NCBI RefSeq assembly: GCF_000724545.1
Contig: NZ_JHBV01000030.1
Coordinates: 124,001 to 188,000, forward strand
Direction of reading: 5' to 3'
From: Aureispira sp. CCB-QB1
Lineage (GTDB): Bacteria > Bacteroidota > Bacteroidia > Chitinophagales > Saprospiraceae
DNA: 64,000 nt
Positions within the stretch are counted from its first letter, which is position 1. Each line of letters opens with the position of its first letter. Both the position numbers and the translations under genes were made by a program. The notes under the pieces are model-generated. The model had not been told where the DNA came from. It did not search any database and saw only the letters and a list, made by a program, of their open reading frames with translations. Shown piece after piece: positions 1 through 64,000 of the stretch.

Positions 1-3
1 TAC

Positions 4-33
4 AAAAAAATAGGCACAAATAGAATGTGCCTA
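4..33 (-). terminator. Rho-independent terminator of the beta-propeller gene
   Basis: A perfect 8-bp stem (TAGGCACA at 11-18 with TGTGCCTA at 26-33) is followed on the minus strand by a run of T. It lies about 60 nt beyond the minus-strand stop codon at 91. Confidence 0.75.
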
Positions 34-90
34 AAGAGTTTTACAGAATATCAATGCTTCTGTTTTGTTATAATTTGCCAACCGTTTATT

Positions 91-1218
91 TTATTGATCC
101 GATTGTGTAAATAGAGGTTCTGTGCCTCGTGTATTAACTTTGATTACTCTATAATTATCCAATATAACCACAAAATTATCATCATCTTCCCAAATCATAG
201 CATAGGCATAATCTACTAAGTCTCGGTTAAAAATTCGATGGCATTTGCTGTCTCGTCGAGCACTCATAAGATATAATAATCCCGACTGATCATTGACCAG
301 AAATTGAGTACCATCAGGACTCAATGCAGGCAAAGGCGTCCATGCGGTACAAGAATGTTCCGCCTGTCCTACAAAACGCACCCCTCGCTTTCCTTGAAAA
401 TCGACGGTATAATCATGTTCCAAATGCGCATCAAATCGATGAATTTTAATTTTTCCATTGGTATCTTTTACAATCCAATACTCATTGTTTTTGGGATTTG
501 AAAAGACTTCTGACATTTGAAATCGATGCACAACTTCATGTATAATTTCTTTCGTTTTAAAGTTCAACTTACTCAATCGCTTGCTGTTACTCTCTGCAAT
601 AATAACATGTTCATTATCATAACGAGACAAACACAATCCATCTATAAAATCAAAATCTCCTCCTTCTGGTTTGCCAAAAGAATATTCTAATTCTCCTTGT
701 TCGTTCATAACAAAAATTTTATCAGAATTATTGGCAAGGATATGACCATTCTTTGTCCATAACAAATCTGATAAATAAGCATCGCCATATACGGGCTCAC
801 CAATCATCTCACCAGTTGCCGCATCAAAAATGGCAATCGACTTATTTTTAGAACTCGCTGCTAGTTTGGTTTTGTCAGGACTCAAAGCCACAGACCTTCC
901 ATATCCGTTGATCCGATACAATTGGTTCCCATCCCAATCTCTGGCAACTATAAACGTTTTCCACGAGGCACAAAATCCATTGTTTAAACGATGCAACCGA
1001 AAGTCCCCCTTTACAGAAGAATAAGTAAATTTATACTCTTCTGGAATCACATGGTATTCCTCTCCATCGTCTACATAATCATTCGGGTAGGCTGCTACTT
1101 GGTCTGTATTTGTCTTAGTGTTGTTATATTCTTCCATCGAAGCCCCTGGAACCATTTCATTTAATTTGTCTTCAAGCATTGATTTCAACTTCGATTTTAT
1201 TTTGTCAAAGAAACTCAT
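91..1218 (-). CDS. Cytoplasmic WD40-like beta-propeller protein
   Basis: This is a 375-residue protein of unknown function. It starts with a charged amphipathic helix (about residues 1-25) and has no signal peptide. From about residue 70 onward it contains propeller-blade-like segments, such as SVALSPDKTKLAASS followed by IAIFDAATG, and a later LSPDGTQFLVNDQSG. These resemble WD40 or YVTN-type blades. The family is recognised only at the fold level, so no partner or substrate can be named. It stands alone: a terminator follows its stop codon, and the next gene (1520) is divergent. ATG start; no upstream in-frame alternative is preferred. Confidence 0.7.
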   Translation of the reverse strand: MSFFDKIKSKLKSMLEDKLNEMVPGASMEEYNNTKTNTDQVAAYPNDYVDDGEEYHVIPEEYKFTYSSVKGDFRLHRLNNGFCASWKTFIVARDWDGNQLYRINGYGRSVALSPDKTKLAASSKNKSIAIFDAATGEMIGEPVYGDAYLSDLLWTKNGHILANNSDKIFVMNEQGELEYSFGKPEGGDFDFIDGLCLSRYDNEHVIIAESNSKRLSKLNFKTKEIIHEVVHRFQMSEVFSNPKNNEYWIVKDTNGKIKIHRFDAHLEHDYTVDFQGKRGVRFVGQAEHSCTAWTPLPALSPDGTQFLVNDQSGLLYLMSARRDSKCHRIFNRDLVDYAYAMIWEDDDNFVVILDNYRVIKVNTRGTEPLFTQSDQ

Positions 1219-1519
1219 CTCTATTGGTTTATTTTTTATAAAAATTATATTTCGACGCTATCCCCACAAAAAAGAACAGCATTCAATGTAAGCTTATCTA
1301 TTGATTATCAAAAGTCTTCTTTTTATACATATTCATATATTCACCTCTACCCAAACCAACACAAACAACTATTTATCAACCACATAACCTTCAACAAACA
1401 ATAAAATTCAATCTATAAACTTCTAAAAATAATATTTTCATAAAAAAACGAACTAGGAAGGAACTAAATCTCCTTGTTTTTCATTTCATTAATTCATCTT
1501 TCAATAAAAACGCTATCGC
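1219..1519. other. Divergent intergenic region, nothing recognised
   Basis: This AT-rich spacer lies between two divergently transcribed genes and must hold both promoters. I see no clear hairpin, repeat or exact Bacteroidota promoter match. Confidence 0.5.
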
Positions 1520-2074
1520 ATGAATATCATTGTCAAAAGCCGTCGAAATACTACTAGAACATTGGAGAAAAATTTTCCTAATGCAATTATTCTAGACTTA
1601 ACATCGAAGGCAGATGAGCCATGGATTAAATTCAGTCCTTTTTATCCATTGGAAGAAATTCCTATTCCTTTTTCGGGAGACAAAACAGGTGCTTCAGTAG
1701 AAGGGATTTGGCAAGGTTTAAAGGTTTTTGAAACAACAGGAATAGATGCTAAAAAATTTGAAAATAGAACGCTAAAAGGGCTAAAACGCACGATAAGAAA
1801 ATTTGGACAGGTACTGGGGCATCAAAAGGGACTTGATTCGACAGAGCTGCTTTCTTATATCGAGGCTCGAAAACAAATTTATGCTCCAATGTATCTTTGG
1901 GTATTGAAAAATAAACTTCAAAAAGAAGTTGAACAACTTAAGCAATTAGCTCAACAACATGACACCATTGTGCTATTAGACTACGAAACCAATGGAGATA
2001 TTAACGACCCAAATAAACCTTTGTCTCATGCCTTCTTAGTCAAACACTATATAGAAGGCAATTTCCCAATTTAA
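1520..2074 (+). CDS. DUF6939-like protein of unknown function
   Basis: This 184-residue soluble protein has no signal peptide or membrane segment. The N-terminal block (VKSRR, then AIILDLTSK and KFSPFYP), the central VEGIWQGLKVFE, the KRTIRKFGQVLGH segment and the C-terminal VLLDYETNGDINDP...LSHAFLVKHY are what I recall of the DUF6939 family, whose function is unknown. The assignment is from memory of the pattern. The length fits a complete single-domain protein. It precedes glnS by about 95 bp in the same direction without an obvious terminator between, so co-transcription is possible. Confidence 0.65.
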   Translation: MNIIVKSRRNTTRTLEKNFPNAIILDLTSKADEPWIKFSPFYPLEEIPIPFSGDKTGASVEGIWQGLKVFETTGIDAKKFENRTLKGLKRTIRKFGQVLGHQKGLDSTELLSYIEARKQIYAPMYLWVLKNKLQKEVEQLKQLAQQHDTIVLLDYETNGDINDPNKPLSHAFLVKHYIEGNFPI

Positions 2075-2168
2075 GAATTGGACTTTTCATATACAACTCT
2101 AATAAAAAAGTTCTAACTTTAGGGCTTTGAAAAATAAGCCGATTATTAAAAATAATAGACTGCGTAAA

Positions 2169-3875
2169 ATGAGTCATAAAAATAACGATGCGCCAAAGAC
2201 AGAATCTTTGAATTTCATTGAGCGAATCATAGAAGAACACAACGAAACTGGAAAATTTGACAACCGAGTATTAACCCGTTTCCCTCCTGAACCCAATGGA
2301 TATTTACACATTGGACATGCCAAAGCTATCTGCATTAATTTTGGTATTGCACAAAAGTATGGAGGCAAGACTAATTTGCGTTTTGACGATACCAATCCAC
2401 TAACAGAGGAAACTCGTTTTGTAAATTCTATCCAAGAGGACATCAAATGGCTAGGATTTGAATGGGAAAAACTATTATTTACGTCTGACTACTTCGATAC
2501 TTTATACGAGTATGCCTTGAAACTCATCAAGGATGGATTGGCTTATGTTGATTTTTCTACTCCTAAAGTAATGGATGACGAAAAGAAAAAAGGTCAAGAA
2601 AGTAAATATAGAAATAGTACGGTAGAAGAAAATCTAGCCGAGTTTGATAAAATGAAAAATGGTGCCTACGAAGAAGGCACTTGTGTGCTGCGTCTTAAAA
2701 TTGATATGCAAGCAGACAACCGCCATATGCGTGACCCTGTTATTTATCGTATTCTAAAAACACCACATCACCGTACAGGGGACAAATGGTGCATCTATCC
2801 AATGTACGACTGGGCTCATGGGCAATCGGACTCTATTGAACGTATTACGCATTCATTGTGCTCTTTGGAGTTTGAAAACCACCGTCCATTATACAACTGG
2901 TGCCAAGAAAAATTGGAAATCTATCGTTCTCAACAAATTGAATTTTCACGCCTTAATTTAGACTATACGGTTACCAGCAAACGTAAATTAAAGGAATTAA
3001 TTGAACTGGGCTTGGTTCAAGACTGGGATGACCCTCGTATGCCTACGCTTTCGGGGATGCGTCGCAGGGGCTATACGCCTGCTGCTATCCGAGATTTTAT
3101 TGATCGTGCAGGGGTTTCCAAAAGAGACCAATATTTGGCTCTATCATCTTTAGAAGGAAGTGTTCGAGATGACCTAAACAAACATGCTCCTAGGGTTATG
3201 GGGGTATTAAATCCGCTCAAAGTAGTCATTACCAACTACCCCGAAGGAACAACAGAAAACTTGGAAGTTGACTACCATCAAAAAGATGAAAGCATGGGAA
3301 GTCGTACCATTCCTTTTTCTCGTGAGGTCTATATTGAAAAAGAAGATTTTGCAATTGAGGCCAATCGCAAATGGCGTCGCTTAGCCCCTGGAAAAGATGT
3401 TCGTTTAAAAGGAGCTTATATTGTTCATTGTACCGATTTCAAAACGGATGAAAATGGAGCCGTTGTAGAAGTGCATTGTACCTATTATGAGAATAGCCGC
3501 TCAGGACAAGATACTAGTGGAATTAAAGCTGGAGTGATTCATTGGGTATCTATCGAACACGCTGTTCCTGCTCAAGTGCATTTATACGATCGCCTATTTA
3601 GCGACCAAAATCCAACGGGACACAAGGAAAAAGGTGTCAATGAAAAAGGAGAAGAAATTGAAGTAAGTATTGACTTCAAAACATTCTTAAATCCAAATTC
3701 TTTAAAAACTGTTTCGGCTTATTTAGAGCCTAGTTTAGTTAATGCTCAACCTAGCGATTCATTCCAATTCATGCGTTTAGGGTATTTTTGCGTTGATAAA
3801 GATTCTACCAAAGATAATTTAATCTTTAACCGATCTGTGACACTCAAGGATTCTTGGGCAAAGCAAAAAAAATAA
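2169..3875 (+). CDS. glnS: Glutaminyl-tRNA synthetase
   Basis: A class I aminoacyl-tRNA synthetase that charges tRNA-Gln with glutamine in the cytoplasm. The HIGH signature is PPEPNGYLHIGH (HIGH at residues 47-50). The KMSKS-equivalent is VTSKR at 268-272, with Thr where Met is common. The C-terminal half has the usual anticodon-binding beta-barrel sequence. From the ATG at 2169 the protein is 568 residues, near the family's usual 550-570. An in-frame TTG at 2127 would add 14 residues, which I consider less likely because ATG is the stronger start and the extension is unconserved-looking. Its 3' end is unusual: a 162-bp palindromic repeat begins 10 nt after the stop codon, ahead of the terminator. 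Confidence 0.96.
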   Translation: MSHKNNDAPKTESLNFIERIIEEHNETGKFDNRVLTRFPPEPNGYLHIGHAKAICINFGIAQKYGGKTNLRFDDTNPLTEETRFVNSIQEDIKWLGFEWEKLLFTSDYFDTLYEYALKLIKDGLAYVDFSTPKVMDDEKKKGQESKYRNSTVEENLAEFDKMKNGAYEEGTCVLRLKIDMQADNRHMRDPVIYRILKTPHHRTGDKWCIYPMYDWAHGQSDSIERITHSLCSLEFENHRPLYNWCQEKLEIYRSQQIEFSRLNLDYTVTSKRKLKELIELGLVQDWDDPRMPTLSGMRRRGYTPAAIRDFIDRAGVSKRDQYLALSSLEGSVRDDLNKHAPRVMGVLNPLKVVITNYPEGTTENLEVDYHQKDESMGSRTIPFSREVYIEKEDFAIEANRKWRRLAPGKDVRLKGAYIVHCTDFKTDENGAVVEVHCTYYENSRSGQDTSGIKAGVIHWVSIEHAVPAQVHLYDRLFSDQNPTGHKEKGVNEKGEEIEVSIDFKTFLNPNSLKTVSAYLEPSLVNAQPSDSFQFMRLGYFCVDKDSTKDNLIFNRSVTLKDSWAKQKK

Positions 3876-3884
3876 ATTCAACAA

Positions 3885-4046
3885 TAAGTAATCGTTCAAA
3901 AAAAATAACAAGTAAAACAGTCTTCTTTTTGCGCTACTCTTCATCAGAAAAACTTGTCTTAGCTCGCTAAGCCTTCCTTTTTCTTCTTTGATTAGCAAAA
4001 AAAATAATCCCATTTTTTGTTCTTATTTTTTCTGACCTCTTACTTA
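3885..4046 (-). repeat. Family B 162-bp palindromic repeat, copy 1 (inverted)
   Basis: The reverse complement aligns along its whole length with 17399-17560, and both copies are exactly 162 bp. Each runs from TAAGTAAG to CGATTACTTA and has a central palindrome TTAGCGAGCTAA. The ends are short imperfect inverted repeats flanked by TA, and there is no coding capacity. I infer a non-autonomous MITE-like element. Confidence 0.75.
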
Positions 4047-4052
4047 AAAGAT

Positions 4053-4094
4053 AAAAGGTTTAGCAATGAACATATTGCTAAACCTTTTTTTTTT
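4053..4094 (+). terminator. Rho-independent terminator of glnS
   Basis: A perfect 15-bp stem (4053-4067 with 4074-4088) has a 6-nt loop and ends in about ten T. It lies 180 nt past the glnS stop codon, displaced by the family B repeat. Confidence 0.85.
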
Positions 4095-4118
4095 ATAAAG
4101 AGTCATCTTCTAATTCTT

Positions 4119-4265
4119 TACTCCGTTGAAACCATGCAGTAGCTGCGCTGCTACTACGTGGTACCATGTGAGGGCTTCGCCGTTGATTATCTGCAAGATG
4201 CTTTTTTATGTTTTTACTTCGTGAGCCTACGGGTTTGTAGAAAAACTAAAAAAGCAACGGAGTAT
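4119..4265 (+). repeat. Family A palindromic repeat, rearranged copy A1
   Basis: The outer arms are TACTCCGTTG at 4119 and CAACGGAGTA ending at 4265. The interior matches the right half of other family A copies, but it is interrupted by two segments related to the 70-bp insertion at 57491-57560: one holding the CTGCTACTACGTGGTA motif and one holding ACTTCGTGAGC. The left inner arm is degraded. It lies directly downstream of the minus-strand TPR gene. Confidence 0.65.
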
Positions 4266-4274
4266 TACTAATTA

Positions 4275-4811
4275 TTACAAACAATTTAACAACTCTTTTG
4301 CTTGCAAATGATAATTTCCTCTGCTATCGACAATTTCTTGTAGCAATGGTTTTACGTTATCCCACTGCTCGTATTTTACATTCAATAAGGCTAAGAACCA
4401 AGCAGCATCCATAGAGAAAATAGATGCCTTAAATCCATAAACAGTAGACAAGTGTTCTTGTGCCAAGCTGTATTCCTCTTTTTGCAGATAAATGATGCCC
4501 ATTCTCAACAAAAGTTCCATATTACTAGGATCTTGTTTGAGTAATTCCTGATACTCTGCCAATGCGGACAGTTCGTCCCCTGCTGCAAATATTTGGTCAA
4601 TTGCTGCAATTTGTTCGTTGACCGAACGCTGTTCTTCCACTTCTTTCTCCAACGTAGAAACAACTCCTCGATGTGTATAAAGCGATAAATCTACCTGATG
4701 GATATAATGATATGCTTTATTAGAAATTGAAGAAGCATTCCAATAAGCATAACTAGATCCCATTAAGAGTATAATGAATATACTTATAATAATAAGTGTT
4801 GTTTTAGTCAT
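4275..4811 (-). CDS. Membrane-anchored tetratricopeptide-repeat protein
   Basis: This 178-residue protein has one N-terminal hydrophobic segment (about residues 4-22, rich in Ile and Leu) that should act as an uncleaved anchor or a signal peptide. A region of about 40 residues with heptad-like character follows. Then come helical repeats of TPR type (about residues 70-165), with the typical pattern LLRMGIIYLQKEEYSLAQEHL. TPR domains are protein-interaction scaffolds; no partner can be named. The gene is convergent with glnS, and both 3' ends are separated by repeat elements. Nothing suggests an operon. Confidence 0.7.
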   Translation of the reverse strand: MTKTTLIIISIFIILLMGSSYAYWNASSISNKAYHYIHQVDLSLYTHRGVVSTLEKEVEEQRSVNEQIAAIDQIFAAGDELSALAEYQELLKQDPSNMELLLRMGIIYLQKEEYSLAQEHLSTVYGFKASIFSMDAAWFLALLNVKYEQWDNVKPLLQEIVDSRGNYHLQAKELLNCL

Positions 4812-5558
4812 ATAATTATATCTATAAAAAATGTCCTTGCTAATTTCGCCCTACCAAACTGATCTATAACAATTTAAAGTAGCAAATTCTTTTTTAATGG
4901 ACCATTATTACTGAACGAAAAAAAGAATAATTAGTTGCTCTCTCATATATCTATTTTTATGCCACAGTACTTTTTTTTCTCAAAAATAAGCAAGTATATA
5001 ATTGCCTAATCAACAATAAGCGTCGTTCTTTGTAATAGCCATCTATCAAGATTTTTTGGTCGATAATGCTAAAAGTGACTTTTTTTTCTGTCCCAAAAGT
5101 AGGGAGACTTGTATGTGAAACGGTTAATTCTACAAGATTAGCAGCTTCATGCTGCTAGTACAAGCTTACTAAGCAAACTTAGTTCGTTAACAATGTAATA
5201 TTCTTTAGAGCCAAATAGCCATCTCACAAAATGAATATCATGCAATACCAACATCAACCTATTGATAAAGTCAAAATACTAAAAAAGATAGGTTTTTATT
5301 GATTTTCAAGTTATTTTATCAAAGATTGACTACGCTGATACTTCTTCGTTGAGAAAAGTCTTTGGTTGGATAGTAACATTTTTATAACTAATTCATTAAT
5401 AATCTAAATACAGGCTTGCTATTCGTCCTTCTAAAACCTTAGAAAATCGAATTTTGAGCTTTGTTTCATTTTTTTTGTGTAAATTAGATATTTACTAAAA
5501 CCTTTTAGATAAATACACGTACATCTAAATCTTTTCAAAAGTTCGTGAAAAACCATCA
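4812..5558. other. 747-bp divergent intergenic region with one small hairpin
   Basis: No supported gene lies here. The one feature is a 7-bp hairpin, TAGCAGC-TTCAT-GCTGCTA, at 5139-5157. It is followed by TTAGTTCGTTAAC near 5190, which resembles an outer arm of family A and may be a decayed remnant. The rest is AT-rich and holds the promoters of the TPR and DUF5686 genes. Confidence 0.45.
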
Positions 5559-8126
5559 ATGAAAAACACAATTCTAACGCTTAGCTTATTTTTATTTTTT
5601 TCTACCCTAAATTTTGCACAGACTATTACAATCACCGGGTCTGTTATTGATGACGATACAGAAGAAGCAATGCCTTTCTGCAACGTATATGTATACGGTA
5701 CTAGCACGGGGGTTACAACTGACATTGATGGCAATTATATCATTCAATTTGATATCTCAGAGGGAGATACCTTGGCTACTAATTCGCTAGGTTATATAGA
5801 TGTTTTGAAACCAATAGACAGTACCAAGAGTGAACAGGTGATTAACTTTAGAATGAAATCTAGTAGCATAGACATGGGGCTAGATATTACCGTTGTTGCT
5901 GGTGAAAATCCTGCAAATGAAATCATTCGCCAAATCAATAAACACAAACCTCAAAATGATTTGGAAGGAGTGGTTGCTTCTTACGAAACGGAACAATACA
6001 CCAAAGTTGAATTGGACTTGGTAAATATTACTAAGGACATGAAAGATATGAAAATCTTTAAAAAACTTCAATTCATTTTTGACAATATCGATACCGTTTC
6101 TGATGTTAAACCCTTTTTGCCTGCTTATGTTGCAGAAAGCATTTCTGATGTGTATTATGTTCAGGGCAAAGAAAAGAAAGAGATGTTGAAAGCACAACGT
6201 GTCTCTGGTGTTAAAAATCAAACTGTTGTAGAGTTTATTGGTAGCATGAACCAAGAGTACAACATTTATGACAACACTATAAAGATATTAGGTAAAGAGT
6301 TTATCAGTCCGTTTTCAAATGTAGGCCTAACTTTTTATGAATACTATATCATGGATAGTACTCAAGTCAAAGGACAATGGAGTTACAAACTGAAATTTAA
6401 ACCAAAAGACAAAAGCGGCAATACATTTTACGGTGACTTTTGGGTTTCTATGGAGGACTATGCCTTGCTTCTCGTAAATATGCGTATGAATCCAGGGGCA
6501 AACGTCAACCTTGTTAATCGAATTATCATTTATCAAGAATACGATCGTTATAAAGAAAAATACTGGATTCCACTCAAACAAAAAACGGTCATTGATTTTG
6601 CAATGACTAAAAAAGACAAAGGTCTTGGTATTATTGGTCGAAAAACCGTTTCTTTTAAAGATTTTAAAATCGACCAAAACGAAACAGAACAAACGTTTCA
6701 AGAAAAAGATCCCGAAGATATTCGTTATGACGAATTAGCCAAAGCGGATACATTTTGGACTCAAAACCGACACGAAGAACTTTCTAAGAATGAAAAAGGC
6801 GTGTATAAGATGGTAGATAGTGTTCAAAATATTCCTTTGTTCAAAACCATCGCTGAAATTGCAACCATTGTTGTTAATGGTTATAAAGATATTGGTCCTA
6901 TCAAGATTGGTCCCTATTCAAAACTCTTTACTTGGAACGATGTAGAGGGGGTGCGCTTAAGTTTGGGAGTTGGAACAAGCAATAAATTGAGCAAAAAATT
7001 CCAAATCTATGGTTATGTAGGTTATGGTTTTAAAGACAAACGATGGAAATATGGAGGCAATACCCAATATGTATTCAATCGTTACCGAAGGTCTGCTATT
7101 GGTGCCAGTTTTTTTAATGATGCTACTTTTGAAAATAGAAGTTCAGAAGAACGCAAAACCCAAAGTTTGTTTGCGGGATGGTTGCGACGGGCGATTCCTC
7201 AAAAAATGATGTATGTCCAAGAAGGAAAAGTTTGGTTTCACCACACTTGGAAAAAAGGTTTTTCTAATCGCTTGGCAGTCATGCACCGTCGCCTAAATCC
7301 TGTTGGACATGAAAACACTAGGTTTGGAGGACTTAATTTTAAGTTTTTGCAGGAAAATGCAGAGAATGGTTCGGTAGATACGATTACCCAAATTCGCTCA
7401 ACAGAAATGGTTTTCAAAACCCGTTTCGCTTACAAAGAGCGCAAAATTTCGGGTCCTTTCAAAGATTTGAGTCTTGGCTCTAAATTTCCAATTGTTAGCT
7501 TGGATTACACCTTGGGCGTAAAAGGCATTTTACAATCTCAATTTAATTTTCACAAAGTCAGACTGGGTATTAAGCATTGGTTTTTTACAAGTCCTGTCGG
7601 GTGGGTTGAATACGAGTTGGAGGTTGGCAAAATATTTAGTGCTACTGCGCTCCCCTACCTTTTGTTGGAAGTACATCCTGGTAATGAGGCTTATTTTTAC
7701 AACAAAACCTCTTTTAACAGCATGAATAGCTTTGAATTTGTAAGTGATTTCTTTGTTCATGCTAGAATTGAGCACCATTGGGATGGTTTTATCTTAAATC
7801 GTATTAAATTTATACGTGATTACTTAAAATGGCGTTTGGTTACAGCTGCTCGTGCCAGTTGGGGGACTTTGTCTGCCAAGCATGAAAAAGCCAATCACTT
7901 GAATCACTACGACAGAAGTATTAAGCGTTCTAAAGATCGCCAACGTCCCTTCACAGAAGGTCCTTTTTACGGCACGTTTGATAAGGGTCCCTATACCGAA
8001 GTAAGTATTGGTATTGAAAATATTTTGCAGTTCATACGCGTAGATGCTTTGTGGAGAATTAACTACTTAGATAATAGAGATGCCCAACGTTTTTCTGTTC
8101 GTGTGACATTGAATTTTACGTTTTAA
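5559..8126 (+). CDS. DUF5686 outer-membrane protein with carboxypeptidase-regulatory-like domain
   Basis: This 855-residue exported protein has a signal peptide of about 20 residues ending in FAQ. A carboxypeptidase-regulatory-like beta-sandwich follows (about 22-105, ITGSVIDDDTEEAMPFCNVYVYGT and the TDIDGNY motif). The remainder matches the DUF5686 family, which is common in Bacteroidota and predicted to end in an outer-membrane beta-barrel. The aromatic-terminated C-terminus (RVTLNFTF) fits a barrel strand. The function is not established; related proteins have the domain order of TonB-dependent receptors without a plug. The TlpA-like gene starts 10 bp downstream, so the two are almost certainly co-transcribed. 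Confidence 0.85.
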   Translation: MKNTILTLSLFLFFSTLNFAQTITITGSVIDDDTEEAMPFCNVYVYGTSTGVTTDIDGNYIIQFDISEGDTLATNSLGYIDVLKPIDSTKSEQVINFRMKSSSIDMGLDITVVAGENPANEIIRQINKHKPQNDLEGVVASYETEQYTKVELDLVNITKDMKDMKIFKKLQFIFDNIDTVSDVKPFLPAYVAESISDVYYVQGKEKKEMLKAQRVSGVKNQTVVEFIGSMNQEYNIYDNTIKILGKEFISPFSNVGLTFYEYYIMDSTQVKGQWSYKLKFKPKDKSGNTFYGDFWVSMEDYALLLVNMRMNPGANVNLVNRIIIYQEYDRYKEKYWIPLKQKTVIDFAMTKKDKGLGIIGRKTVSFKDFKIDQNETEQTFQEKDPEDIRYDELAKADTFWTQNRHEELSKNEKGVYKMVDSVQNIPLFKTIAEIATIVVNGYKDIGPIKIGPYSKLFTWNDVEGVRLSLGVGTSNKLSKKFQIYGYVGYGFKDKRWKYGGNTQYVFNRYRRSAIGASFFNDATFENRSSEERKTQSLFAGWLRRAIPQKMMYVQEGKVWFHHTWKKGFSNRLAVMHRRLNPVGHENTRFGGLNFKFLQENAENGSVDTITQIRSTEMVFKTRFAYKERKISGPFKDLSLGSKFPIVSLDYTLGVKGILQSQFNFHKVRLGIKHWFFTSPVGWVEYELEVGKIFSATALPYLLLEVHPGNEAYFYNKTSFNSMNSFEFVSDFFVHARIEHHWDGFILNRIKFIRDYLKWRLVTAARASWGTLSAKHEKANHLNHYDRSIKRSKDRQRPFTEGPFYGTFDKGPYTEVSIGIENILQFIRVDALWRINYLDNRDAQRFSVRVTLNFTF

Positions 8127-8136
8127 ATCTTCAACT

Positions 8137-9570
8137 ATGCGTGTTTTGCTTTTTTCTTTTGTTGTTATTTGTAACTGGACATTGCTTTCAGCACAACAAG
8201 CAAATACGCTTTTGACAGGAACGGTTCTTAACGATTCTATTGGCGAAGTAATTTTAGAAATTAACAAACGATACATCAACAATACTGTTGAAGAATACAG
8301 TGCTGCACTGAATGCGACTCAAAACTTTGGGATTGCCTGCCGCATCGAAATTCCACAGTTGGTTACACTCCGTTATGGAGATCAACAGTGCCAATTGTTT
8401 TTAGAGCCCAACGATTCTCTTCACGTAAAATTTGACAGTCGAACCTTTCCTGAAAAGATTAGCTTTGGACAGCGAGGAAAAGACAACAATAGCTTGTGGC
8501 AAAATTATCAAAAACAATTTCCTAAAGATCCTGTTATTTTCAATTACCGCCAGTACAGAAAAGGAATTCACTACTATAAGATTCACGAAGATTTGGACAA
8601 AATAATGCAGCAAACGCCACCAACTGAATTTGTCTACCTCTTAAAAACAGAACGACAAAAGAAGGAATCTATGTACTTGCTTTTTAAGGAAGACCCTGAT
8701 AAGAAGTTAACAGAGGAATTTAAAACGTTTTTGCAAACTGAATTTGATTATGACCAATGGCTAAAATTGTTGATATATGGAGATGTCTATCAAGGTAGGC
8801 ATCGTTTAGACACTAGCTTTTTGAGCTTCTTAGATACGGCACTAGTCTTGAATGATTTATCGTTGGGCAACGAACACTATCGAGATTTCATTACCGCATT
8901 TGTTCATTACCGCTGCCGCTACAAAGCCAATACCTATGAAAGTATTTACACGCAATTATACCATTACAGCAAAAATTACTTAACAGGACGAACAAAGTAT
9001 TTTACGATGGCACAATTTCTAGCAACAGCTTTGCGCAAGGATAATCCAACAGCTATTTTGCCCATCTACGAAGATTTTATAAAAGAAAATCCTTATTACG
9101 AATTGGATAAGGTCGTCTTAGATCCCTTTCAAAAAGCCAATCAGTTTGCAGCAGGAACAACTGCTCCCGATTTTGCCTTAAAAAATGCTCAAGATGAAGT
9201 CGTCCAATTGTCAAAACTCAAAGGCAAAGTAATTTATTTGGACTTCTGGGCATCTTGGTGTCGCCCCTGTATGCAAAAAATAGAGGCACTACAAGCTCTA
9301 AAGACACAGTTTACAGATAAAGAAGTAGTATTCTTGCACGTTTCATTGGATCGCTCCCCTCAAACTTGGAAAAAAACATTAGAAGAGAAGCAATTTAGTG
9401 GACAACATTTATTTTTTGATCCTAGTCGTTCTAACATTACCGATGATTATGAAGTCCTGTCAGTGCCCAAGTTCTTTTTAATTACCAAAGAAGGAAATTT
9501 TGCTTTTACCCCCAGTTCATTTGACTCTAAAGAATTGGAATTAGCTTTGCTAAAATTATTACAAAATTAG
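8137..9570 (+). CDS. TlpA/ResA-like periplasmic thioredoxin
   Basis: This 477-residue protein has a signal peptide of about 20 residues ending in LSAQ. A region of about 300 residues follows with no recognised catalytic motif, then a C-terminal thioredoxin domain (about 335-477). The redox motif WASWCRPC places the two active cysteines at 375 and 378. It is followed by the TlpA-type segment with PKFFLITKEG, carrying the cis-Pro-like VPKF. Such proteins act as thiol-disulfide reductants in the periplasm. The large N-terminal region is typical of Bacteroidota TlpA/DUF4369-type proteins. It is the second gene of the pair with the DUF5686 protein. A role in disulfide handling for that protein is only a guess. 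Confidence 0.88.
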   Translation: MRVLLFSFVVICNWTLLSAQQANTLLTGTVLNDSIGEVILEINKRYINNTVEEYSAALNATQNFGIACRIEIPQLVTLRYGDQQCQLFLEPNDSLHVKFDSRTFPEKISFGQRGKDNNSLWQNYQKQFPKDPVIFNYRQYRKGIHYYKIHEDLDKIMQQTPPTEFVYLLKTERQKKESMYLLFKEDPDKKLTEEFKTFLQTEFDYDQWLKLLIYGDVYQGRHRLDTSFLSFLDTALVLNDLSLGNEHYRDFITAFVHYRCRYKANTYESIYTQLYHYSKNYLTGRTKYFTMAQFLATALRKDNPTAILPIYEDFIKENPYYELDKVVLDPFQKANQFAAGTTAPDFALKNAQDEVVQLSKLKGKVIYLDFWASWCRPCMQKIEALQALKTQFTDKEVVFLHVSLDRSPQTWKKTLEEKQFSGQHLFFDPSRSNITDDYEVLSVPKFFLITKEGNFAFTPSSFDSKELELALLKLLQN

Positions 9571-9683
9571 CTTTTCTGAAATAGTAGATTAAGGCATTGT
9601 CCTTCATTATCAGCTAAGCTTTCTATCCAAGGAATTGCTACGTTCATAGCGAACTACTCTCCTATTAATACTTCAAGAATTTC

Positions 9684-10085
9684 TTATTCTCGAACTCGTA
9701 CCAATTGTGTAGGAATAGCGTTGGTATGAGGTTGCCCATTGATAATCGTACTAAGTTCCAGAGTTAAGTAATCGCATTCGTCCATTGTTATTGCATAGCT
9801 ATTTCTATAAAAAAAACTATTCGTTGGTGTCAATCTAGAAAAAATATATAAGCTATCATAATCAATTGTATACTCTTTATATTTGTATTCTCCTTCTGTA
9901 TCTTTGTAATAACTCAATAGATTTCCAGGATCGCTTAATTTACCATTTTTAAACTCTAACGTATAATCTGGACCAAGATTACAAATCCACTCTCCTTCTA
10001 TATTTTCGCTGGCAGGAATACAAGGTTCCTCGACACAAGCACTCAACAACAAGGCTCCCAACATTAGTAACAATATTTTATTCAT
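9684..10085 (-). CDS. Small lipoprotein of unknown function
   Basis: The ATG at 10085 gives a 133-residue protein with a classic lipoprotein signal: MNK, a leucine-rich core, then LLSAC with the lipid-modified Cys at 17. Upstream in-frame starts would place 12 residues before the signal and are unlikely. The mature part has segments such as IEGEWICNLGPDYTLEFKNGKL, which resemble small lipocalin-like or META-type beta-barrels of Bacteroidota. No family is assigned with confidence. It is convergent with the TlpA-like gene and appears to be a single transcription unit. Confidence 0.75.
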   Translation of the reverse strand: MNKILLLMLGALLLSACVEEPCIPASENIEGEWICNLGPDYTLEFKNGKLSDPGNLLSYYKDTEGEYKYKEYTIDYDSLYIFSRLTPTNSFFYRNSYAITMDECDYLTLELSTIINGQPHTNAIPTQLVRVRE

Positions 10086-10378
10086 TTTTGTCTGATTTAT
10101 GGCAACCAAAGATACCATCAAATTTGATTGTTTAGAGTATAAATATACAAACGATGCTCCAAATTAATGATACCTTTTAGTGGTTTTAATTATTTAACTT
10201 CCAAACAATACTGCTTGGATTAAACCTCTTTACTAGAATGCTGTTGATAATAATGGTCCTCTGTAAAGTAAGTGCAATTTTGGGTTCATTTATGCCAATA
10301 AATTCCTAAAAATTGCTTTATTTTGCCCTGCAAAAAAATTTAAGAGGCTGTTTTCTCTAATTTAATCAACGCTAAATA

Positions 10379-11482
10379 ATGGCTGATACTAATTTTTATA
10401 AGCTAAAAGTAAAAGGCGTTCAAACAGACACAGACAATGCTGTTGTGCTTAGTTTTGACGTTCCTAATAATTTAAAAGAAACATTTCAATATAAACATGG
10501 GCAATATTTGACTTTGAAATTTATGTTCAGAGGCAAGCAAGAACGTAGAGCTTACTCGCTTTGTTCTAGCCCTAGCATGGATAAAGATTTAAAAATCGGT
10601 GTAAAACGTGTCTTTAAAGGATTGGTTTCTAATCATATCAATGACAATGTTACGGTTGGTACAGAAATCGAAGTAATGCCTCCGCAAGGGCATTTTAACA
10701 CTGAATTGAATCCCAACCAGTCTAAAGACTACTTCTTGTTGTGTTCTGGTTCTGGAGTTACTCCTATGCTTTCTATTCTAAAAACGATTCTTGAAGAGGA
10801 ACCTAAAAGTCAGGTCTGCCTTTTGTACGGGAATAGAAATGAAGATACGATTATGTTCAAAGCAGAGTTGGAACAATTGGAAAAACGTTATGCAGGGCAG
10901 TTAAACGTTATCCATACCCTTTCAAAACCCAAAGAGCGTAAAGAAGGTGGTATCTTTGGTTTGTTTGCTAAAAAAGTGGTAGACTGGGATGGCATGAAAG
11001 GTCGTATTGATGCCAAAACAATCAAAGAGGTTTATACCAAATATCATCGTGGCAATACTCCTGTAGAAACATTTATGTGTGGTCCTGAAGGAATGATGCG
11101 TACAGCTGAAGATACATTCAAAGTATTGGGTGTTGATGATAAAAACATTCACATTGAATGGTTTGTCGTAGAAGATAAAGTAACTGATGGCATTGGGAAT
11201 AGCAATGGTGCCAAAGCAATTGTTACCATGAATGGCAAAAAAATCGAATTAAAACTTCAACCCAACGAATCTATCTTAGATGGTTTGTTACGCATAGACG
11301 AAGACCCACCTTATTCTTGTATGAGTGGTGCTTGTTCTACTTGTGTGTGTAAAATCGTTAGTGGAGATGCTGAAATGGAGCGTTGCTTAGCGTTGAGTGA
11401 TGATGAGGTCAAAAATGGCTATTTGTTGAGTTGTTCGGCGATTCCTACTACAGATGAAATTGAAGTAAACTTTGACGTTTAG
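10379..11482 (+). CDS. Ferredoxin-NADPH oxidoreductase with fused 2Fe-2S domain (PaaE type)
   Basis: This 367-residue soluble flavoprotein passes electrons from NAD(P)H through FAD to a plant-type 2Fe-2S cluster. It has an FAD-binding barrel (about 1-105, with RRAYSLCSSP), a nucleotide-binding domain (about 115-260, GSGVTPMLSILK and the late MCGPEGM), and a C-terminal ferredoxin domain. The cluster ligands are Cys314, Cys319, Cys322 and Cys352 (C-x4-C-x2-C-x29-C). The order is that of PaaE, but no paaABCD genes are nearby, so the electron acceptor is unknown; a desaturase or another oxygenase is possible. A basic, Gly-rich insertion (about 182-205, KPKERKEGGIFGLF) is noticeable. It is monocistronic with its own terminator. 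Confidence 0.88.
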   Translation: MADTNFYKLKVKGVQTDTDNAVVLSFDVPNNLKETFQYKHGQYLTLKFMFRGKQERRAYSLCSSPSMDKDLKIGVKRVFKGLVSNHINDNVTVGTEIEVMPPQGHFNTELNPNQSKDYFLLCSGSGVTPMLSILKTILEEEPKSQVCLLYGNRNEDTIMFKAELEQLEKRYAGQLNVIHTLSKPKERKEGGIFGLFAKKVVDWDGMKGRIDAKTIKEVYTKYHRGNTPVETFMCGPEGMMRTAEDTFKVLGVDDKNIHIEWFVVEDKVTDGIGNSNGAKAIVTMNGKKIELKLQPNESILDGLLRIDEDPPYSCMSGACSTCVCKIVSGDAEMERCLALSDDEVKNGYLLSCSAIPTTDEIEVNFDV

Positions 11483-11510
11483 ATCAACCATCGTTTAGAA
11501 CGAAACATAA

Positions 11511-11550
11511 AAAATCCTGCTTAACTAATATGCTAAGCAGGATTTTTTTT
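11511..11550. terminator. Bidirectional terminator between the reductase and BT_3928-type genes
   Basis: The stem AAAATCCTGCTTA (11511-11523) pairs with TAAGCAGGATTTT (11534-11546). A T run follows on the plus strand and an A run precedes the stem, so it can serve both convergent genes. Confidence 0.88.
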
Positions 11551-11652
11551 GCCTTCTATCAATTTTTAAAATAACAATAAGCAAAAAATAAGCTTTGTTT
11601 TAAAAATGTTCTAAGTACTCTATAAGGCAATTAGTTGGCAAGTATCATCATT

Positions 11653-12999
11653 TTAATTCATCAAAGACTTAACTTCTTCGTAAGTAGGAATGTGCTTGTG
11701 GTGCCATTTTTTCACAACTTTACCATCTTTGAGCAGCACTAAACCAGGATTAGCACGAATAATTGTCTTTAATAATTTATCATCTGCGGTATCAAACTCA
11801 TAGGCTCCATTGACATCGTGTCTAAACTCATCTATAGTCTGCTTGCCTGTGTAATAATACAATGCTTTGGTTGTATATCCTTCTTTTTCTCCCTTGGCAG
11901 CTAATCCACTGATTTGCTTAAACGCCTCTTTATTCGCTTTATCCAAATCGCCACCAATTACTAAGAAATTATACGTTGGGTTATTCAAAACATCGTCAAA
12001 TCTAAAGTATTGAATCTGAGAATTACAACCTTCGTGAATAGTTTTGGTTTGTGTTTTTTCTTTATCAACCTGCCAAATGGCTTTCCCTTCCGCATTTTTA
12101 TCCTCCCACAAATAAGCATGTTCCATGATCTTGGCGGAATTGATCAACTGTATTTCTCCTGTCTCTGTATTCTCATAAGTATAAACCGTTTCTACAATAG
12201 CAACATCTGCGTCACAAGCTGCTTTAGCTGCTTTTAAATCCGTTCCTTCTGCAAAAGGTCTAAAATCAACCATTGGTTTGTTAAAATAGAAATTTTGGAA
12301 GCAGAACCAAGTTGCTAAAACAATCAATAAAGTCACAACAATTGTTCTAACATTCAAGGAAGCTATCTTTTTATCTCTTGGCAACAGCTCTTTTAACTTA
12401 TTGGTATTTAAAACCAAAAACAACGATAAAATTGTAAATATAATATCCTTTACAAAGGTCTCAATTGGTTTTAATTTTAAAAAATCTCCAAAACAGCCGC
12501 AATCTGTAATACGAATATTTCCATCGCTAAAATTCTCCCAGTTTGCAAAATCTAAGATGCCAATTTGTTCTGATTTGGACGTATAACCTGTCAAGTAATT
12601 AAATCCTGTCAAGAAAGTAAAAAACACCATCATACTTAGCGTGGTCCAAGTAGTTTTTCGGTCTCCTACTCCCAAAATTAAACAAGCTCCTAAAACCAAC
12701 TCCAATACCAACATAATTAGAGAAAATGGCAAAGCATTATCATGCATAAGATCCATCAAAGGAAGCCCTTGTGCGGCAAACTCGGTAAAATAATCCTGCA
12801 TCTTATAAGCTGTTCCTAATGGGTCTACAGCTTTGACCAAACCTGAAAAAATCAGTAAGGAACCAACAAAATACTGTACAAACCACTGTAAAGGATGGAT
12901 AACAGCATGTTCTTTGAGTTTTGAATGTCCCACACCTATGGTGGCAGTTAAGGCTATTGCTGCAATCGCAATATAGAGAAATAGAGTATAAACTGTCAT
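11653..12999 (-). CDS. BT_3928-family DoxX/MauE-like membrane protein with thioredoxin-like C-terminal domain
   Basis: This 448-residue protein has about six transmembrane helices in its first 250 residues, with the DoxX-type segment FSGLVKAVDPLGTAYK and the MauE-type motif DCGCFGDF (about residues 165-172). A C-terminal region of about 190 residues on the far side of the membrane resembles a thioredoxin fold (PGLVLLKDGKVVKKW) but lacks a CxxC motif. Related MauE/DoxX proteins are linked to periplasmic thiol or quinol redox. DUF1599 directly upstream reproduces an arrangement I know from Bacteroidetes, where tpiA often follows; tpiA is not present here. The 142-bp gap to the DUF1599 gene is compatible with one transcript. 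Confidence 0.85.
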   Translation of the reverse strand: MTVYTLFLYIAIAAIALTATIGVGHSKLKEHAVIHPLQWFVQYFVGSLLIFSGLVKAVDPLGTAYKMQDYFTEFAAQGLPLMDLMHDNALPFSLIMLVLELVLGACLILGVGDRKTTWTTLSMMVFFTFLTGFNYLTGYTSKSEQIGILDFANWENFSDGNIRITDCGCFGDFLKLKPIETFVKDIIFTILSLFLVLNTNKLKELLPRDKKIASLNVRTIVVTLLIVLATWFCFQNFYFNKPMVDFRPFAEGTDLKAAKAACDADVAIVETVYTYENTETGEIQLINSAKIMEHAYLWEDKNAEGKAIWQVDKEKTQTKTIHEGCNSQIQYFRFDDVLNNPTYNFLVIGGDLDKANKEAFKQISGLAAKGEKEGYTTKALYYYTGKQTIDEFRHDVNGAYEFDTADDKLLKTIIRANPGLVLLKDGKVVKKWHHKHIPTYEEVKSLMN

Positions 13000-13141
13000 G
13001 TTCTTTGTTTTTTATGTGTATTTTTAACGGACGATTATCGAGTACAATAGGCAGCTGTGCTGCTTCGTGATTTTAACAAACTACTGCTGTATAAACTATA
13101 TTTGGTAATAATACCTAATTTCAAACTATTTTATTGGGAGG

Positions 13142-13690
13142 CTACTCCCCTTCTTCAGCTATTTTTATAAGGGCAAAAACAGCATAATTAATGATGTCTT
13201 GATAATTTGCATCTAAACCTTCCGAAACCAAAGTAGCTCCCTTATTATCTTCGATTTGTTTCACTCGGAAGATTTTCATTAAAATTAAATCAGTCAAAGA
13301 ACTTCTACGCATATCTCTCCAAGCTTCTCCATAATCATGGTTCTTTTTTTTCATGAGCTCAAACGTAGCCTCATGATGCTTGTCATACAAAGCAATCACC
13401 TGTTCTTCTGACAACTCCAACGGAGCATCCTCTGGCAACTCCAGTTGAATTAATGCCATAATGCAATAATTTACCAAACCAATATACTCACTTTTCACAC
13501 CTTCGTCTACTTTCATAGAACCTTTTATTTCGATTTCTCGAATACGTTTTGCTTTAATAAATAGCTGATCGGTCAAAGAGGAAGGACGCAAAATACGCCA
13601 TGCGGTTCCATAATCCTTGTTTTTATTTAAGAAAAGTGTGCGACAAGTTTTTGTCTCATTTAGGTATTGTTCAAATGTATGATTAGGCAC
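13142..13690 (-). CDS. Tandem DUF1599 protein
   Basis: This 182-residue soluble protein is made of two copies of the DUF1599 (nucleotide-modification-associated) domain. The repeated signatures are NKDYGTAWRILRPSSLTD (about 23-40) and NHDYGEAWRDMRRSSLTD (about 117-134), each followed by a basic helix ending in IREIE or VKQIED. The start is GTG at 13690. The biochemical role is unknown; the family is conserved in Bacteroidota beside the BT_3928 gene, as here. Duplication of one domain within the protein is evident and is normal for the family. Confidence 0.88.
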   Translation of the reverse strand: MPNHTFEQYLNETKTCRTLFLNKNKDYGTAWRILRPSSLTDQLFIKAKRIREIEIKGSMKVDEGVKSEYIGLVNYCIMALIQLELPEDAPLELSEEQVIALYDKHHEATFELMKKKNHDYGEAWRDMRRSSLTDLILMKIFRVKQIEDNKGATLVSEGLDANYQDIINYAVFALIKIAEEGE

Positions 13691-13758
13691 TTTTTGTTAA
13701 TTTAAATGATGATGTGAACAAATATACAACCTTATAACTAAAAATTTAGTTAACAAAA

Positions 13759-13980
13759 CTATAAAATATTATTTACACGGTTTTCGATTCCTCTCAATTG
13801 GTCTCTACACTGCTGCACCAAAGCATTGGCTTGCTCCACATTTTGCAACAGTCCTCCGATCTCATTTCCTTGATTTTCAATATTTTTCAAGATTTCTTGC
13901 AACTGCTCCAATGTTTCTTCGTATGAATTAGAGGCTGCGCTTTTTGCAGCTTTATCTAGATTTTCGTCATCTTCAAACAT
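13759..13980 (-). CDS. Small coiled-coil protein
   Basis: This 73-residue acidic protein has no signal peptide. Residues 18-73 are a continuous predicted helix with heptad spacing (TLEQLQEILKNIENQGNEI..LLQNVEQANALV), so a coiled-coil oligomer is likely. No family is recognised. It lies 68 bp upstream of the DUF1599 gene in the same orientation and may be the first gene of that transcript. ATG start. Confidence 0.55.
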   Translation of the reverse strand: MFEDDENLDKAAKSAASNSYEETLEQLQEILKNIENQGNEIGGLLQNVEQANALVQQCRDQLRGIENRVNNIL

Positions 13981-14029
13981 AGAATCGATGTTTTTTTTGC
14001 TATATTACAGATTAATATTCTACCCCCTT

Positions 14030-14087
14030 AAGAGCTAAATCAACATTCTTTGAAAGAATAAAGATTGTATTATGTTTAGCTCTTTTT
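14030..14087 (+). terminator. Terminator-like hairpin with no upstream plus-strand gene
   Basis: The outer stem AAGAGCTAAA (14030-14039) pairs with TTTAGCTCTT (14075-14084) and encloses a second hairpin, ATTCTTT-G-AAAGAAT (14045-14059). A TTT tract follows on the plus strand. It lies in the divergent spacer between the coiled-coil gene and the gene at 14296, so it could end a short RNA or act as a leader attenuator. The remainder of the 315-bp spacer (13981-14295) shows nothing else. Confidence 0.5.
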
Positions 14088-14295
14088 GTATTAGTAGTCT
14101 GCCCTCAACCACAATTCACTGATAAGCAATGCCTAAAAAATCAACTATTCGCTTTTTTACGTAAAGGTTAGTCATTTAGGTATAGCCCCCTCACGAACAA
14201 AGTGCATGATTAACAGGCTACTAATGTATAATATGATTATTTTAGAACGTTTGTATTAAGTTCTAAGAGCTCTAAATGTAATAAAAAATGGGAAT

Positions 14296-14787
14296 ATGAA
14301 GTACCTTTTTGCCCTTCTCTTTTTTGTCCTATTGATGTCAGTTTCTTCTGCTCAAAATTGGAAGGAATTAAATCAAGCACCTATAAAATTAAAATACAGC
14401 ATTCCACAAGGTTGGTATGTTGGGGGCTATATGTCTGGGAAAGCCTGCAACTGTAGTGGTGCCACTATTAATGCCTCAAAAGATCAAACCATTAGTATGG
14501 TTATTTTTTCTTCTGATAAAGAAGATACCAATGACTTAAAAACCCAAAAAGTATGGGGCTATAGTTTTGCCCCCACATCAACAGAATTAGAGGTGTTGAA
14601 AACGGAATTCCTTGTATTTGAAAAAGCGATGTCAACGTGGAATGAAGACAAAGAATCTACAGTGCTGCGTTTTTCGACTTCTTTTAATAATGTACAATAT
14701 TTAGTGTATTTTTGGGGAGATTTTCAGGACATTACCAAAAATGCCCGCACAATCGAAACAATTCTTAAATCAATTCAAGGAATCTAA
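14296..14787 (+). CDS. Small secreted protein of unknown function
   Basis: This 163-residue protein has a cleavable signal peptide (about 1-19, ending SSAQ). The mature part has two close cysteines (KACNCSG, about residues 51-56) and a mixed beta pattern with several Trp residues. No family is recognised; the layout resembles small periplasmic or surface proteins that bind lipid or ligand. The YciH gene follows after 14 bp, so this secreted protein and the translation factor probably share a transcript. That pairing looks incidental rather than functional. Confidence 0.7.
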   Translation: MKYLFALLFFVLLMSVSSAQNWKELNQAPIKLKYSIPQGWYVGGYMSGKACNCSGATINASKDQTISMVIFSSDKEDTNDLKTQKVWGYSFAPTSTELEVLKTEFLVFEKAMSTWNEDKESTVLRFSTSFNNVQYLVYFWGDFQDITKNARTIETILKSIQGI

Positions 14788-14801
14788 AAAGAAAAGTTAC
14801 T

Positions 14802-15143
14802 ATGGCAAAGAAAAAGAAAAAGCTCAATTTTTACTCTACTGACCCTGACATGGAATGGTTTGATGATGAAGACAATGAGGTTGATACCCTCCCCTCCCAA
14901 CAACAAAAACTTCGGGTTATGCGAGATCGCAAACAACGCAAAGGAAAAGAAGTGACGCTTGTAACAGGTTTTGTAGGTACAGAAGAAGATTTAAAAGACT
15001 TGGGAAAAACCTTAAAATCTAAATGTGGTGTAGGTGGTAGTACCAAAGACAATGAAATTATCTTGCAAGGCAACTGGGTTGAAAAAGTTGTTGATTTGCT
15101 TAAAAATATGGGCTACTCTCAAACCAAACGAGTAGGGGGCTAA
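14802..15143 (+). CDS. yciH: SUI1/YciH-type translation initiation factor homologue
   Basis: This 113-residue protein has a Lys-rich N-terminus, an acidic linker and the SUI1 (eIF1-like) domain at about 35-113. The segments KGKEVTLVTGFVGTEEDLKDL, then CGVGGSTKDNEIILQG, and the C-terminal VDLLKNMGY match the fold's RNA-binding loop and helices. Bacterial YciH homologues are proposed to influence start-site fidelity on the 30S subunit. The length is normal for bacterial members. It is co-directional with the preceding secreted-protein gene. Confidence 0.92.
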   Translation: MAKKKKKLNFYSTDPDMEWFDDEDNEVDTLPSQQQKLRVMRDRKQRKGKEVTLVTGFVGTEEDLKDLGKTLKSKCGVGGSTKDNEIILQGNWVEKVVDLLKNMGYSQTKRVGG

Positions 15144-15250
15144 ATCAATATACATCTGCCATCTACTCCCAATTCATCAAATTAATTTACGAATAGCAGA
15201 CGTTTGCCTTTTTAATAATAATATTAATTGGTTAACCACTGAATCAGTTT

Positions 15251-15910
15251 ATGAAACAATTTATCACCTTAACATTTCTATTACTTCCCTTTTTTAGCTT
15301 TTGCCAACAAAGTGAACTTGGCAATTGGATTATCTACTTAGGAAATAAAAAAATTAGCCCTAAATGGAATTGGCACCACGAAGTTCAATACAGAAATTAT
15401 AATGTCATTGGAGATTTAGAGCAGCTTCTTTTGCGCACAGGCATTGGCTATAACCTTAGTGAGAATAACAATAATATATTGCTTGGTTATGGATTTATCC
15501 ACAGCCAAAACTATTTAGCAAATACAAACGACAAAGAACAAGTTAATGAACATAGGGTTTTTCAACAATTTATAACAAAGCAAAAATTTGGTCGATTCAA
15601 CTTGCAGCATCGCTACAGGCTAGAACAACGCTGGGTACAAAATCAACCCTTCAAACTAAGGTTTCGATACTTTTTGTCTCTTAATATTCCTATCAATAAT
15701 AAAGAAATGACCGATAAAACAGTCTATGCTGCTTTATACAATGAAATTTTCATCAATTCTACCCAAACTTTTTTTGATCGCAATAGATTATACGCAGGAG
15801 TTGGTTTTAAATTAAACCAGTTAATCCGATTTGAGCTAGGATACATGAATCAATTTTTTAACAATAGTAGCAGAGACCAAATCAATGTTATCGTATTCCT
15901 ATCCTTTTAA
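15251..15910 (+). CDS. DUF2490 putative outer-membrane beta-barrel
   Basis: This 219-residue protein has a signal peptide of about 19 residues (FFSFCQQ). The N-terminal LGNWIIYLGNKKISPKWNWHHEVQYR and the alternating aromatic strands through the body match DUF2490, a predicted outer-membrane barrel found in Bacteroidota. The last strand ends in VIVFLSF, a plausible barrel-assembly signal with a terminal Phe. The function is unknown. The gene is convergent with the lipoprotein at 15953, 42 bp away. Confidence 0.82.
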   Translation: MKQFITLTFLLLPFFSFCQQSELGNWIIYLGNKKISPKWNWHHEVQYRNYNVIGDLEQLLLRTGIGYNLSENNNNILLGYGFIHSQNYLANTNDKEQVNEHRVFQQFITKQKFGRFNLQHRYRLEQRWVQNQPFKLRFRYFLSLNIPINNKEMTDKTVYAALYNEIFINSTQTFFDRNRLYAGVGFKLNQLIRFELGYMNQFFNNSSRDQINVIVFLSF

Positions 15911-15952
15911 TTCTAGAATAGTTTGTGATATAAAGGAGGCTTTTATGTCTCC

Positions 15953-16684
15953 TTATTTCTTTGCAATCTCATTCAATATTTTAGAGTCTATTGCTCTTCT
16001 AACCAGTAGATTCGGGCGTTTTTTTAACAATAACTCCTCTTGGTTTTCTTTGTCAAAAAATGCCGTTTCAACCTTATAATAATTGGGAGACAAATCGTAT
16101 TTATTTTGCCGCAAACAATTAAACTGCTCATCCTCATATACTTTAGAAAAACCAACAAACTGAGAGGCTGATTTTCGTACGTAAACCACCTTTTTGTCTC
16201 TTAATATTAAATTGTCTAAATAAATTCTCCCGTTCAACAATTCCTTGTTTAAGACCTCGTTTAGGGTAATCTCCACGGGCTCTTTGGTTTCGTAGTAGAG
16301 CACCTCCAAAGTATCTCTTGAAATTTGTTTAATTTGCTTGATAGAGGTATAGATGGGTTTGTTGGGTAATGACGTCATAAATTCATAGCTGTACAACCAG
16401 TAACCATGTTTTTCAACCTCTCCAAGTGGTACACTATATAAAATTACACTATCACCTTCTGATACAGTCCAAGATTCTAAGTTTTTGCTATGCCCTTCCT
16501 TGTGCGCAATAAATGTTCCTTGCATTAAATGATGCAAGCGCTTAATATTTCTCCCTAAATCTTGATAATACGCAGATTCAAATACAGTTGGCGTTATTTC
16601 TTTTTGTTTTTTTAGACTACTCTTGGGAACAAAACCACATCCCACTAATATGGAAAATGATAATAATAAGAATACAATTCTCAT
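15953..16684 (-). CDS. Lipoprotein, possibly CpcT/CpeT-like
   Basis: The ATG at 16684 gives 243 residues beginning MRIVFLLLSFSILVGCG, a lipoprotein signal with the modified Cys at 16. An in-frame upstream start at 16738 would bury the signal and is rejected. The segment RLHHLMQGTFIAHKEG and a later WLYSYEFMTS loosely recall the CpcT/CpeT fold, known from phycobiliprotein lyases and from non-photosynthetic bacteria. I am not sure of this. It stands alone, with a long non-coding stretch upstream. Confidence 0.65.
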   Translation of the reverse strand: MRIVFLLLSFSILVGCGFVPKSSLKKQKEITPTVFESAYYQDLGRNIKRLHHLMQGTFIAHKEGHSKNLESWTVSEGDSVILYSVPLGEVEKHGYWLYSYEFMTSLPNKPIYTSIKQIKQISRDTLEVLYYETKEPVEITLNEVLNKELLNGRIYLDNLILRDKKVVYVRKSASQFVGFSKVYEDEQFNCLRQNKYDLSPNYYKVETAFFDKENQEELLLKKRPNLLVRRAIDSKILNEIAKK

Positions 16685-16839
16685 GATCCTATTGTTTTTT
16701 AATTCAAGGTGACAATGAATGCAATAATTCTTAACCAAACACTATTGGGGTGATCCGATTAGTGCAAGTACAAGACTATTCGCTTTAAACTCCATTTGAA
16801 AATGGAATTTATTGTTTAAAATAATACATTACTAAGCTT

Positions 16840-17004
16840 TTGAGTACTCTTTGTACTCAATGGTACGGTTACCTACAAGGAAGGCATCCAATACTTTAAT
16901 TAGTTGTGAGGGGCACAACTAGAATTATTAACAATAAGGGGGACAGACCGTTGTCTTTGCTGCAAAGAAAAGAAAGATAACATCTATCTACAACAAAGAT
17001 AGAT
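16840..17004. ncRNA. Candidate structured RNA or hairpin array
   Basis: Four perfect small hairpins lie within 165 bp: TTGAGTAC/GTACTCAA (16840-16860), TAGTTGTG/CACAACTA with an AGGGG loop (16901-16921), TCTTTG/CAAAGA (16954-16968) and ATCTATCT/AGATAGAT (16982-17004). The strand is undetermined and no known RNA class is recognised. It may be an independent RNA, a leader of the minus-strand lipoprotein gene, or repeat debris. Confidence 0.3.
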
Positions 17005-17398
17005 TAAATTATGGTTAAAATTGGCATTGTATAAGGCTTCTAAATCACATTAATACATTATCAATACATAACTATTCATAAGAACAATCGTTAATGCTAC
17101 TGCCACTATAAAGAAAATATTCCATTTTTATTTTATAGCATTACATCAGGTAATCGTTAGTGATACGGCGTACTTCGCAGAACCCTCCGTTAAGTTTGTA
17201 GCTCTGGTGTTTGTGCTGCTACTTGGCAAGTTTAGTTTTTAACTTTCCCGCCAAAAAGGACAAAAAATAAAATTTATATTAAAGGTTATGCCTGTAAAAG
17301 TTATGAAAACAGTTGCGGTATCTTTTGATTTTTAACAGTAGGAAAATAATTTACTCTTCTGTCCTTTTTTACTTTAACAATCAAAAAATATAAAAAAC

Positions 17399-17560
17399 TA
17401 AGTAAGTGGGCATAAAAAATTATAGGTAAAAAATAGCCTTATTTTTAGTGCTAATCGAAGAGGAAAAGTGCGGTTTTAGCGAGCTAAAGCAAATTTTTCC
17501 GATGAAGAGTAGTGCAAAAAGAAGGTTGTTTTTATAGAATTTTTTCTGAACGATTACTTA
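17399..17560 (+). repeat. Family B 162-bp palindromic repeat, copy 2
   Basis: This copy aligns end to end with the inverted copy at 3885-4046: same length, same TAAGTAAG start and CGATTACTTA end. The shared core includes GCTAATC, TTAGCGAGCTAA and GATGAAGAGTAG. It is non-coding and MITE-like. Confidence 0.75.
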
Positions 17561-17843
17561 CAACTTATTAATTATCAACGCTACAATACTCATACAGCAA
17601 ACTTACTTTACTGTATGAACGCTTTGCTTTTAGTTCGCTGCGCTGCTAACTATTGAACCCAAAAAACACCCTTAAAATACAAATTAAAAACACACCTCGT
17701 GAGTAAACTTTTTTGAGGTACTCCTGTTTTTTTAGTTAAGGAATCCATCATTACTTCATGTTATGGGAACACAACGGTATCGATGGAGTTTTCCCTAACA
17801 TCTAGGATAAGTATTTTATCATCCATACTTCAAATCTCCCAAA

Positions 17844-18275
17844 ATGCCTGATTTATACAAATTAGTTTACACAAGCAGTCGCAAGTCGAGCTGTAATACG
17901 ACAGAAATTGAGAACATCTTAGCTTCTTGTCGAAAAAATAACCCTAGTAAAAATATCACAGGAGTTTTATTACACTCTGATCGTCGCTTCATCCAATACC
18001 TAGAAGGAGATAAGGATGAAATTATGGGACTGTTTGAAGCCATTAAAGGCGATGATAGACACGGAGGAGTTAATTTAAGGTACTACTCTCCTATTGAGAA
18101 TCGGTTGTTTCCTAGTTGGCATATGGGATATAAAAATGTCAGTACCAATCATGCCGTCTTTCAAACATCAATCAATTCAGACGATCAAGCAATATTCAAG
18201 AGATTAATTGAAGATCAAAACCAAAATGAAGTGGAAGGAATTAGAGTTCTCAAACTTTTTTTTGAAATGGCTTAA
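17844..18275 (+). CDS. Stand-alone BLUF blue-light sensor
   Basis: This 143-residue protein consists of a single BLUF (sensor of blue light using FAD) domain plus a short C-terminal helix. The key residues are all visible. Tyr9 lies in LVYTSS, a conserved Asn (32/33) precedes the ITGVLL strand, Gln51 lies in FIQYLEG, and SWHMGY provides the conserved Trp/Met region. Blue light rearranges the flavin-Tyr-Gln hydrogen-bond network, and stand-alone BLUF proteins signal through partner proteins. No EAL, cyclase or other effector is fused or adjacent, so the output is unknown. It has no signal peptide and acts in the cytoplasm. It follows the repeat-rich 1.2-kb region and is convergent with the WD40-caspase gene. 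Confidence 0.93.
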   Translation: MPDLYKLVYTSSRKSSCNTTEIENILASCRKNNPSKNITGVLLHSDRRFIQYLEGDKDEIMGLFEAIKGDDRHGGVNLRYYSPIENRLFPSWHMGYKNVSTNHAVFQTSINSDDQAIFKRLIEDQNQNEVEGIRVLKLFFEMA

Positions 18276-18325
18276 TCCTTAAATGTCGTGCCCTTCAGTT
18301 ATTATAATAATTATTATAAAATCAT

Positions 18326-18349
18326 TACTCCATTGAAACTACTCCGTTA
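18326..18349. repeat. Degenerate family A arm fragments
   Basis: Two neighbouring copies of the outer arm, TACTCCATTGA (18326-18336) and TACTCCGTTA (18340-18349), stand without an opposite arm, just beyond the caspase-gene stop codon. They are probably remnants of a decayed family A element. Confidence 0.4.
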
Positions 18350-18360
18350 TTAATAAAATA

Positions 18361-21300
18361 TTATTTCCCAATAATTTTTCCATTGGGCAACTGGTGTTCT
18401 ACTTTAAATAAAATAAAATCATTCAAGGCATTTTCTGTGCGAGTTGTGGGGTGCTGTTTGCCATCTGTTAACTTAACAACTTGCAATGTAACGTAATCTT
18501 TTAGTTCAGATACATGAACCAATCCATCGTGGTTCCGATCAGCTTCGCCAGAAGTCAGTCCTTCTAGAACAGCATATGTAAAAACCCCATTGTTCCAATC
18601 TTCTGACTCTAGCGCAAATTCATAGCCTCCTGCCGCAGAAATAACCGTTGCTCCCGTTCCTTTTGACACATCGCCAAACAAGGTTTTCATATATGTAAAA
18701 GAATTTTTTAAGCCAGCTTTTGGGCGAACCATTGTCGTTCCTGACTTTTGATTGATATGAACCTTATCATTAGCTGCAATCGACGAGCGTACAACAGCTT
18801 CGTCCTTATCTACTTCACCCGAATGACAAGCATCAATCATAATCAAACGATTTCGACATTCCATTCCATCTAACATCGTATTAATAGCATCGTATGGCAA
18901 ACCTTTGGCTTGTGGATTATTAAAATCAACATCATGCATTGCCAAGTAATAATCTAGCTGGTCATCTAATAATCCGTGAGAAGAAATGTAAATAATTACT
19001 TGATCGTCAATATTGGCTTTGTCCAAAAACTTACTAGCTTTCAGAACATTATCCTTGGTTGCCGACTCGTTAAATAATTCTTGAGTATGAATATTTCCAA
19101 AATAGTTAGAGGTCTTAAATTTAGCGATCAAATCTTTCGCATCCTTGGTGGCAAACTTTAGGTTCCGTTCCTCGTTTTTAAACTCAGAAACCCCTATTGT
19201 AAAAATATATAAATCGGGCTTTTTAGTCGAGTTGGGATGGTAAGTAACCTGAAAAGTCTCTCGCAGGCTTTCTAGCCCTTCTTCATTAAAAACAGATACT
19301 TTAACCAAATTTTTTCCTGCACTTAAACTAATTTCTAACTCTTCTTCTATCTTATTCGTATACCGTTCTTTTAACGAAATTCCTTTCAACTCAGGAGCGG
19401 GAACATCATTGACATAAATAGAAATACGATCTAATTTATGCGTTTCGTCCCAAGCTTTGATATTTAACTTCAACTGTTTGTTTTCTGTCGTAACGGGCAA
19501 TGTAACTTTATTACTCAACTCTATATTAGGCAATGCTAACTCACCTTCTAAATTATCGGGCGTAAACCCTAACTTGCTGAGGCGTTTTTCCCAAGCTTTG
19601 GTATACAGTTTAACCGAATATTTTGAAACACCTAAGCTTGTCAACACCTTATCAGGTCGATTAAATCGAACATCAAATTGATCAAACGAGTATAAATTCT
19701 CCTTAAATCGAAATCCAATTCCTGTATTATTGCCTTTAGATGATTTGTAATAATTATCAGGAGACAAAATAATATAATCAAATTCCTCCATCGCAATCAA
19801 TGAAGCTGCCTCTTGGCAAGATTTTAAATCCCAAACTTTTATAAAACCATCTTCGGCTGTAGAATACACTCGTTTTCCCTTCGCTCCAAACCAAACGAAT
19901 TTAATAGCACCATGATGGCCAGACATGGTACAAACACTCTTTTTGGTTGCCCAATCCCAAACCACAACATCAAAATTCACTTCACTAAAATAGCCTCCTT
20001 GTCCTGTAACTAAAGCCGTTCCATCCTCATTAAAATCTGCCGAAAATAAAATACCTTCTTTGCCTGTCTTAAAAGTATTAGAGATTTCTCCTGTTGTGTA
20101 ATCCCATTCAAACCACGTCATTTCGGCTTTCAAACGCTTGAGATTAGCATCGTATTCTGGTGTCGTTTTGCTAATTAAGACTTTGTTTGTATTTGGTACA
20201 AAATCCAATAAAAATTCATACGCTATTTGTGATGGGATAGTATGAACTTGTTTGCCTGTAGCAACTTCCCATGCTACTATTTTAGAACCATTGGTTTGAG
20301 CAATGATATAATCTCCTCTAGGGCTTAATTTGACACTCTTAAATATAGGCATTTCTGTAGATTTGAAATACACAGCATCTCCTACTTGCTTTTGCGTTTT
20401 AACATCCCATATTCTAAAAAAGAATTGATTGTTTTGATAATTTTTTAAGTCTATCGTTACTTCTTGTGTCAACAATCGACTGCCATCATGGTTAAAAGAA
20501 ATCTCTGTCAAGGCTTCAACTGCTGTACTTTCAAAAATTGGTTGGATTGTTTTGGCATCAAAAACAGTCAAAACAGGCTTTTCCTTGTCTCCGACTACCC
20601 ACGTTCCAAAAACAGAACCATCCGCACTAGCACTAGCAACCCCCGAAGTTTTGATGTACTGCTCCAAATCGCCTTCTTTCATATTCCACACACGAATTCC
20701 TGGAAATTTATTGTACACCGAATTTACCAAGTACTTCGAATTTGACCCTACCGATAGATGAGTAGACATTTTAAAATACCCTTTCAAACGCCCCAATTCC
20801 TTATTGTGCTTAAAATCAAACAATGTTCCTCCCATAAAAACAGTCGGTTGCAAACCATAGCCCTCACTTTCTGTTACCATTCCTGCTACACCTACCATAG
20901 TGTTATCTGGACTAATTGCCAAGTCGAAGGCAACCCCAATACGGTAAACCCCATTTTTGAGCGTTGTCATATCTTGACTAGTTGACTCGTTCATGACTCG
21001 CTTTAACTTGCCTTTTTGAATGCTATAATCTGCAATTGCTCCCGTTCTATCCATTACCAATAGATTTCGATTCGTTGGTGTAAACACCATTTCTATCATA
21101 TTCTGACTAGTATATTCAAAATCCGAAACGACTTTTTGTGTTTCCAAATTCCAAATAGTAATCATCTTATTAGCAATACTAAAACCAGCCACAAACTTCC
21201 CATTGGGACTAACAGCAACATTCATCAAAGCTTGGTCGTGATTAGCAGTCAACGTACCATCAATTGTCTTTGTTTTATAATTATATATAGACAAGGCGTT

Positions 21301-21837
21301 AATTTTGGCAGCATCTCTAGTAATCAGATGTTCTCCATCCTTTGTCAGTCTAATTTCGGTATCTGGAATGGCTCCATGTTTGGTAATTTCGGCGCCTGTC
21401 AAAATATCCAGTTCAACAATTTCACCTCCTTTCATTACAAGCACATGTGTCGTATTAGAGATATAGGTAAACGAACGGGTATACATTTCTAATTTTGTTC
21501 GTTGTACAATCTTTCCTGTTGCATGCTCCCAAGTAATCATCGTTCCTTTGTCGTCTATACTCAAAATATAACGATTGTCTGAAGTGTACTCTACTTTCCA
21601 AACATCTCCAACATGTCCGTACAACACTCTAAATTCTTGGCACAAACTTCGATCCCAAATTCGAACAGTTTTATCCATTCCCGCTGTTACAACAAATCTA
21701 TTATTGGGACTAAAACTAATTGCATATACATTCGCAATATGCCCACTTGTTACGACTATTTCGGGTTTCTCTTGTGCTGTCGTTGTTGTGTTTATGCCTA
21801 ACAAGCCGTATAAGCATATTAATAAAAATAGTTTCAT
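18361..21837 (-). CDS. Secreted WD40-repeat protein with C-terminal caspase (C14) domain
   Basis: This 1,158-residue protein has an N-terminal signal peptide (about 1-21, ending in TAQ). WD40-type blades span about 25-700 (for example VYAISFSPNNRFVVTAGMD with VRIWD, and a late GHHGAIKFVWF with IKVWD). A beta-rich linker follows (about 790-870), then a caspase-like domain (about 890-1145). The catalytic dyad is His954 (ISSHG) and Cys1004 (IDACHSG), both intact. Bacterial caspase homologues cleave after basic or acidic residues, and WD40 domains usually select partners. The natural substrate is unknown. Export from the cytoplasm sets it apart from intracellular cell-death metacaspases. There is no T9SS tail. 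The gene ends beside family A arm fragments. Confidence 0.88.
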   Translation of the reverse strand: MKLFLLICLYGLLGINTTTTAQEKPEIVVTSGHIANVYAISFSPNNRFVVTAGMDKTVRIWDRSLCQEFRVLYGHVGDVWKVEYTSDNRYILSIDDKGTMITWEHATGKIVQRTKLEMYTRSFTYISNTTHVLVMKGGEIVELDILTGAEITKHGAIPDTEIRLTKDGEHLITRDAAKINALSIYNYKTKTIDGTLTANHDQALMNVAVSPNGKFVAGFSIANKMITIWNLETQKVVSDFEYTSQNMIEMVFTPTNRNLLVMDRTGAIADYSIQKGKLKRVMNESTSQDMTTLKNGVYRIGVAFDLAISPDNTMVGVAGMVTESEGYGLQPTVFMGGTLFDFKHNKELGRLKGYFKMSTHLSVGSNSKYLVNSVYNKFPGIRVWNMKEGDLEQYIKTSGVASASADGSVFGTWVVGDKEKPVLTVFDAKTIQPIFESTAVEALTEISFNHDGSRLLTQEVTIDLKNYQNNQFFFRIWDVKTQKQVGDAVYFKSTEMPIFKSVKLSPRGDYIIAQTNGSKIVAWEVATGKQVHTIPSQIAYEFLLDFVPNTNKVLISKTTPEYDANLKRLKAEMTWFEWDYTTGEISNTFKTGKEGILFSADFNEDGTALVTGQGGYFSEVNFDVVVWDWATKKSVCTMSGHHGAIKFVWFGAKGKRVYSTAEDGFIKVWDLKSCQEAASLIAMEEFDYIILSPDNYYKSSKGNNTGIGFRFKENLYSFDQFDVRFNRPDKVLTSLGVSKYSVKLYTKAWEKRLSKLGFTPDNLEGELALPNIELSNKVTLPVTTENKQLKLNIKAWDETHKLDRISIYVNDVPAPELKGISLKERYTNKIEEELEISLSAGKNLVKVSVFNEEGLESLRETFQVTYHPNSTKKPDLYIFTIGVSEFKNEERNLKFATKDAKDLIAKFKTSNYFGNIHTQELFNESATKDNVLKASKFLDKANIDDQVIIYISSHGLLDDQLDYYLAMHDVDFNNPQAKGLPYDAINTMLDGMECRNRLIMIDACHSGEVDKDEAVVRSSIAANDKVHINQKSGTTMVRPKAGLKNSFTYMKTLFGDVSKGTGATVISAAGGYEFALESEDWNNGVFTYAVLEGLTSGEADRNHDGLVHVSELKDYVTLQVVKLTDGKQHPTTRTENALNDFILFKVEHQLPNGKIIGK

Positions 21838-21919
21838 ATGTGTTTGTTAAAAGCGCTTTATTCAGTTTATAGTCAAGACAACTTTTGTTTATTGATTGAT
21901 TTTGAAAGATCATTATTCA

Positions 21920-22546
21920 TCAAACCCACTCCTTGGCAGCTGCCGTTGACAGCCATCCTAAGAATATGGGCATCCAAAAGATGGGATAGCCCAACTTGAC
22001 GGCATCTATAAACGCAGTACCTCGAGTCCACAAGGGGAATTGCTCAACACAAATCAAACTAGCTGGAACCACAGAAATAATTGCCACCATAATGGTTAAT
22101 ATATGCATACCATCTGTCGTTTTATGAAAATGCCGCATTGGTATAAAATAGATAATAGATAGTAAAATAACTGTTGCCATTAATTTCCAAATAGACAAGG
22201 TAATAATTCCGTTATCGCCTCCTATTAGCCCTCTTGTATACAAGGTATAAAAAATTTGCTTCGCCAAAAAGTAGGCTCCTAGACTTGCACCATATAGTAA
22301 TCCTATATACAAAATCGTCCATCCAATAGGCATTTCTAGTTCTATTCGCATCGGCAAAATAAAAGCCAAGACAATTAAGAATGGAATGATATAGACGCTT
22401 GTGATAGGTTGGCGAATCCACTTCATTCCTTGCCAGCCAATTAGTTCATGTAGCTCATACCACCACATTAACAAGCCAATTATACCAACTACAATTGGTA
22501 CAATCAACAAAAAAATATCTTTTATAGTTAGTTTCTGTTGCTCCAT
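21920..22546 (-). CDS. Polytopic membrane protein of unknown function
   Basis: The ATG at 22546 gives 208 residues; a TTG one codon earlier is possible. About six hydrophobic helices cover nearly the whole length (IFLLIVPIVVGIIGLLMW at the start, FWMPIFLGWLSTAAA at the end). No family motif is recognised. It lies 82 bp upstream of the WD40-caspase gene in the same direction, so the two may be co-transcribed. A functional link is unproven. Confidence 0.65.
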   Translation of the reverse strand: MEQQKLTIKDIFLLIVPIVVGIIGLLMWWYELHELIGWQGMKWIRQPITSVYIIPFLIVLAFILPMRIELEMPIGWTILYIGLLYGASLGAYFLAKQIFYTLYTRGLIGGDNGIITLSIWKLMATVILLSIIYFIPMRHFHKTTDGMHILTIMVAIISVVPASLICVEQFPLWTRGTAFIDAVKLGYPIFWMPIFLGWLSTAAAKEWV

Positions 22547-22714
22547 CAATGGCTCTATTAGACGATTAGGGATTTCTTTAAGATAAGTGCTTCTTTAAGT
22601 AGCAAAAAGCTACAAAGGAACTGATATTTGTGCACTTTTAGGACTTTATAAATAGGAAATATTGGACTAGTAATTGGGGATAGTAAAAAATACTACGAAG
22701 GATTTATGATTTAG

Positions 22715-22854
22715 TAGTTCGTTGATTTTTTACTTTTTTACCAAAAAGATAAAAAAGCACATTTATATTAGTTTGATAATCAAAATCTTAAGACAAAATA
22801 CAGCAGATTTGCAACTTGTTGATTATCAAACTAATAAAGTTTTTCAACGAACTA
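22715..22854 (-). repeat. Family A 140-bp nested palindrome, copy A2 (inverted)
   Basis: Outer arms TAGTTCGTTGA (22715-22725) and TCAACGAACTA (22844-22854) pair perfectly. The inner arms at 22768-22782 and 22820-22834 are a perfect 15-bp inverted repeat (TTAGTTTGATAATCA). The left half is identical, as reverse complement, to the right half of copy A5 over about 68 bp. It lies in the 580-bp spacer (22547-23126) upstream of rbfA, which holds nothing else recognised. Confidence 0.85.
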
Positions 22855-23126
22855 TTGTGATTATTAAATAGAAAATTAAGGTTTTTCTTAATTTTTAGTG
22901 GTAATTTGCGAATTTATTTTCAAAATACCCGTTATCTAACGAAACCCTATTGCAAAATAGATGGTTATATTATTGCTAGATGCTGTACTTTTAGCTATAC
23001 TATTTGATGCAATCTTATCATCAAGCGTTACCTCTCAACAAGTAGACTAGTTCATGGATCTAAGTTTGTTAACGTTTTTTTCGATTGGATAACGCCTGTT
23101 TTGTCATTTTAAAATTAATTAATAGT

Positions 23127-23564
23127 TTGGAACAAACAAAAAAACAACGCCAAGTTGGTAGTTTAATACAACACGAATTCAGTACTGTCTTGCAGACAGA
23201 AGGAGCCTTTATTTATGGTGTTGAACCACTTGTTACTGTCACGAATGTTAAAATGAGTTCGGATTTGGGAATTGCTTATATTTATGTTAGTGTGTATAAC
23301 GTTCCCTACAAACAAGAAGTGGTCAAAGAATTGTGGGAAAATTTAGCTTATTTACGTGGTCAAGTGGGCAAACGCATTCGCAAGCAAGTACGTCGTATCC
23401 CGATGCTAAAATTCTTCATTGATGATACTTTGGATGAGGTAGAACATTTGGATAACCTCTTCTCTAGAATTCATTCTGAAAAGAACACACAAAACCGTTC
23501 AATGAAAGAAGCAATGGAAGCTAGAAAAAAATTGGACGAATTAAGCCAAGACGAAGAAGAATAA
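23127..23564 (+). CDS. rbfA: Ribosome-binding factor A
   Basis: RbfA is a KH-like protein that binds the 30S subunit and helps 16S rRNA 5'-end maturation. The N-terminus TKKQRQVGSLIQHEFSTVLQ, the strand VTNVKMSSDLGIAYIYVSVY, and RIRKQVRRIPMLKFFIDDTLDE are the family's conserved blocks. No ATG fits. The TTG at 23127 gives 145 residues beginning MEQTKKQRQVG, matching the usual RbfA start. An earlier TTG at 23085 would add 14 hydrophobic residues and is unlikely. A charged tail of about 25 residues follows the domain. It is upstream of a LolC/E-type permease, a neighbour pair I know from other Bacteroidota. Confidence 0.9.
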   Translation: MEQTKKQRQVGSLIQHEFSTVLQTEGAFIYGVEPLVTVTNVKMSSDLGIAYIYVSVYNVPYKQEVVKELWENLAYLRGQVGKRIRKQVRRIPMLKFFIDDTLDEVEHLDNLFSRIHSEKNTQNRSMKEAMEARKKLDELSQDEEE

Positions 23565-23644
23565 TTATTTTTGTCTTTCTACTTGGGGATAGCTTACAAT
23601 AGCCTACGCCTACTAGTAATTGGATACAAATACAAGTACGACAC

Positions 23645-24892
23645 ATGAATCTACCATTCAAATTTGCCAAACGCTATATCTTTTCCAAAAAATCAACCAA
23701 TGCCATTAATATTATTTCTAGTATTGCTGTATTGGGAATTGCAATTGGAAGTATGGCACTCATTATCATTATGTCTGTATTTAATGGTTTTGAGGGATTG
23801 TTGGGCAACTTGATTGGTAGTTTCAAACCTGATGTAAAAATTACTGTCAATGAAGGAAAAGTATTTGTTGCAGACAGTAGCATGATTCAAAATATTCGTT
23901 TGCTAGAAGGCGTACACAGTATTTCCAAAACCTTGGAAGAAATTGCCCTATTTGAGTATGATGGCGTTCAGAATATTGCTCACATCAAAGGAGTCGATGA
24001 AAACTACATACAAGTAACAGCCATTGACACCTGCTTAGAGGGAAATCAAAAGTATCTAGTTTATGATACGATCAAGGATATAAACTATACGGTTATTGGT
24101 GCTAATTTAGCATATCCACTCAATATTAGTGTTGGTCAAGCGTTTAATCGTCCAATAACGATTTATATGCCCAAAAGAGAAGGGCGAATATCAACTAACC
24201 CAACCAAAAAACCTTTTAAAAAACGTAAAGCTTACCCTTCGGCAATTTATGAAGTTCAACAATCTGAATACGATAATTACGCCATTACGAACCTAGCCTT
24301 TGTTCAAGAAATTACATCTTATAAAAACGGGGAAATTTCTGCTCTGGAAATAAAATTGGATCCTGCCTTTAATGAGACTCAAACCTTGCAAGCCATTCGG
24401 GATATTGCAGGTGACGACTATATTGTTCAAAATCGCTATCAACAAGACGAAGCACTCTATAATATTACCCAACTAGAAAAAATCGTTGCCTATTTTATCT
24501 TTGCATTTACGCTTGTATTGGTTGCCTTTAATATGGTTGGTGCTTTGTGGATGCTCGTTTTGGACAAACAGAAGGATATTTCTATCCTAAAATCGATGGG
24601 TGCAACGAGTAAACTCATTCGCCAAATCTTTCTTATGGAAGGTTTTTTACTGTCTTTAATTGGGCTGTTATTGGGTTGTTTTTTAGCCATCGTCCTCTGT
24701 GTCTTGCAACAACAATATGGCTTAGTAAAATTAAGTGGTTCGGGTGAATTTATTATTAATGCCTATCCTGTTGAGATGCGTTTGGGAGATTTTGTAGTCG
24801 TAATTTTAACTGTTTTAGGAATTGGAACCAGTGCTGCGTGGCTTCCTGCCCAAAAAGCTAGCACTGTTGAAAATATTCAACGCAAAGAATAA
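23645..24892 (+). CDS. LolC/LolE-type ABC transporter permease (FtsX family)
   Basis: This 415-residue inner-membrane protein has one N-terminal helix (about 22-48, INIISSIAVLGIAIGSMALI), a periplasmic domain of about 230 residues, and three C-terminal helices of the FtsX domain (about 280-400). The start LPFKFAKRYIFSKKS and SVFNGFEGLLGN are characteristic of LolC/E, which extracts lipoproteins from the inner membrane with the LolD ATPase. No ATPase gene is adjacent; Bacteroidota often encode it elsewhere. It follows rbfA by 80 bp in the same direction. Confidence 0.88.
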   Translation: MNLPFKFAKRYIFSKKSTNAINIISSIAVLGIAIGSMALIIIMSVFNGFEGLLGNLIGSFKPDVKITVNEGKVFVADSSMIQNIRLLEGVHSISKTLEEIALFEYDGVQNIAHIKGVDENYIQVTAIDTCLEGNQKYLVYDTIKDINYTVIGANLAYPLNISVGQAFNRPITIYMPKREGRISTNPTKKPFKKRKAYPSAIYEVQQSEYDNYAITNLAFVQEITSYKNGEISALEIKLDPAFNETQTLQAIRDIAGDDYIVQNRYQQDEALYNITQLEKIVAYFIFAFTLVLVAFNMVGALWMLVLDKQKDISILKSMGATSKLIRQIFLMEGFLLSLIGLLLGCFLAIVLCVLQQQYGLVKLSGSGEFIINAYPVEMRLGDFVVVILTVLGIGTSAAWLPAQKASTVENIQRKE

Positions 24893-24991
24893 TACATTAC
24901 TAGGCTTTCTTTTAGTTAGATATTGAAAAATTGCCTATTATCCAATAGAATAATTTTAACATTGCTTATTATTATAGTTGCTATATCCTCC

Positions 24992-25006
24992 TATCCTATT
25001 AGGATA
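24992..25006. promoter_or_regulatory. 15-bp odd palindrome, possible operator
   Basis: TATCCTA-T-TAGGATA is a perfect inverted repeat 28 bp before the start of the gene at 25035. Its position suits an operator, but no regulator is known and chance occurrence in AT-rich DNA cannot be excluded. Confidence 0.25.
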
Positions 25007-25034
25007 ATATCTCTTTTATCAAGATTTTCTACCA

Positions 25035-25427
25035 ATGCCCCAAGATCACGATTTATTAGATTTTGAAGCGCCAGTTACGATGGGTTCGTATGAGCGTTTT
25101 TTGAACTATATTGAGTCCAAACATAGTTTGCTTAAAATATTAGGTGCCGTCCTATTCAACAGTTTATCCACACTTATTATTTGCTACAAAGCAGGTCATA
25201 GTGAAGATGCATTAATTGAAATGCTGACGGTTGCAGGCGGCATGTATATATTGGTAACAGCAATGAGTTGGTTCTTGCATATCTTCATCATGATCAGCGC
25301 TGCCATTATAGATGCCATTACAGCATACAACCCCAAGATTAGAATACTTGGCGCACTCAGTATCAGCTTTTTACTATCTTTAGTAATATTTATAATTTTT
25401 TGTATTCTGGCTATATTCATTGACTAA
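25035..25427 (+). CDS. Small polytopic membrane protein
   Basis: This 130-residue protein has a cytoplasmic N-terminus of about 30 residues and three or four hydrophobic helices (about 35-50, 63-95 and 103-129). No recognised family; the composition is vaguely Yip1-like. It stands between the LolC/E-type permease (142 bp upstream) and the metalloprotease gene, in the same direction. A 15-bp palindrome precedes it. Confidence 0.6.
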   Translation: MPQDHDLLDFEAPVTMGSYERFLNYIESKHSLLKILGAVLFNSLSTLIICYKAGHSEDALIEMLTVAGGMYILVTAMSWFLHIFIMISAAIIDAITAYNPKIRILGALSISFLLSLVIFIIFCILAIFID

Positions 25428-25694
25428 TAACATGAATATAAAATAGCTTCCCCCATTCTAAAACAGCAGCACAACCTACCTTCGTACGGCTATTCTATTG
25501 TACATTTCTATCTATATAACTTCTTGCTTTTTTTATTTTTTGTAAAAAAAAGCAATGACCATACCGTAGCAACACAGCAAACTACTATTCAATAGACTAT
25601 TCTTTTAATATGCTCTTAAAATATGTAAAAAAAGTTTACATTAGAGTTCATTATCAACAATTAACTAACAAATTAAACTATATTATTAACAACA

Positions 25695-27434
25695 ATGAAA
25701 TTAATATACCTAGCCGTTCTCTGTCTATTACTAACCACCAACCACCTCCTCGCGCAGCAAACGTGGCATAAATGTGGTTTTGACCATGCGATTTATCAAT
25801 TAGAACAACAACACCCTGGTTACAAACAACATATTGATGCTGTTTTTGATGAGTCGAACCGAATAGGGCAACAAACCCAACACAGTCGCTCCATTCATAC
25901 AATACCTGTTGCGGTTCATGTTGTTTGGAAAACGCCCAACGAAAAACTATCTGAATGTACCATCAACGAACAAATAGAAATTCTAAACGACGACTATCGT
26001 CGTCAAAATGCAGATGCCAGCAATTTGCGTCCTATCTTCAATAGCATCGCTGCTGATACAGAGATAGAGTTTCGTTTAGATACGATTATCTGGACACAAT
26101 CTAATGTAGACTTTGCTAGCTTAGGTCCTTTTGGAGGACTGTTCCCCGACCCCACTTCTATTGATAGTGTCAAAGGAACAAGCCCACCTTTAGATCCTGA
26201 TCAATATCTAAACATTTGGACGCTTAATTTGGGTTCTGGTGGTCTATTGGGCTATGCTTATCCTCCTGATAGTTTACCCAATTGGCCAGCAGGAGCATCA
26301 GCACCTAGCAAAAACAGAGAAGGCGTTGTGCTTCATTACGAAATCGTTGGAGGACCTAGAAGTGTTACTTTTGGAGGTGGTTTTGGCGCTCCAACAACCG
26401 TTAATACACAAGGCAGAACCGCTGTTCATGAAGTTGGGCACTACTTAGGATTGCGCCATATTTGGGGCGATGGTGCTGGCGGTGGAATTTTTCCTCAACC
26501 AAGCTGTTCTGTTGATGATGGTATTGGTGATACTCCAAATTGTTTGGATCGCTCTGAATTTGATTGTGATACCACCAAAAACAGTTGTGATACAACATTA
26601 GTCAACGATATGCCCGACATGATAGAAAACTATATGGATTATTCTGCTGAATCGTGTATGAATAGTTTTACCATTGGGCAAAAAAATCACATGAAAGGAG
26701 TTTTAAATGGTCCTCGTTCAGGTTTGTCAACTACTCCTGTCAAAATCCGCCCTGCTTACGATGCTATTTATCACGCTGAAGTATTAGCCGTTAATACAGG
26801 CAGTAGCTGCACTAGTATTTTTACGGCAACCAATATGAATGCTTCCGCCTCTATGCCTGATGCTCCTTGTATGGGAACCATCGCCAATGATGTTTGGTTT
26901 TCCTTTACCGCTACTAGCTCTGACTTACTTTTAGAAGTTTCTAATATTAACAATATTACAGGCAGTTCTACTGCTATGGCTTATGAATTATTTGAAGGAG
27001 CTTGTGATAGTTTGAGTAGTTTAGGTTGTGGCAACGCAGGCAACAATGCGTTATCTGGTTTGACAACAGGTGCTGTTTATTACCTTAGAATTTATAGCAT
27101 GAGCACAGCAGATAGCCACAACTTTGATATTTGTCTGCGTAACAACAACCTTGTAGCAGTAGATCAAATTGAGCAAATTCTAAGCCGAGGTATTCACTTA
27201 TCTCCTAATCCTACATCTGGTGATATTAACATTAATATTGATAATAACATCAGCTTTGAAGGCTTCCTAAGCATTAAAAATGTTTTAGGTCAAGCTATTA
27301 CACCACCTGTAGCGATTGACAATCACAATCGTCAATACACCCTTTCACTAACCAACGAAAATAGTGGTTTGTATTTAGTTGAAATCCGAATGAATAACTA
27401 TACCATTACTAAAAAGGTTATTCTTCAAAAGTAA
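25695..27434 (+). CDS. Secreted M43 (pappalysin/cytophagalysin) zinc metalloprotease with T9SS tail
   Basis: This 579-residue protein has a signal peptide of about 20 residues (HLLAQ). The M43 catalytic domain (about 60-335) carries the metzincin zinc motif HEVGHYLGLRH (His245, Glu246, His249, His255) and the Met-turn-like ENYMDYS. Cysteines around it (CSVDDGIGDTPNC) match family disulfides. A beta-sandwich (about 355-490) resembles the domains that often follow such peptidases. The last 80 residues form a type A T9SS sorting domain (LSPNPTSGDI, then SGLYLVEI and a basic end KKVILQK). The enzyme should therefore be exported through the outer membrane. It is followed by its own terminator. Confidence 0.92.
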   Translation: MKLIYLAVLCLLLTTNHLLAQQTWHKCGFDHAIYQLEQQHPGYKQHIDAVFDESNRIGQQTQHSRSIHTIPVAVHVVWKTPNEKLSECTINEQIEILNDDYRRQNADASNLRPIFNSIAADTEIEFRLDTIIWTQSNVDFASLGPFGGLFPDPTSIDSVKGTSPPLDPDQYLNIWTLNLGSGGLLGYAYPPDSLPNWPAGASAPSKNREGVVLHYEIVGGPRSVTFGGGFGAPTTVNTQGRTAVHEVGHYLGLRHIWGDGAGGGIFPQPSCSVDDGIGDTPNCLDRSEFDCDTTKNSCDTTLVNDMPDMIENYMDYSAESCMNSFTIGQKNHMKGVLNGPRSGLSTTPVKIRPAYDAIYHAEVLAVNTGSSCTSIFTATNMNASASMPDAPCMGTIANDVWFSFTATSSDLLLEVSNINNITGSSTAMAYELFEGACDSLSSLGCGNAGNNALSGLTTGAVYYLRIYSMSTADSHNFDICLRNNNLVAVDQIEQILSRGIHLSPNPTSGDININIDNNISFEGFLSIKNVLGQAITPPVAIDNHNRQYTLSLTNENSGLYLVEIRMNNYTITKKVILQK

Positions 27435-27459
27435 ATCGCTCACCTACTTAATTATATAT

Positions 27460-27499
27460 GGACCAATTTGATCTTTGAAGGTCAAATTGGTTCTTTTTA
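27460..27499 (+). terminator. Terminator of the M43 protease gene
   Basis: GACCAATTTGA (27461-27471) pairs with TCAAATTGGTTC (27482-27493), followed by TTTTTAT, 26 nt past the stop codon. Confidence 0.85.
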
Positions 27500-27926
27500 T
27501 TTCTATTCTCACAAAGCGCTTTATTTTTTATCAAAAATAGTCTGAAAGAGGCATTATTCCCTCAATAGCTTTTGAAGCTATAGAAGCAAAGCTTTTTCTT
27601 TTGTGCCTCATTTTTAACAAAAAGCAAAAAATCAATGAAGTACTATTATGGAATCCGCTTGTAATTCCTTATATATGTAATTGAATTTCTTAACGAATTG
27701 TTAATACGTTTATACTACCTTAGCTTAGAATTTCGTTTTATCATTCCAATATAGAGGTATCCACAACTATAAATCTCTTAGAGATCAATTTGCACGTAAT
27801 CATTCACACATAAAATTTTTTTCGTCTCTAAAAAACACATTATTTAACTAACATACTATTTTTTAGGAATGGCTACTTCTTATTCCAACACCCTTAGCTG
27901 TTTCTAAAATTCTAAAAACAAAAAGT
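27500..27926. other. Intergenic region with a branched hairpin element
   Basis: At 27548-27609 an outer stem, GAGGCA/TGCCTC, encloses two hairpins: ATAGCTT-TTG-AAGCTAT (27565-27581) and AAGC-AAA-GCTT (27584-27594). ATTTTT follows. It lies beyond the protease terminator, so it is not that gene's terminator. The rest of this spacer, ahead of the first cysteine-repeat gene, shows nothing else. Confidence 0.4.
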
Positions 27927-30362
27927 ATGAGACAGAACTTACATTATTTACTTTGCCTAATAGTAGGAATAGGTTTCTGGCTACCCACGGCAGAAGCTCA
28001 ACTAGTTAACTATGAAGAAACTTGGCAAGAATTTTTAAAAAATCCCAAAACTTCTGCCATTAGTAAACTAACAGAACCCAGCAAAGAACAGGTAGCTAAT
28101 TATTTGAAATACTGCTTGATGTATGCCAATTCGTATTTTTGCGCCGATGACCTGACGCAATCCGAAAAAATGATGCGAGAAGTAGCTGCTATTAGTACCG
28201 AAGCACATGCTAAAATTCCTGGCTTTACGGATAAGTACGAAGACCTAAAAACTAAAATTGCTGCTTACAAAGCTTGTGGTAAAATTTGGGTTCGCTTCCT
28301 CGATGGAGAAAGCATTGACATTGCTGAATTGGAAAAAAATGAAGTAAAAGATGCTAAAACTGTTTGTGAAAAAGGAACGCTTTGTAAGTACTTTTACATG
28401 ACTGCCATGCATTATTATTGTCAAGGTGATTTGAAAAAATCTAGAGGACATTTTGAAAATCGTGTCCAAAAACTAGTAGATAAAACGTCTTTTGAGCCCA
28501 AGGACGTAACAGGAATGGATGAACGTGTGAAAATGATGAAAAAACTTTGGGCTGGTATTGACAAACTAGATCCAGCATGGGAAAAGTTAATTGAAACGGA
28601 CAAATCTCCTGGTTTTGATACAGAATTACCACTCATTGAATGCTATTCGATTCCTAATATGAAAGAGTATATTCTCAAAGCTACGGCTGATCTGTGTGGC
28701 CTAGGAGATGAAATGCTCAAAAAGATTAAAGCACTTCAAAAAACCAATACGCATCCTATTCCTTCGGATGTAGCAGATAAAATTGAATGGTTAGAAAAGG
28801 CTGTTGCTGAAAATAATGACGGCTTAGCTACCTTAAACAAAGCGTGGAAAAAATTCTTGCCAGAAAGCAAACCTAGTGGAATCGACTATGGTCATGAGTT
28901 TGTATGCGACAGAGCAGCTGAGGTAAAAGCCTATATCATGGATGGATATGCAGATCCTTGTGGTGGTGGAAAAGCGGCTTTGGACAAAATTGAAGCCATA
29001 AAAAAGGAACACAATCCTTCTTTAGATACTGAAACAATGACTAAGTTGAAGCAATTGAAGGCTAGAGTTAATAAAGAAGCTGAAAATCTTGCGAAATTAA
29101 ATGAGGCTTGGGAAGATTTTGTTCCTGATGATAAAATCAAAGGCAAAATTAATTTTGTGTTTGAGTACTGTGACAAAGAGGCTCAAGTAAAAGCTTATGT
29201 CATGGATGGAACAATTAATTTCTGTGAAAAAGGAAAAAGTCGTTTAGAAGATATTGCTAAATTACGTGATAGCGATAACCCTGAATTGGCAGATGCTGTG
29301 CTCAAAAAAATTGATAATCTACAAGCTAAACAAGACGAGTCTGACCAAGACTTAGCAGATTTGAACAGTGCATGGGAATTGTATACCAGCACCGACAAGA
29401 CAATGGAATGGCAAGAAGGTTTCCCTCAAAAAGATACAGGAACCGTGCGTGATAACATTCGTTTGGTAAAATTCTATTGTGATAAAATTGCTCAAACTAA
29501 ATCTTGGGTCATCAAAGGTCATTTAGATCCTTGTGAAAAAGGCGATGCTTACTTGGCTAAAATTAATAAACTAAAAAAAGAAGCCAATCTGAAGTACGAC
29601 AAAGAATTGGCTTGTCAAGTTAGCCGTTTGAAATCAAAGGTTTATCAATGTAAGTATTGGGCTTTGGTACTAAAAGCTTGGAAAATCACTTACGAAGAAT
29701 GTGAACGTTTTGGTCCTGCCTCCTCTAAAATTATGTACGAAGACCTTAACTCGGAAGAACAGCCTTGCGAAACAACGGTTGAGTACAAACAACTCGGTAA
29801 AATTGGTATTCAGTATACCATTACTACTTTCCTTTGCCAAAAAATTAACTTGGCTAAAATGGGTGATCCTGAGTATTACAAAAAAATTGCTACTTGGGTT
29901 GATAATGAAGTTTTGAGCAAATATTGTGAGGCCAATATGCGCTGTAAAGAGGATTTTTATATTTATCTAGAAGGGCATACCGATGGAAATCGTTTTTCTG
30001 GTCGTAGATATGATAATTCTTTAGACATCCCTGAGGGTACACCTTATACGCACTTTGTTGGAAAAAGCAGTGGTGCTGTCGATACCTTGAAAAAGGAAAC
30101 TCGTAATATCACCACCGATTTAAAATCTAATATGGAATTGGGAATTGCTCGCGCTTGGACGGTAAAACAACAATTAGATTTTATGAAAGTTCCGATTACG
30201 GTAGGAGCTTATGAGCATCCTTCTAGTGAAAAAGGAGGTGAATTCCGTCGCATCGAAATTGAATTGAATATTACCAATTTGATGTTGGATTTCTATGAAA
30301 AAACATTAAAAGAATTAGTAGAAGAATCAGGTATTGGTAACCGTCCAAAACTAGGTTGCTAA
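27927..30362 (+). CDS. Cysteine-repeat surface protein 1 with OmpA-like C-terminal domain
   Basis: This 811-residue protein has a signal peptide (about 1-25, ending AEAQ) and an N-terminal domain of about 200 residues rich in aromatic and Cys residues (ETWQEFLKNPKT, CEKGTLCKYFYM). Four repeats of about 88 residues follow, each with CD-x16-C (C-x17-C) and typically KAYxMDG plus AWEDFxP. The C-terminal region (about 640-800) has LEGHTDG and ELGIARAWTVKQQLDF, then EFRRIEIELN, the layout of an OmpA-type peptidoglycan-binding domain with an insertion of about 45 residues. No described family is recognised for the repeats. I infer an envelope-anchored, disulfide-stabilised rod. It is the first of three tandem paralogues. 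Confidence 0.75.
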   Translation: MRQNLHYLLCLIVGIGFWLPTAEAQLVNYEETWQEFLKNPKTSAISKLTEPSKEQVANYLKYCLMYANSYFCADDLTQSEKMMREVAAISTEAHAKIPGFTDKYEDLKTKIAAYKACGKIWVRFLDGESIDIAELEKNEVKDAKTVCEKGTLCKYFYMTAMHYYCQGDLKKSRGHFENRVQKLVDKTSFEPKDVTGMDERVKMMKKLWAGIDKLDPAWEKLIETDKSPGFDTELPLIECYSIPNMKEYILKATADLCGLGDEMLKKIKALQKTNTHPIPSDVADKIEWLEKAVAENNDGLATLNKAWKKFLPESKPSGIDYGHEFVCDRAAEVKAYIMDGYADPCGGGKAALDKIEAIKKEHNPSLDTETMTKLKQLKARVNKEAENLAKLNEAWEDFVPDDKIKGKINFVFEYCDKEAQVKAYVMDGTINFCEKGKSRLEDIAKLRDSDNPELADAVLKKIDNLQAKQDESDQDLADLNSAWELYTSTDKTMEWQEGFPQKDTGTVRDNIRLVKFYCDKIAQTKSWVIKGHLDPCEKGDAYLAKINKLKKEANLKYDKELACQVSRLKSKVYQCKYWALVLKAWKITYEECERFGPASSKIMYEDLNSEEQPCETTVEYKQLGKIGIQYTITTFLCQKINLAKMGDPEYYKKIATWVDNEVLSKYCEANMRCKEDFYIYLEGHTDGNRFSGRRYDNSLDIPEGTPYTHFVGKSSGAVDTLKKETRNITTDLKSNMELGIARAWTVKQQLDFMKVPITVGAYEHPSSEKGGEFRRIEIELNITNLMLDFYEKTLKELVEESGIGNRPKLGC

Positions 30363-30451
30363 GCCCCTTCTTATACAATTCTAATCGTTTTTGGGCACTG
30401 TTCGTGTCTCCTTTTTTGAGAAAAGAAACGATTGGTAACACAATAATATTG

Positions 30452-30496
30452 AGAACGTTCATGTTAACTTTATGTTGATATGGACGTTCTATTTTT
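30452..30496 (+). terminator. Terminator of cysteine-repeat gene 1
   Basis: AGAACGTTCAT (30452-30462) pairs with ATGGACGTTCT (30480-30490), with one G-T pair, and ATTTTT follows. Confidence 0.7.
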
Positions 30497-30712
30497 GGAG
30501 ATTATTTGTTTTGGATGCTTTTATAAATTGCCTTGTCTCCCAATTTCAAAGGGTCAATAACATGCTTTGGTAGAAGCCCATAGAACCTTTTTTTTATATT
30601 TTTATGGCTCTAAAAAATTTTTTGGGTTGGTTCTTGTATAAGATAAAGTGTTTTATTTTTTATCAAATCATAAAAACTATTTCTAATTTTTAGTCTCTCA
30701 ACTTTCAAACAT

Positions 30713-30852
30713 TACTCCGTTGAAAAATCGTATCAGTTTGATTATCAGCAAGATGTACTTTTATTGACTTTTATACTAAAAGACTGATAATCAAACTAAT
30801 GCAAGATACTTTTTTACGTTTTTCGTAGGAAAACTAAAAAATCAACGGAGTA
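30713..30852 (+). repeat. Family A 140-bp nested palindrome, copy A3
   Basis: Outer arms TACTCCGTTGA (30713-30723) and TCAACGGAGTA (30842-30852) are perfect. The inner arms are at 30734-30748 and 30784-30799. It is almost the same as copy A6 without its insertion. It lies in the 590-bp spacer before cysteine-repeat gene 2; the rest of that spacer holds only the terminator. Confidence 0.85.
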
Positions 30853-30952
30853 TTATTCAAATAAACTCTATTCTAACAAACATCATAAGCACTTGTCTAA
30901 AAAACGATTCTTATTTTTAGAGATGCTTTAAAACACACAGACTATTATAATT

Positions 30953-33184
30953 ATGATTTTGAACAAATATCTTTTAACAGTATGCTCTTTAGCTTTGCTG
31001 ATTTCATTGCCACAGTTTTCTCAAGCTCAGCAATTGGTCAATATGGAAGAAACTTGGCAAGAGTTTTTGAGCAACAAAAAAACGGCTAATATTTCTAAAT
31101 TGAAAAAGCCAGATAAGTCTCAACCTGCTAATTATATCAAATATTCTTTGATTTATGCCAATACCTACTTTTGTGGTGATAATATCGAAAGTGCGGAGGA
31201 AATGATTCACGAAATAGAAGCTATGGGCAAAGAAGTCTGGGATCGTGTTCCTGGATTTGAAGAACGTTATTTGGGCTTAAAAGAAAACATGAAGGCTTAT
31301 AGAGCATTGGACCCTATTTGGGAAAAATTCTTAAATAACAAAACAAGCGTTTCAAAAGAAGAAGTGGAGGCACATCCCGAAGCCAAAAAGATTTGTGAGC
31401 GAGGAACATTGTGTAAGTACTTTTATATGATTTCGCACGATTACTTCTGTCAAAAAGATTTAGAAAAAGCAAGAGATGTTTTTGATAGTCGCATTCGTAG
31501 GCTTGTAGCAACAACTTTTAATCCCAATGATATAGAAGGATTGGGCGAGGAAGTAGAGCGCATGACACAGTTTTGGGATGCAATGGATGAATTAACTCCT
31601 GCTTGGGAAGCTTATATCGAAACAGGTATTTCTCCTGGCATGCAAGCCGAAATGCCTGTTATTGATTGTTATGTTATTCCTAATATGAAAGCCTGTATTC
31701 TTAAAGCTACTTATGACATTTGTGGCGTTGGAGAAAAAATGTTGGACAAACTCAAAGAGTTGCAAAAGAAAAGCACTTACCCAATTCCTTCTATTATTAT
31801 TGATAAAATGGATTTCATCGAAGAAGAGGTGCGCAACATCAAAAAAGATTTGGCGATTGTCAATACCTATTGGAAAAAATTTACACAAACAGGCAATCTG
31901 CCTAGCGATGTTGCTTACAAATATGTCTTTGCTTGTGATCGTGAAGCAGAGGTCAAAGCCTATTTGATGGATGGCTTAATGGATCCTTGTAGAAAAGGGA
32001 AAGAGGCGTTGGAAAATATTTCTAAAGTGCGCAAAGAACACAAACCTGCCCTTGCTTCATTGACCATGGAAAAACTCAAAGAACTCAAAGCGGCTGTAAG
32101 TGTGAGTAGTGGCGACGAAACGGTCTTAAACGACGCTTGGGAAGATTTTTTACCCGATGATGCTCTTTCCAAAAATTATGACTTGGCATTTGAATATTGT
32201 GATAAACTAGCAGAAATTAAAGCGTTTATTATTGATGGAACCATTCATGTTTGTGAAAAAGGACAACAACGCTTAGACGATATTGAAAATGTTTTAGATG
32301 AAAATGAGGTAACGATAGATTCGGAAACACAAGCGAAATTGGATGCTTTGGAAGCCAAATCTAGTAAGTTAAATGCTAAACATGAGGTTCTCAATAAAGC
32401 TTGGGAGTATTTGTTAGCTAATGATGAGGTTAGCGATAATTATGAATATGATTATGAATTTCCTTGTAATCGAGAAATGGATGTTAAGGCCTACCTACTA
32501 GATGGTTACACCAACCCTTGTTTGAGTGGTAAATATGGCTTGACTGAAGTAGATAAAGTCATGTCTAAACACAATCCTAAATTAAGCGATGAAACATTAG
32601 CACAAATAAAAAAATTACGCAGTAGATTGTCCAACGAAGGAGGCAATGTTGCCACGTTAACCAAAGCTTGGGAAGATTTTGTTCCTGACAATAAACTCTC
32701 TGGAGAAATTAATTTCATCTTTAGTTACTGTGATAAAATTGCCGAATGCCGTGCTTATATCATGGATGGAATTATCAATTTCTGTGACCGTGGCGAAAAA
32801 CGTCTCAAAGATATTACCCAGTTGAGAGAAGATTATTTATTGACACTGGATCAAATCATGGAGGATAAATTAGAAATTTTGTACAAAATGGTTGAAGAGG
32901 GTAAACCAGGTTTAGAAGGTTTGAATAAGGCTTGGAACACCTGTATTAGTATGGATGACTTTTCTAAAGTAGATCAGCGTACAATTAAATTAGCAGAGGT
33001 CTATTGTGATCCGATCTCACAAACTAAAGCATGGGTAATGAAAGGCTTGATGAACCCTTGTAAAGAAGGACAAATTTACTTATCTAAGATTGATTACCTA
33101 AAGCGAAAAGAAGCTGTCAAATACGGAGATGAATTGGATTACCAAGTAGAATTGTTGCGGGTTAATATTGGTAAATGTCCGTAA
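30953..33184 (+). CDS. Cysteine-repeat protein 2, lacking the OmpA-like domain
   Basis: This 743-residue paralogue has a signal peptide (about 1-26, ending SQAQ), the same N-terminal domain (ETWQEFLSNKKT, CERGTLCKYFYM) and six C-x17-C repeats. It stops just after the sixth repeat, at a Cys-Pro end that aligns with a conserved Cys of the longer paralogues. The C-terminal domain of about 200 residues is absent, and no remnant lies in the 213 bp before the next gene, so I read this as a natural form and not a recent frameshift. Without the OmpA-like part it would lack its own wall anchor; it could instead be a soluble partner of the other two. Family function unknown. Confidence 0.72.
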   Translation: MILNKYLLTVCSLALLISLPQFSQAQQLVNMEETWQEFLSNKKTANISKLKKPDKSQPANYIKYSLIYANTYFCGDNIESAEEMIHEIEAMGKEVWDRVPGFEERYLGLKENMKAYRALDPIWEKFLNNKTSVSKEEVEAHPEAKKICERGTLCKYFYMISHDYFCQKDLEKARDVFDSRIRRLVATTFNPNDIEGLGEEVERMTQFWDAMDELTPAWEAYIETGISPGMQAEMPVIDCYVIPNMKACILKATYDICGVGEKMLDKLKELQKKSTYPIPSIIIDKMDFIEEEVRNIKKDLAIVNTYWKKFTQTGNLPSDVAYKYVFACDREAEVKAYLMDGLMDPCRKGKEALENISKVRKEHKPALASLTMEKLKELKAAVSVSSGDETVLNDAWEDFLPDDALSKNYDLAFEYCDKLAEIKAFIIDGTIHVCEKGQQRLDDIENVLDENEVTIDSETQAKLDALEAKSSKLNAKHEVLNKAWEYLLANDEVSDNYEYDYEFPCNREMDVKAYLLDGYTNPCLSGKYGLTEVDKVMSKHNPKLSDETLAQIKKLRSRLSNEGGNVATLTKAWEDFVPDNKLSGEINFIFSYCDKIAECRAYIMDGIINFCDRGEKRLKDITQLREDYLLTLDQIMEDKLEILYKMVEEGKPGLEGLNKAWNTCISMDDFSKVDQRTIKLAEVYCDPISQTKAWVMKGLMNPCKEGQIYLSKIDYLKRKEAVKYGDELDYQVELLRVNIGKCP

Positions 33185-33233
33185 AATTTCTCTCTTTAGA
33201 ATCCTCATTTTTATGTACTCCAAAACTAAATAT

Positions 33234-33277
33234 AGAACGTCTGCACAGATTGTCTTGTGTAAGGCGTTCTTCATTTT
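33234..33277 (+). terminator. Terminator of cysteine-repeat gene 2
   Basis: An imperfect stem (33234-33247 with 33256-33270) with AGAACG/CGTTCT outer pairs precedes a T-rich tract. The outer sequence resembles the terminator after gene 1, consistent with duplication of the gene plus its 3' end. Confidence 0.6.
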
Positions 33278-33397
33278 TAAGCAAAAAATCATTAATTTTA
33301 AGAAATCCCCAAGCTTTTTTTATGCTAAAATTGCTTTGGGTGTCTAGAGATAGATATACACCAATACCATATCCATTTTACAAAACAACATAAAATT

Positions 33398-36361
33398 ATG
33401 CATTCAAATCGACTATTTTTAGTTCCTTTTCTTTTGAGTATCGGATTGTTACTACCGAACTACATGCAAGCGCAGTTGGTCAACATGGAAGAAACTTGGC
33501 AAGAGTTTTTAGGCAATCAAAAAACATCGAATGTATCCAAGTTGGTGAAGCCTGAGAAATCTCAACCAGCCAACTATATCAAATACTCTCTGATGTATGC
33601 CAACTCGTATTTTTGTGCTGATAATCTTCCTAGTGCCGACAAAATGATGCGAGAAATTGAGTCCATGGGCACGGCTGTCCAAGACAAAGTCCCAGGGTTC
33701 AAGGAGCGTTATGAATTAATGAAGGTAAAAATTAAAGCATATAAAGACTTGGTTCCAATTTGGCAACGCTTCTTAAATGACAAAAGCAGTGTGACGCGCA
33801 AAGATATTGCAGCCGTTCCAGAAGCCAAAACGGTTTGCGAAAAAGGAACGCTTTGCAAGTTCTTTTATATGACGGCACATGCTTACTATTGTGAAGCCAA
33901 CCTTAAAGATGCGAGAAATCATTTTGAAAACCGTGTTTTGAAATTGGCTAAAACAAGTTTTGATCCGAAAAGTGTCGAGGGATTAAATGAGGAAATTGAA
34001 ATGATGAAATCCCTCTGGGCAGGTATTGATGCGCTCAATCCTGTATGGACTAAGTTTATAGAAACCGATCAGTCACCAGGTTTTGAAACAGACATTCCTG
34101 TCATTGGTTGCTACACGGTTCCCAATATCAAAGTTTGTCTTTTAAAGGCTGCTGCTGATTTTTGTAATACAGGTTCCGAAATGTTGGCCAAGATCAAAGA
34201 GCTTCAAGCTAGTATGTCGCATGATGTGCCTGGAGATGTGGCGGATAAGATAGCATGGTTGGAAGCAGAGGTCAACAAAAGTGATCAAGGTTTAGCCAAT
34301 TTAAATAGTATTTGGGCTAAATTTACACCAAAAGAAAAATTGCCTAGTGGTGCTCAATACGAGCATGTATTTATTTGTGATCGTTCCGCAGAAGTAAAAG
34401 CCTATTTAATGGATGGCTTGAGCAATCCTTGTACAGAAGGTCAAAATGCCTTGGATAGCATTGCAAGAATTCGCAAAGACCACCAACCTTCTTTGGATGA
34501 TGTCACCACCTCTAAGTTAAAGAAGCTTAAAAATTTGGTTAGCAATGAAGCAGCAGAATTAACTAAATTAAATAAAGCTTGGGAAGATTTTTTACCAGAC
34601 AATAAATTATCTGGTAAAGCTGACTTTGGATACGAATATTGTGATAAAGCAGCTGCTGCCAAAGCTTATACAATGGATGGGATTCTAAATATCTGTGAAC
34701 GGGGTCAACAACGTTTGGACGACTTGGAAAAACTCAAAGCAGAATATAGCCCTGAATTAACTTCTAAAACAACTGCTAAGATCGACTTTTTGCAAAAAGA
34801 GGTCGCTCGATTGACGCAAGAAGCCGCTGATTTAAAAAAGGCTTGGGACTATTTGCTAGCTAATAAAGAGGTTAGCAAAGACTTAGAATATGAACACGAA
34901 TTTATATGTAATCGTGAAGGAGATGTACAATCCTACCTTTTAGACGGATTTACCAATCCTTGCCAAAGTGGTCAATATGCTTTGGACGAAGCGCAGAAAG
35001 TAATTGATAAATACAATCCTAATTTGAGTAGTGCCACTCAAACTCAATTGAACCAACTCAAAGCTCGATTGAAAAATGAAAATCAAAACTTGGCGCAACT
35101 TAATAAGACTTGGAAAGACTTTGTGCCAGACGAAAAGTTGTCTAGTGACTTGGATATTGTGTTTGAGTATTGTGATAAAATTGCTCAAGCTCGTTCCTAC
35201 ATCATTGATGGTACGGTTAATTTCTGTGAGAAAGGAGAACAGCGTGTCAAAGATATTTACAAACTTAGAGAGGACTATTTATTGACTTTAGACAGCGAAA
35301 CGGAAGACAAATTAGAAAGTTTGGAAAACAAAGTTAAACAAGCGGCAAAAGATTTAGAAGATGTCGGCGCTGCTTGGGATTTGTATGTTGCCACAGATAC
35401 GATTATGTCTTGGACAGAGGGGTATCCTGCTGTTGATACTGTTGTCCGTCACCAAATTCGTTTGGTTGATTTCTATTGTGATAAAATCGCTCAAACCAAA
35501 TCTTGGGTCATCAAAGGGTTGTTGGATCCTTGTGAAAAAGGAGATGCTTATTTGGCAAAAATCAACAACCTAAAACGCAAACATGGTTTGTCTTATGATA
35601 ATGACTTAGCCTGTCAAGTTCGCCGCTTAGAAGGGAAAGCTTATCAGTGTAAATACTGGACGCTTGTGCGTGAAGCAAGGCGTGTGACCCACTTAGAAAG
35701 AGAAACCTTTGGTCCTAAGTCTGCTCAAATTATGTATGGAGAATTAAACTCTGACAAACAACCTTGCGAAACAACAGTTGAATACGAACCATTGGGATAT
35801 ATTGGTGTTCGTTATATCGTGGCTCCTCACTTATGTCAAAAAACAAACTTGGCTAAAATGGGTGATCCTGAGTATTACAAAAAAATTGCTACTTGGGTTG
35901 ATAATGAAGTCTTGAGCAAGTATTGTGAAGCTAGTATGCGTTGTAAGGAAGATTTTTTCATTTATTTGGAAGGGCATACCGATGGCTACCGTTTTTCTGG
36001 TCGCAAGTACGATCAATCGTTGGATATTCCCGATGGCACTCCCTATACACACTTTCTAGGAAATAAAGATGGTACAGTAGATACACTTCAAAAAACAACT
36101 CGTCACATTACTCGTGAGTTAAAGTCAAATATGGAATTGGGTATTGCTCGTGCTTGGACAGTAAAATCACAATTGGATTTTATGAAAGTACCTATTACTA
36201 TTGGGGCGTATGAACATCCAGAAACAGAAAAAGGGGGTGAATTTAGAAAGATTGATATTGAACTAAACATCACGAATCTATTGCTAGACTTTTATGAAAA
36301 AACATTAAAGAGACTGGTCAAAGAGTCGGGAATTGGGGAACGTCCTTCTTCGGGCTGCTAG
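33398..36361 (+). CDS. Cysteine-repeat surface protein 3 with OmpA-like C-terminal domain
   Basis: This is the longest paralogue (987 residues), with a signal peptide (about 1-26, ending MQAQ), the shared N-terminal domain and six repeats with the C-x17-C pair. The OmpA-like C-terminal domain spans about 815-975 (LEGHTDG near residue 857, then ELGIARAWTVKSQLDF and EFRKIDIELN). It differs from gene 1 mainly by two extra central repeats. A 65-nt stretch in the C-terminal part (35846-35910) is identical to gene 1 (29847-29911), more alike than the surrounding sequence, which suggests gene conversion or strong constraint. I infer an envelope-anchored protein of unknown role. It is followed by a strong terminator. 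Confidence 0.75.
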   Translation: MHSNRLFLVPFLLSIGLLLPNYMQAQLVNMEETWQEFLGNQKTSNVSKLVKPEKSQPANYIKYSLMYANSYFCADNLPSADKMMREIESMGTAVQDKVPGFKERYELMKVKIKAYKDLVPIWQRFLNDKSSVTRKDIAAVPEAKTVCEKGTLCKFFYMTAHAYYCEANLKDARNHFENRVLKLAKTSFDPKSVEGLNEEIEMMKSLWAGIDALNPVWTKFIETDQSPGFETDIPVIGCYTVPNIKVCLLKAAADFCNTGSEMLAKIKELQASMSHDVPGDVADKIAWLEAEVNKSDQGLANLNSIWAKFTPKEKLPSGAQYEHVFICDRSAEVKAYLMDGLSNPCTEGQNALDSIARIRKDHQPSLDDVTTSKLKKLKNLVSNEAAELTKLNKAWEDFLPDNKLSGKADFGYEYCDKAAAAKAYTMDGILNICERGQQRLDDLEKLKAEYSPELTSKTTAKIDFLQKEVARLTQEAADLKKAWDYLLANKEVSKDLEYEHEFICNREGDVQSYLLDGFTNPCQSGQYALDEAQKVIDKYNPNLSSATQTQLNQLKARLKNENQNLAQLNKTWKDFVPDEKLSSDLDIVFEYCDKIAQARSYIIDGTVNFCEKGEQRVKDIYKLREDYLLTLDSETEDKLESLENKVKQAAKDLEDVGAAWDLYVATDTIMSWTEGYPAVDTVVRHQIRLVDFYCDKIAQTKSWVIKGLLDPCEKGDAYLAKINNLKRKHGLSYDNDLACQVRRLEGKAYQCKYWTLVREARRVTHLERETFGPKSAQIMYGELNSDKQPCETTVEYEPLGYIGVRYIVAPHLCQKTNLAKMGDPEYYKKIATWVDNEVLSKYCEASMRCKEDFFIYLEGHTDGYRFSGRKYDQSLDIPDGTPYTHFLGNKDGTVDTLQKTTRHITRELKSNMELGIARAWTVKSQLDFMKVPITIGAYEHPETEKGGEFRKIDIELNITNLLLDFYEKTLKRLVKESGIGERPSSGC

Positions 36362-36470
36362 TTGCCTCATTGTTCAACAACAATTTAATATTCTATTAAT
36401 TCATATTAAAATCGTACTTTAGCTGCTGTTTTGCAAACAGCATTTTACTAAAAAACTGATCCAATAATTT

Positions 36471-36538
36471 AAATGTTGAAGTTTGAACGACAAGTCATTG
36501 CTAATTAGCAGCTTGTTCAAACTTCAACATTTTTTATT
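36471..36538 (+). terminator. Terminator of cysteine-repeat gene 3
   Basis: A perfect 18-bp stem (36471-36488 with 36515-36532) is followed by TTTATT. A smaller hairpin, GCTGTTT-TGC-AAACAGC, lies just upstream (about 36424-36440). Confidence 0.88.
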
Positions 36539-36619
36539 CTATTGTTTTCTCTAGCAATAGACCACCATGTACTAATCAATATGTAATCGTTTACAGAAAT
36601 TACCAAATCAATAATTATT

Positions 36620-37597
36620 ATGAAAAAAACAATCCTGCTGCTAGTCTTATTAATCCCGTTTCAATGGCTTATAGGGCAAGACTTAAAGCTGGCAACTTTT
36701 AATTGTGAATTTTTACTCAAACGAAAAGTTCATATGAAATATGGTCTACCTTATGACATGAAATATGCCTCAAGAGATGCCAAGCAAGAATGGAAAGACG
36801 ATCGTTATAGACAAAAAAAATTTGAAGAAGCAACTAAAAAGGTTGCGGCACACCTCAAAACTATTAATGCGGATGTTTTAGGCTTAACAGAGGTTGGTAA
36901 TACTTCTGAAGTTCAGCTTCTCGTAGAAACATTAAAAAAAGAAGGATTGGAGTATAAATACTGGAAAGTCTGCAAATCGCATGATTCTGCTACAGGGCAA
37001 CATGTCGCTTTCTTGTCTAAATATGAGTTAACTGATATTGTCCCAGCTTTTCCCAATCGAGGTTTATATTTTGTCGAATCTGACCAAGACGAGGTAGAAG
37101 AAACAGGAATTAGTAAAGGGATGAAAGCAACAATTAGCTACAAAGGTACTCCCATTCATTTATTTTTATTTCATCTTAAATCAGAGCGAGGCGGAGAAGA
37201 TAGCGACCAACGCCGCTTGATGCAAGCCGAAATTGCTCGACGAGTGATGATTCCTTATCTACAAAAAGAGGAACACGTGGTTGTTATGGGAGATTTAAAT
37301 AGTGAAAGACGACACCCTGCTTTATTGACCATTCGAGGATTTAAAGACATTCAAACGGAATTGATACAAACAGGCGATAGTTATTATTTTGAAGATTATA
37401 CCACAAGATGGACGTATAGTTACAAAGGACAACAAGAACAAATTGACCATATTTTACTCTCTTTGAGTCTTAAAAATGCTTGTAAACACAACAATCCCAA
37501 ACAAAAACAATGGGGAATTAAAACCTCTATCCTCCCCACCAATAACGAAGAAATATCTGACCACAATGCCTTGATTGTGGAACTTAATTTCAAGTAA
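36620..37597 (+). CDS. Secreted endonuclease/exonuclease/phosphatase family protein
   Basis: This 325-residue protein has a signal peptide (about 1-20, ending LIGQ) and the DNase I-like fold. The family's metal and catalytic motifs are visible in order: ATFNCEFL, GLTEV (metal-binding Glu), HLKSERGG, VMGDLNSE (Asp and Asn), QIDHILLS and the C-terminal SDHNALIVEL (Asp-His pair). Family members hydrolyse phosphodiester bonds in nucleic acids, or phosphates of inositol lipids. Export suggests degradation of extracellular DNA or lipid phosphate, but the substrate cannot be told from the sequence. It has its own terminator. Confidence 0.9.
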   Translation: MKKTILLLVLLIPFQWLIGQDLKLATFNCEFLLKRKVHMKYGLPYDMKYASRDAKQEWKDDRYRQKKFEEATKKVAAHLKTINADVLGLTEVGNTSEVQLLVETLKKEGLEYKYWKVCKSHDSATGQHVAFLSKYELTDIVPAFPNRGLYFVESDQDEVEETGISKGMKATISYKGTPIHLFLFHLKSERGGEDSDQRRLMQAEIARRVMIPYLQKEEHVVVMGDLNSERRHPALLTIRGFKDIQTELIQTGDSYYFEDYTTRWTYSYKGQQEQIDHILLSLSLKNACKHNNPKQKQWGIKTSILPTNNEEISDHNALIVELNFK

Positions 37598-37619
37598 AAC
37601 CTGATCTGTTCTAATATTA

Positions 37620-37666
37620 GATAGGAAACTCGTGCTAACTAATCGTACGAGTCTCCTATTTTTTTA
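37620..37666 (+). terminator. Terminator of the nuclease-family gene
   Basis: An imperfect hairpin has ATAGGA/TCCTAT and ACTCGT/ACGAGT pairs and is followed by seven T. It lies between two convergent genes. Confidence 0.85.
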
Positions 37667-37686
37667 GTGAAAGAACTATTGGACTG

Positions 37687-40470
37687 TTACTTAAAATACT
37701 CTGAAGGCTTTTTGCCAAAACGCTTGACATAATTTTTGGAAAAATGACGCGTAGACATAAAACCAATAGAATAAGACACCTCTTTTACTGTACGACAAGC
37801 ACCTTCCTCTAACAAACGTCTAGCTTCTTGCAGACGAATTTCATTGATAAACTTTAAAGGTGTTAACCCTACATGAGTTTGCATAAAACGATACAATTGG
37901 CGTTTGCTTACAGCCACTGCTCTTGCCAAATCATCTACAGTAAATTCTGTCTCATCAATATTTTTAAGTACAACCGCTCTTGCTTCCTCTATCTTTTCAC
38001 GAGCAGCAATCGACGATGCCGATTCCTTTTCGACAACCGATGTATTGGTATCTGTAACTGATGTCGCTTTTTCGTCCTCTTTCTCTTCAATCGTCTCATT
38101 TGCTTTTTGCTGCCAATCTCTTCGAACCAAAGCATTCTCAATCAGTCTTTTAACATGGATATTCAACTCATCGACAGAGAATGGTTTCGTCAAATATTCA
38201 TCAACACCAATCGTCAATGCCTTGAGTTTGCTAGCTTCACCAGATTTGGCAGTCAAAACAATAACGGGCAAATTATTGCCCCAAGAAGCCGCTTTGATAT
38301 GCTCTAACAATTCATACCCATCCATTTCAGGCATCATTAAGTCGGTAATAACTAAGTCAAATGAATGTCCCCCCTCTTGTTTCAAGAGATTCAATGCAAC
38401 CAAACCATTTTCGGCTAATGAAATATCATAATCTGCCCCCAAAATCATTTTAATAAACGCAGCCATATCGTTATTGTCCTCAACTACCAAAATACGAGGT
38501 TGGTCACTTTTAGGGCTTGGCGATACAACAGAAGTGCCCTCTTTCACATCCTTGGTCTCTTCTAACAAGTTGTTTTCAATTACCAAAGGATTGACAGGTA
38601 CTACTGTCGGTTGGGATACAATTTCTTCTATTTTCGGCATCAAAAAGGAAAATGTAGTCCCCTCGTTGAGAATGCTGCGTACATAAATTTCAAATCCTTG
38701 CAAAGAAGCCAACTCTTGTGCTAATGCCAGTCCTACGCCCGAACCAGAAACAGCTCTTTTTTCAGCCTCTTTGGTTTGATAAAACCGTTTAAACACATAC
38801 GGCAAATCTTCTGCCTTGATACCAATACCAGTATCTTTGACCTCTACTTTGATTGCTGTTCCAACATCTGTTACAGCCAACGTAATGGCGCCATCATCCA
38901 TTGTATATTTAAAAGCATTAGAGAGTAAATTATTGATAATCTTCTCCATTTTAGAAGTATCAAAATCCACCAATAAGTTATAATCAACATTATACTCTAA
39001 TTGATAATTGATATTTCTATAACTTGTCTGTACTTTAAAATTATTATAAATGTTGACGATAAAAGAATGGAGGTGATTCGTTTGTCTTCTCACTTCTAAC
39101 TTATTTGAATTCAGTTTTGCCAAATCCATAATATCATCAATATACTTCAACACCTTCTTACTATTCCTCAAAACCATGTCTAAAGACTCGCGTGTTTCTG
39201 TTTCCTCCATGCTTCCATGAGGCTGTTTTAAAATAGCAGAGACAGGTCCTACAATCAATGAGAGAGGCGTTCTAAATTCGTGAGAAATATTGGTAAACAA
39301 GCGATTTTTCGCTAATACGGCTTCTTCTGCGGTTTCCTTTGCCTTTCGCAACTCTTCTTCGTACTTTCTTTGCGTTCTTTTTAATCTAATATTTTGAATA
39401 ATAGTTCCATAAGTAGATAAGAAAGGTGCTAGCGTTTCTGCCAATAGATCTTTGTAGCCAATAACATTGGACAATCCCAAAATTCCCACTATTTTATTAT
39501 TGTGTGTAATTGGAAATCCCAAAAAATGCTTTAATTCTAAATATTTTTGAGGAATTTTATCCGACAAGATATACGTTTCTTCTTTTAGAATTTTATCTAG
39601 TAATGGTTTTAATATAGACTGCCCATTTTTTTGCCAGTTGGTATCATGCAGCAAATCTCCTTGCTCCAAAGCACCTTTTGTATCCATAACCGTCAATGCT
39701 TCTAAAGCGATCTGATCTTCTTTATGAATTAACTCAGCAATAAATCCATATTGACTACTCGTGATTGCCAACAACTGCTTAAGCAATGTATCAAAAGAAT
39801 ATTCGGCTTGTTCTTCCAACAAAAAACCAGATTGAAATTCTTTTATCATTGCCAGTAAATCTCGATTTTCCTCTGCACTTTTTTTGGCCAGTGCCAATTC
39901 TTTGGTCTTCTTATCTGCAAGTTCCTGTTCTTCCTCATAACGTTTTTTCATAAAACGTGTTGTTAATGTCACTAATACAATCATTGCGACAAACACAATA
40001 CAAGTATCTATGGCTTGGTGCTTGAAACTGGGGTATGAGGCAACCCAAGTAGGATTTAATTGCTCTACAGCAATTGTAACTAGTGTAAACAGCCCAACAA
40101 CAACTCCTACTCTCCAATATTGGTTATTAGGATCTGTCACAATATAAATCATCAAAAGCGCCAAATTAAATGCAATTGTTGGTCCCAACAAGCCTCCCAT
40201 CCCAAACCACAAAAACACAGAACTTATCTGCGTAATCAACACAACAGGCCAAAATAAAAACGTAAAATTCTCTATTTTCTTTAATAAAAAATAAATTCCT
40301 ATAGCTGTTGTCCCCATGATAACATCTGCAACAATAGGCAACCATGACATACTGATATACAAATTGGTTACTAAGCGTACGAAAATGATACCTAGTCCAT
40401 AGAGACAAATGGACTGCAATAGCTTTCTATCTGGTTCTTTATATAAAATAGGTTTTTGTTGTTGTGACAT
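37687..40470 (-). CDS. Hybrid histidine kinase-response regulator with AraC output domain
   Basis: The ATG at 40470 gives 927 residues; a TTG at 40494 is an alternative. Five or six membrane helices (about 20-180) are followed by a coiled linker, a GAF-like sensor (about 215-360), a HisKA domain (His397 in ISHEFRTPLS), an HATPase domain (about 500-620, with DTGIGI and GSGVGLAL), a receiver domain (Asp710 in ITDLMMPEMDG) and a C-terminal AraC-type helix-turn-helix domain. Sensing, phosphotransfer and DNA binding thus reside in one membrane protein, as in Bacteroidota one-component-like hybrids. The signal is unknown. A (TG)n tract lies 46 nt before the ATG, and a related kinase is directly upstream. 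Confidence 0.92.
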   Translation of the reverse strand: MSQQQKPILYKEPDRKLLQSICLYGLGIIFVRLVTNLYISMSWLPIVADVIMGTTAIGIYFLLKKIENFTFLFWPVVLITQISSVFLWFGMGGLLGPTIAFNLALLMIYIVTDPNNQYWRVGVVVGLFTLVTIAVEQLNPTWVASYPSFKHQAIDTCIVFVAMIVLVTLTTRFMKKRYEEEQELADKKTKELALAKKSAEENRDLLAMIKEFQSGFLLEEQAEYSFDTLLKQLLAITSSQYGFIAELIHKEDQIALEALTVMDTKGALEQGDLLHDTNWQKNGQSILKPLLDKILKEETYILSDKIPQKYLELKHFLGFPITHNNKIVGILGLSNVIGYKDLLAETLAPFLSTYGTIIQNIRLKRTQRKYEEELRKAKETAEEAVLAKNRLFTNISHEFRTPLSLIVGPVSAILKQPHGSMEETETRESLDMVLRNSKKVLKYIDDIMDLAKLNSNKLEVRRQTNHLHSFIVNIYNNFKVQTSYRNINYQLEYNVDYNLLVDFDTSKMEKIINNLLSNAFKYTMDDGAITLAVTDVGTAIKVEVKDTGIGIKAEDLPYVFKRFYQTKEAEKRAVSGSGVGLALAQELASLQGFEIYVRSILNEGTTFSFLMPKIEEIVSQPTVVPVNPLVIENNLLEETKDVKEGTSVVSPSPKSDQPRILVVEDNNDMAAFIKMILGADYDISLAENGLVALNLLKQEGGHSFDLVITDLMMPEMDGYELLEHIKAASWGNNLPVIVLTAKSGEASKLKALTIGVDEYLTKPFSVDELNIHVKRLIENALVRRDWQQKANETIEEKEDEKATSVTDTNTSVVEKESASSIAAREKIEEARAVVLKNIDETEFTVDDLARAVAVSKRQLYRFMQTHVGLTPLKFINEIRLQEARRLLEEGACRTVKEVSYSIGFMSTRHFSKNYVKRFGKKPSEYFK

Positions 40471-40515
40471 AGTTTTGGTGTAGTGATTGATCAATGTAGT
40501 ATGGTATCTATAAAA

Positions 40516-40532
40516 TGTGTGTGTGTGTGTGT
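40516..40532. repeat. (TG)n dinucleotide microsatellite
   Basis: Seventeen bases of alternating T and G lie in the 77-bp spacer between the two kinase genes, upstream of the AraC-type kinase start. Slippage here would change leader length and not reading frame. Confidence 0.8.
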
Positions 40533-40547
40533 AATAAAAACCTGTTG

Positions 40548-42845
40548 CTAGCTCTTCAGTTTTCTTCTTTGATGATAATTTTGTATCAAATGCTGAACAG
40601 TAGCAAGCAATTCATCAATTGAAAAAGGCTTGGTTAAATACTCATCCACTCCTATTCTAAGTGCATTTAGTCGACTATCCTTTTCATGCTTGGCCGTTAA
40701 TACAATAACGGGTACATCTACGTTAGGAGCTTGTCCTTTTATCTTTTCCAAGAGTTCAAATCCATCCATTTCAGGCATCATTAAATCGGTAATAACTAAA
40801 CTTAATTGACTTCCTCTATTTTGTATGGTTTGCCAACCTTTTAAACCATTTTCCGTTAATATCACAGCATACTCATCTTGCAGTATTTTTTTTAGAAATA
40901 GTCGCATGTCATAATTATCCTCTACGATTAAGATAGTATCTTTTTCTCCCTCTACAGTTGTCGCAATTTTTGAAATGGGTTCTTTTGAAGTAATTGTCGA
41001 AGTTACAGGGACATAAGAATCAGGCAAACGATAGGGCAAATTAAAAGAGAAACAAGATCCTTCTGATAAGGTACTTTCTACATTTATATCAATACCTTGA
41101 ATATCCGCCAATTCTTTGACCAAAGCCAAACCAACTCCTGTTCCTGCAAAAATCGTTTCGCCTTCTCCTTTTACTTGATAAAAACGGTTAAATATATAAG
41201 GTAAATGTTCTTCAGGTATTCCTATTCCTGTATCCTCTACTTTAATTTTAATTGCTTGCTCTACAACCAAAACACTCAATACAATCCGCCCTCCATCCTT
41301 TGTATATTTAAAAGCATTGGACAACAAATTATTAATAATCTTTTCTATTTTCTTAGCGTCCAGTGGAACAACCAACTTTTTATCTACTTGGTAGTTAAGC
41401 GTATAATTAATATCCCTGTAAGCAACTTCTGTTTTAAATAAGGTATATAAGTTTTGAATAAATGGAAACAAAACAACAGGTTCGGTCTCTATTTTAAGTT
41501 CATTGGAATTTAGTTTTGCTAAATCCATAATATCTTCAATATACTCCAACATTTTCCTACCATTCTTCTGCATAATTCCTAGATAGCTTCTCATTTCCCC
41601 TTCGTTCAGTTCTGCGATGGGTTTCTTCATGAGAAGATCTATAGGACCTAAAATTAAAGATAGTGGTGTTTTTAATTCGTGAGAGATATTGGTTAAAAAT
41701 TGAGACTTTAATCGGTTCGAGTATTCTGCCAACTCTTTGGCCTCCTTCAATTCATTTTCGTAAGTTCTTTGTTTTCTTTTAAGTCGAATATTTTGCAAGA
41801 TAGAGCCATAAGTAGACAAAAAAGGAGATAGCAAATGAACCAATTCTTCGTCATACCCTCCTGCTCTATTGGCAATTCCAATAACGCCCACTGTTTCATA
41901 ATGGTACGTTACACGAATACCTAAGAAATTACGAATTAGTTGTTTATTTTCTATGGTATTCGCTGTTTTTAGAGTAGCTGCATCGTTAATGATTACATAG
42001 TTCTCTGCCTCCATAATATAAGGAAACAAACGATCTAGCACTTTGCCTGAAGTATCTGATTGAGTTGTAGAGAAGGCATGAATTTCCAAATTAGAAGCAT
42101 CTTCTTTTAAAATAACCTCTCCTACAAACCCAGAAGTACTCCCTGTTAATTTGAGTAATTGAGCCAATAAATTATCAAAAGCATTTTTCAAATCTTCTTC
42201 CAAAAAGAAATCAGACTGCAAGTCTTTTAGCATCGCTAGCAAGTCTCGTTTTTGTTCGGCTTCTTTTTTTTCAGCACTCAATTTAGCTGCATTTTTTTCT
42301 GACTCGATCCTCTCTCGTTGAATACGATCGTGCAAAAATCTTAAAGCCATTGCAATCAGACCAGTAATATAAAGCGTAATCAAGCTATACTCCGTCCATG
42401 GTTCGATGTAGCCTCTGTCTATCCACCATTTCAAATACAAAGAAATTATGATCGCAACGACAATGACGGCTATTGTCACCCCCAATATTAACCGCTGATA
42501 GTGTTTTTGTTTGGTCCAAAGCCCATACAACAAGATTACCAGCAAGTAACTTGGTGCCAACATGCTGTCCATCTGATTAAAACTTAACCACAATACAGCT
42601 ACAAAAATTTGAGTTGTTATGATAAAAGGTAAAATTAACTTTAGGTAAGCTTTCTTGTACTTCGATAAATAGAAAAAACAAAGTAGCAGTAACAATAATC
42701 CTCCATCTACGACAAACGCAGCCCATCCAAACCCTGATATAAAATGGGTTAAAAGTCGTACCCCCACCGTACAGGCATTTGCCAAATAATTCAGGTGAAA
42801 TAGTTGCTCAATGGAATCATCAGATGTTTGCTTTTGAACGCTCAA
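40548..42845 (-). CDS. Hybrid histidine kinase with receiver domain, no DNA-binding output
   Basis: This 765-residue paralogue of the downstream kinase has membrane helices (about 22-180), a coiled linker, a GAF-like region (about 215-350), HisKA (His389 in ISHELKTPLS), HATPase (DTGIGI and GTGVGLAL) and a receiver domain (Asp687 in ITDLMMPEMDG). It ends about 20 residues after the receiver, where the neighbour continues into an AraC domain. No in-frame ATG exists near the start; the TTG at 42845 fits the alignment with the paralogue. The output may pass to other proteins or to the neighbouring AraC-type kinase (spacing 77 bp, same direction). Confidence 0.9.
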   Translation of the reverse strand: MSVQKQTSDDSIEQLFHLNYLANACTVGVRLLTHFISGFGWAAFVVDGGLLLLLLCFFYLSKYKKAYLKLILPFIITTQIFVAVLWLSFNQMDSMLAPSYLLVILLYGLWTKQKHYQRLILGVTIAVIVVAIIISLYLKWWIDRGYIEPWTEYSLITLYITGLIAMALRFLHDRIQRERIESEKNAAKLSAEKKEAEQKRDLLAMLKDLQSDFFLEEDLKNAFDNLLAQLLKLTGSTSGFVGEVILKEDASNLEIHAFSTTQSDTSGKVLDRLFPYIMEAENYVIINDAATLKTANTIENKQLIRNFLGIRVTYHYETVGVIGIANRAGGYDEELVHLLSPFLSTYGSILQNIRLKRKQRTYENELKEAKELAEYSNRLKSQFLTNISHELKTPLSLILGPIDLLMKKPIAELNEGEMRSYLGIMQKNGRKMLEYIEDIMDLAKLNSNELKIETEPVVLFPFIQNLYTLFKTEVAYRDINYTLNYQVDKKLVVPLDAKKIEKIINNLLSNAFKYTKDGGRIVLSVLVVEQAIKIKVEDTGIGIPEEHLPYIFNRFYQVKGEGETIFAGTGVGLALVKELADIQGIDINVESTLSEGSCFSFNLPYRLPDSYVPVTSTITSKEPISKIATTVEGEKDTILIVEDNYDMRLFLKKILQDEYAVILTENGLKGWQTIQNRGSQLSLVITDLMMPEMDGFELLEKIKGQAPNVDVPVIVLTAKHEKDSRLNALRIGVDEYLTKPFSIDELLATVQHLIQNYHQRRKLKS

Positions 42846-42944
42846 ATTAGTGTTGTCTTTATAGATGATAAAATTAACGTGGTGTCATTTGGGGGAGGTG
42901 CAAAAAAGAAACGACATTGCTATATATTGTTTAATAATAACTAA

Positions 42945-43083
42945 TACTCCGTTAATTTTTTAGTTTTTCTATAAAAAACATAAAAAAGCACCTTGCATTA
43001 GTTTGATTATCAGCTTTTTATCACTAAAACCAACAAAACTATATTCTATTGATAATCAAACTAATACGATTTTTAACAGAGTA
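42945..43083 (-). repeat. Family A nested palindrome, copy A4 (inverted, 139 bp)
   Basis: Outer arms TACTCCGTTAA (42945-42955) and TTAACAGAGTA (43073-43083) have one mismatch. The inner arms are TTAGTTTGATTATCA (42998-43012) and its partner at about 43049-43064. It lies upstream of the kinase gene in the 654-bp spacer 42846-43499, together with a short family B copy; nothing else was recognised there. Confidence 0.8.
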
Positions 43084-43260
43084 ATAAATAACAATTATTA
43101 GCAAAAATTATAAGTTCTAATATAATAACATCTATAGAGAATAAGTCCCTGATTTAAATAAATATTAGTCTAATAATAGCAAAATCTTGCTTCTGGCTTC
43201 TCCAAAAAGCTTTATAAAAGCTCGCTATTGCATTGTCTTTTAGGCTTATTTATTAATAAT

Positions 43261-43336
43261 TAAGTAAGTGGACAGAAAAAAGTATAGTTAAAAATGTAAT
43301 TCTTTTTGCCTATAAATTTTTATGAACGATTACTTA
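43261..43336 (+). repeat. Family B repeat, copy 3 (76 bp, internally deleted)
   Basis: It starts with TAAGTAAGTGGACAG and ends with TGAACGATTACTTA, exactly as the 162-bp copies do, but about 86 bp of the middle are missing. Retention of both termini is typical of MITE deletion derivatives. Confidence 0.7.
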
Positions 43337-43499
43337 TTGCCTTTATATAGTTTATTTTTTATTGCAGCTAATCTATCTGCCATCAAGCAAGGCATAATTT
43401 TGCCATCAAAACATTGGCAAGAATAAACAGTTGCATTTAATTAACATATTAGAACTTAGTATCACCATACATTCATTTACAATGAAAAAGAATTAACCA

Positions 43500-43928
43500 A
43501 TGAGTACAAATATGACGTCCCTTACAAAGAAATATTTTTATGCTTGGATATTTTTTATTTTTCCTATTCTGCTTTCTGCTCAGGTATCCACCTCTCTCAA
43601 CCAAAGCTTTACAATAGATGCGGCGCAATCTATCAGTATTCAAGTCAATAGCCCCAATCTAAATATTAAATATATTCAAGGAAGTAGAATTTTGGTAGAA
43701 ACAAGGGTTAGCCTTGCAATTGACAACACCGCACTATTAGAGTTTATTGCTCAAAAAGGGCGTTACGATTTGATCAAGGAAATAGATCCCAATACAAAAT
43801 GTCTAAAGCTAACTCCCAGAAAAAATGAAAACTTACTCGTAGTAAAAGGAGAACAACTTCAAGAAAATGTTTCTTATACAATATATATTCCCCAACACAT
43901 GGCTTATATAGATTTGGCTAAAAAATAA
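43500..43928 (+). CDS. Small exported protein, paralogue 1 of three
   Basis: This 142-residue protein has a signal peptide (about 1-28, ending LSAQ). The mature part is predicted beta-rich and follows the same plan as the two minus-strand neighbours: an early strand with a short polar turn, VETRVSLAIDN, GRYDLIKEIDPNT, LKLTPRK, a VVKGEQLQENVSYTIYIP block, then the end. The pattern loosely recalls the DUF4097-type adhesin-like beta-helix, but the similarity is too weak to assign. It is more divergent than the other two copies and points toward them. Confidence 0.7.
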   Translation: MSTNMTSLTKKYFYAWIFFIFPILLSAQVSTSLNQSFTIDAAQSISIQVNSPNLNIKYIQGSRILVETRVSLAIDNTALLEFIAQKGRYDLIKEIDPNTKCLKLTPRKNENLLVVKGEQLQENVSYTIYIPQHMAYIDLAKK

Positions 43929-43964
43929 AAAGGTTGCTCGAATTTTACTTCTAACAACCTTCTT
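43929..43964 (+). terminator. Weak terminator of paralogue 1
   Basis: AAGGTTG pairs with CAACCTT around a loop of about 18 nt, followed by a broken T tract. Confidence 0.5.
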
Positions 43965-44046
43965 GCGCTTTTATAGTGCCTTTTTTAAACCTCTGGTTTG
44001 CTTGCTCGTATATAATCACTTGATTATTTTGCCCTTTATTTAGCAA

Positions 44047-44496
44047 TTACATAGCTTGACCAACCGCCCCATTTTCAGATGCTTTATCTAAATTTTCTTC
44101 GCTTTCAATAATTACTTGATACCCTTCAGGTGCATTGATTTCAAAACTCAAATACTCTGCCAGTAATACACCTTTTACAGTTACTTGATTAGCAACCTTA
44201 GGCATTGTAATAATCAATGTCCCATTAGATGGGTCCACATCTGTCGCCAAAGTATATCGCCCAACAACAACCAATTGTTTAACAATATTTTCACTCATAT
44301 TATCTACTTTCAAATGAGTAGTTACTCTAATAAAGTCCTTATCCCATTCTTGTAGACTTACCTCTCCTGGCAAATTAACAATTGCAGAAGTAGACGTTGC
44401 TAAAGCTACAGATTTAACCAGCGTTTTTTCAACTTGTGCATTCATGGTTGTTGCCAAACCACAAACTAAGCTCAATAGTAAAATTAAATTTTTCAT
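44047..44496 (-). CDS. Small exported protein, paralogue 2 of three
   Basis: This 149-residue protein has a signal peptide (about 1-20, ending NAQ). The mature sequence aligns closely with the protein at 44918: LPGEVSLQEWDKDFIRV, LKVDNMSENIVKQLVVVGRY, ITMPKVANQVTVKGVLLAEYLSFEI and a final NAPEGYQVII block. This is a single beta-rich domain of unknown function, probably periplasmic or on the surface. It ends with an acidic and then a neutral tail. It has its own promoter region upstream. Confidence 0.75.
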   Translation of the reverse strand: MKNLILLLSLVCGLATTMNAQVEKTLVKSVALATSTSAIVNLPGEVSLQEWDKDFIRVTTHLKVDNMSENIVKQLVVVGRYTLATDVDPSNGTLIITMPKVANQVTVKGVLLAEYLSFEINAPEGYQVIIESEENLDKASENGAVGQAM

Positions 44497-44849
44497 AAAC
44501 TTATATTTTTCAGTGTTAGCGTAGTTGGTATTATGTGCCTAACTACCTTACATTTTTTTTAGATTAATTGCCCCCAACTTTCTAAGGGAGAGAACGTTGA
44601 TGCGGTTCATCATCGTTTATTATTGATAACGCAAATATAGAGGGGTTAGTTCAATTTTACAAATTTTTAAACAAAATAAAATTTTGAAAAAATAAAAAAT
44701 AAAGCATTTTTTAAAAATAAAATTTTTCAAAATTAACATTTTAAAGAAATTATAGTTAAAAAAAATAAAAAAACCATATAATCTACTTTTTAAACTATAG
44801 GCATCAAAATTTAAAAAAATACCCCCAAAAAATATTTTTTGACAAAAGA
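44497..44849. other. Extremely AT-rich spacer
   Basis: From about 44630 to 44840 the sequence is almost entirely A and T, with runs such as AAAAAATAAAAAATAAA. A 97-residue open frame here is a product of this composition. The region must hold the promoter of paralogue 2. No repeat or conserved motif was seen. Confidence 0.6.
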
Positions 44850-44885
44850 AAAGACTTATGCTACATTTTGGTAGCATAAGTCTTT
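44850..44885 (-). terminator. Terminator of paralogue 3
   Basis: A perfect 15-bp stem (44850-44864 with 44871-44885) has a 6-nt loop and is followed on the minus strand by CTTTTCTTTT. It is 32 nt past the minus-strand stop codon at 44918. Confidence 0.88.
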
Positions 44886-44917
44886 GAATTGAGAATAAAT
44901 TCAATGTCCTCAAAGCT

Positions 44918-45367
44918 TTACATAGAGCTTTTAGATGTATTTTTGTAATGAGATCCTTTAGGGACTAAATCTTCTTTGACAATCACTTCGTAATTTTTTG
45001 GGGCACTAATTTCAAATGTATAGTACTCTGCCAGATCAACACCTTTTACAGTAACAAAATTAGCTACATTAGGCATTTTCAAAACCATTAACTTTCCGTA
45101 CTTGTCTGTCTCCGTCACCAAATTATAGCGACCTAATATTATTAATCGCTTTACAATATTTTCATCCATATTCTCAACGGATAGCTTTGTTACAACACGT
45201 ATATAATCCTCTTCCCATTCATTGACTTCTACAGCTCCTGGCAGTAAAATGTAGATCGTCTTTGTAGCAGCTAGATTGATGCTCTTTGAGAGCGTCTTGG
45301 TCGTTTGTGCATTCATTGTTGCCAACCAACTGACCACAAAAATGCACAGTGTAATAATCTTTTTCAT
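44918..45367 (-). CDS. Small exported protein, paralogue 3 of three
   Basis: This 149-residue protein has a signal peptide (about 1-20, ending NAQ) and the same domain as the gene at 44047 (LPGAVEVNEWEEDYIRV, LSVENMDENIVKRLIILGRY, KMPNVANFVTVKGVDLAEYYTFEI). The tail is different and more basic. Terminator and promoter are separate from its sibling, so each copy is probably regulated independently. No known family is assigned. Confidence 0.75.
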   Translation of the reverse strand: MKKIITLCIFVVSWLATMNAQTTKTLSKSINLAATKTIYILLPGAVEVNEWEEDYIRVVTKLSVENMDENIVKRLIILGRYNLVTETDKYGKLMVLKMPNVANFVTVKGVDLAEYYTFEISAPKNYEVIVKEDLVPKGSHYKNTSKSSM

Positions 45368-45552
45368 AAAAATATATTTTTGAATATTAATTGGCGCATT
45401 TTTTCAAGTCCGACCCTCTTCTAACTCATTTTCAGCTATATATATTCTTTATTTTACGAAAAAAATGTTAAATAGTTTCACAAAACAACATGAACATCAA
45501 AATAAAATTTTGCATTTCAAAAACAACACTATATATAATTATGATATTTAGT

Positions 45553-45593
45553 CCAAAAAAAAAGCAGCATTTCTTGATCAAGAAATGCTGCTT
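45553..45593 (-). terminator. Terminator of hemH
   Basis: A perfect 32-nt palindrome (45562-45593) is followed on the minus strand by nine T. It is 18 nt past the hemH stop codon. Confidence 0.92.
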
Positions 45594-45611
45594 CACAAAA
45601 ATGCATCGCTA

Positions 45612-46625
45612 TTAAGCTTCTAGTATTATATTTTTAAGACCAACTACCCATCGAGGGTCGTCATTTAAACTATCTACTAACTGTACATGCTCTCCCCCCA
45701 TCTCTTCAAACTCTTCCATGTATTCTACAGACACCTCTATTGTTGTTTCTAAACAATCGGCCACAAAAGCGGGGCAAAAAACCAACAATCGCTTGTTTCC
45801 TGCATCAGCACGTTGCTGAAGCACATCCGTTGTATATGGTTCTACCCAAGGTTCTTTTCCCAATCTAGATTGAAAACAAGTTGTGTACTGCCCTTTTTTT
45901 AATCCCAATTCTTTTACCAATGCCTTGGTCGTAGCGTGGCATTGAGCGCTGTAACAATGTTGATTTTTATCCGAAATCGTCAAACAACAATCCTCTGCCT
46001 TTGTACAATGATTGCTCAAGTCTGCCTTTACCAACTGACGAACAGGCAAACCGTGATAGCTGAACAAAACATGGTCATAATCGTTAATATCATGTTCCTT
46101 GGCTCGCTCAACAATAGAAGCAATAAAATCAGGATGATCGTAAAACGAATTAACAAATCGAAGCTTGGGAATTCCCTGTACTTTTGCCAATACTCGCATC
46201 ACTTCTTCATAAACAGAACCTGTAGAAGCAGATGCATAATGCGGAAATAGAGGAACAATAATCAATTCTGAAACATGTTGCTTCAACATACTTAAAATTA
46301 CGGACTCTATGGAAGGGTTTTGATAACGCATTGCTAGGTCTACCAGATACTCCTCCCCCATTTCATCTTGAAGCATCTCTTTTAGTCGATACCCATAAAC
46401 TTTTAAAGGAGAGCCTTTTTCTGTCCATAGCTCTTGATACAACTTAGAAGCTGGCTTAGAACGAAATGGTGCAATAATTCCACGCACCAGCAAATTTCGT
46501 TGCACAGCTGGTATGTCTATGACTCTAGGATCCAGCAAAAATTCTTTTAAATAACGATAAACGGCTCCTCGAGTAGGTTCGTCTGGAGTCCCTAAATTTA
46601 CCAACAAAACACCTTTCTTTCCCAT
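45612..46625 (-). CDS. hemH: Ferrochelatase
   Basis: HemH inserts ferrous iron into protoporphyrin IX in the last step of protoheme synthesis. The 337-residue protein shows the N-terminal GVLLVNLGTPDEP, the SPLKVY block, FPHYASASTGSVYE, the catalytic-His loop FSYHGLPVRQ, the QSRLGKEPWVEPYT segment and the C-terminal acidic motif near CLETTIEVSVEY. The length is typical of bacterial ferrochelatase. A Cys-rich stretch (HCTKAEDCCLTI, about 205-216) precedes YSAQCHAT and is found in many Bacteroidota forms. It is transcribed alone. Confidence 0.96.
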   Translation of the reverse strand: MGKKGVLLVNLGTPDEPTRGAVYRYLKEFLLDPRVIDIPAVQRNLLVRGIIAPFRSKPASKLYQELWTEKGSPLKVYGYRLKEMLQDEMGEEYLVDLAMRYQNPSIESVILSMLKQHVSELIIVPLFPHYASASTGSVYEEVMRVLAKVQGIPKLRFVNSFYDHPDFIASIVERAKEHDINDYDHVLFSYHGLPVRQLVKADLSNHCTKAEDCCLTISDKNQHCYSAQCHATTKALVKELGLKKGQYTTCFQSRLGKEPWVEPYTTDVLQQRADAGNKRLLVFCPAFVADCLETTIEVSVEYMEEFEEMGGEHVQLVDSLNDDPRWVVGLKNIILEA

Positions 46626-47026
46626 CTTAACGTGTGTATGCTTTATTATAATTAATAATCTTCCTTTATTTGCCGATTCGATCGTTTGTAAAAAAACGTC
46701 GCCAGCTAAGCGGGGTCTCTATTCGCCCCCAAGAACAACTTGTAAAATCAACGCTATCCGCTTGCATTATAAGGACTCAACATGCCCCTTTTAATTAAGC
46801 TAATGGCTCCCCCCTGTATTCTTATCCGCATTCAACTTGAGCTCTCAATTGTTTTAGACCAATCTATTTCTAATTTTTGTATCCAAACGTTGATTGTATC
46901 AAAATTTTAAAAGCCATTCTTTGTCTAGAATATACATTAACAACACTTTCTTTTTTTTGTTTAAAGAATAGTCATTTCCATTCTAACCTATGTTGAAAAT
47001 TGCTTTGCAAAGAACGGGAATTTTAA
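46626..47026. other. 401-bp intergenic region upstream of hemH, nothing clear
   Basis: This contains the hemH promoter region and the 3' flank of the MFS gene. A locally GC-richer stretch (46700-46730) with GCGGGG and CGCCCCC has no clear structure. GCTTTGCAAAG near 47000 is a small palindrome. No gene, riboswitch or repeat recognised. Confidence 0.5.
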
Positions 47027-48328
47027 TTAAGAATCCAATATATTTTCTATTGCTTCTGTTCTTGTTGCGCTCCTTAAGGCAAAATAAAACAATACTGTGG
47101 CAATACTAAGTGCTGTCACCGACATAATCACCAACGACCACCCCAAAGCCATTTCATCCTTAAAGATATAATCTGTCAATAAAGCCACCCCTGTAGGTCC
47201 TAGTGTTAATCCTAATAAGTTTTGCGCTAAAATTAACAGAGCCGAAGCGATACCCCGCATTCTATTGGGCATAATTTCTTGAATCGCAGCAGCTGCGACG
47301 CCTACCGTTGCACTTACTAGGATACCATAAGGAATCAAAGCAATCAAGGTGCTGTTGGTTGTTGGCATAAAAGGATAAATTGCTGTGGCAGGAATAAAAA
47401 ATAGCGTTGCCCATAACGACCAACGTATTTTAGCATTAGGAACACCCCTTGCTGTCCAACGATCCGCTATAAAACCACTTGAAAGTACCCCTATAGCAGG
47501 AAATAGCAACAATCCTACCCCTGCAATAATACCTACTTGTTCTTCGCTCAAACCGTGCAGTCTTATCAGATAAGTTGGAATCCAAGTACTTGTCGCATAG
47601 ACGGCAACATAAAAGAAAGCAAAAGCGGCACACAATAGAAAAAAAGTACGACCATGCTCTTTTAGATAACCCCATACTTCGCCAAATGGAAGTGCCTCAT
47701 CGGCATTCCGTCCTTTTCTCTTTGGTTCTTTGATTAATAAAACTAGTCCTGCCATCAACAAACCTGGCAAACCTACAATGATAAAAACCAATTGCCAAGC
47801 ATAAATTTCACCGACCCAAGGTATTACCAAATTATCCATTTCAGATAGAATACCAATTAGATATCCCCCTCCCACATAAGCTAAAGCAGACCCAATATAA
47901 ATTCCTAAAGAATAAACTGAAATTGCCGTTGCCAATTTTTCTTTTGGAAAATAGTCGCTGATAATAGAATATGCAGCAGGAGACAAAGCCGCTTCTCCTA
48001 CTCCTACTCCCATTCTTGCTAGAAACAGTTGTCCATAATTTTTAGCCAAACCACAAATAGCCGTCATCAAACTCCAAAGCGCAACACCGATTGCTATGAT
48101 TTTCTTGCGACTATAAACATCTGCAAGCCTTCCTAGAGGAATCCCAAGAATGGAATAAAAAAGTGCAAAGCTAGCGCTCAACAACAAACTTACTTTGGTA
48201 TCACTAAGCTCCATATCTTTTTTCATCACCTCCACCAATAACACGACAATATTACGATCTACAAATGAAAAGACATAAGCCAACATCAAGACAATAACAA
48301 CTACCCAACCTTGTTTTTGATCGTTCAT
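47027..48328 (-). CDS. MFS transporter (spinster-like)
   Basis: This 433-residue integral membrane protein has about twelve helices. The N-terminal VVIVLMLAYVFSFVDRNIVVLLVE and the loop LGRLADVYSRKKIIAIG (the major-facilitator motif A) place it in the MFS. The RMGVGVGEAALSPAAYSIISDYFP segment is typical of the spinster-type group, whose bacterial substrates are mostly unknown. A second motif-A-like loop occurs in the second half (SSGFIADRWTARG). It is a single gene with no linked enzyme to suggest a substrate. Confidence 0.88.
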   Translation of the reverse strand: MNDQKQGWVVVIVLMLAYVFSFVDRNIVVLLVEVMKKDMELSDTKVSLLLSASFALFYSILGIPLGRLADVYSRKKIIAIGVALWSLMTAICGLAKNYGQLFLARMGVGVGEAALSPAAYSIISDYFPKEKLATAISVYSLGIYIGSALAYVGGGYLIGILSEMDNLVIPWVGEIYAWQLVFIIVGLPGLLMAGLVLLIKEPKRKGRNADEALPFGEVWGYLKEHGRTFFLLCAAFAFFYVAVYATSTWIPTYLIRLHGLSEEQVGIIAGVGLLLFPAIGVLSSGFIADRWTARGVPNAKIRWSLWATLFFIPATAIYPFMPTTNSTLIALIPYGILVSATVGVAAAAIQEIMPNRMRGIASALLILAQNLLGLTLGPTGVALLTDYIFKDEMALGWSLVIMSVTALSIATVLFYFALRSATRTEAIENILDS

Positions 48329-48455
48329 TTTAATAATGATTTAAACAGCGTTTACAATACGATTTCAGCGCACAACGAAAGTAACTTAAATAAAACAAGA
48401 TGACCTTGACCTAGGTTAAGTAATTGAGTTGAGGTACACGTTATCTAATAAAAAT

Positions 48456-48488
48456 ACAAAAAGGCCATTGGACAGATCCAATAGCCTT
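48456..48488 (-). terminator. Terminator of the C1 peptidase gene
   Basis: AAGGCCATTGGA (48461-48472) pairs imperfectly with TCCAATAGCCTT (48477-48488), and the minus-strand continuation is T-rich (TTTTTGTATTTTT). Confidence 0.75.
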
Positions 48489-48522
48489 CTATTTTTGCAT
48501 CAATGCAAACTATTTTTTAGGA

Positions 48523-49728
48523 TTATTTAATCCCCAACTTCTTAGCAATTTTCTTTGGCAAAGCATCTTTATGAACCATCATATTCATCGTTTTGTAACG
48601 GAAGTAAGCTTCTGAAGCATAAAAATATCCATCACAATGATTGCCTGTCCCCCAAGAATTTTTAATAATAAAATACTTAGTACCATTTTGGTCTTTTGCC
48701 ATTCCAGTTGCATGCATACCATGATCGTCTGTAGTTTGATAATTATCATAAGCTATTTGACGCATTTCTTGAGTGATTTTTTTCTCAGGAACAGGCTGCA
48801 TAAAAGCATCGCTGATTTTTTCTGCACCAGCATTACTAAAGTGTTTGTTGTCACGCCCTCTTTTTTTGATGGTAGACTCATCTTCAGGTACAATTGCCAA
48901 CGCATCTCTAAAAGAAAAACCTTTTTCGGAAACGTCCGCAGCCCAAGCCCATGTATATCCTTTCATCAAAGAACTTTCTGCTACTTCCATCAACTCATCC
49001 AATGGTAAGTTATACACTTGACCAAAAGCCCAGTTATCTGGTACCGCCAATACAAATTTTTCGTAAAATGGATGGTGCGTAAAAGAACCCAAAACAACAT
49101 AATCGTCCATATTTAAGCCCAATTCCTTAGCATATGTTTTTCCATTATATTTTTTGCCGTCTACTTCAAATTCCTCTGGTTTTTCGCCTAAATAAGCATC
49201 CAATACACCATCTACAGCATCTGTCCATACTGGTGTCAACACTCTATTCTGAGGACTTTTGATAACAACATCCACCATTGCTTTTAACATTGCATCCATT
49301 TCTGCATGGTTGTGCGTTTTGCTACCATAATTCAATCCCTCATAAGCAGATAAAGGAACAATACCATATTTTTTGATAACATAAGGAATATCATGGAATG
49401 CACCACCAGCACTAAAGTTAAAACTACCGTGCATACGTACATAATTGATCGCTTTATCATGATATGCATTGCGAGCAATCCACATTTCTGACAATTCATG
49501 TTTTCCTTTTCCCATTCGCAACAACTCAGACTCCAAAAAAGATAAAGCAGAGAACGTCCAACATGTTCCTGTTCTTCCTTGCGACTGCACAGGTGTTGCT
49601 TCCATATCTTTAAGTACAGTAAATTGATATTGACTTCCCTCCTTATTGGTTTCTTTTTCAGTTTCTTGCGCCATCACACCAAAAGAGGCTGCGGTCATTG
49701 CAAGTGAAAATAATACGGACTTATACAT
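48523..49728 (-). CDS. Exported C1 family peptidase (bleomycin hydrolase/aminopeptidase C type)
   Basis: The ATG at 49728 gives 401 residues beginning with a signal peptide (MYKSVLFSLAM to GVMAQ). Upstream in-frame starts would add an unlikely 36-residue leader. The papain-like core has the catalytic Cys56 in GRTGTCWTFS, preceded by the oxyanion-hole Gln region (VQSQG), then the catalytic His in DDHGMHATGMA and the Asn in IIKNSWG. Domain spacing follows bleomycin hydrolase/PepC, which is normally cytosolic. The signal peptide places this copy in the periplasm or outside. It is divergent from the giant surface-protein gene. Confidence 0.92.
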   Translation of the reverse strand: MYKSVLFSLAMTAASFGVMAQETEKETNKEGSQYQFTVLKDMEATPVQSQGRTGTCWTFSALSFLESELLRMGKGKHELSEMWIARNAYHDKAINYVRMHGSFNFSAGGAFHDIPYVIKKYGIVPLSAYEGLNYGSKTHNHAEMDAMLKAMVDVVIKSPQNRVLTPVWTDAVDGVLDAYLGEKPEEFEVDGKKYNGKTYAKELGLNMDDYVVLGSFTHHPFYEKFVLAVPDNWAFGQVYNLPLDELMEVAESSLMKGYTWAWAADVSEKGFSFRDALAIVPEDESTIKKRGRDNKHFSNAGAEKISDAFMQPVPEKKITQEMRQIAYDNYQTTDDHGMHATGMAKDQNGTKYFIIKNSWGTGNHCDGYFYASEAYFRYKTMNMMVHKDALPKKIAKKLGIK

Positions 49729-50319
49729 ATTTAATTGTATTTTTAAAATTGTAATAAACGATTCTTGTTCCATCCTCTGGGATGTATTTTTTGCTAGGGC
49801 AAAAATACAAAAAAAGTAGAAGATATCCTTTGGCAAAATATTTTTTCGACAAAATAGCTTGGAACATCTATGAATAATGGCGATCTTATTTATTGACTTA
49901 TCTTTGTTCTTTTAAAGTTGCAGTACTACAATTTCTCTTACTTAATACTTACTTAATATAGCCTGTTTTACATTTACCACGAACTCTGCACTTTACACAA
50001 ACCAATATAAATCAATCAATTAACACAAAAACTTACCAAAGGTAAACATATTAAAAGTCACTTTATATTTTTTTTACATTAACTATTGATATAATACTCC
50101 TATAATTTTATCAAAAGATTGTTGTATATTTAAAGGCTAAGTAGATCATGAGCATTTGTAGAGCGTTAAGCCTTGAGACCAAACTAACCAAATAATTGAA
50201 CCTTAATACTCATTTGTTCTAATCACTTCACCTCCAATATTTCCCCAATATTATTGAACCGTATTTCAAAACTAAGAATGTATTTTTACTAAACAATAAT
50301 TCGTTGAAACCAGAATCAA
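49729..50319. other. Divergent intergenic region between peptidase and giant surface-protein genes
   Basis: AT-rich, with no supported gene. A single copy of the arm-like TTCGTTGAAAC lies at about 50300, just before family A copy A5. Beyond A5, at about 50573-50592, AGTAAGTCGACAGAAAAG resembles one end of family B without its partner. Confidence 0.5.
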
Positions 50320-50459
50320 TAGTTCGTTGAAAAACTTTATTAGTTTGATAATCAGCAAGTTGCACTTTTGTTGCGTTTTGCATTAAAACTCTGATTATCA
50401 AACTAATATAAATGTGCTTTTTTATCTTTTTGGTAAAAAAGTAAAAAATCAACGAACTA
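50320..50459 (+). repeat. Family A 140-bp nested palindrome, copy A5
   Basis: Outer arms TAGTTCGTTGA (50320-50330) and TCAACGAACTA (50449-50459) are perfect. The inner 16-bp arms (50340-50355 with 50391-50406) are perfect. The right half is identical to the reverse complement of A2's left half. It lies 245 bp upstream of the giant surface-protein gene. Confidence 0.87.
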
Positions 50460-50704
50460 CTAAGAATACAACTGCATCGTTAATTCATCTGAAGGTCTTC
50501 TCAATTAAATAAGCTCCCTCAGCAATGTAACTCATACCATGCAGCAGCATAGTCAACAAATTACTAAACTAAAGTAAGTCGACAGAAAAGAATAAGTACT
50601 AGCCACATTGCTAATTACTAACGAGGTTGTATGAGCGCACACTACTCATTCGTCGTTTTTATTCATTTTCTGAGCAATTATTTACCTTACACAAAACAAT
50701 TTTC

Positions 50705-53700
50705 ATGAAACACTTTTTTTACATCTTACTCCTTTCCTGCCTATTAGAACCTACATGGGCAACTACTTTCGTAGTGACGAATTTAAATGACGCAGGCGCG
50801 GGCTCCTTGCGACAAGCTATCTTAGATGCCAATGCAGATGGCTCTGCCACATCAGGCAGCCCGCATCTAATCAATTTTTCTGTAGCAGGACAAATCAACA
50901 CGGCTTCAGCACTGCCCACGATTAGCAACCATATTACTATAACAGGTCAAACTTCGGGAAATACAATCTTTCGGGTTTCTACCAATCCCAATTACCGTTT
51001 GTTGCATATTAATGGTACCGTTACCGTCACTCTTAATCACCTAACGCTACAAGGAGGAGACTCTGGAGGATCAAATCCTGGTGGTGGTATTCTTAATACA
51101 GGAGGAACATTAACCTTAAATAATTGTGTCCTAGAAGATAATCGTTCTGGCAACTCATCAGGAGCTCACGGTGGTGCCATTAGTCATTCAGGAACACTAT
51201 TCATCAATAATTCTACTCTAAAAAACAATACTGCTGGATCTCTAGGTAGAGGTGGTGCCCTCAATATGGAATCGGGAACAGCAACGTTGACCAATTGCAC
51301 CATTCATGGAAATGCAAGTGGCAATAATGGTGGAGGAATTTTTGCCAATAGCACCTCAACCTTAAATCTAATCAACTGTACAATTGTTGAAAACAACGCT
51401 TCTAGTAATGATGGCTTTTCAAGTGGTGGTGTGTATTATCATCAAGGAGTACTAAACATGACCAACACCATCTTGGCAAATAATACTTATACCGCATCGG
51501 GGACATTAAATAGAGATATTAATTCATTGGCACCAACTTATACAGGAACCAACAATCAAAATATTGTCGAAGTTTGTGCAGGTTTCAATGCGAGCTTTTG
51601 TCCTTCTGTTAGCTTCTTTTCTAACGCAGATCCAAACTTGGCAGCCGTCAGTCAGTGTGGTTTGCAAGACGTTTTTCGTCCCAATACTGGTTCTAATGCC
51701 ATTAACAATGGAACAACAGTAGGCGCACCGCCAAGTGATATTTGTGGTACAACTTGGTTTGGCAATCCTGAAATTGGAAGCGTAGAATCTGTCAATCCAG
51801 CAACGGCACTGGACTTTGATGGAACCAACGATTTTGTCGATGTAAGCACTCCTTTTACTGCTTATACCAATGAAATTACAGTAGAAGCATGGATTAATGT
51901 ACAGTCGATCACTGCTAGTGGTACTGGTTTGGGGCAAGCCACTGCTAACGTTGATAATATGAGTTCTAATGTTTGGCTTTTATCACTCAACCTAGACAAT
52001 ACGATTTCCTTTTTGATTAACGATGGAGGAACATTTAGGACAGCCAAATCAACTACTGCTATTAATGGAACAGGTTGGCATCATGTGGTCGGCGTTGCAA
52101 GCCCAACAGAAACGGCAATTTACGTTGATGGCAACAAAGAAGCTACGTCAACTGGTATTAGTACGGCTATTCAGAACAATGCTAGTGCTAGTTTGCATCT
52201 TGGAAAAGATGTCCGTTATTCAACAGGGCGCTTTTTTGATGGACAATTGGATGAAGTCCGTATTTGGTCTGAGGCACTTTGTGCAGCCAAAGTTACAACT
52301 AGAAAAGACTGTCAATTAATTGGTAATGAACCTAATTTGGTACATTACTACAACTTCAATCAGGGAGAAGCTGGTGGCGCTAATGGAGCAGAAACAACCT
52401 TATTCGATCGCCAAACTAATATTGGGGCTCAAAACGGTACTTTAAATGGCTTTGCACTAAACACTGCTACCTCTAACTGGATCGATGGTTCGTCTAATGG
52501 TGTTGCTGGAAATTGCTCTTCTGCTTTTCCCGAAATTGACGTTTTAGGAAATGGTGTATCTATTACCAACAACGATGCTACTCCTTCTTTAGCCGACCAC
52601 ACCGATTTTGGTGGTGCAGACCCTGCTTCGGGAACAGTCGTCAGAACGTTTACAATTGACAATACAACTGGTACAGGCACTTTGAATGTAAGCAGTATCT
52701 TCAACACCAATACAGGTGAATTTACAGTAGGGGGCATTACATTTCCTGCGGCTATTCCTGTTGGAGCATCTACTACGTTTACTGTTACTTTTGACCCTAC
52801 TTCTTTGGGCTTAAAAAGTGCTACCTTAATTGTTGTTAATGATGATTGTGATGAAAATAATTACATCTATTCTATTCAAGGAACAGGAGTTGTTTTAGAA
52901 GAAATTGCGATTACTGAATGGTTGACCAATCCATCAGGAACCAATACACAAGAGGAATGGATTGAAATTTACAACTATGGTAGTACTCCTGTTGATTTGC
53001 AAAATTGGCGCATCAAGGACGAAGATGGCAATGATGCTGTTCTTACAACCTCTAGTTATGTTATCCCTGTTGGTGGCTATGTTGTTATTGCTAACAATAA
53101 AAGCAACTTTGAATCGCTATGGTTCAATGGTTGTCCCAAATCTGAAGTATTAGAAGTCGCCAATTTGGAATTAGACAACCTTAGTGATGAAATCATTTTA
53201 GAGAATAGTGCAGGTTCAATCATTTGGTCGGTCGCTTATAACAATGATGCTACAATAGGACGCGCAACATTTTATACAGAAAGTCCAACTTTTACAAATA
53301 GAACTTGGGGAAGCAAAGCGGCTCCTGGCATTGTCCGTAACGGAAACGATATTACAGGTTCATTAGGCTATCAATCCAATAACAACACTGCTGATCCAAA
53401 TGTTTTTGCAGCCACAAATGGCGACATGGGAAGCCCACTTAACATCGTGGTTAATATCCCTGATTTAGTGCGAGGCAATACGTTATCTTTTGATGGAGTC
53501 GATGACTTTGTCGATATTCCTGATCATAATTTATTTGATGTTACTGCCGTAACGATTGAAGCTTGGGTGTATTGGACAGGCTCAGGTACAGACGTTGAAT
53601 TTATTACTGCCAAGGCTGGTGAAGAATTAGAAATTCACACAGGAGGAGGAGCTGGAGCAAATTCTTTGCGTTTCATCCCGACATCTGCTGTTTATTTGGA

Positions 53701-56700
53701 TGCCCCTACTGGAAGTTTTGTTCCCAATCAATGGAACCACATTGCCTGTGTTTACGACCCTAGTGTTTCTTTTGGAGAAATTTATATCAATGGAATTGCA
53801 ACAGGTGCGGTTAATAATGGTGCCAATCCCTTAAACTCTCCTATAACAACCAGTGCTACAAATTTTAGATTGGGTGCTCGTGCGAATAATTCAGCATTTT
53901 TAAATGGTCAAATTGACGAGGTTCGATTCTGGAATCGAGCACGCTCTGCAAGCGAAATTAGAGCGCAAATGCATTTAACCTTAACAGGCTGTGAAACAGG
54001 TATTCTTGCGTATTATCAAATGAATGAAACAACAGGAAATACAACCTTATCCGATAAAATAACAGGCAATAATGGTACCTTAACGAATATGAATGCTGGA
54101 AGTGTATGGACAAGCTCTGGTGTGAATGTCGGCAATGATCTTGCGGGAAACTCTAACAGTCAAACCTTAAATGTTCCTGCTGGAGTTAGCAATCAGAATT
54201 TTGGAGCTGCTAATCTGAATATCAACTTTACAGCACACACTTCTAATGAGGATATTACCGTTACTTATCAAGCCTTTAATCCCAATAGCATTGCCCCTGC
54301 AATAGGAACTGTTCACAGAAATCCAATGTGGACAATCAATACCTCTACGAATACAACAAGCTATACAGGTGATTTACAATTTACCTATCCTGTCGCTACC
54401 TTATCTGCTGCCTACGCTTGTAATTTTAAATTATACCATCGTCCAATGGGAAGTGATGGCAACTGGACAGAACTTAGCACAACAGTTAGTAGCTTCTCTC
54501 CGACTACTGTTACATTTGAAAATGTCTCTTTGACAGGGCAATTTATGGTAGTCGAAACGGCTGACACGGATTTATCTAGAAACAATACATTAGAGTTTGA
54601 TGGCACAGATGACTTTGTTAATGTACCTAACAATAGCTTGTTTAATGTACCTGCGGTTAGTATCGAAGCTTGGGTATATTGGACGGGATCAGGTGCTGCG
54701 GTAGAGTTCATCACGGCTAAAGCCACTGAAGAATTAGAAATTCATACAGGCGGTTCGGGGGCTAATTCCCTGCGGTTTATTCCTACTACAGCTGTATACT
54801 TAGATGCTCCTACAGGAAGCTTCCTTCCTAATCAATGGAATCACATCGCCTGTGTCTACGACCCTAGTACGTCTTTGGGTGAAATTTATATCAATGGGAT
54901 TGCAACAGGTGCGGTTAATAATGGCGCCAATCCTCTGACAACTCCTATTACAACTAGTGCCACTGACTTTAGATTAGGTGCTCGTTCTGATAATAGTTCG
55001 TTTTTTAATGGTCGATTGGAGGAACTTCGCTTGTGGAACCGAGCACTTTCACCTTCTGAGATTCGAGAACGAATGCACCTAACCTTAACAGGCTGCGAAA
55101 ATGGCATTCAAGCTTATTTCCAAATGAATGAAGCTAGTGGAGCTAGTACTTTAACAGACAAAGTTGGCTTCAATGATGCCACCTTAACTAATTTTAATGT
55201 TGCTTCTGCTTGGGTTGGTTCTGATGTAAACGTAGGCAATGACTTGGCTAATAATTCTAACAGCCAAACTATTACAAATGCCAATACTGGGATTTTCAAT
55301 TTTAATAATGCCAATCTAGAAATGGAAATTGTTGGGCATAGTGCCGCTGAAGACTTTACAGTTACGTATCAAAATTTTGCCCCCAATGCAGTCAGTGGAA
55401 TAGATGGGGTTACCTTGTATCAAAATCCAATGTGGACAATTAACAAATCAACTGCCACCACAACCTTTTTAGCCAATTTAGAATTTAGATACCCTTCGGG
55501 AACATTTACTACAATAGATCCTAAAAAATATGCTCTATACTGGCGACCAATGCATGCAGGAGGCAATTGGACAAAACTAGATGTTGCTAGAGGAATGACA
55601 GCTTCTACCATTCGTTTTGGTAGTATCGCATTGACAGGGCAATTTATGGTTGTTATGGAATCTGAAGCTTTAGTTTCTGATGTTCGTGGTAATATGTACG
55701 CTATTAGTGAAAATGGAGAACATATTTCTTGTCCTGGCGTTGATTTATCCAATACGTCTTTTACCATAGAACTTTGGGCTAAAAGAAATAGCACTACTAC
55801 CGAAGATCACTTCTTTGGTCAAGGTACAGGAGCCTTGCAATCAGGACTTCATGCTCGTTATAATAACAATGGAACTATTTCGTTTGATTTCTTTTTGGAC
55901 GACTTGACTCTGCCTACAACTGCTGCAACAGATGGAGAATGGCATCATTTGGCCTTTGTTTATAATGCTGTAAGCCGTCAACGAGAAATCTTTGTCGATG
56001 GAATCTCTATTGGAACTGATATTGCTGGAGGCAACTTTAGTGGTGCTCCTGGAATGAATATAGGTGGTCATATTCCTACCGCTGCTGCTGGAAACAACTC
56101 TATGGATGGTGCTATCGACGAGTTTAGAATATGGAATACCGTTCGTACGCAAGCAGAAATTCGAGAAAATAGACACCTAACGCTAAAAGGTAATGAAACA
56201 GGTTTATTATCTTATTATCAATTTAATAACGATAATTTAGTCGGCACTGTTAATGGTGTCAAAGATGCTGTTGGTGGCAATCATGGTACTACTCAAAACA
56301 TGACGGCAACAGATTATATAAAATCAGAAGTTGCGGTAGCAGGTGGAACCTCCGATCGCATTACTATTGGCGCAGGAGGTGTTTACACGTTTCCTAATAC
56401 AGGGATTGAAATTGAATTTGGCGCAACCACCCCTAATGGTGAATTGGTTGTTTCTAGATTAGAAACTGAAGAGCCACATGGTGCGGGAACCCTATCTGGT
56501 GATGTTGATAATGAATATTTTATTATTAACAACTATGGTAGTAATACAACGTTTAGTCCGTTGATTGATTTGACGCTCAACCGCATGAGTTATATTGCTC
56601 CTGTAGATGCTGCAGAGCCACAAGCTAGTTCTCCTTTACAATTGTACAAACGTCCTTCCAACGCTTTTGGAGGAACTTGGGGCGCAACTTTAGGTGGAGC

Positions 56701-57379
56701 GGATAATGTTACAGCTGGTTCTAATGGTTCTGTTGCTTATAATACTAGTAACAATATTACCAGTTTTTCTCAAATTGTTGTTCTGAATATAGGACCTAAC
56801 TCTGATTTGCCAGTTGAATTAATCAGCTTTGAAGCGAAACGTATCAACACAGAAGATGTAAAATTAGATTGGACAACGGGTTCTGAAACGAATAATCAAG
56901 GCTTCGAGGTACAACGTATGTTTGAACATGAAAGTACTTTTAGTAAAGTTGCTTGGGTCGATGGTCAAGGAACTACGCCAAACACAACTCATTATGAATT
57001 AATAGACAACAACGATTATCAAAGTATTACTTACTACCGTTTAAAACAACTCGATAGTGATGGTTCTATAGAATACTCAGAGATCAAAGCTGTTCGTGGT
57101 GTGGGTAATCATAGAGGTGAAATTAATATTGATGTTTACCCGAACCCTGTTGACCAACAATTATCCATTTACTTTGAAATACTTCCTAAAGGTGTCAAAA
57201 CCGCACAGATCAGTATTTTAGATGCTAGAGGGCAACAAATTTATCAATTGAACACAAATGTTTTGTCTTATCAAACCTTACCTTTAGATGTGGTAGAAGA
57301 CTTAGCACCAGCAATTTATATGTTGTCGATCGAACTAGACAATGGAGAACAAGTAACCAAACGATTTATCAAACAATAG
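50705..57379 (+). CDS. Giant LamG-repeat surface protein with T9SS sorting domain
   Basis: The ATG at 50705 gives 2,224 residues and a signal peptide ([10 protein letters not shown] to EPTWA). An earlier in-frame start at 50627 is rejected. Domains in order: a right-handed beta-helix with a CSLREA-like start (about 20-330, [16 protein letters not shown]), LamG-like 1 (about 368-565), a choice-of-anchor D-like domain (about 610-725), a lamin-tail-like domain (about 730-900), LamG 2 (about 925-1100), LamG 3 (about 1293-1470) and LamG 4 (about 1660-1830). A fibronectin-like domain (about 2034-2135) and a T9SS type A tail (about 2140-2224, [11 protein letters not shown] ending KRFIKQ) complete it. 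LamG folds bind carbohydrate or protein, so a surface adhesin is likely. A unit of about 365 residues is duplicated (925-1290 and 1293-1655). Confidence 0.9.
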
Positions 57380-57414
57380 GTTATTACAACCTATTTCGCA
57401 CGAATAGAAACGGC

Positions 57415-57453
57415 AAAGCCTACAACAATGAATTTTTGTTGTAGGCTTTTTAT
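57415..57453 (+). terminator. Terminator of the giant surface-protein gene
   Basis: A stem of about 14 bp (57415-57428 with 57436-57449) is followed by TTATT, 36 nt past the stop codon. Confidence 0.9.
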
Positions 57454-57463
57454 TATCAACCAT

Positions 57464-57673
57464 TACTCTATTGAAAAATCGTATTAGTTTACTTCGTGAG
57501 CGCTACGCTTTTAGTTAGCTTCGCTGCTACTACGTGGTATTGCATGAGTGCTTCGCAGTTGATTATCAGCAAGATGTACTTTTATTGACTTTTATACTAA
57601 AAGACTGATAATCAAACTAATGCAAGATGCTTTTTTACGTTTTTCGTAGAAAAACTAAAAAATCAACGGAGTA
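57464..57673 (+). repeat. Family A nested palindrome copy A6, carrying a 70-bp insertion
   Basis: Outer arms TACTCTATTGA (57464-57474) and TCAACGGAGTA (57663-57673). Removing 57491-57560 restores a 140-bp copy nearly identical to A3. The inserted 70 bp are GC-richer, start with ACTTCGTGAGC and end with GCTTCGCAGTT; they split the left inner arm between TTAGTTT and GATTATCAG. The same sequence type occurs in copy A1. It fills most of the 340-bp spacer 57380-57719. Confidence 0.85.
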
Positions 57674-57719
57674 TTAATCAACAATACGTGCAATAAACTA
57701 ATCTTCTAATTATCAACCC

Positions 57720-58271
57720 TTAATAACGCCAAAGATTTAGATACTTACGAAATATCTTTGCCAAATTAACAGCATCATCAATAGCTCGGTGCATGGTTCC
57801 TTCAAATTCAAACCCTTCTCTTTCCAAAGCTTTGTTCAAACCAATTGCTCGTCCTATGTTTTTAATTCTAGGATATTGGTCTTTCAAACTAATATGTTTT
57901 TTAGCCCACTGCCCATCTAATCGATGCAATTGACAATCTTTGACCAATGCACTCTTATCAAAAAATCCCCAAGAACATAATAAATACTCTTCTCCATCAT
58001 TGAGTCCAATCCAATCTTGAAAATCCTCAATAACCTCAGGAAATTTGTCTGCTTGATTGACATCTACTTGAGAAATCGTTGTCAAACGTTGGCAAAAATC
58101 GGATAACATTGGATATACAATAGGCTGCACAAAGCTTTCAAAACGACTCTTTATCGTTCCGTGTTCATCCATTAAAACGCCTCCTATTTCTATAATCTCC
58201 CTCTTTTTTCCCCTAGTCTCTATCTCTGTTTCCCAACAAGTAGCTTCTAAATCGTAGATGATATAGTTCAT
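57720..58271 (-). CDS. DEDDh 3'-5' exonuclease (ERI1/KapD-like)
   Basis: From the ATG at 58271 this is a 183-residue protein; an ATG at 58295 adds eight residues and cannot be excluded. Exo I is IIYDLEATCWE (Asp and Glu), exo II lies around FCQRLTTISQVDV and the region with FPEVIEDFQDWI, and exo III is HRAIDDAVNLAKIF (His and Asp). The spacing resembles ERI1- or KapD-type RNases more than DnaQ. The substrate is likely RNA or short single-stranded nucleic acid, by family only. It precedes the family A copy A6 and is co-directional with tsaD, 81 bp downstream of it, so they may share a transcript. Confidence 0.88.
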   Translation of the reverse strand: MNYIIYDLEATCWETEIETRGKKREIIEIGGVLMDEHGTIKSRFESFVQPIVYPMLSDFCQRLTTISQVDVNQADKFPEVIEDFQDWIGLNDGEEYLLCSWGFFDKSALVKDCQLHRLDGQWAKKHISLKDQYPRIKNIGRAIGLNKALEREGFEFEGTMHRAIDDAVNLAKIFRKYLNLWRY

Positions 58272-58352
58272 AATTTCATTTTCATCACTTTGCATCAGTA
58301 GTAGCTCATTAATTCTTCATTATTAAGCTATTGACACGAATGTATTTTTTAA

Positions 58353-59351
58353 TTAAAACTCGTATCGAGCCAGTGGTGCCACCTCTTGCCCTACAAATTC
58401 TTTGTTTTGGTATTTGTAATACGCAGTCATAGCTATCATTGCTGCATTATCTGTACAATACTCAAACTTAGGTATAAACACTTCCCAACCTTTTTCGGTT
58501 CCCACTTCTTCCAAACGAGTTCTCAAACCAGAATTGGCAGACACGCCTCCAGCTATGGCTATTTGTTTGGTTCCTGTTTCTGCCGCAGCTTGAACTAATT
58601 TATTCAATAAAATAGACACAATTCTATCCTGTACAGAAGCACAAATATCAGCAAGATTTTCTGTAATAAATTCAGGATTTTGCCTTGTATTTTTTTGTAA
58701 AAATCGTAAGATATTCGTTTTTAAACCACTAAAACTAAAATCTAGATTGGCAATATTAGGTTCTGTAAAATCAAATACTGGACGACCTTTTTGTGCCATT
58801 TTGTCAATAATAGGTCCTGCAGGATAGTCCAAGCCTAACAATTTTCCTGTTTTGTCAAACGCTTCTCCCGCAGCATCATCAATTGTTGTCCCTAATATTT
58901 TCATAGACAAATAATCTTCTACCAAAACTATCTGCGTATGTCCACCCGATACTGTCAAACACAAAAAAGGGAATTTAGGTTGCGGAGCATCTATAAAATG
59001 TGCTAATATATGAGCTTGAATATGGTTTACCTCTATCATCGGAATATCCAAACTTAATGCTAGTCCTTTGGCAAAAGAAACACCAACCAATAAAGACCCC
59101 ATCAACCCAGGACCTCGTGTAAAGGCAATTGCACTCAACTCTTTTTTATCAACTTCTGCCTTCCGCAATGCCATTTCCACTACTGGAACTATATTCGCTT
59201 GGTGGGCTCTCGAAGCAACCTCAGGAACCACACCACCATACTCTTTGTGTACACTTTGGCTAGCGACACAATTGGATAAAATTTTTCCATCTTTGAGGAT
59301 GGATGCAGAGGTATCATCACAAGATGATTCAATAGCTAAAATTATTGTCAT
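58353..59351 (-). CDS. tsaD: tRNA N6-adenosine threonylcarbamoyltransferase
   Basis: TsaD transfers the threonylcarbamoyl group to A37 of ANN-decoding tRNAs, acting with TsaB, TsaC and TsaE. The 332-residue protein has the N-terminal ILAIESSCDDTSA, the metal-binding HIQAH in EVNHIQAHILAHF, TVSGGHTQIVLV, the DDAAGEAFDK loop, IAGGVSANSGLR and FIPKFEYCTDNAAMIA. The length and every signature are complete. The divergent TamB-like gene beside it is an arrangement common in Bacteroidota. Confidence 0.97.
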   Translation of the reverse strand: MTIILAIESSCDDTSASILKDGKILSNCVASQSVHKEYGGVVPEVASRAHQANIVPVVEMALRKAEVDKKELSAIAFTRGPGLMGSLLVGVSFAKGLALSLDIPMIEVNHIQAHILAHFIDAPQPKFPFLCLTVSGGHTQIVLVEDYLSMKILGTTIDDAAGEAFDKTGKLLGLDYPAGPIIDKMAQKGRPVFDFTEPNIANLDFSFSGLKTNILRFLQKNTRQNPEFITENLADICASVQDRIVSILLNKLVQAAAETGTKQIAIAGGVSANSGLRTRLEEVGTEKGWEVFIPKFEYCTDNAAMIAMTAYYKYQNKEFVGQEVAPLARYEF

Positions 59352-59848
59352 ATAGCATCTAATTTTTAAAGCAGTTCTAACGATCGTTGATCCCTAAAAG
59401 AACAAATGCTAGCCTAACCCCTATCTAATTCTTAGGGATTTTTTTTATTCCTTAAAAAATAAATTTAATATCTTTATCCTTTCCTTTTTTTAAACCGTTT
59501 TATATAGAAATGGTTTAGTTAATAGTTACTCTTATGTTAAGACTAATAAAGAAACTAAATCTAGCATAATAATAGTTAATAATTGAAGTAGCATCCGCCA
59601 ATAATACACGAATTATTTTTAATAAGTAAATCACCAGAAAAAGAAAGGTATTTCGTTTTGCTGCTACGACAATAATTGGATACAACTTTTCAAAAAAATA
59701 AAGTCCTATTGGGTCTATATCTAGTATATTATTTAAAATAGGCTTGCAAAGATAACAATTATCCCTAAAAAAGACAGATAACATTAAGCATCAACTAGAA
59801 CATACAAATCCTAAAGAGGAAACCATTGAAGCCAAACCTAAAAAAGGA
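59352..59848. other. Divergent tsaD/tamB spacer and 5' part of the TamB reading frame
   Basis: This holds the tsaD promoter side, an orphan terminator-like hairpin (59390-59447) and a small hairpin TAAACC/GGTTTA (59491-59517). From 59756 the TamB frame is open, without ATG, GTG or TTG, until 59849. TAGGCTTG at about 59740 is one base off the Bacteroidota minus-7 consensus, but no good partner box was found. Confidence 0.45.
59390..59447 (+). terminator. Terminator-like hairpin in the tsaD/tamB spacer
   Basis: ATCCCTAA (59390-59397) can pair with TTAGGGAT (59432-59439), or a nearer CCCTA can pair with the same TAGGG; eight T follow. No plus-strand gene lies upstream, so it may end a short RNA or attenuate the TamB transcript. 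Confidence 0.45.
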
Positions 59849-62800
59849 TTGGGTCGACTTATCATTGGTCGAATTTGGAAAATCTTTACAGGCTTACTAA
59901 AAGCCACCATTGCCATCATGTTAATTGTCTATCTATTGCTGTGGATTCCTTGGGTACAAACTCAACTGGGGCATCTAGCTGCTAATCTTTTATCCAAAGC
60001 ATGGGATACAACCGTTCGAATAGAACGAGTAGAAATTACGCCTTTTTCCAATTTTAAGTTTTATGACGTATTTATTGCCGATCACTATCAAGACACACTA
60101 ATTTACGCTAGTTCGGCCGAAGCGCAACGATATGATATTTTAGCGCTCCTAAATAAGGAAGTTAGTATTGGTAATATTATTGTTCGAGATGCTGTGTTCA
60201 AAGTACTCCGTCATCCTAAGGAAGAAAATTTTAACATTCACTTTTTAATCGACTTTTTTGAATCAGGAGAAGTTGTCGAACCTCGCCCCGAAAAATTTAA
60301 ACTCTATTTTGGTGGCGCAGAACTGGTTAATGCAAGGGTACATTTGGCAGATACCGCCATTGGCACCGCTGCATTTGTGACCTGCGATACAGGATACGTT
60401 CATGGACATGATACCGAGGGGGTAGACATGATTGGCAAAAAAGTTTGGGGTGACATTGCACACTTGTCCAATGCCAGTATTAAGGTGCATGTATTTGATA
60501 AAGTAGATATTCCTGGTATTGACTCCTCTTTTTGGGAAGTTCCTGTTGATACCACAATTGCAGACTGGGATGTTGGTTGCGAAAAGCTTTTATTAAGTAA
60601 TGTCAACTTTCGTCTAATCAATGAGCGAACAGGGATAACAATAGACACTTCTCTTTCTTTGGATTTTGCCAATCTTAACTTTAAGAACATCAACTTAGAT
60701 GTGGATTCTTTCCGACTACAACACGAAGTATTTACGGGGCATGTCAACAAGATTCATGGTTTGAATCATGGTGGTTTTGAACTAAAACATCTTTCTGGAG
60801 ATGCCATTATAAGCCCCCAAACCATTGCCCTAAGTAATTTCAAATTAGAAACAAACTCTAGTAATATTGGTCATGCGTTGAAGTTAGAATACGATGCTTA
60901 CAGAGATTTTTATCAATTCCCTGACAAGGTGAAAATTATTGGTACATTTGATAGTACTACGAGCATTACATTCAGAGATATAGCCGCTTTTGCTCCTGAA
61001 ATTAAAAAGAATGTCTTTATTGAAAACAACTTAGATAATCCAATAGCAATTAAAGGCAAATTTAGAGGAACGGTTAATAACTTTAGAGCCAGAGATGTTG
61101 ATATTCAAGTGCATAATTCTAGAATCATTGGCAACCTTTCGATGAACGACATTACGGTTCCTGATGCGGCTTTTATGGATTTAAAGCTTAAGAAAGTTTC
61201 TACCGACTATAAGGACTTAAAGCAAATCATCTCTTTTGTCAATCTTCCTCCCAATCTAGCCTCTCTAGGGCAAATGAACTTTGAAGGATCTTACACTGGC
61301 TTCTTCCAAGATTTTGTTGCTTACGGGCAATTAGATACCAAATTGGGGCGCATCAACTCAGATTTGCAACTCAATTTGCGCAAGGGGCGTTCTGCGGCTG
61401 CTTACAATGGAGGCTTTCGGTTTAATAATTTTGATGTCGGCGCATTTATTGATAATGATGATGTCGGACAAATTACCCTGCAAACAGATGTAGAAGGAAC
61501 GGGGTTGACCCTCGAAACCTTAGATGCAGAGCTAAAAAATGCTAAAATAGATAGTTTTACATTCAAAGAATATCAGTACGAAGATATTGCAATTGACGGG
61601 CTTTTCAAACAAAAGAAATTTGATGGGGACATCATTTCCAAGGATACTAATATGAATGTTTTTATTCGTGGTATCGTTGACTTGAGTGGAGAATTACCTA
61701 GTGTTGATATTTTGGGAAATGTTCAAAACATCGACTTTCATAAGGTCAACATATCTGAAGAGCTTATTGGACTACACTTAGATACCTTTGACATCAACGC
61801 CAAAGGAACCAATATTGATAATTTTGTTGGGAATTTGTTTATTCGTGGTATCAAAGGCTATAGAGGCAACGTTCATTCCGAATTGGATGAAATCAAGGTT
61901 AAAGCAGACAATATTCCTAAAGATACCATTTATGCGGTTTCAGATGGCGATAGCACCATGTTTGTTCAGAACACCCGAACCATCAACCTAAAATCAGATA
62001 TTGTTAGCATTGACGTATTTGGGGAGTACGACGTAGTGAATTTGGTTCGTTCTATTGAGAATTTCATAAAAATCAATCACCCCAATTTGTACCAAGAACT
62101 CTACCAGCGGCAAGTTTTGCAAGTAGAAGATATCGAAGAAGTTGTAGAAGATAAGCCTTTAATGGATGTCATTGTGGATGTGGATAAGATAAGTATTGAT
62201 ACAATTCCTCATCAAGATTTTAACATTATCATCTCTATTCCTCGAAACACAAAAAATATCACCCAGTTAATTGACAAGAACTTCAAATCTTTGGAAGATG
62301 TTTTTTTGACTGGAGAATACGATGGGTCAGAAGGATACCTCACTATTAATGGAGAAGTTGGAAAAATTCATATAGGAAACATTGAGGTAGATAACATTCA
62401 ATTGGATAGTGGGCAAGCATTGGGTTCTACCTTTGATGTATTAGGTTCTGTGGATACACTCCATATTGATGGAAAACCATTCATACCCAATATTAATCTT
62501 TCTTTAGATGCCGTGGGGGATTCTGTTCGATTTAATGTCCATGCAGATGCAGTGGGAGAAATTGCCCAACAATTGTCTATTAACGGTCAATTAGAAATCA
62601 AAGAAAAATTAATCGTCTTGAAATTAGACACCTCTCGCCTATATATTTTGAATGAAAAGTGGACGATTAACGACAACAATCATATCAAAATTGGAGATAA
62701 GGTACTTGATGTCCAAAATATAAAGCTTTCTAGTGGGAACAAATTGGTTGAATTGAGTTCTATTAACGATAACAAAGGTGCCAAAGTCGATTTTCAAAAT

Positions 62801-64000
62801 ATTAGCTTAGGTTGGTTGTACGGAATGATGGAACCGCTTCCTCAAATTGATATTAAAGGTATTTTTTCGGGGGAAGCCTCTATGCAAGACGTCTTCACTC
62901 AAAAAGGAATCGATGCAGATGTTTTGATTGACACACTTATTATTAATGAAGATTATTGGGGGAGTAACTCTAGACTTTTAGTTCATGCCGATAGCCTAAA
63001 ATCAACATTTAGAGGAGACTTTACGCATAGTAGTAATTTTGTAGATAGTTTGTATGCTTCTGCTAATTTTACACCTAAATTTGCAACGAAAGAAAAATAC
63101 TTGCAAAATCTTTTAGATATTGACATCAATGCAGAAGGTGCCAAAGCCAAAATATTAGAATATTTCTTGCAAGATCAAATTTCTGAAACAGAAGGAAATG
63201 CCTTTGCACAAGCTAGAATATTTGGAAACATTGATGGTCCCAAAACAGTAATGAATATAGAAGGAGATGGTTTGTTAACAGGCGTCAAAACCAAAGTTAA
63301 CTTTCTACAAACCAAATATATTTTATCTGATGCTAAGATAAAAATTGACAACCAAGGATTTCATATAGATCCTCCTATTACTTACAATCGTTATAACGAA
63401 TACCAATCGGGTGGGGTTCCTGTCCTTGTAGAAGGCGAGCCATCTGTAGCTTATCTTGAAGGCAGTTTGGTACACGATCACCTCAAAAATTTTGGTTTGG
63501 ATGTTACCGCAATCCTAAACAACAACTTAGCAATGAACACCACCATAGAAGATAACAATACTTTCTATGGCAAAGTCTATGCTTCTGGTACCGTAGAGTT
63601 CAAAGGACCATTTGAGCGATTAAAACTAAAATTGGATGTTGAAACAGAAGATAATAGTATTTTCAACTTGCCGATCGGTGGTCCCATGGAGGTCACTGAG
63701 ACCAATTATATTAGCTTTTTTGATGCCAAAGCAAAAAAAGATTCTACAAATGAGAAAAGCATCAAAGATCAAGTACTCACAGGATTAGACATTGAAATTA
63801 TTGCCAAAATCAAACCCAATGCGCTTGCTCGTTTGATTATCGATGAAAAAGCGGGCGATATCATCGAAGGAAGAGGTAGTAGTAATAATATGCGTGTCTA
63901 CTATACCCCAACAGGAGAACTTAAAATATTTGGAGACTATACCATTGAGAGTGGAGAATATCTATTTACATTTAAAAACTTAATTAATAAACCTCTCAAA
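59849..64000 (+). CDS. TamB-like translocation/assembly module protein, truncated by window end
   Basis: The frame is open to the window end (1,384 codons visible). The N-terminus has one signal-anchor helix (about 13-36, LLKATIAIMLIVYLLLWIPW). A long series of beta-strand repeats typical of AsmA/TamB follows (for example GKFRGTVNNFRARDVDIQV, LNEKWTINDNNHIKIGD). The last visible residues, YTIESGEYLFTFKN, are the start of the conserved C-terminal TamB (DUF490) block, so only about 100-200 residues should be missing. TamB-type proteins bridge the inner and outer membranes in lipid transport and outer-membrane assembly. The start is uncertain: 59849 is the first TTG, but the frame extends upstream to a stop at 59753, and an ATT at 59783 would add 22 mostly charged or polar residues. 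Confidence 0.88.
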   Translation, partial: MGRLIIGRIWKIFTGLLKATIAIMLIVYLLLWIPWVQTQLGHLAANLLSKAWDTTVRIERVEITPFSNFKFYDVFIADHYQDTLIYASSAEAQRYDILALLNKEVSIGNIIVRDAVFKVLRHPKEENFNIHFLIDFFESGEVVEPRPEKFKLYFGGAELVNARVHLADTAIGTAAFVTCDTGYVHGHDTEGVDMIGKKVWGDIAHLSNASIKVHVFDKVDIPGIDSSFWEVPVDTTIADWDVGCEKLLLSNVNFRLINERTGITIDTSLSLDFANLNFKNINLDVDSFRLQHEVFTGHVNKIHGLNHGGFELKHLSGDAIISPQTIALSNFKLETNSSNIGHALKLEYDAYRDFYQFPDKVKIIGTFDSTTSITFRDIAAFAPEIKKNVFIENNLDNPIAIKGKFRGTVNNFRARDVDIQVHNSRIIGNLSMNDITVPDAAFMDLKLKKVSTDYKDLKQIISFVNLPPNLASLGQMNFEGSYTGFFQDFVAYGQLDTKLGRINSDLQLNLRKGRSAAAYNGGFRFNNFDVGAFIDNDDVGQITLQTDVEGTGLTLETLDAELKNAKIDSFTFKEYQYEDIAIDGLFKQKKFDGDIISKDTNMNVFIRGIVDLSGELPSVDILGNVQNIDFHKVNISEELIGLHLDTFDINAKGTNIDNFVGNLFIRGIKGYRGNVHSELDEIKVKADNIPKDTIYAVSDGDSTMFVQNTRTINLKSDIVSIDVFGEYDVVNLVRSIENFIKINHPNLYQELYQRQVLQVEDIEEVVEDKPLMDVIVDVDKISIDTIPHQDFNIIISIPRNTKNITQLIDKNFKSLEDVFLTGEYDGSEGYLTINGEVGKIHIGNIEVDNIQLDSGQALGSTFDVLGSVDTLHIDGKPFIPNINLSLDAVGDSVRFNVHADAVGEIAQQLSINGQLEIKEKLIVLKLDTSRLYILNEKWTINDNNHIKIGDKVLDVQNIKLSSGNKLVELSSINDNKGAKVDFQNISLGWLYGMMEPLPQIDIKGIFSGEASMQDVFTQKGIDADVLIDTLIINEDYWGSNSRLLVHADSLKSTFRGDFTHSSNFVDSLYASANFTPKFATKEKYLQNLLDIDINAEGAKAKILEYFLQDQISETEGNAFAQARIFGNIDGPKTVMNIEGDGLLTGVKTKVNFLQTKYILSDAKIKIDNQGFHIDPPITYNRYNEYQSGGVPVLVEGEPSVAYLEGSLVHDHLKNFGLDVTAILNNNLAMNTTIEDNNTFYGKVYASGTVEFKGPFERLKLKLDVETEDNSIFNLPIGGPMEVTETNYISFFDAKAKKDSTNEKSIKDQVLTGLDIEIIAKIKPNALARLIIDEKAGDIIEGRGSSNNMRVYYTPTGELKIFGDYTIESGEYLFTFKNLINKPLK

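Follow-up and report, generated by a model that had tools for sequence, protein, structure and literature searches.

Putative periplasmic scaffold proteins built from a cysteine-paired helical repeat in Aureispira and related Saprospiraceae

The union of helical repeats with a wall-binding domain in one protein has a precedent in PorE. In the part of the published study drawn on here (PMC7192894), PorE has TPR together with OmpA_C-like domains, and its proposed role is to link the type IX secretion system (T9SS) to the cell wall. According to the same part of that study, the side chains of its Asp576, Asn584 and Arg591 form hydrogen bonds with peptidoglycan (PMC7192894).

Here we analyzed a window of 64,000 nucleotides from the genome of Aureispira sp. 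CCB-QB1 (contig NZ_JHBV01000030.1, positions 124,001 to 188,000), in which three neighbouring genes, P1, P2 and P3, encode large exported proteins with cysteine-paired repeats (Table 1). We propose that their products are paralogous periplasmic scaffold rods, that is, cysteine-stapled alpha-solenoids, of which P1 and P3 would be tethered to peptidoglycan; we consider the case for this reading to be evenly balanced.

Gene organisation and repeat architecture

The P1, P2 and P3 frames are intact, mutually homologous and arranged in tandem on one strand, with P1 sharing 63% and P2 51% identity with P3. The original prediction of three consecutive exported proteins of 811, 743 and 987 residues agrees with these open reading frames, each of which has a signal-like start. 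A search of the 7.37 Mb genome of the same strain at E <= 10 returned no copy beyond the three. P1 and P2 are separated by 590 bases (30363-30952), and the gap between P2 and P3 is shorter (213 bases). A terminator-like stem of 17 pairs with a T run lies in the first gap, and another of 15 pairs is found 3' of the upstream M43 protease gene. Terminator-like sites in the region are no more frequent than expected (six, against a mean of 5.2 in shuffled sequences), so that the length of the stem is the one feature suggesting that P1 could form a separate transcript.

Table 1. Features of the P1-P3 locus, with positions counted from the first letter of the window
Feature	Position	Strand	Description
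P1, 811 aa	27927..30362	+	Signal peptide, 6 repeat units (2 divergent and 4 canonical), OmpA-like domain, conserved tail
P1 canonical units, residues 213-585	28563..29681	+	C-x17-C at 239, 327, 415, 518
Terminator-like 17-pair stem and T run	30452..30490	+	3' of P1, in the P1-P2 gap
P2, 743 aa	30953..33184	+	Signal peptide, 8 repeat units; without OmpA-like domain and without conserved tail
P2 canonical units, residues 214-742	31592..33178	+	C-x17-C at 239, 328, 416, 505, 593, 685
P3, 987 aa	33398..36361	+	Signal peptide, 8 repeat units, OmpA-like domain, conserved tail
P3 units 1 and 2, residues 30-212	33485..34033	+	Divergent repeat copies; HMM matches 30-97, 118-167
P3 canonical units 3-8, residues 213-761	34034..35680	+	C-x17-C at 238, 327, 415, 504, 592, 694
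P3 OmpA/MotB-like peptidoglycan-binding fold (predicted), about residues 790-960	35765..36277	+	Modelled beta-hairpin insertion 882-900
P3 C-terminal tail	36278..36358	+	Helix, then GIGxRPxxC; kept in short members without OmpA domain

Successive C-x17-C pairs are spaced 88-89 residues apart, save before the last unit, where the spacing is 103 (P1), 92 (P2) or 102 (P3) residues. Past the N-terminal part there are four (P1), six (P2) and six (P3) pairs in register, and one extra pair within that part (C147-C165 in P1 and P3, C148-C166 in P2) brings the totals to five, seven and seven. The same arrangement holds across a set of 49 family proteins, which comprises the 35 of alignment A2 and 14 of the 29 parsed from 30 further loci (none could be parsed from L131); the remaining 15 were left out since their start and length equalled those of proteins already in the set. 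Both cysteines are kept in 189 of the 193 strong units from these proteins and the spacing is exactly x17 in 186, which bears out the proposed strictly spaced pair. One step of the analysis took in 47 of the 49 proteins (two P3 orthologues were omitted) and discarded three of the 47, in which exact C-x17-C pairs numbered fewer than three. The repeat HMM was built from 145 units, all past residue 200; the canonical units of P1-P3, which were among its input and score 75-113 bits, are thus matched by a profile derived partly from themselves. Canonical units share 16-44% identity within one protein and 38-72% at the same position between paralogues, so the repeat array is older than the gene triplication.

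The original prediction had counted four, six and six repeats behind a shared N-terminal domain. Those counts are right for the part past the N-terminus, and two units per protein had been missed: the N-terminal region is common to P1-P3, but it is not a separate domain, and both the HMM and, in P3, AlphaFold2 resolve it into two divergent repeat units. These in-phase units are individually weak in P1-P3 (about 1-10 bits with an HMM that contains no N-terminal units). At a threshold of at least 3 bits, unit 1 is nevertheless detected in 48 of the 49 proteins and unit 2 in 47, against 15 of 980 shuffled N-terminal segments that reach 3 bits anywhere. Unit 2 of P1 is the weakest, at 1.1 bits, yet it carries C147-x17-C165. 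In the P3 model, units 1 and 2 have the same three-helix layout as the canonical units (helices 57-73, 77-90 and 101-127, followed by 149-165, 169-184 and 196-223). With in-phase N-terminal units above the shuffled controls, P1, P2 and P3 come to six, eight and eight units.

Predicted fold and database searches

The AlphaFold2 model of P3, made from 35 alignment rows, has a mean pLDDT of 85.2 and a pTM of only 0.42, which leaves the overall curvature of the rod uncertain; a three-unit P3 model from 44 rows reaches 92.9 and 0.73. The canonical unit is predicted to consist of helices of about 14, about 19 and about 31-34 residues, in that order, with one cysteine of the pair just before the first helix and the other where the two short helices meet. 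From these positions, a C-x17-C disulfide would staple the helical hairpin. Structure prediction thus returned three-helix units stacked into a helical rod or solenoid and no known enzyme fold. An enzyme of known fold hidden within the repeats would have to fit among units of this kind, with no other domain before residue 790 in the P3 model and no standout enzyme match in either sequence or fold searches; we disfavour this explanation as extremely improbable.

The original prediction assigned the repeats to no described family, and our searches agree. No credible match to the repeat was returned when P1-P3 and the family alignments were searched against Pfam, NCBIfam and PDB sequences; in profile searches of PDB sequences, the best E values were 0.07 for alignment A5 and 0.037 for A2, and A3 gave none. 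Among TPR profiles, only TPR_MalT matched, at 12.6 bits in P3 against a cut-off of 45. Foldseek searches of PDB with the P3 and three-unit models gave no match at E <= 0.001, which is not proof of a new fold. When the three-unit model was compared with solved folds, the best match was to NprR (Z 8.6), with an rmsd of 19.0 over 163 residues, and matches spanning the whole model had rmsd values of about 14 to 24. Local TPR-like matches extended over about 90 residues at about 3-4 A with Z values of 6-6.6. This resemblance, the best Z of 8.6 included, falls in a range that the comparison tool calls common among helical repeats. None of the papers listed by the literature searches deals with this repeat family, as judged by title or abstract. 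As far as the databases and literature searched show, the cysteine-repeat family looks like a real and undescribed one.

Several database matches were examined and set aside. A B3 DNA-binding match was found in five of 35 members (best E 2.1e-6) and an IQCJ-SCHIP1 match in three; both are limited to few members and are regarded as chance matches across repeat boundaries. Eleven other Pfam families, including Lectin_N and spectrin, each matched a single member of the 35 and are likewise attributed to chance, and such matches on P1-P3 themselves were all under the family cut-offs. Matches in PHROGs, of P3 to tail proteins (best 4e-4) and of P2 to proteins of unknown function (5e-3), look like long-helix matches.

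Export and the C-terminal domain

In every one of the 35 rows of alignment A2, and in all 49 proteins of the larger set, the first residue past the signal peptide is a glutamine; the residue before this glutamine is A, S or N in 48 of the 49 (T in L072). This invariant residue fits the Q-rule for signal peptidase I (SPI) substrates of Bacteroidetes, as given in the parts of two studies drawn on here (PMC5837995, PMC10653852), and points to Sec/SPI-type export. There is no lipobox in P1-P3, where glutamine rather than cysteine follows the signal peptide. Searches with Pfam and NCBIfam for a T9SS sorting domain (PF18962, TIGR04183) found none in P1-P3, and none was found in 35 family members with Pfam at E <= 0.01. 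Given a Sec/SPI-type signal with neither sorting domain nor lipobox, P1-P3 are, as judged from their sequences, most likely periplasmic and not surface-exposed.

A link to surface structures, adhesion or gliding, as first proposed, is therefore not upheld, the same searches having matched the neighbouring M43 protease. Under that explanation, P1-P3 would be surface adhesins or gliding components that cross the outer membrane, by the T9SS for instance, and function extracellularly, a possibility to which their large size and repeats and the adjoining T9SS cargo protease (PF18962 and TIGR04183 matches, 25695-27434) might point. We judge it improbable: beyond the missing sorting domain in P1-P3 and in the 35 members, the OmpA-type end, which would bind the wall, puts P1 and P3 on the inner side of the outer membrane, and three related Aureispira loci (L062, L064 and L075) have, upstream of P1, not the protease gene but one for an ABC transporter (identified as such in L062). 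Elsewhere in the window, a 2250-residue protein (50627-57379) carries several LamG-type lectin domains, a lamin-tail domain and a T9SS sorting domain, and is a better candidate surface adhesin than P1-P3.

The C-terminal part of the P3 model resembles OmpA- or MotB-type domains, which make up eight of the best ten structural matches, the four best having Z values of 9.3 to 10.3. It aligns with PA0833 at Z 10.3 (rmsd 2.9, 127 residues aligned) and with MotB at Z 9.8 (rmsd 5.5, 139 aligned) and Z 9.7 (rmsd 3.8, 148 aligned). All 19 C-terminal sequences compared keep counterparts of the Asp, Asn and Arg of the PorE triad, and the Asn to Arg spacing is seven as in PorE; among the 30 OmpA-bearing proteins of the 49-protein set, one (L151) carries Glu in place of the Asp. 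The distance from Asp to Arg is 56 residues in P3, compared with 15 in PorE, which implies that about 41 residues are inserted between Asp and Asn, beside the ligand pocket. The OmpA-like end with an insertion between the GHTD and ARA parts, reported for two of the three proteins, is accordingly present in P1 and P3 and missing from P2. As the insertion splits the motif, the PF00691 profile misses this domain, and P1 and P3 are absent among its 56 matches in their own genome. Like this miss, a profile comparison with 12 OmpA domains, 12 of 30 OmpA loci having been placed in frame, speaks against the assignment: it aligned only 23 columns, around the Asn and Arg (probability 69.6, E 4e-5 for that comparison alone). 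The C-terminus of P1 and P3 is predicted to be a peptidoglycan-binding domain of OmpA/MotB type, the binding following from the modelled fold and the conserved triad.

Of the 56 PF00691 matches in the genome, 53 are over the cut-off, and one frame of 894 codons on contig C27 has three such domains. Another Aureispira genome encodes a 483-residue protein (L076:9103-10554) with a signal-like start and a distant OmpA-like domain that has the same style of insertion; its similarity is low (E 1.6e-9), and no repeat match is among those listed for it.

The short forms of the family (about 510 aa, five units) end in a tail like YEKRL...GIGxRPxxC, which is found after the OmpA domain in other members. 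The tail probably matters in its own right, since it is kept by short forms that have no OmpA domain.

Distribution, end cysteines and comparison with known systems

With a 16-row profile, the family was found in 59 of 398 Saprospiraceae genomes and in 25 of 112 genera, two of the matches (G442 and G550) being weak and partial. In a phylum-wide sample of 395 genomes the Aureispira genome alone was matched, and the ten matches in an order-wide sample of 298 genomes were all from Saprospiraceae. The repeat therefore extends beyond its genus, with no match outside Saprospiraceae in these samples.

This distribution bears on the possibility that P1-P3 are accessories of an envelope machine, such as the T9SS, a BAM-like complex or cell-wall synthesis, and that, like PorE or LpoA, they serve one specific partner and are no general spacers. 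PorE, with its TPR and OmpA_C-like domains, provides a precedent in the part of the study drawn on here (PMC7192894), and the LpoA N-terminal domain (Z 6.4) and a BamCD complex entry (Z 5.8, rmsd 11.3) are among the structures that the repeat resembles. However, these Z values are in the range common among helical repeats, the P3 model contains no beta-propeller or CRD-like part, and the patchy presence in 59 of 398 genomes argues against a need for the family in a machine universal to the group. We regard this as possible, though rather unlikely.

Gene neighbourhoods were clustered for 26 loci (20 stretches, the window and five further loci). Outside Aureispira, no neighbouring gene recurs in place, and the undescribed "system" that the original prediction had envisaged loses its footing here; the few gene families found in two or more of these loci lie at differing distances, and most look common by eye (ATPases, acetyltransferase-like proteins and histidine kinases). 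Within Aureispira, an endonuclease/phosphatase-like gene occurs near family genes in seven loci; four loci have genes for a LolC/E-like permease and a small protein there. Upstream of P1, the three loci with the ABC transporter gene contrast with the window, which has the M43 protease in that place. A subtilase gene lies 336 bases from a family gene in L077 and 1.9 kb away in Aureispira L074, and was not taken as a partner because two loci are too few. On the opposite strand of the window, positions 18361-21837 (-) encode a WD40 beta-propeller protein ending in a caspase-like (Peptidase_C14) domain.

The OmpA domain is absent from 19 of the 49 family members, P2 included. Its presence requires three changes on the tree of the 49 proteins, the root of which is not fixed; if the domain was ancestral, there were three losses, in the Aureispira P2-type proteins (seven), in a clade of 11 short forms and in one G028 protein. 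Wall anchoring is therefore not needed family-wide. The proposal of rods anchored to peptidoglycan is thus favoured for P1 and P3 by the helical rod model and the OmpA-type end, and does not extend to P2 or the other 18 members. In one Aureispira sequence (G005:C7:24432-24759; loci L039, L060 and L121), a P2-type gene has beside it what is left of a P1/P3-like C-terminal domain, interrupted by several stop codons; the copy with the OmpA domain thus seems to have been lost in one lineage of Aureispira.

The conserved pairs (189 of 193 units) are a disulfide-type feature, and C-x17-C disulfides are plausible on this basis. Oxidases known to support disulfide formation were sought in the same genome with less success: VKOR (PF07884) and DsbB (PF02600) gave no matches, an unrecognised oxidase being possible, and one match to the DsbA fold was found. 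Three of 40 relatives gave a PF07884 match, and the family is present in two of these three. The original description of the rods as disulfide-stabilised is accordingly plausible from the conserved pairs, and the lack of a VKOR or DsbB match counts against it.

Cysteines outside the pairs raise the question of whether the rods are coupled to one another. The main short clade is made up of 11 short forms. Six of them have 12 mature cysteines, ten of which fall into five local pairs (four of the C-x17-C or C-x18-C type and one C-x11-C); the two left over, C72 of unit 1 and the C-terminal cysteine, lie at either end of the rod. One extra cysteine is present in each of the remaining five short forms. 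If the single unit 1 cysteine (C72/73) of one molecule were bonded to the C-terminal cysteine of the next, a disulfide-linked polymer could arise, in the form of long fibres or a belt bound to the wall. The exact pairing of the six short forms speaks for such a polymer, as do the presence of the terminal cysteine in 42 of the 49 proteins and the persistence of the tail where the OmpA domain is absent. Several observations oppose it. The number of cysteines is odd in 14 of the 30 OmpA-bearing forms, and the seven proteins without a terminal cysteine are P2-type, three of them (652-653 aa) lacking any cysteine close to the C-terminus. P1-P3 carry more cysteines that are unpaired by position (in P2: 74, 154, 248, 599, 664 and 742), so that their rod ends are not singled out, and neither VKOR nor DsbB was found in their genome. 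Polymerisation of this kind seems quite unlikely to us. Its fuller version, a Saprospiraceae-specific periplasmic polymer of cysteine-stapled rods coupled head to tail, some of them held on peptidoglycan by an OmpA domain with a lid and together forming an envelope skeleton, is very improbable. The two end cysteines of the short forms do offer a simple, testable prediction on polymerisation.

We return to the reading of P1-P3 as periplasmic scaffold rods. The proteins would be exported by Sec and signal peptidase I, and the mature chain would consist mostly of in-phase units of about 88 residues, each a TPR-like hairpin of short helices plus one long helix. A C-x17-C disulfide would most likely staple the two short helices together at their starts. 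In P1 and P3, the OmpA/MotB-type domain after the rod would bind the diaminopimelate part of peptidoglycan and so fix the rod to the wall, while P2 would be a free, unanchored version. The faces of the solenoid might bind or space other envelope proteins. From an anatomy that rests on prediction and conservation, we infer the disulfides, wall binding, partner binding and scaffold role.

At present, P1-P3 represent a protein family of putative function. The literature searches returned little on the Saprospiraceae envelope. If the proteins are wall-bound scaffolds, they would provide a handle on how the periplasm is organised in Aureispira and its relatives. The findings also add an undescribed repeat family and a variant of the OmpA domain with an insertion beside the peptidoglycan pocket.

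Compared with known systems, the repeat comes closest, if loosely, to TPR and TPR-like alpha-solenoids such as NprR, Rap, LGN and the LpoA N-terminal domain, stacks of helical hairpins of a kind that the modelled units may also form. The TPR is a two-helix motif of 34 residues, whereas the unit described here has 88 residues, a cysteine pair and three helices, the longest of about 34 residues. The P3 C-terminus shares its modelled fold and ligand triad with OmpA/MotB domains such as those of PA0833 and MotB, but it has about 41 extra residues between Asp and Asn, modelled as a beta-hairpin, to which PF00691 is blind. PorE of the Porphyromonas gingivalis T9SS, as described in the part of the study drawn on here (PMC7192894), is also periplasmic, with N-terminal helical repeats, a C-terminal OmpA_C-like domain and the same Asp, Asn and Arg triad. 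In that description PorE is a lipoprotein with TPR, beta-propeller and CRD parts (PMC7192894), whereas P1-P3 have no lipobox and the P3 model no propeller. The family described here differs further by its 88-residue cysteine-paired repeat and the insertion in the OmpA fold. By analogy, our best reading is that P1 and P3 may work in the manner of PorE or MotB anchors while belonging to neither: the family would be new and the kind a known one, a peptidoglycan-tethered helical scaffold.
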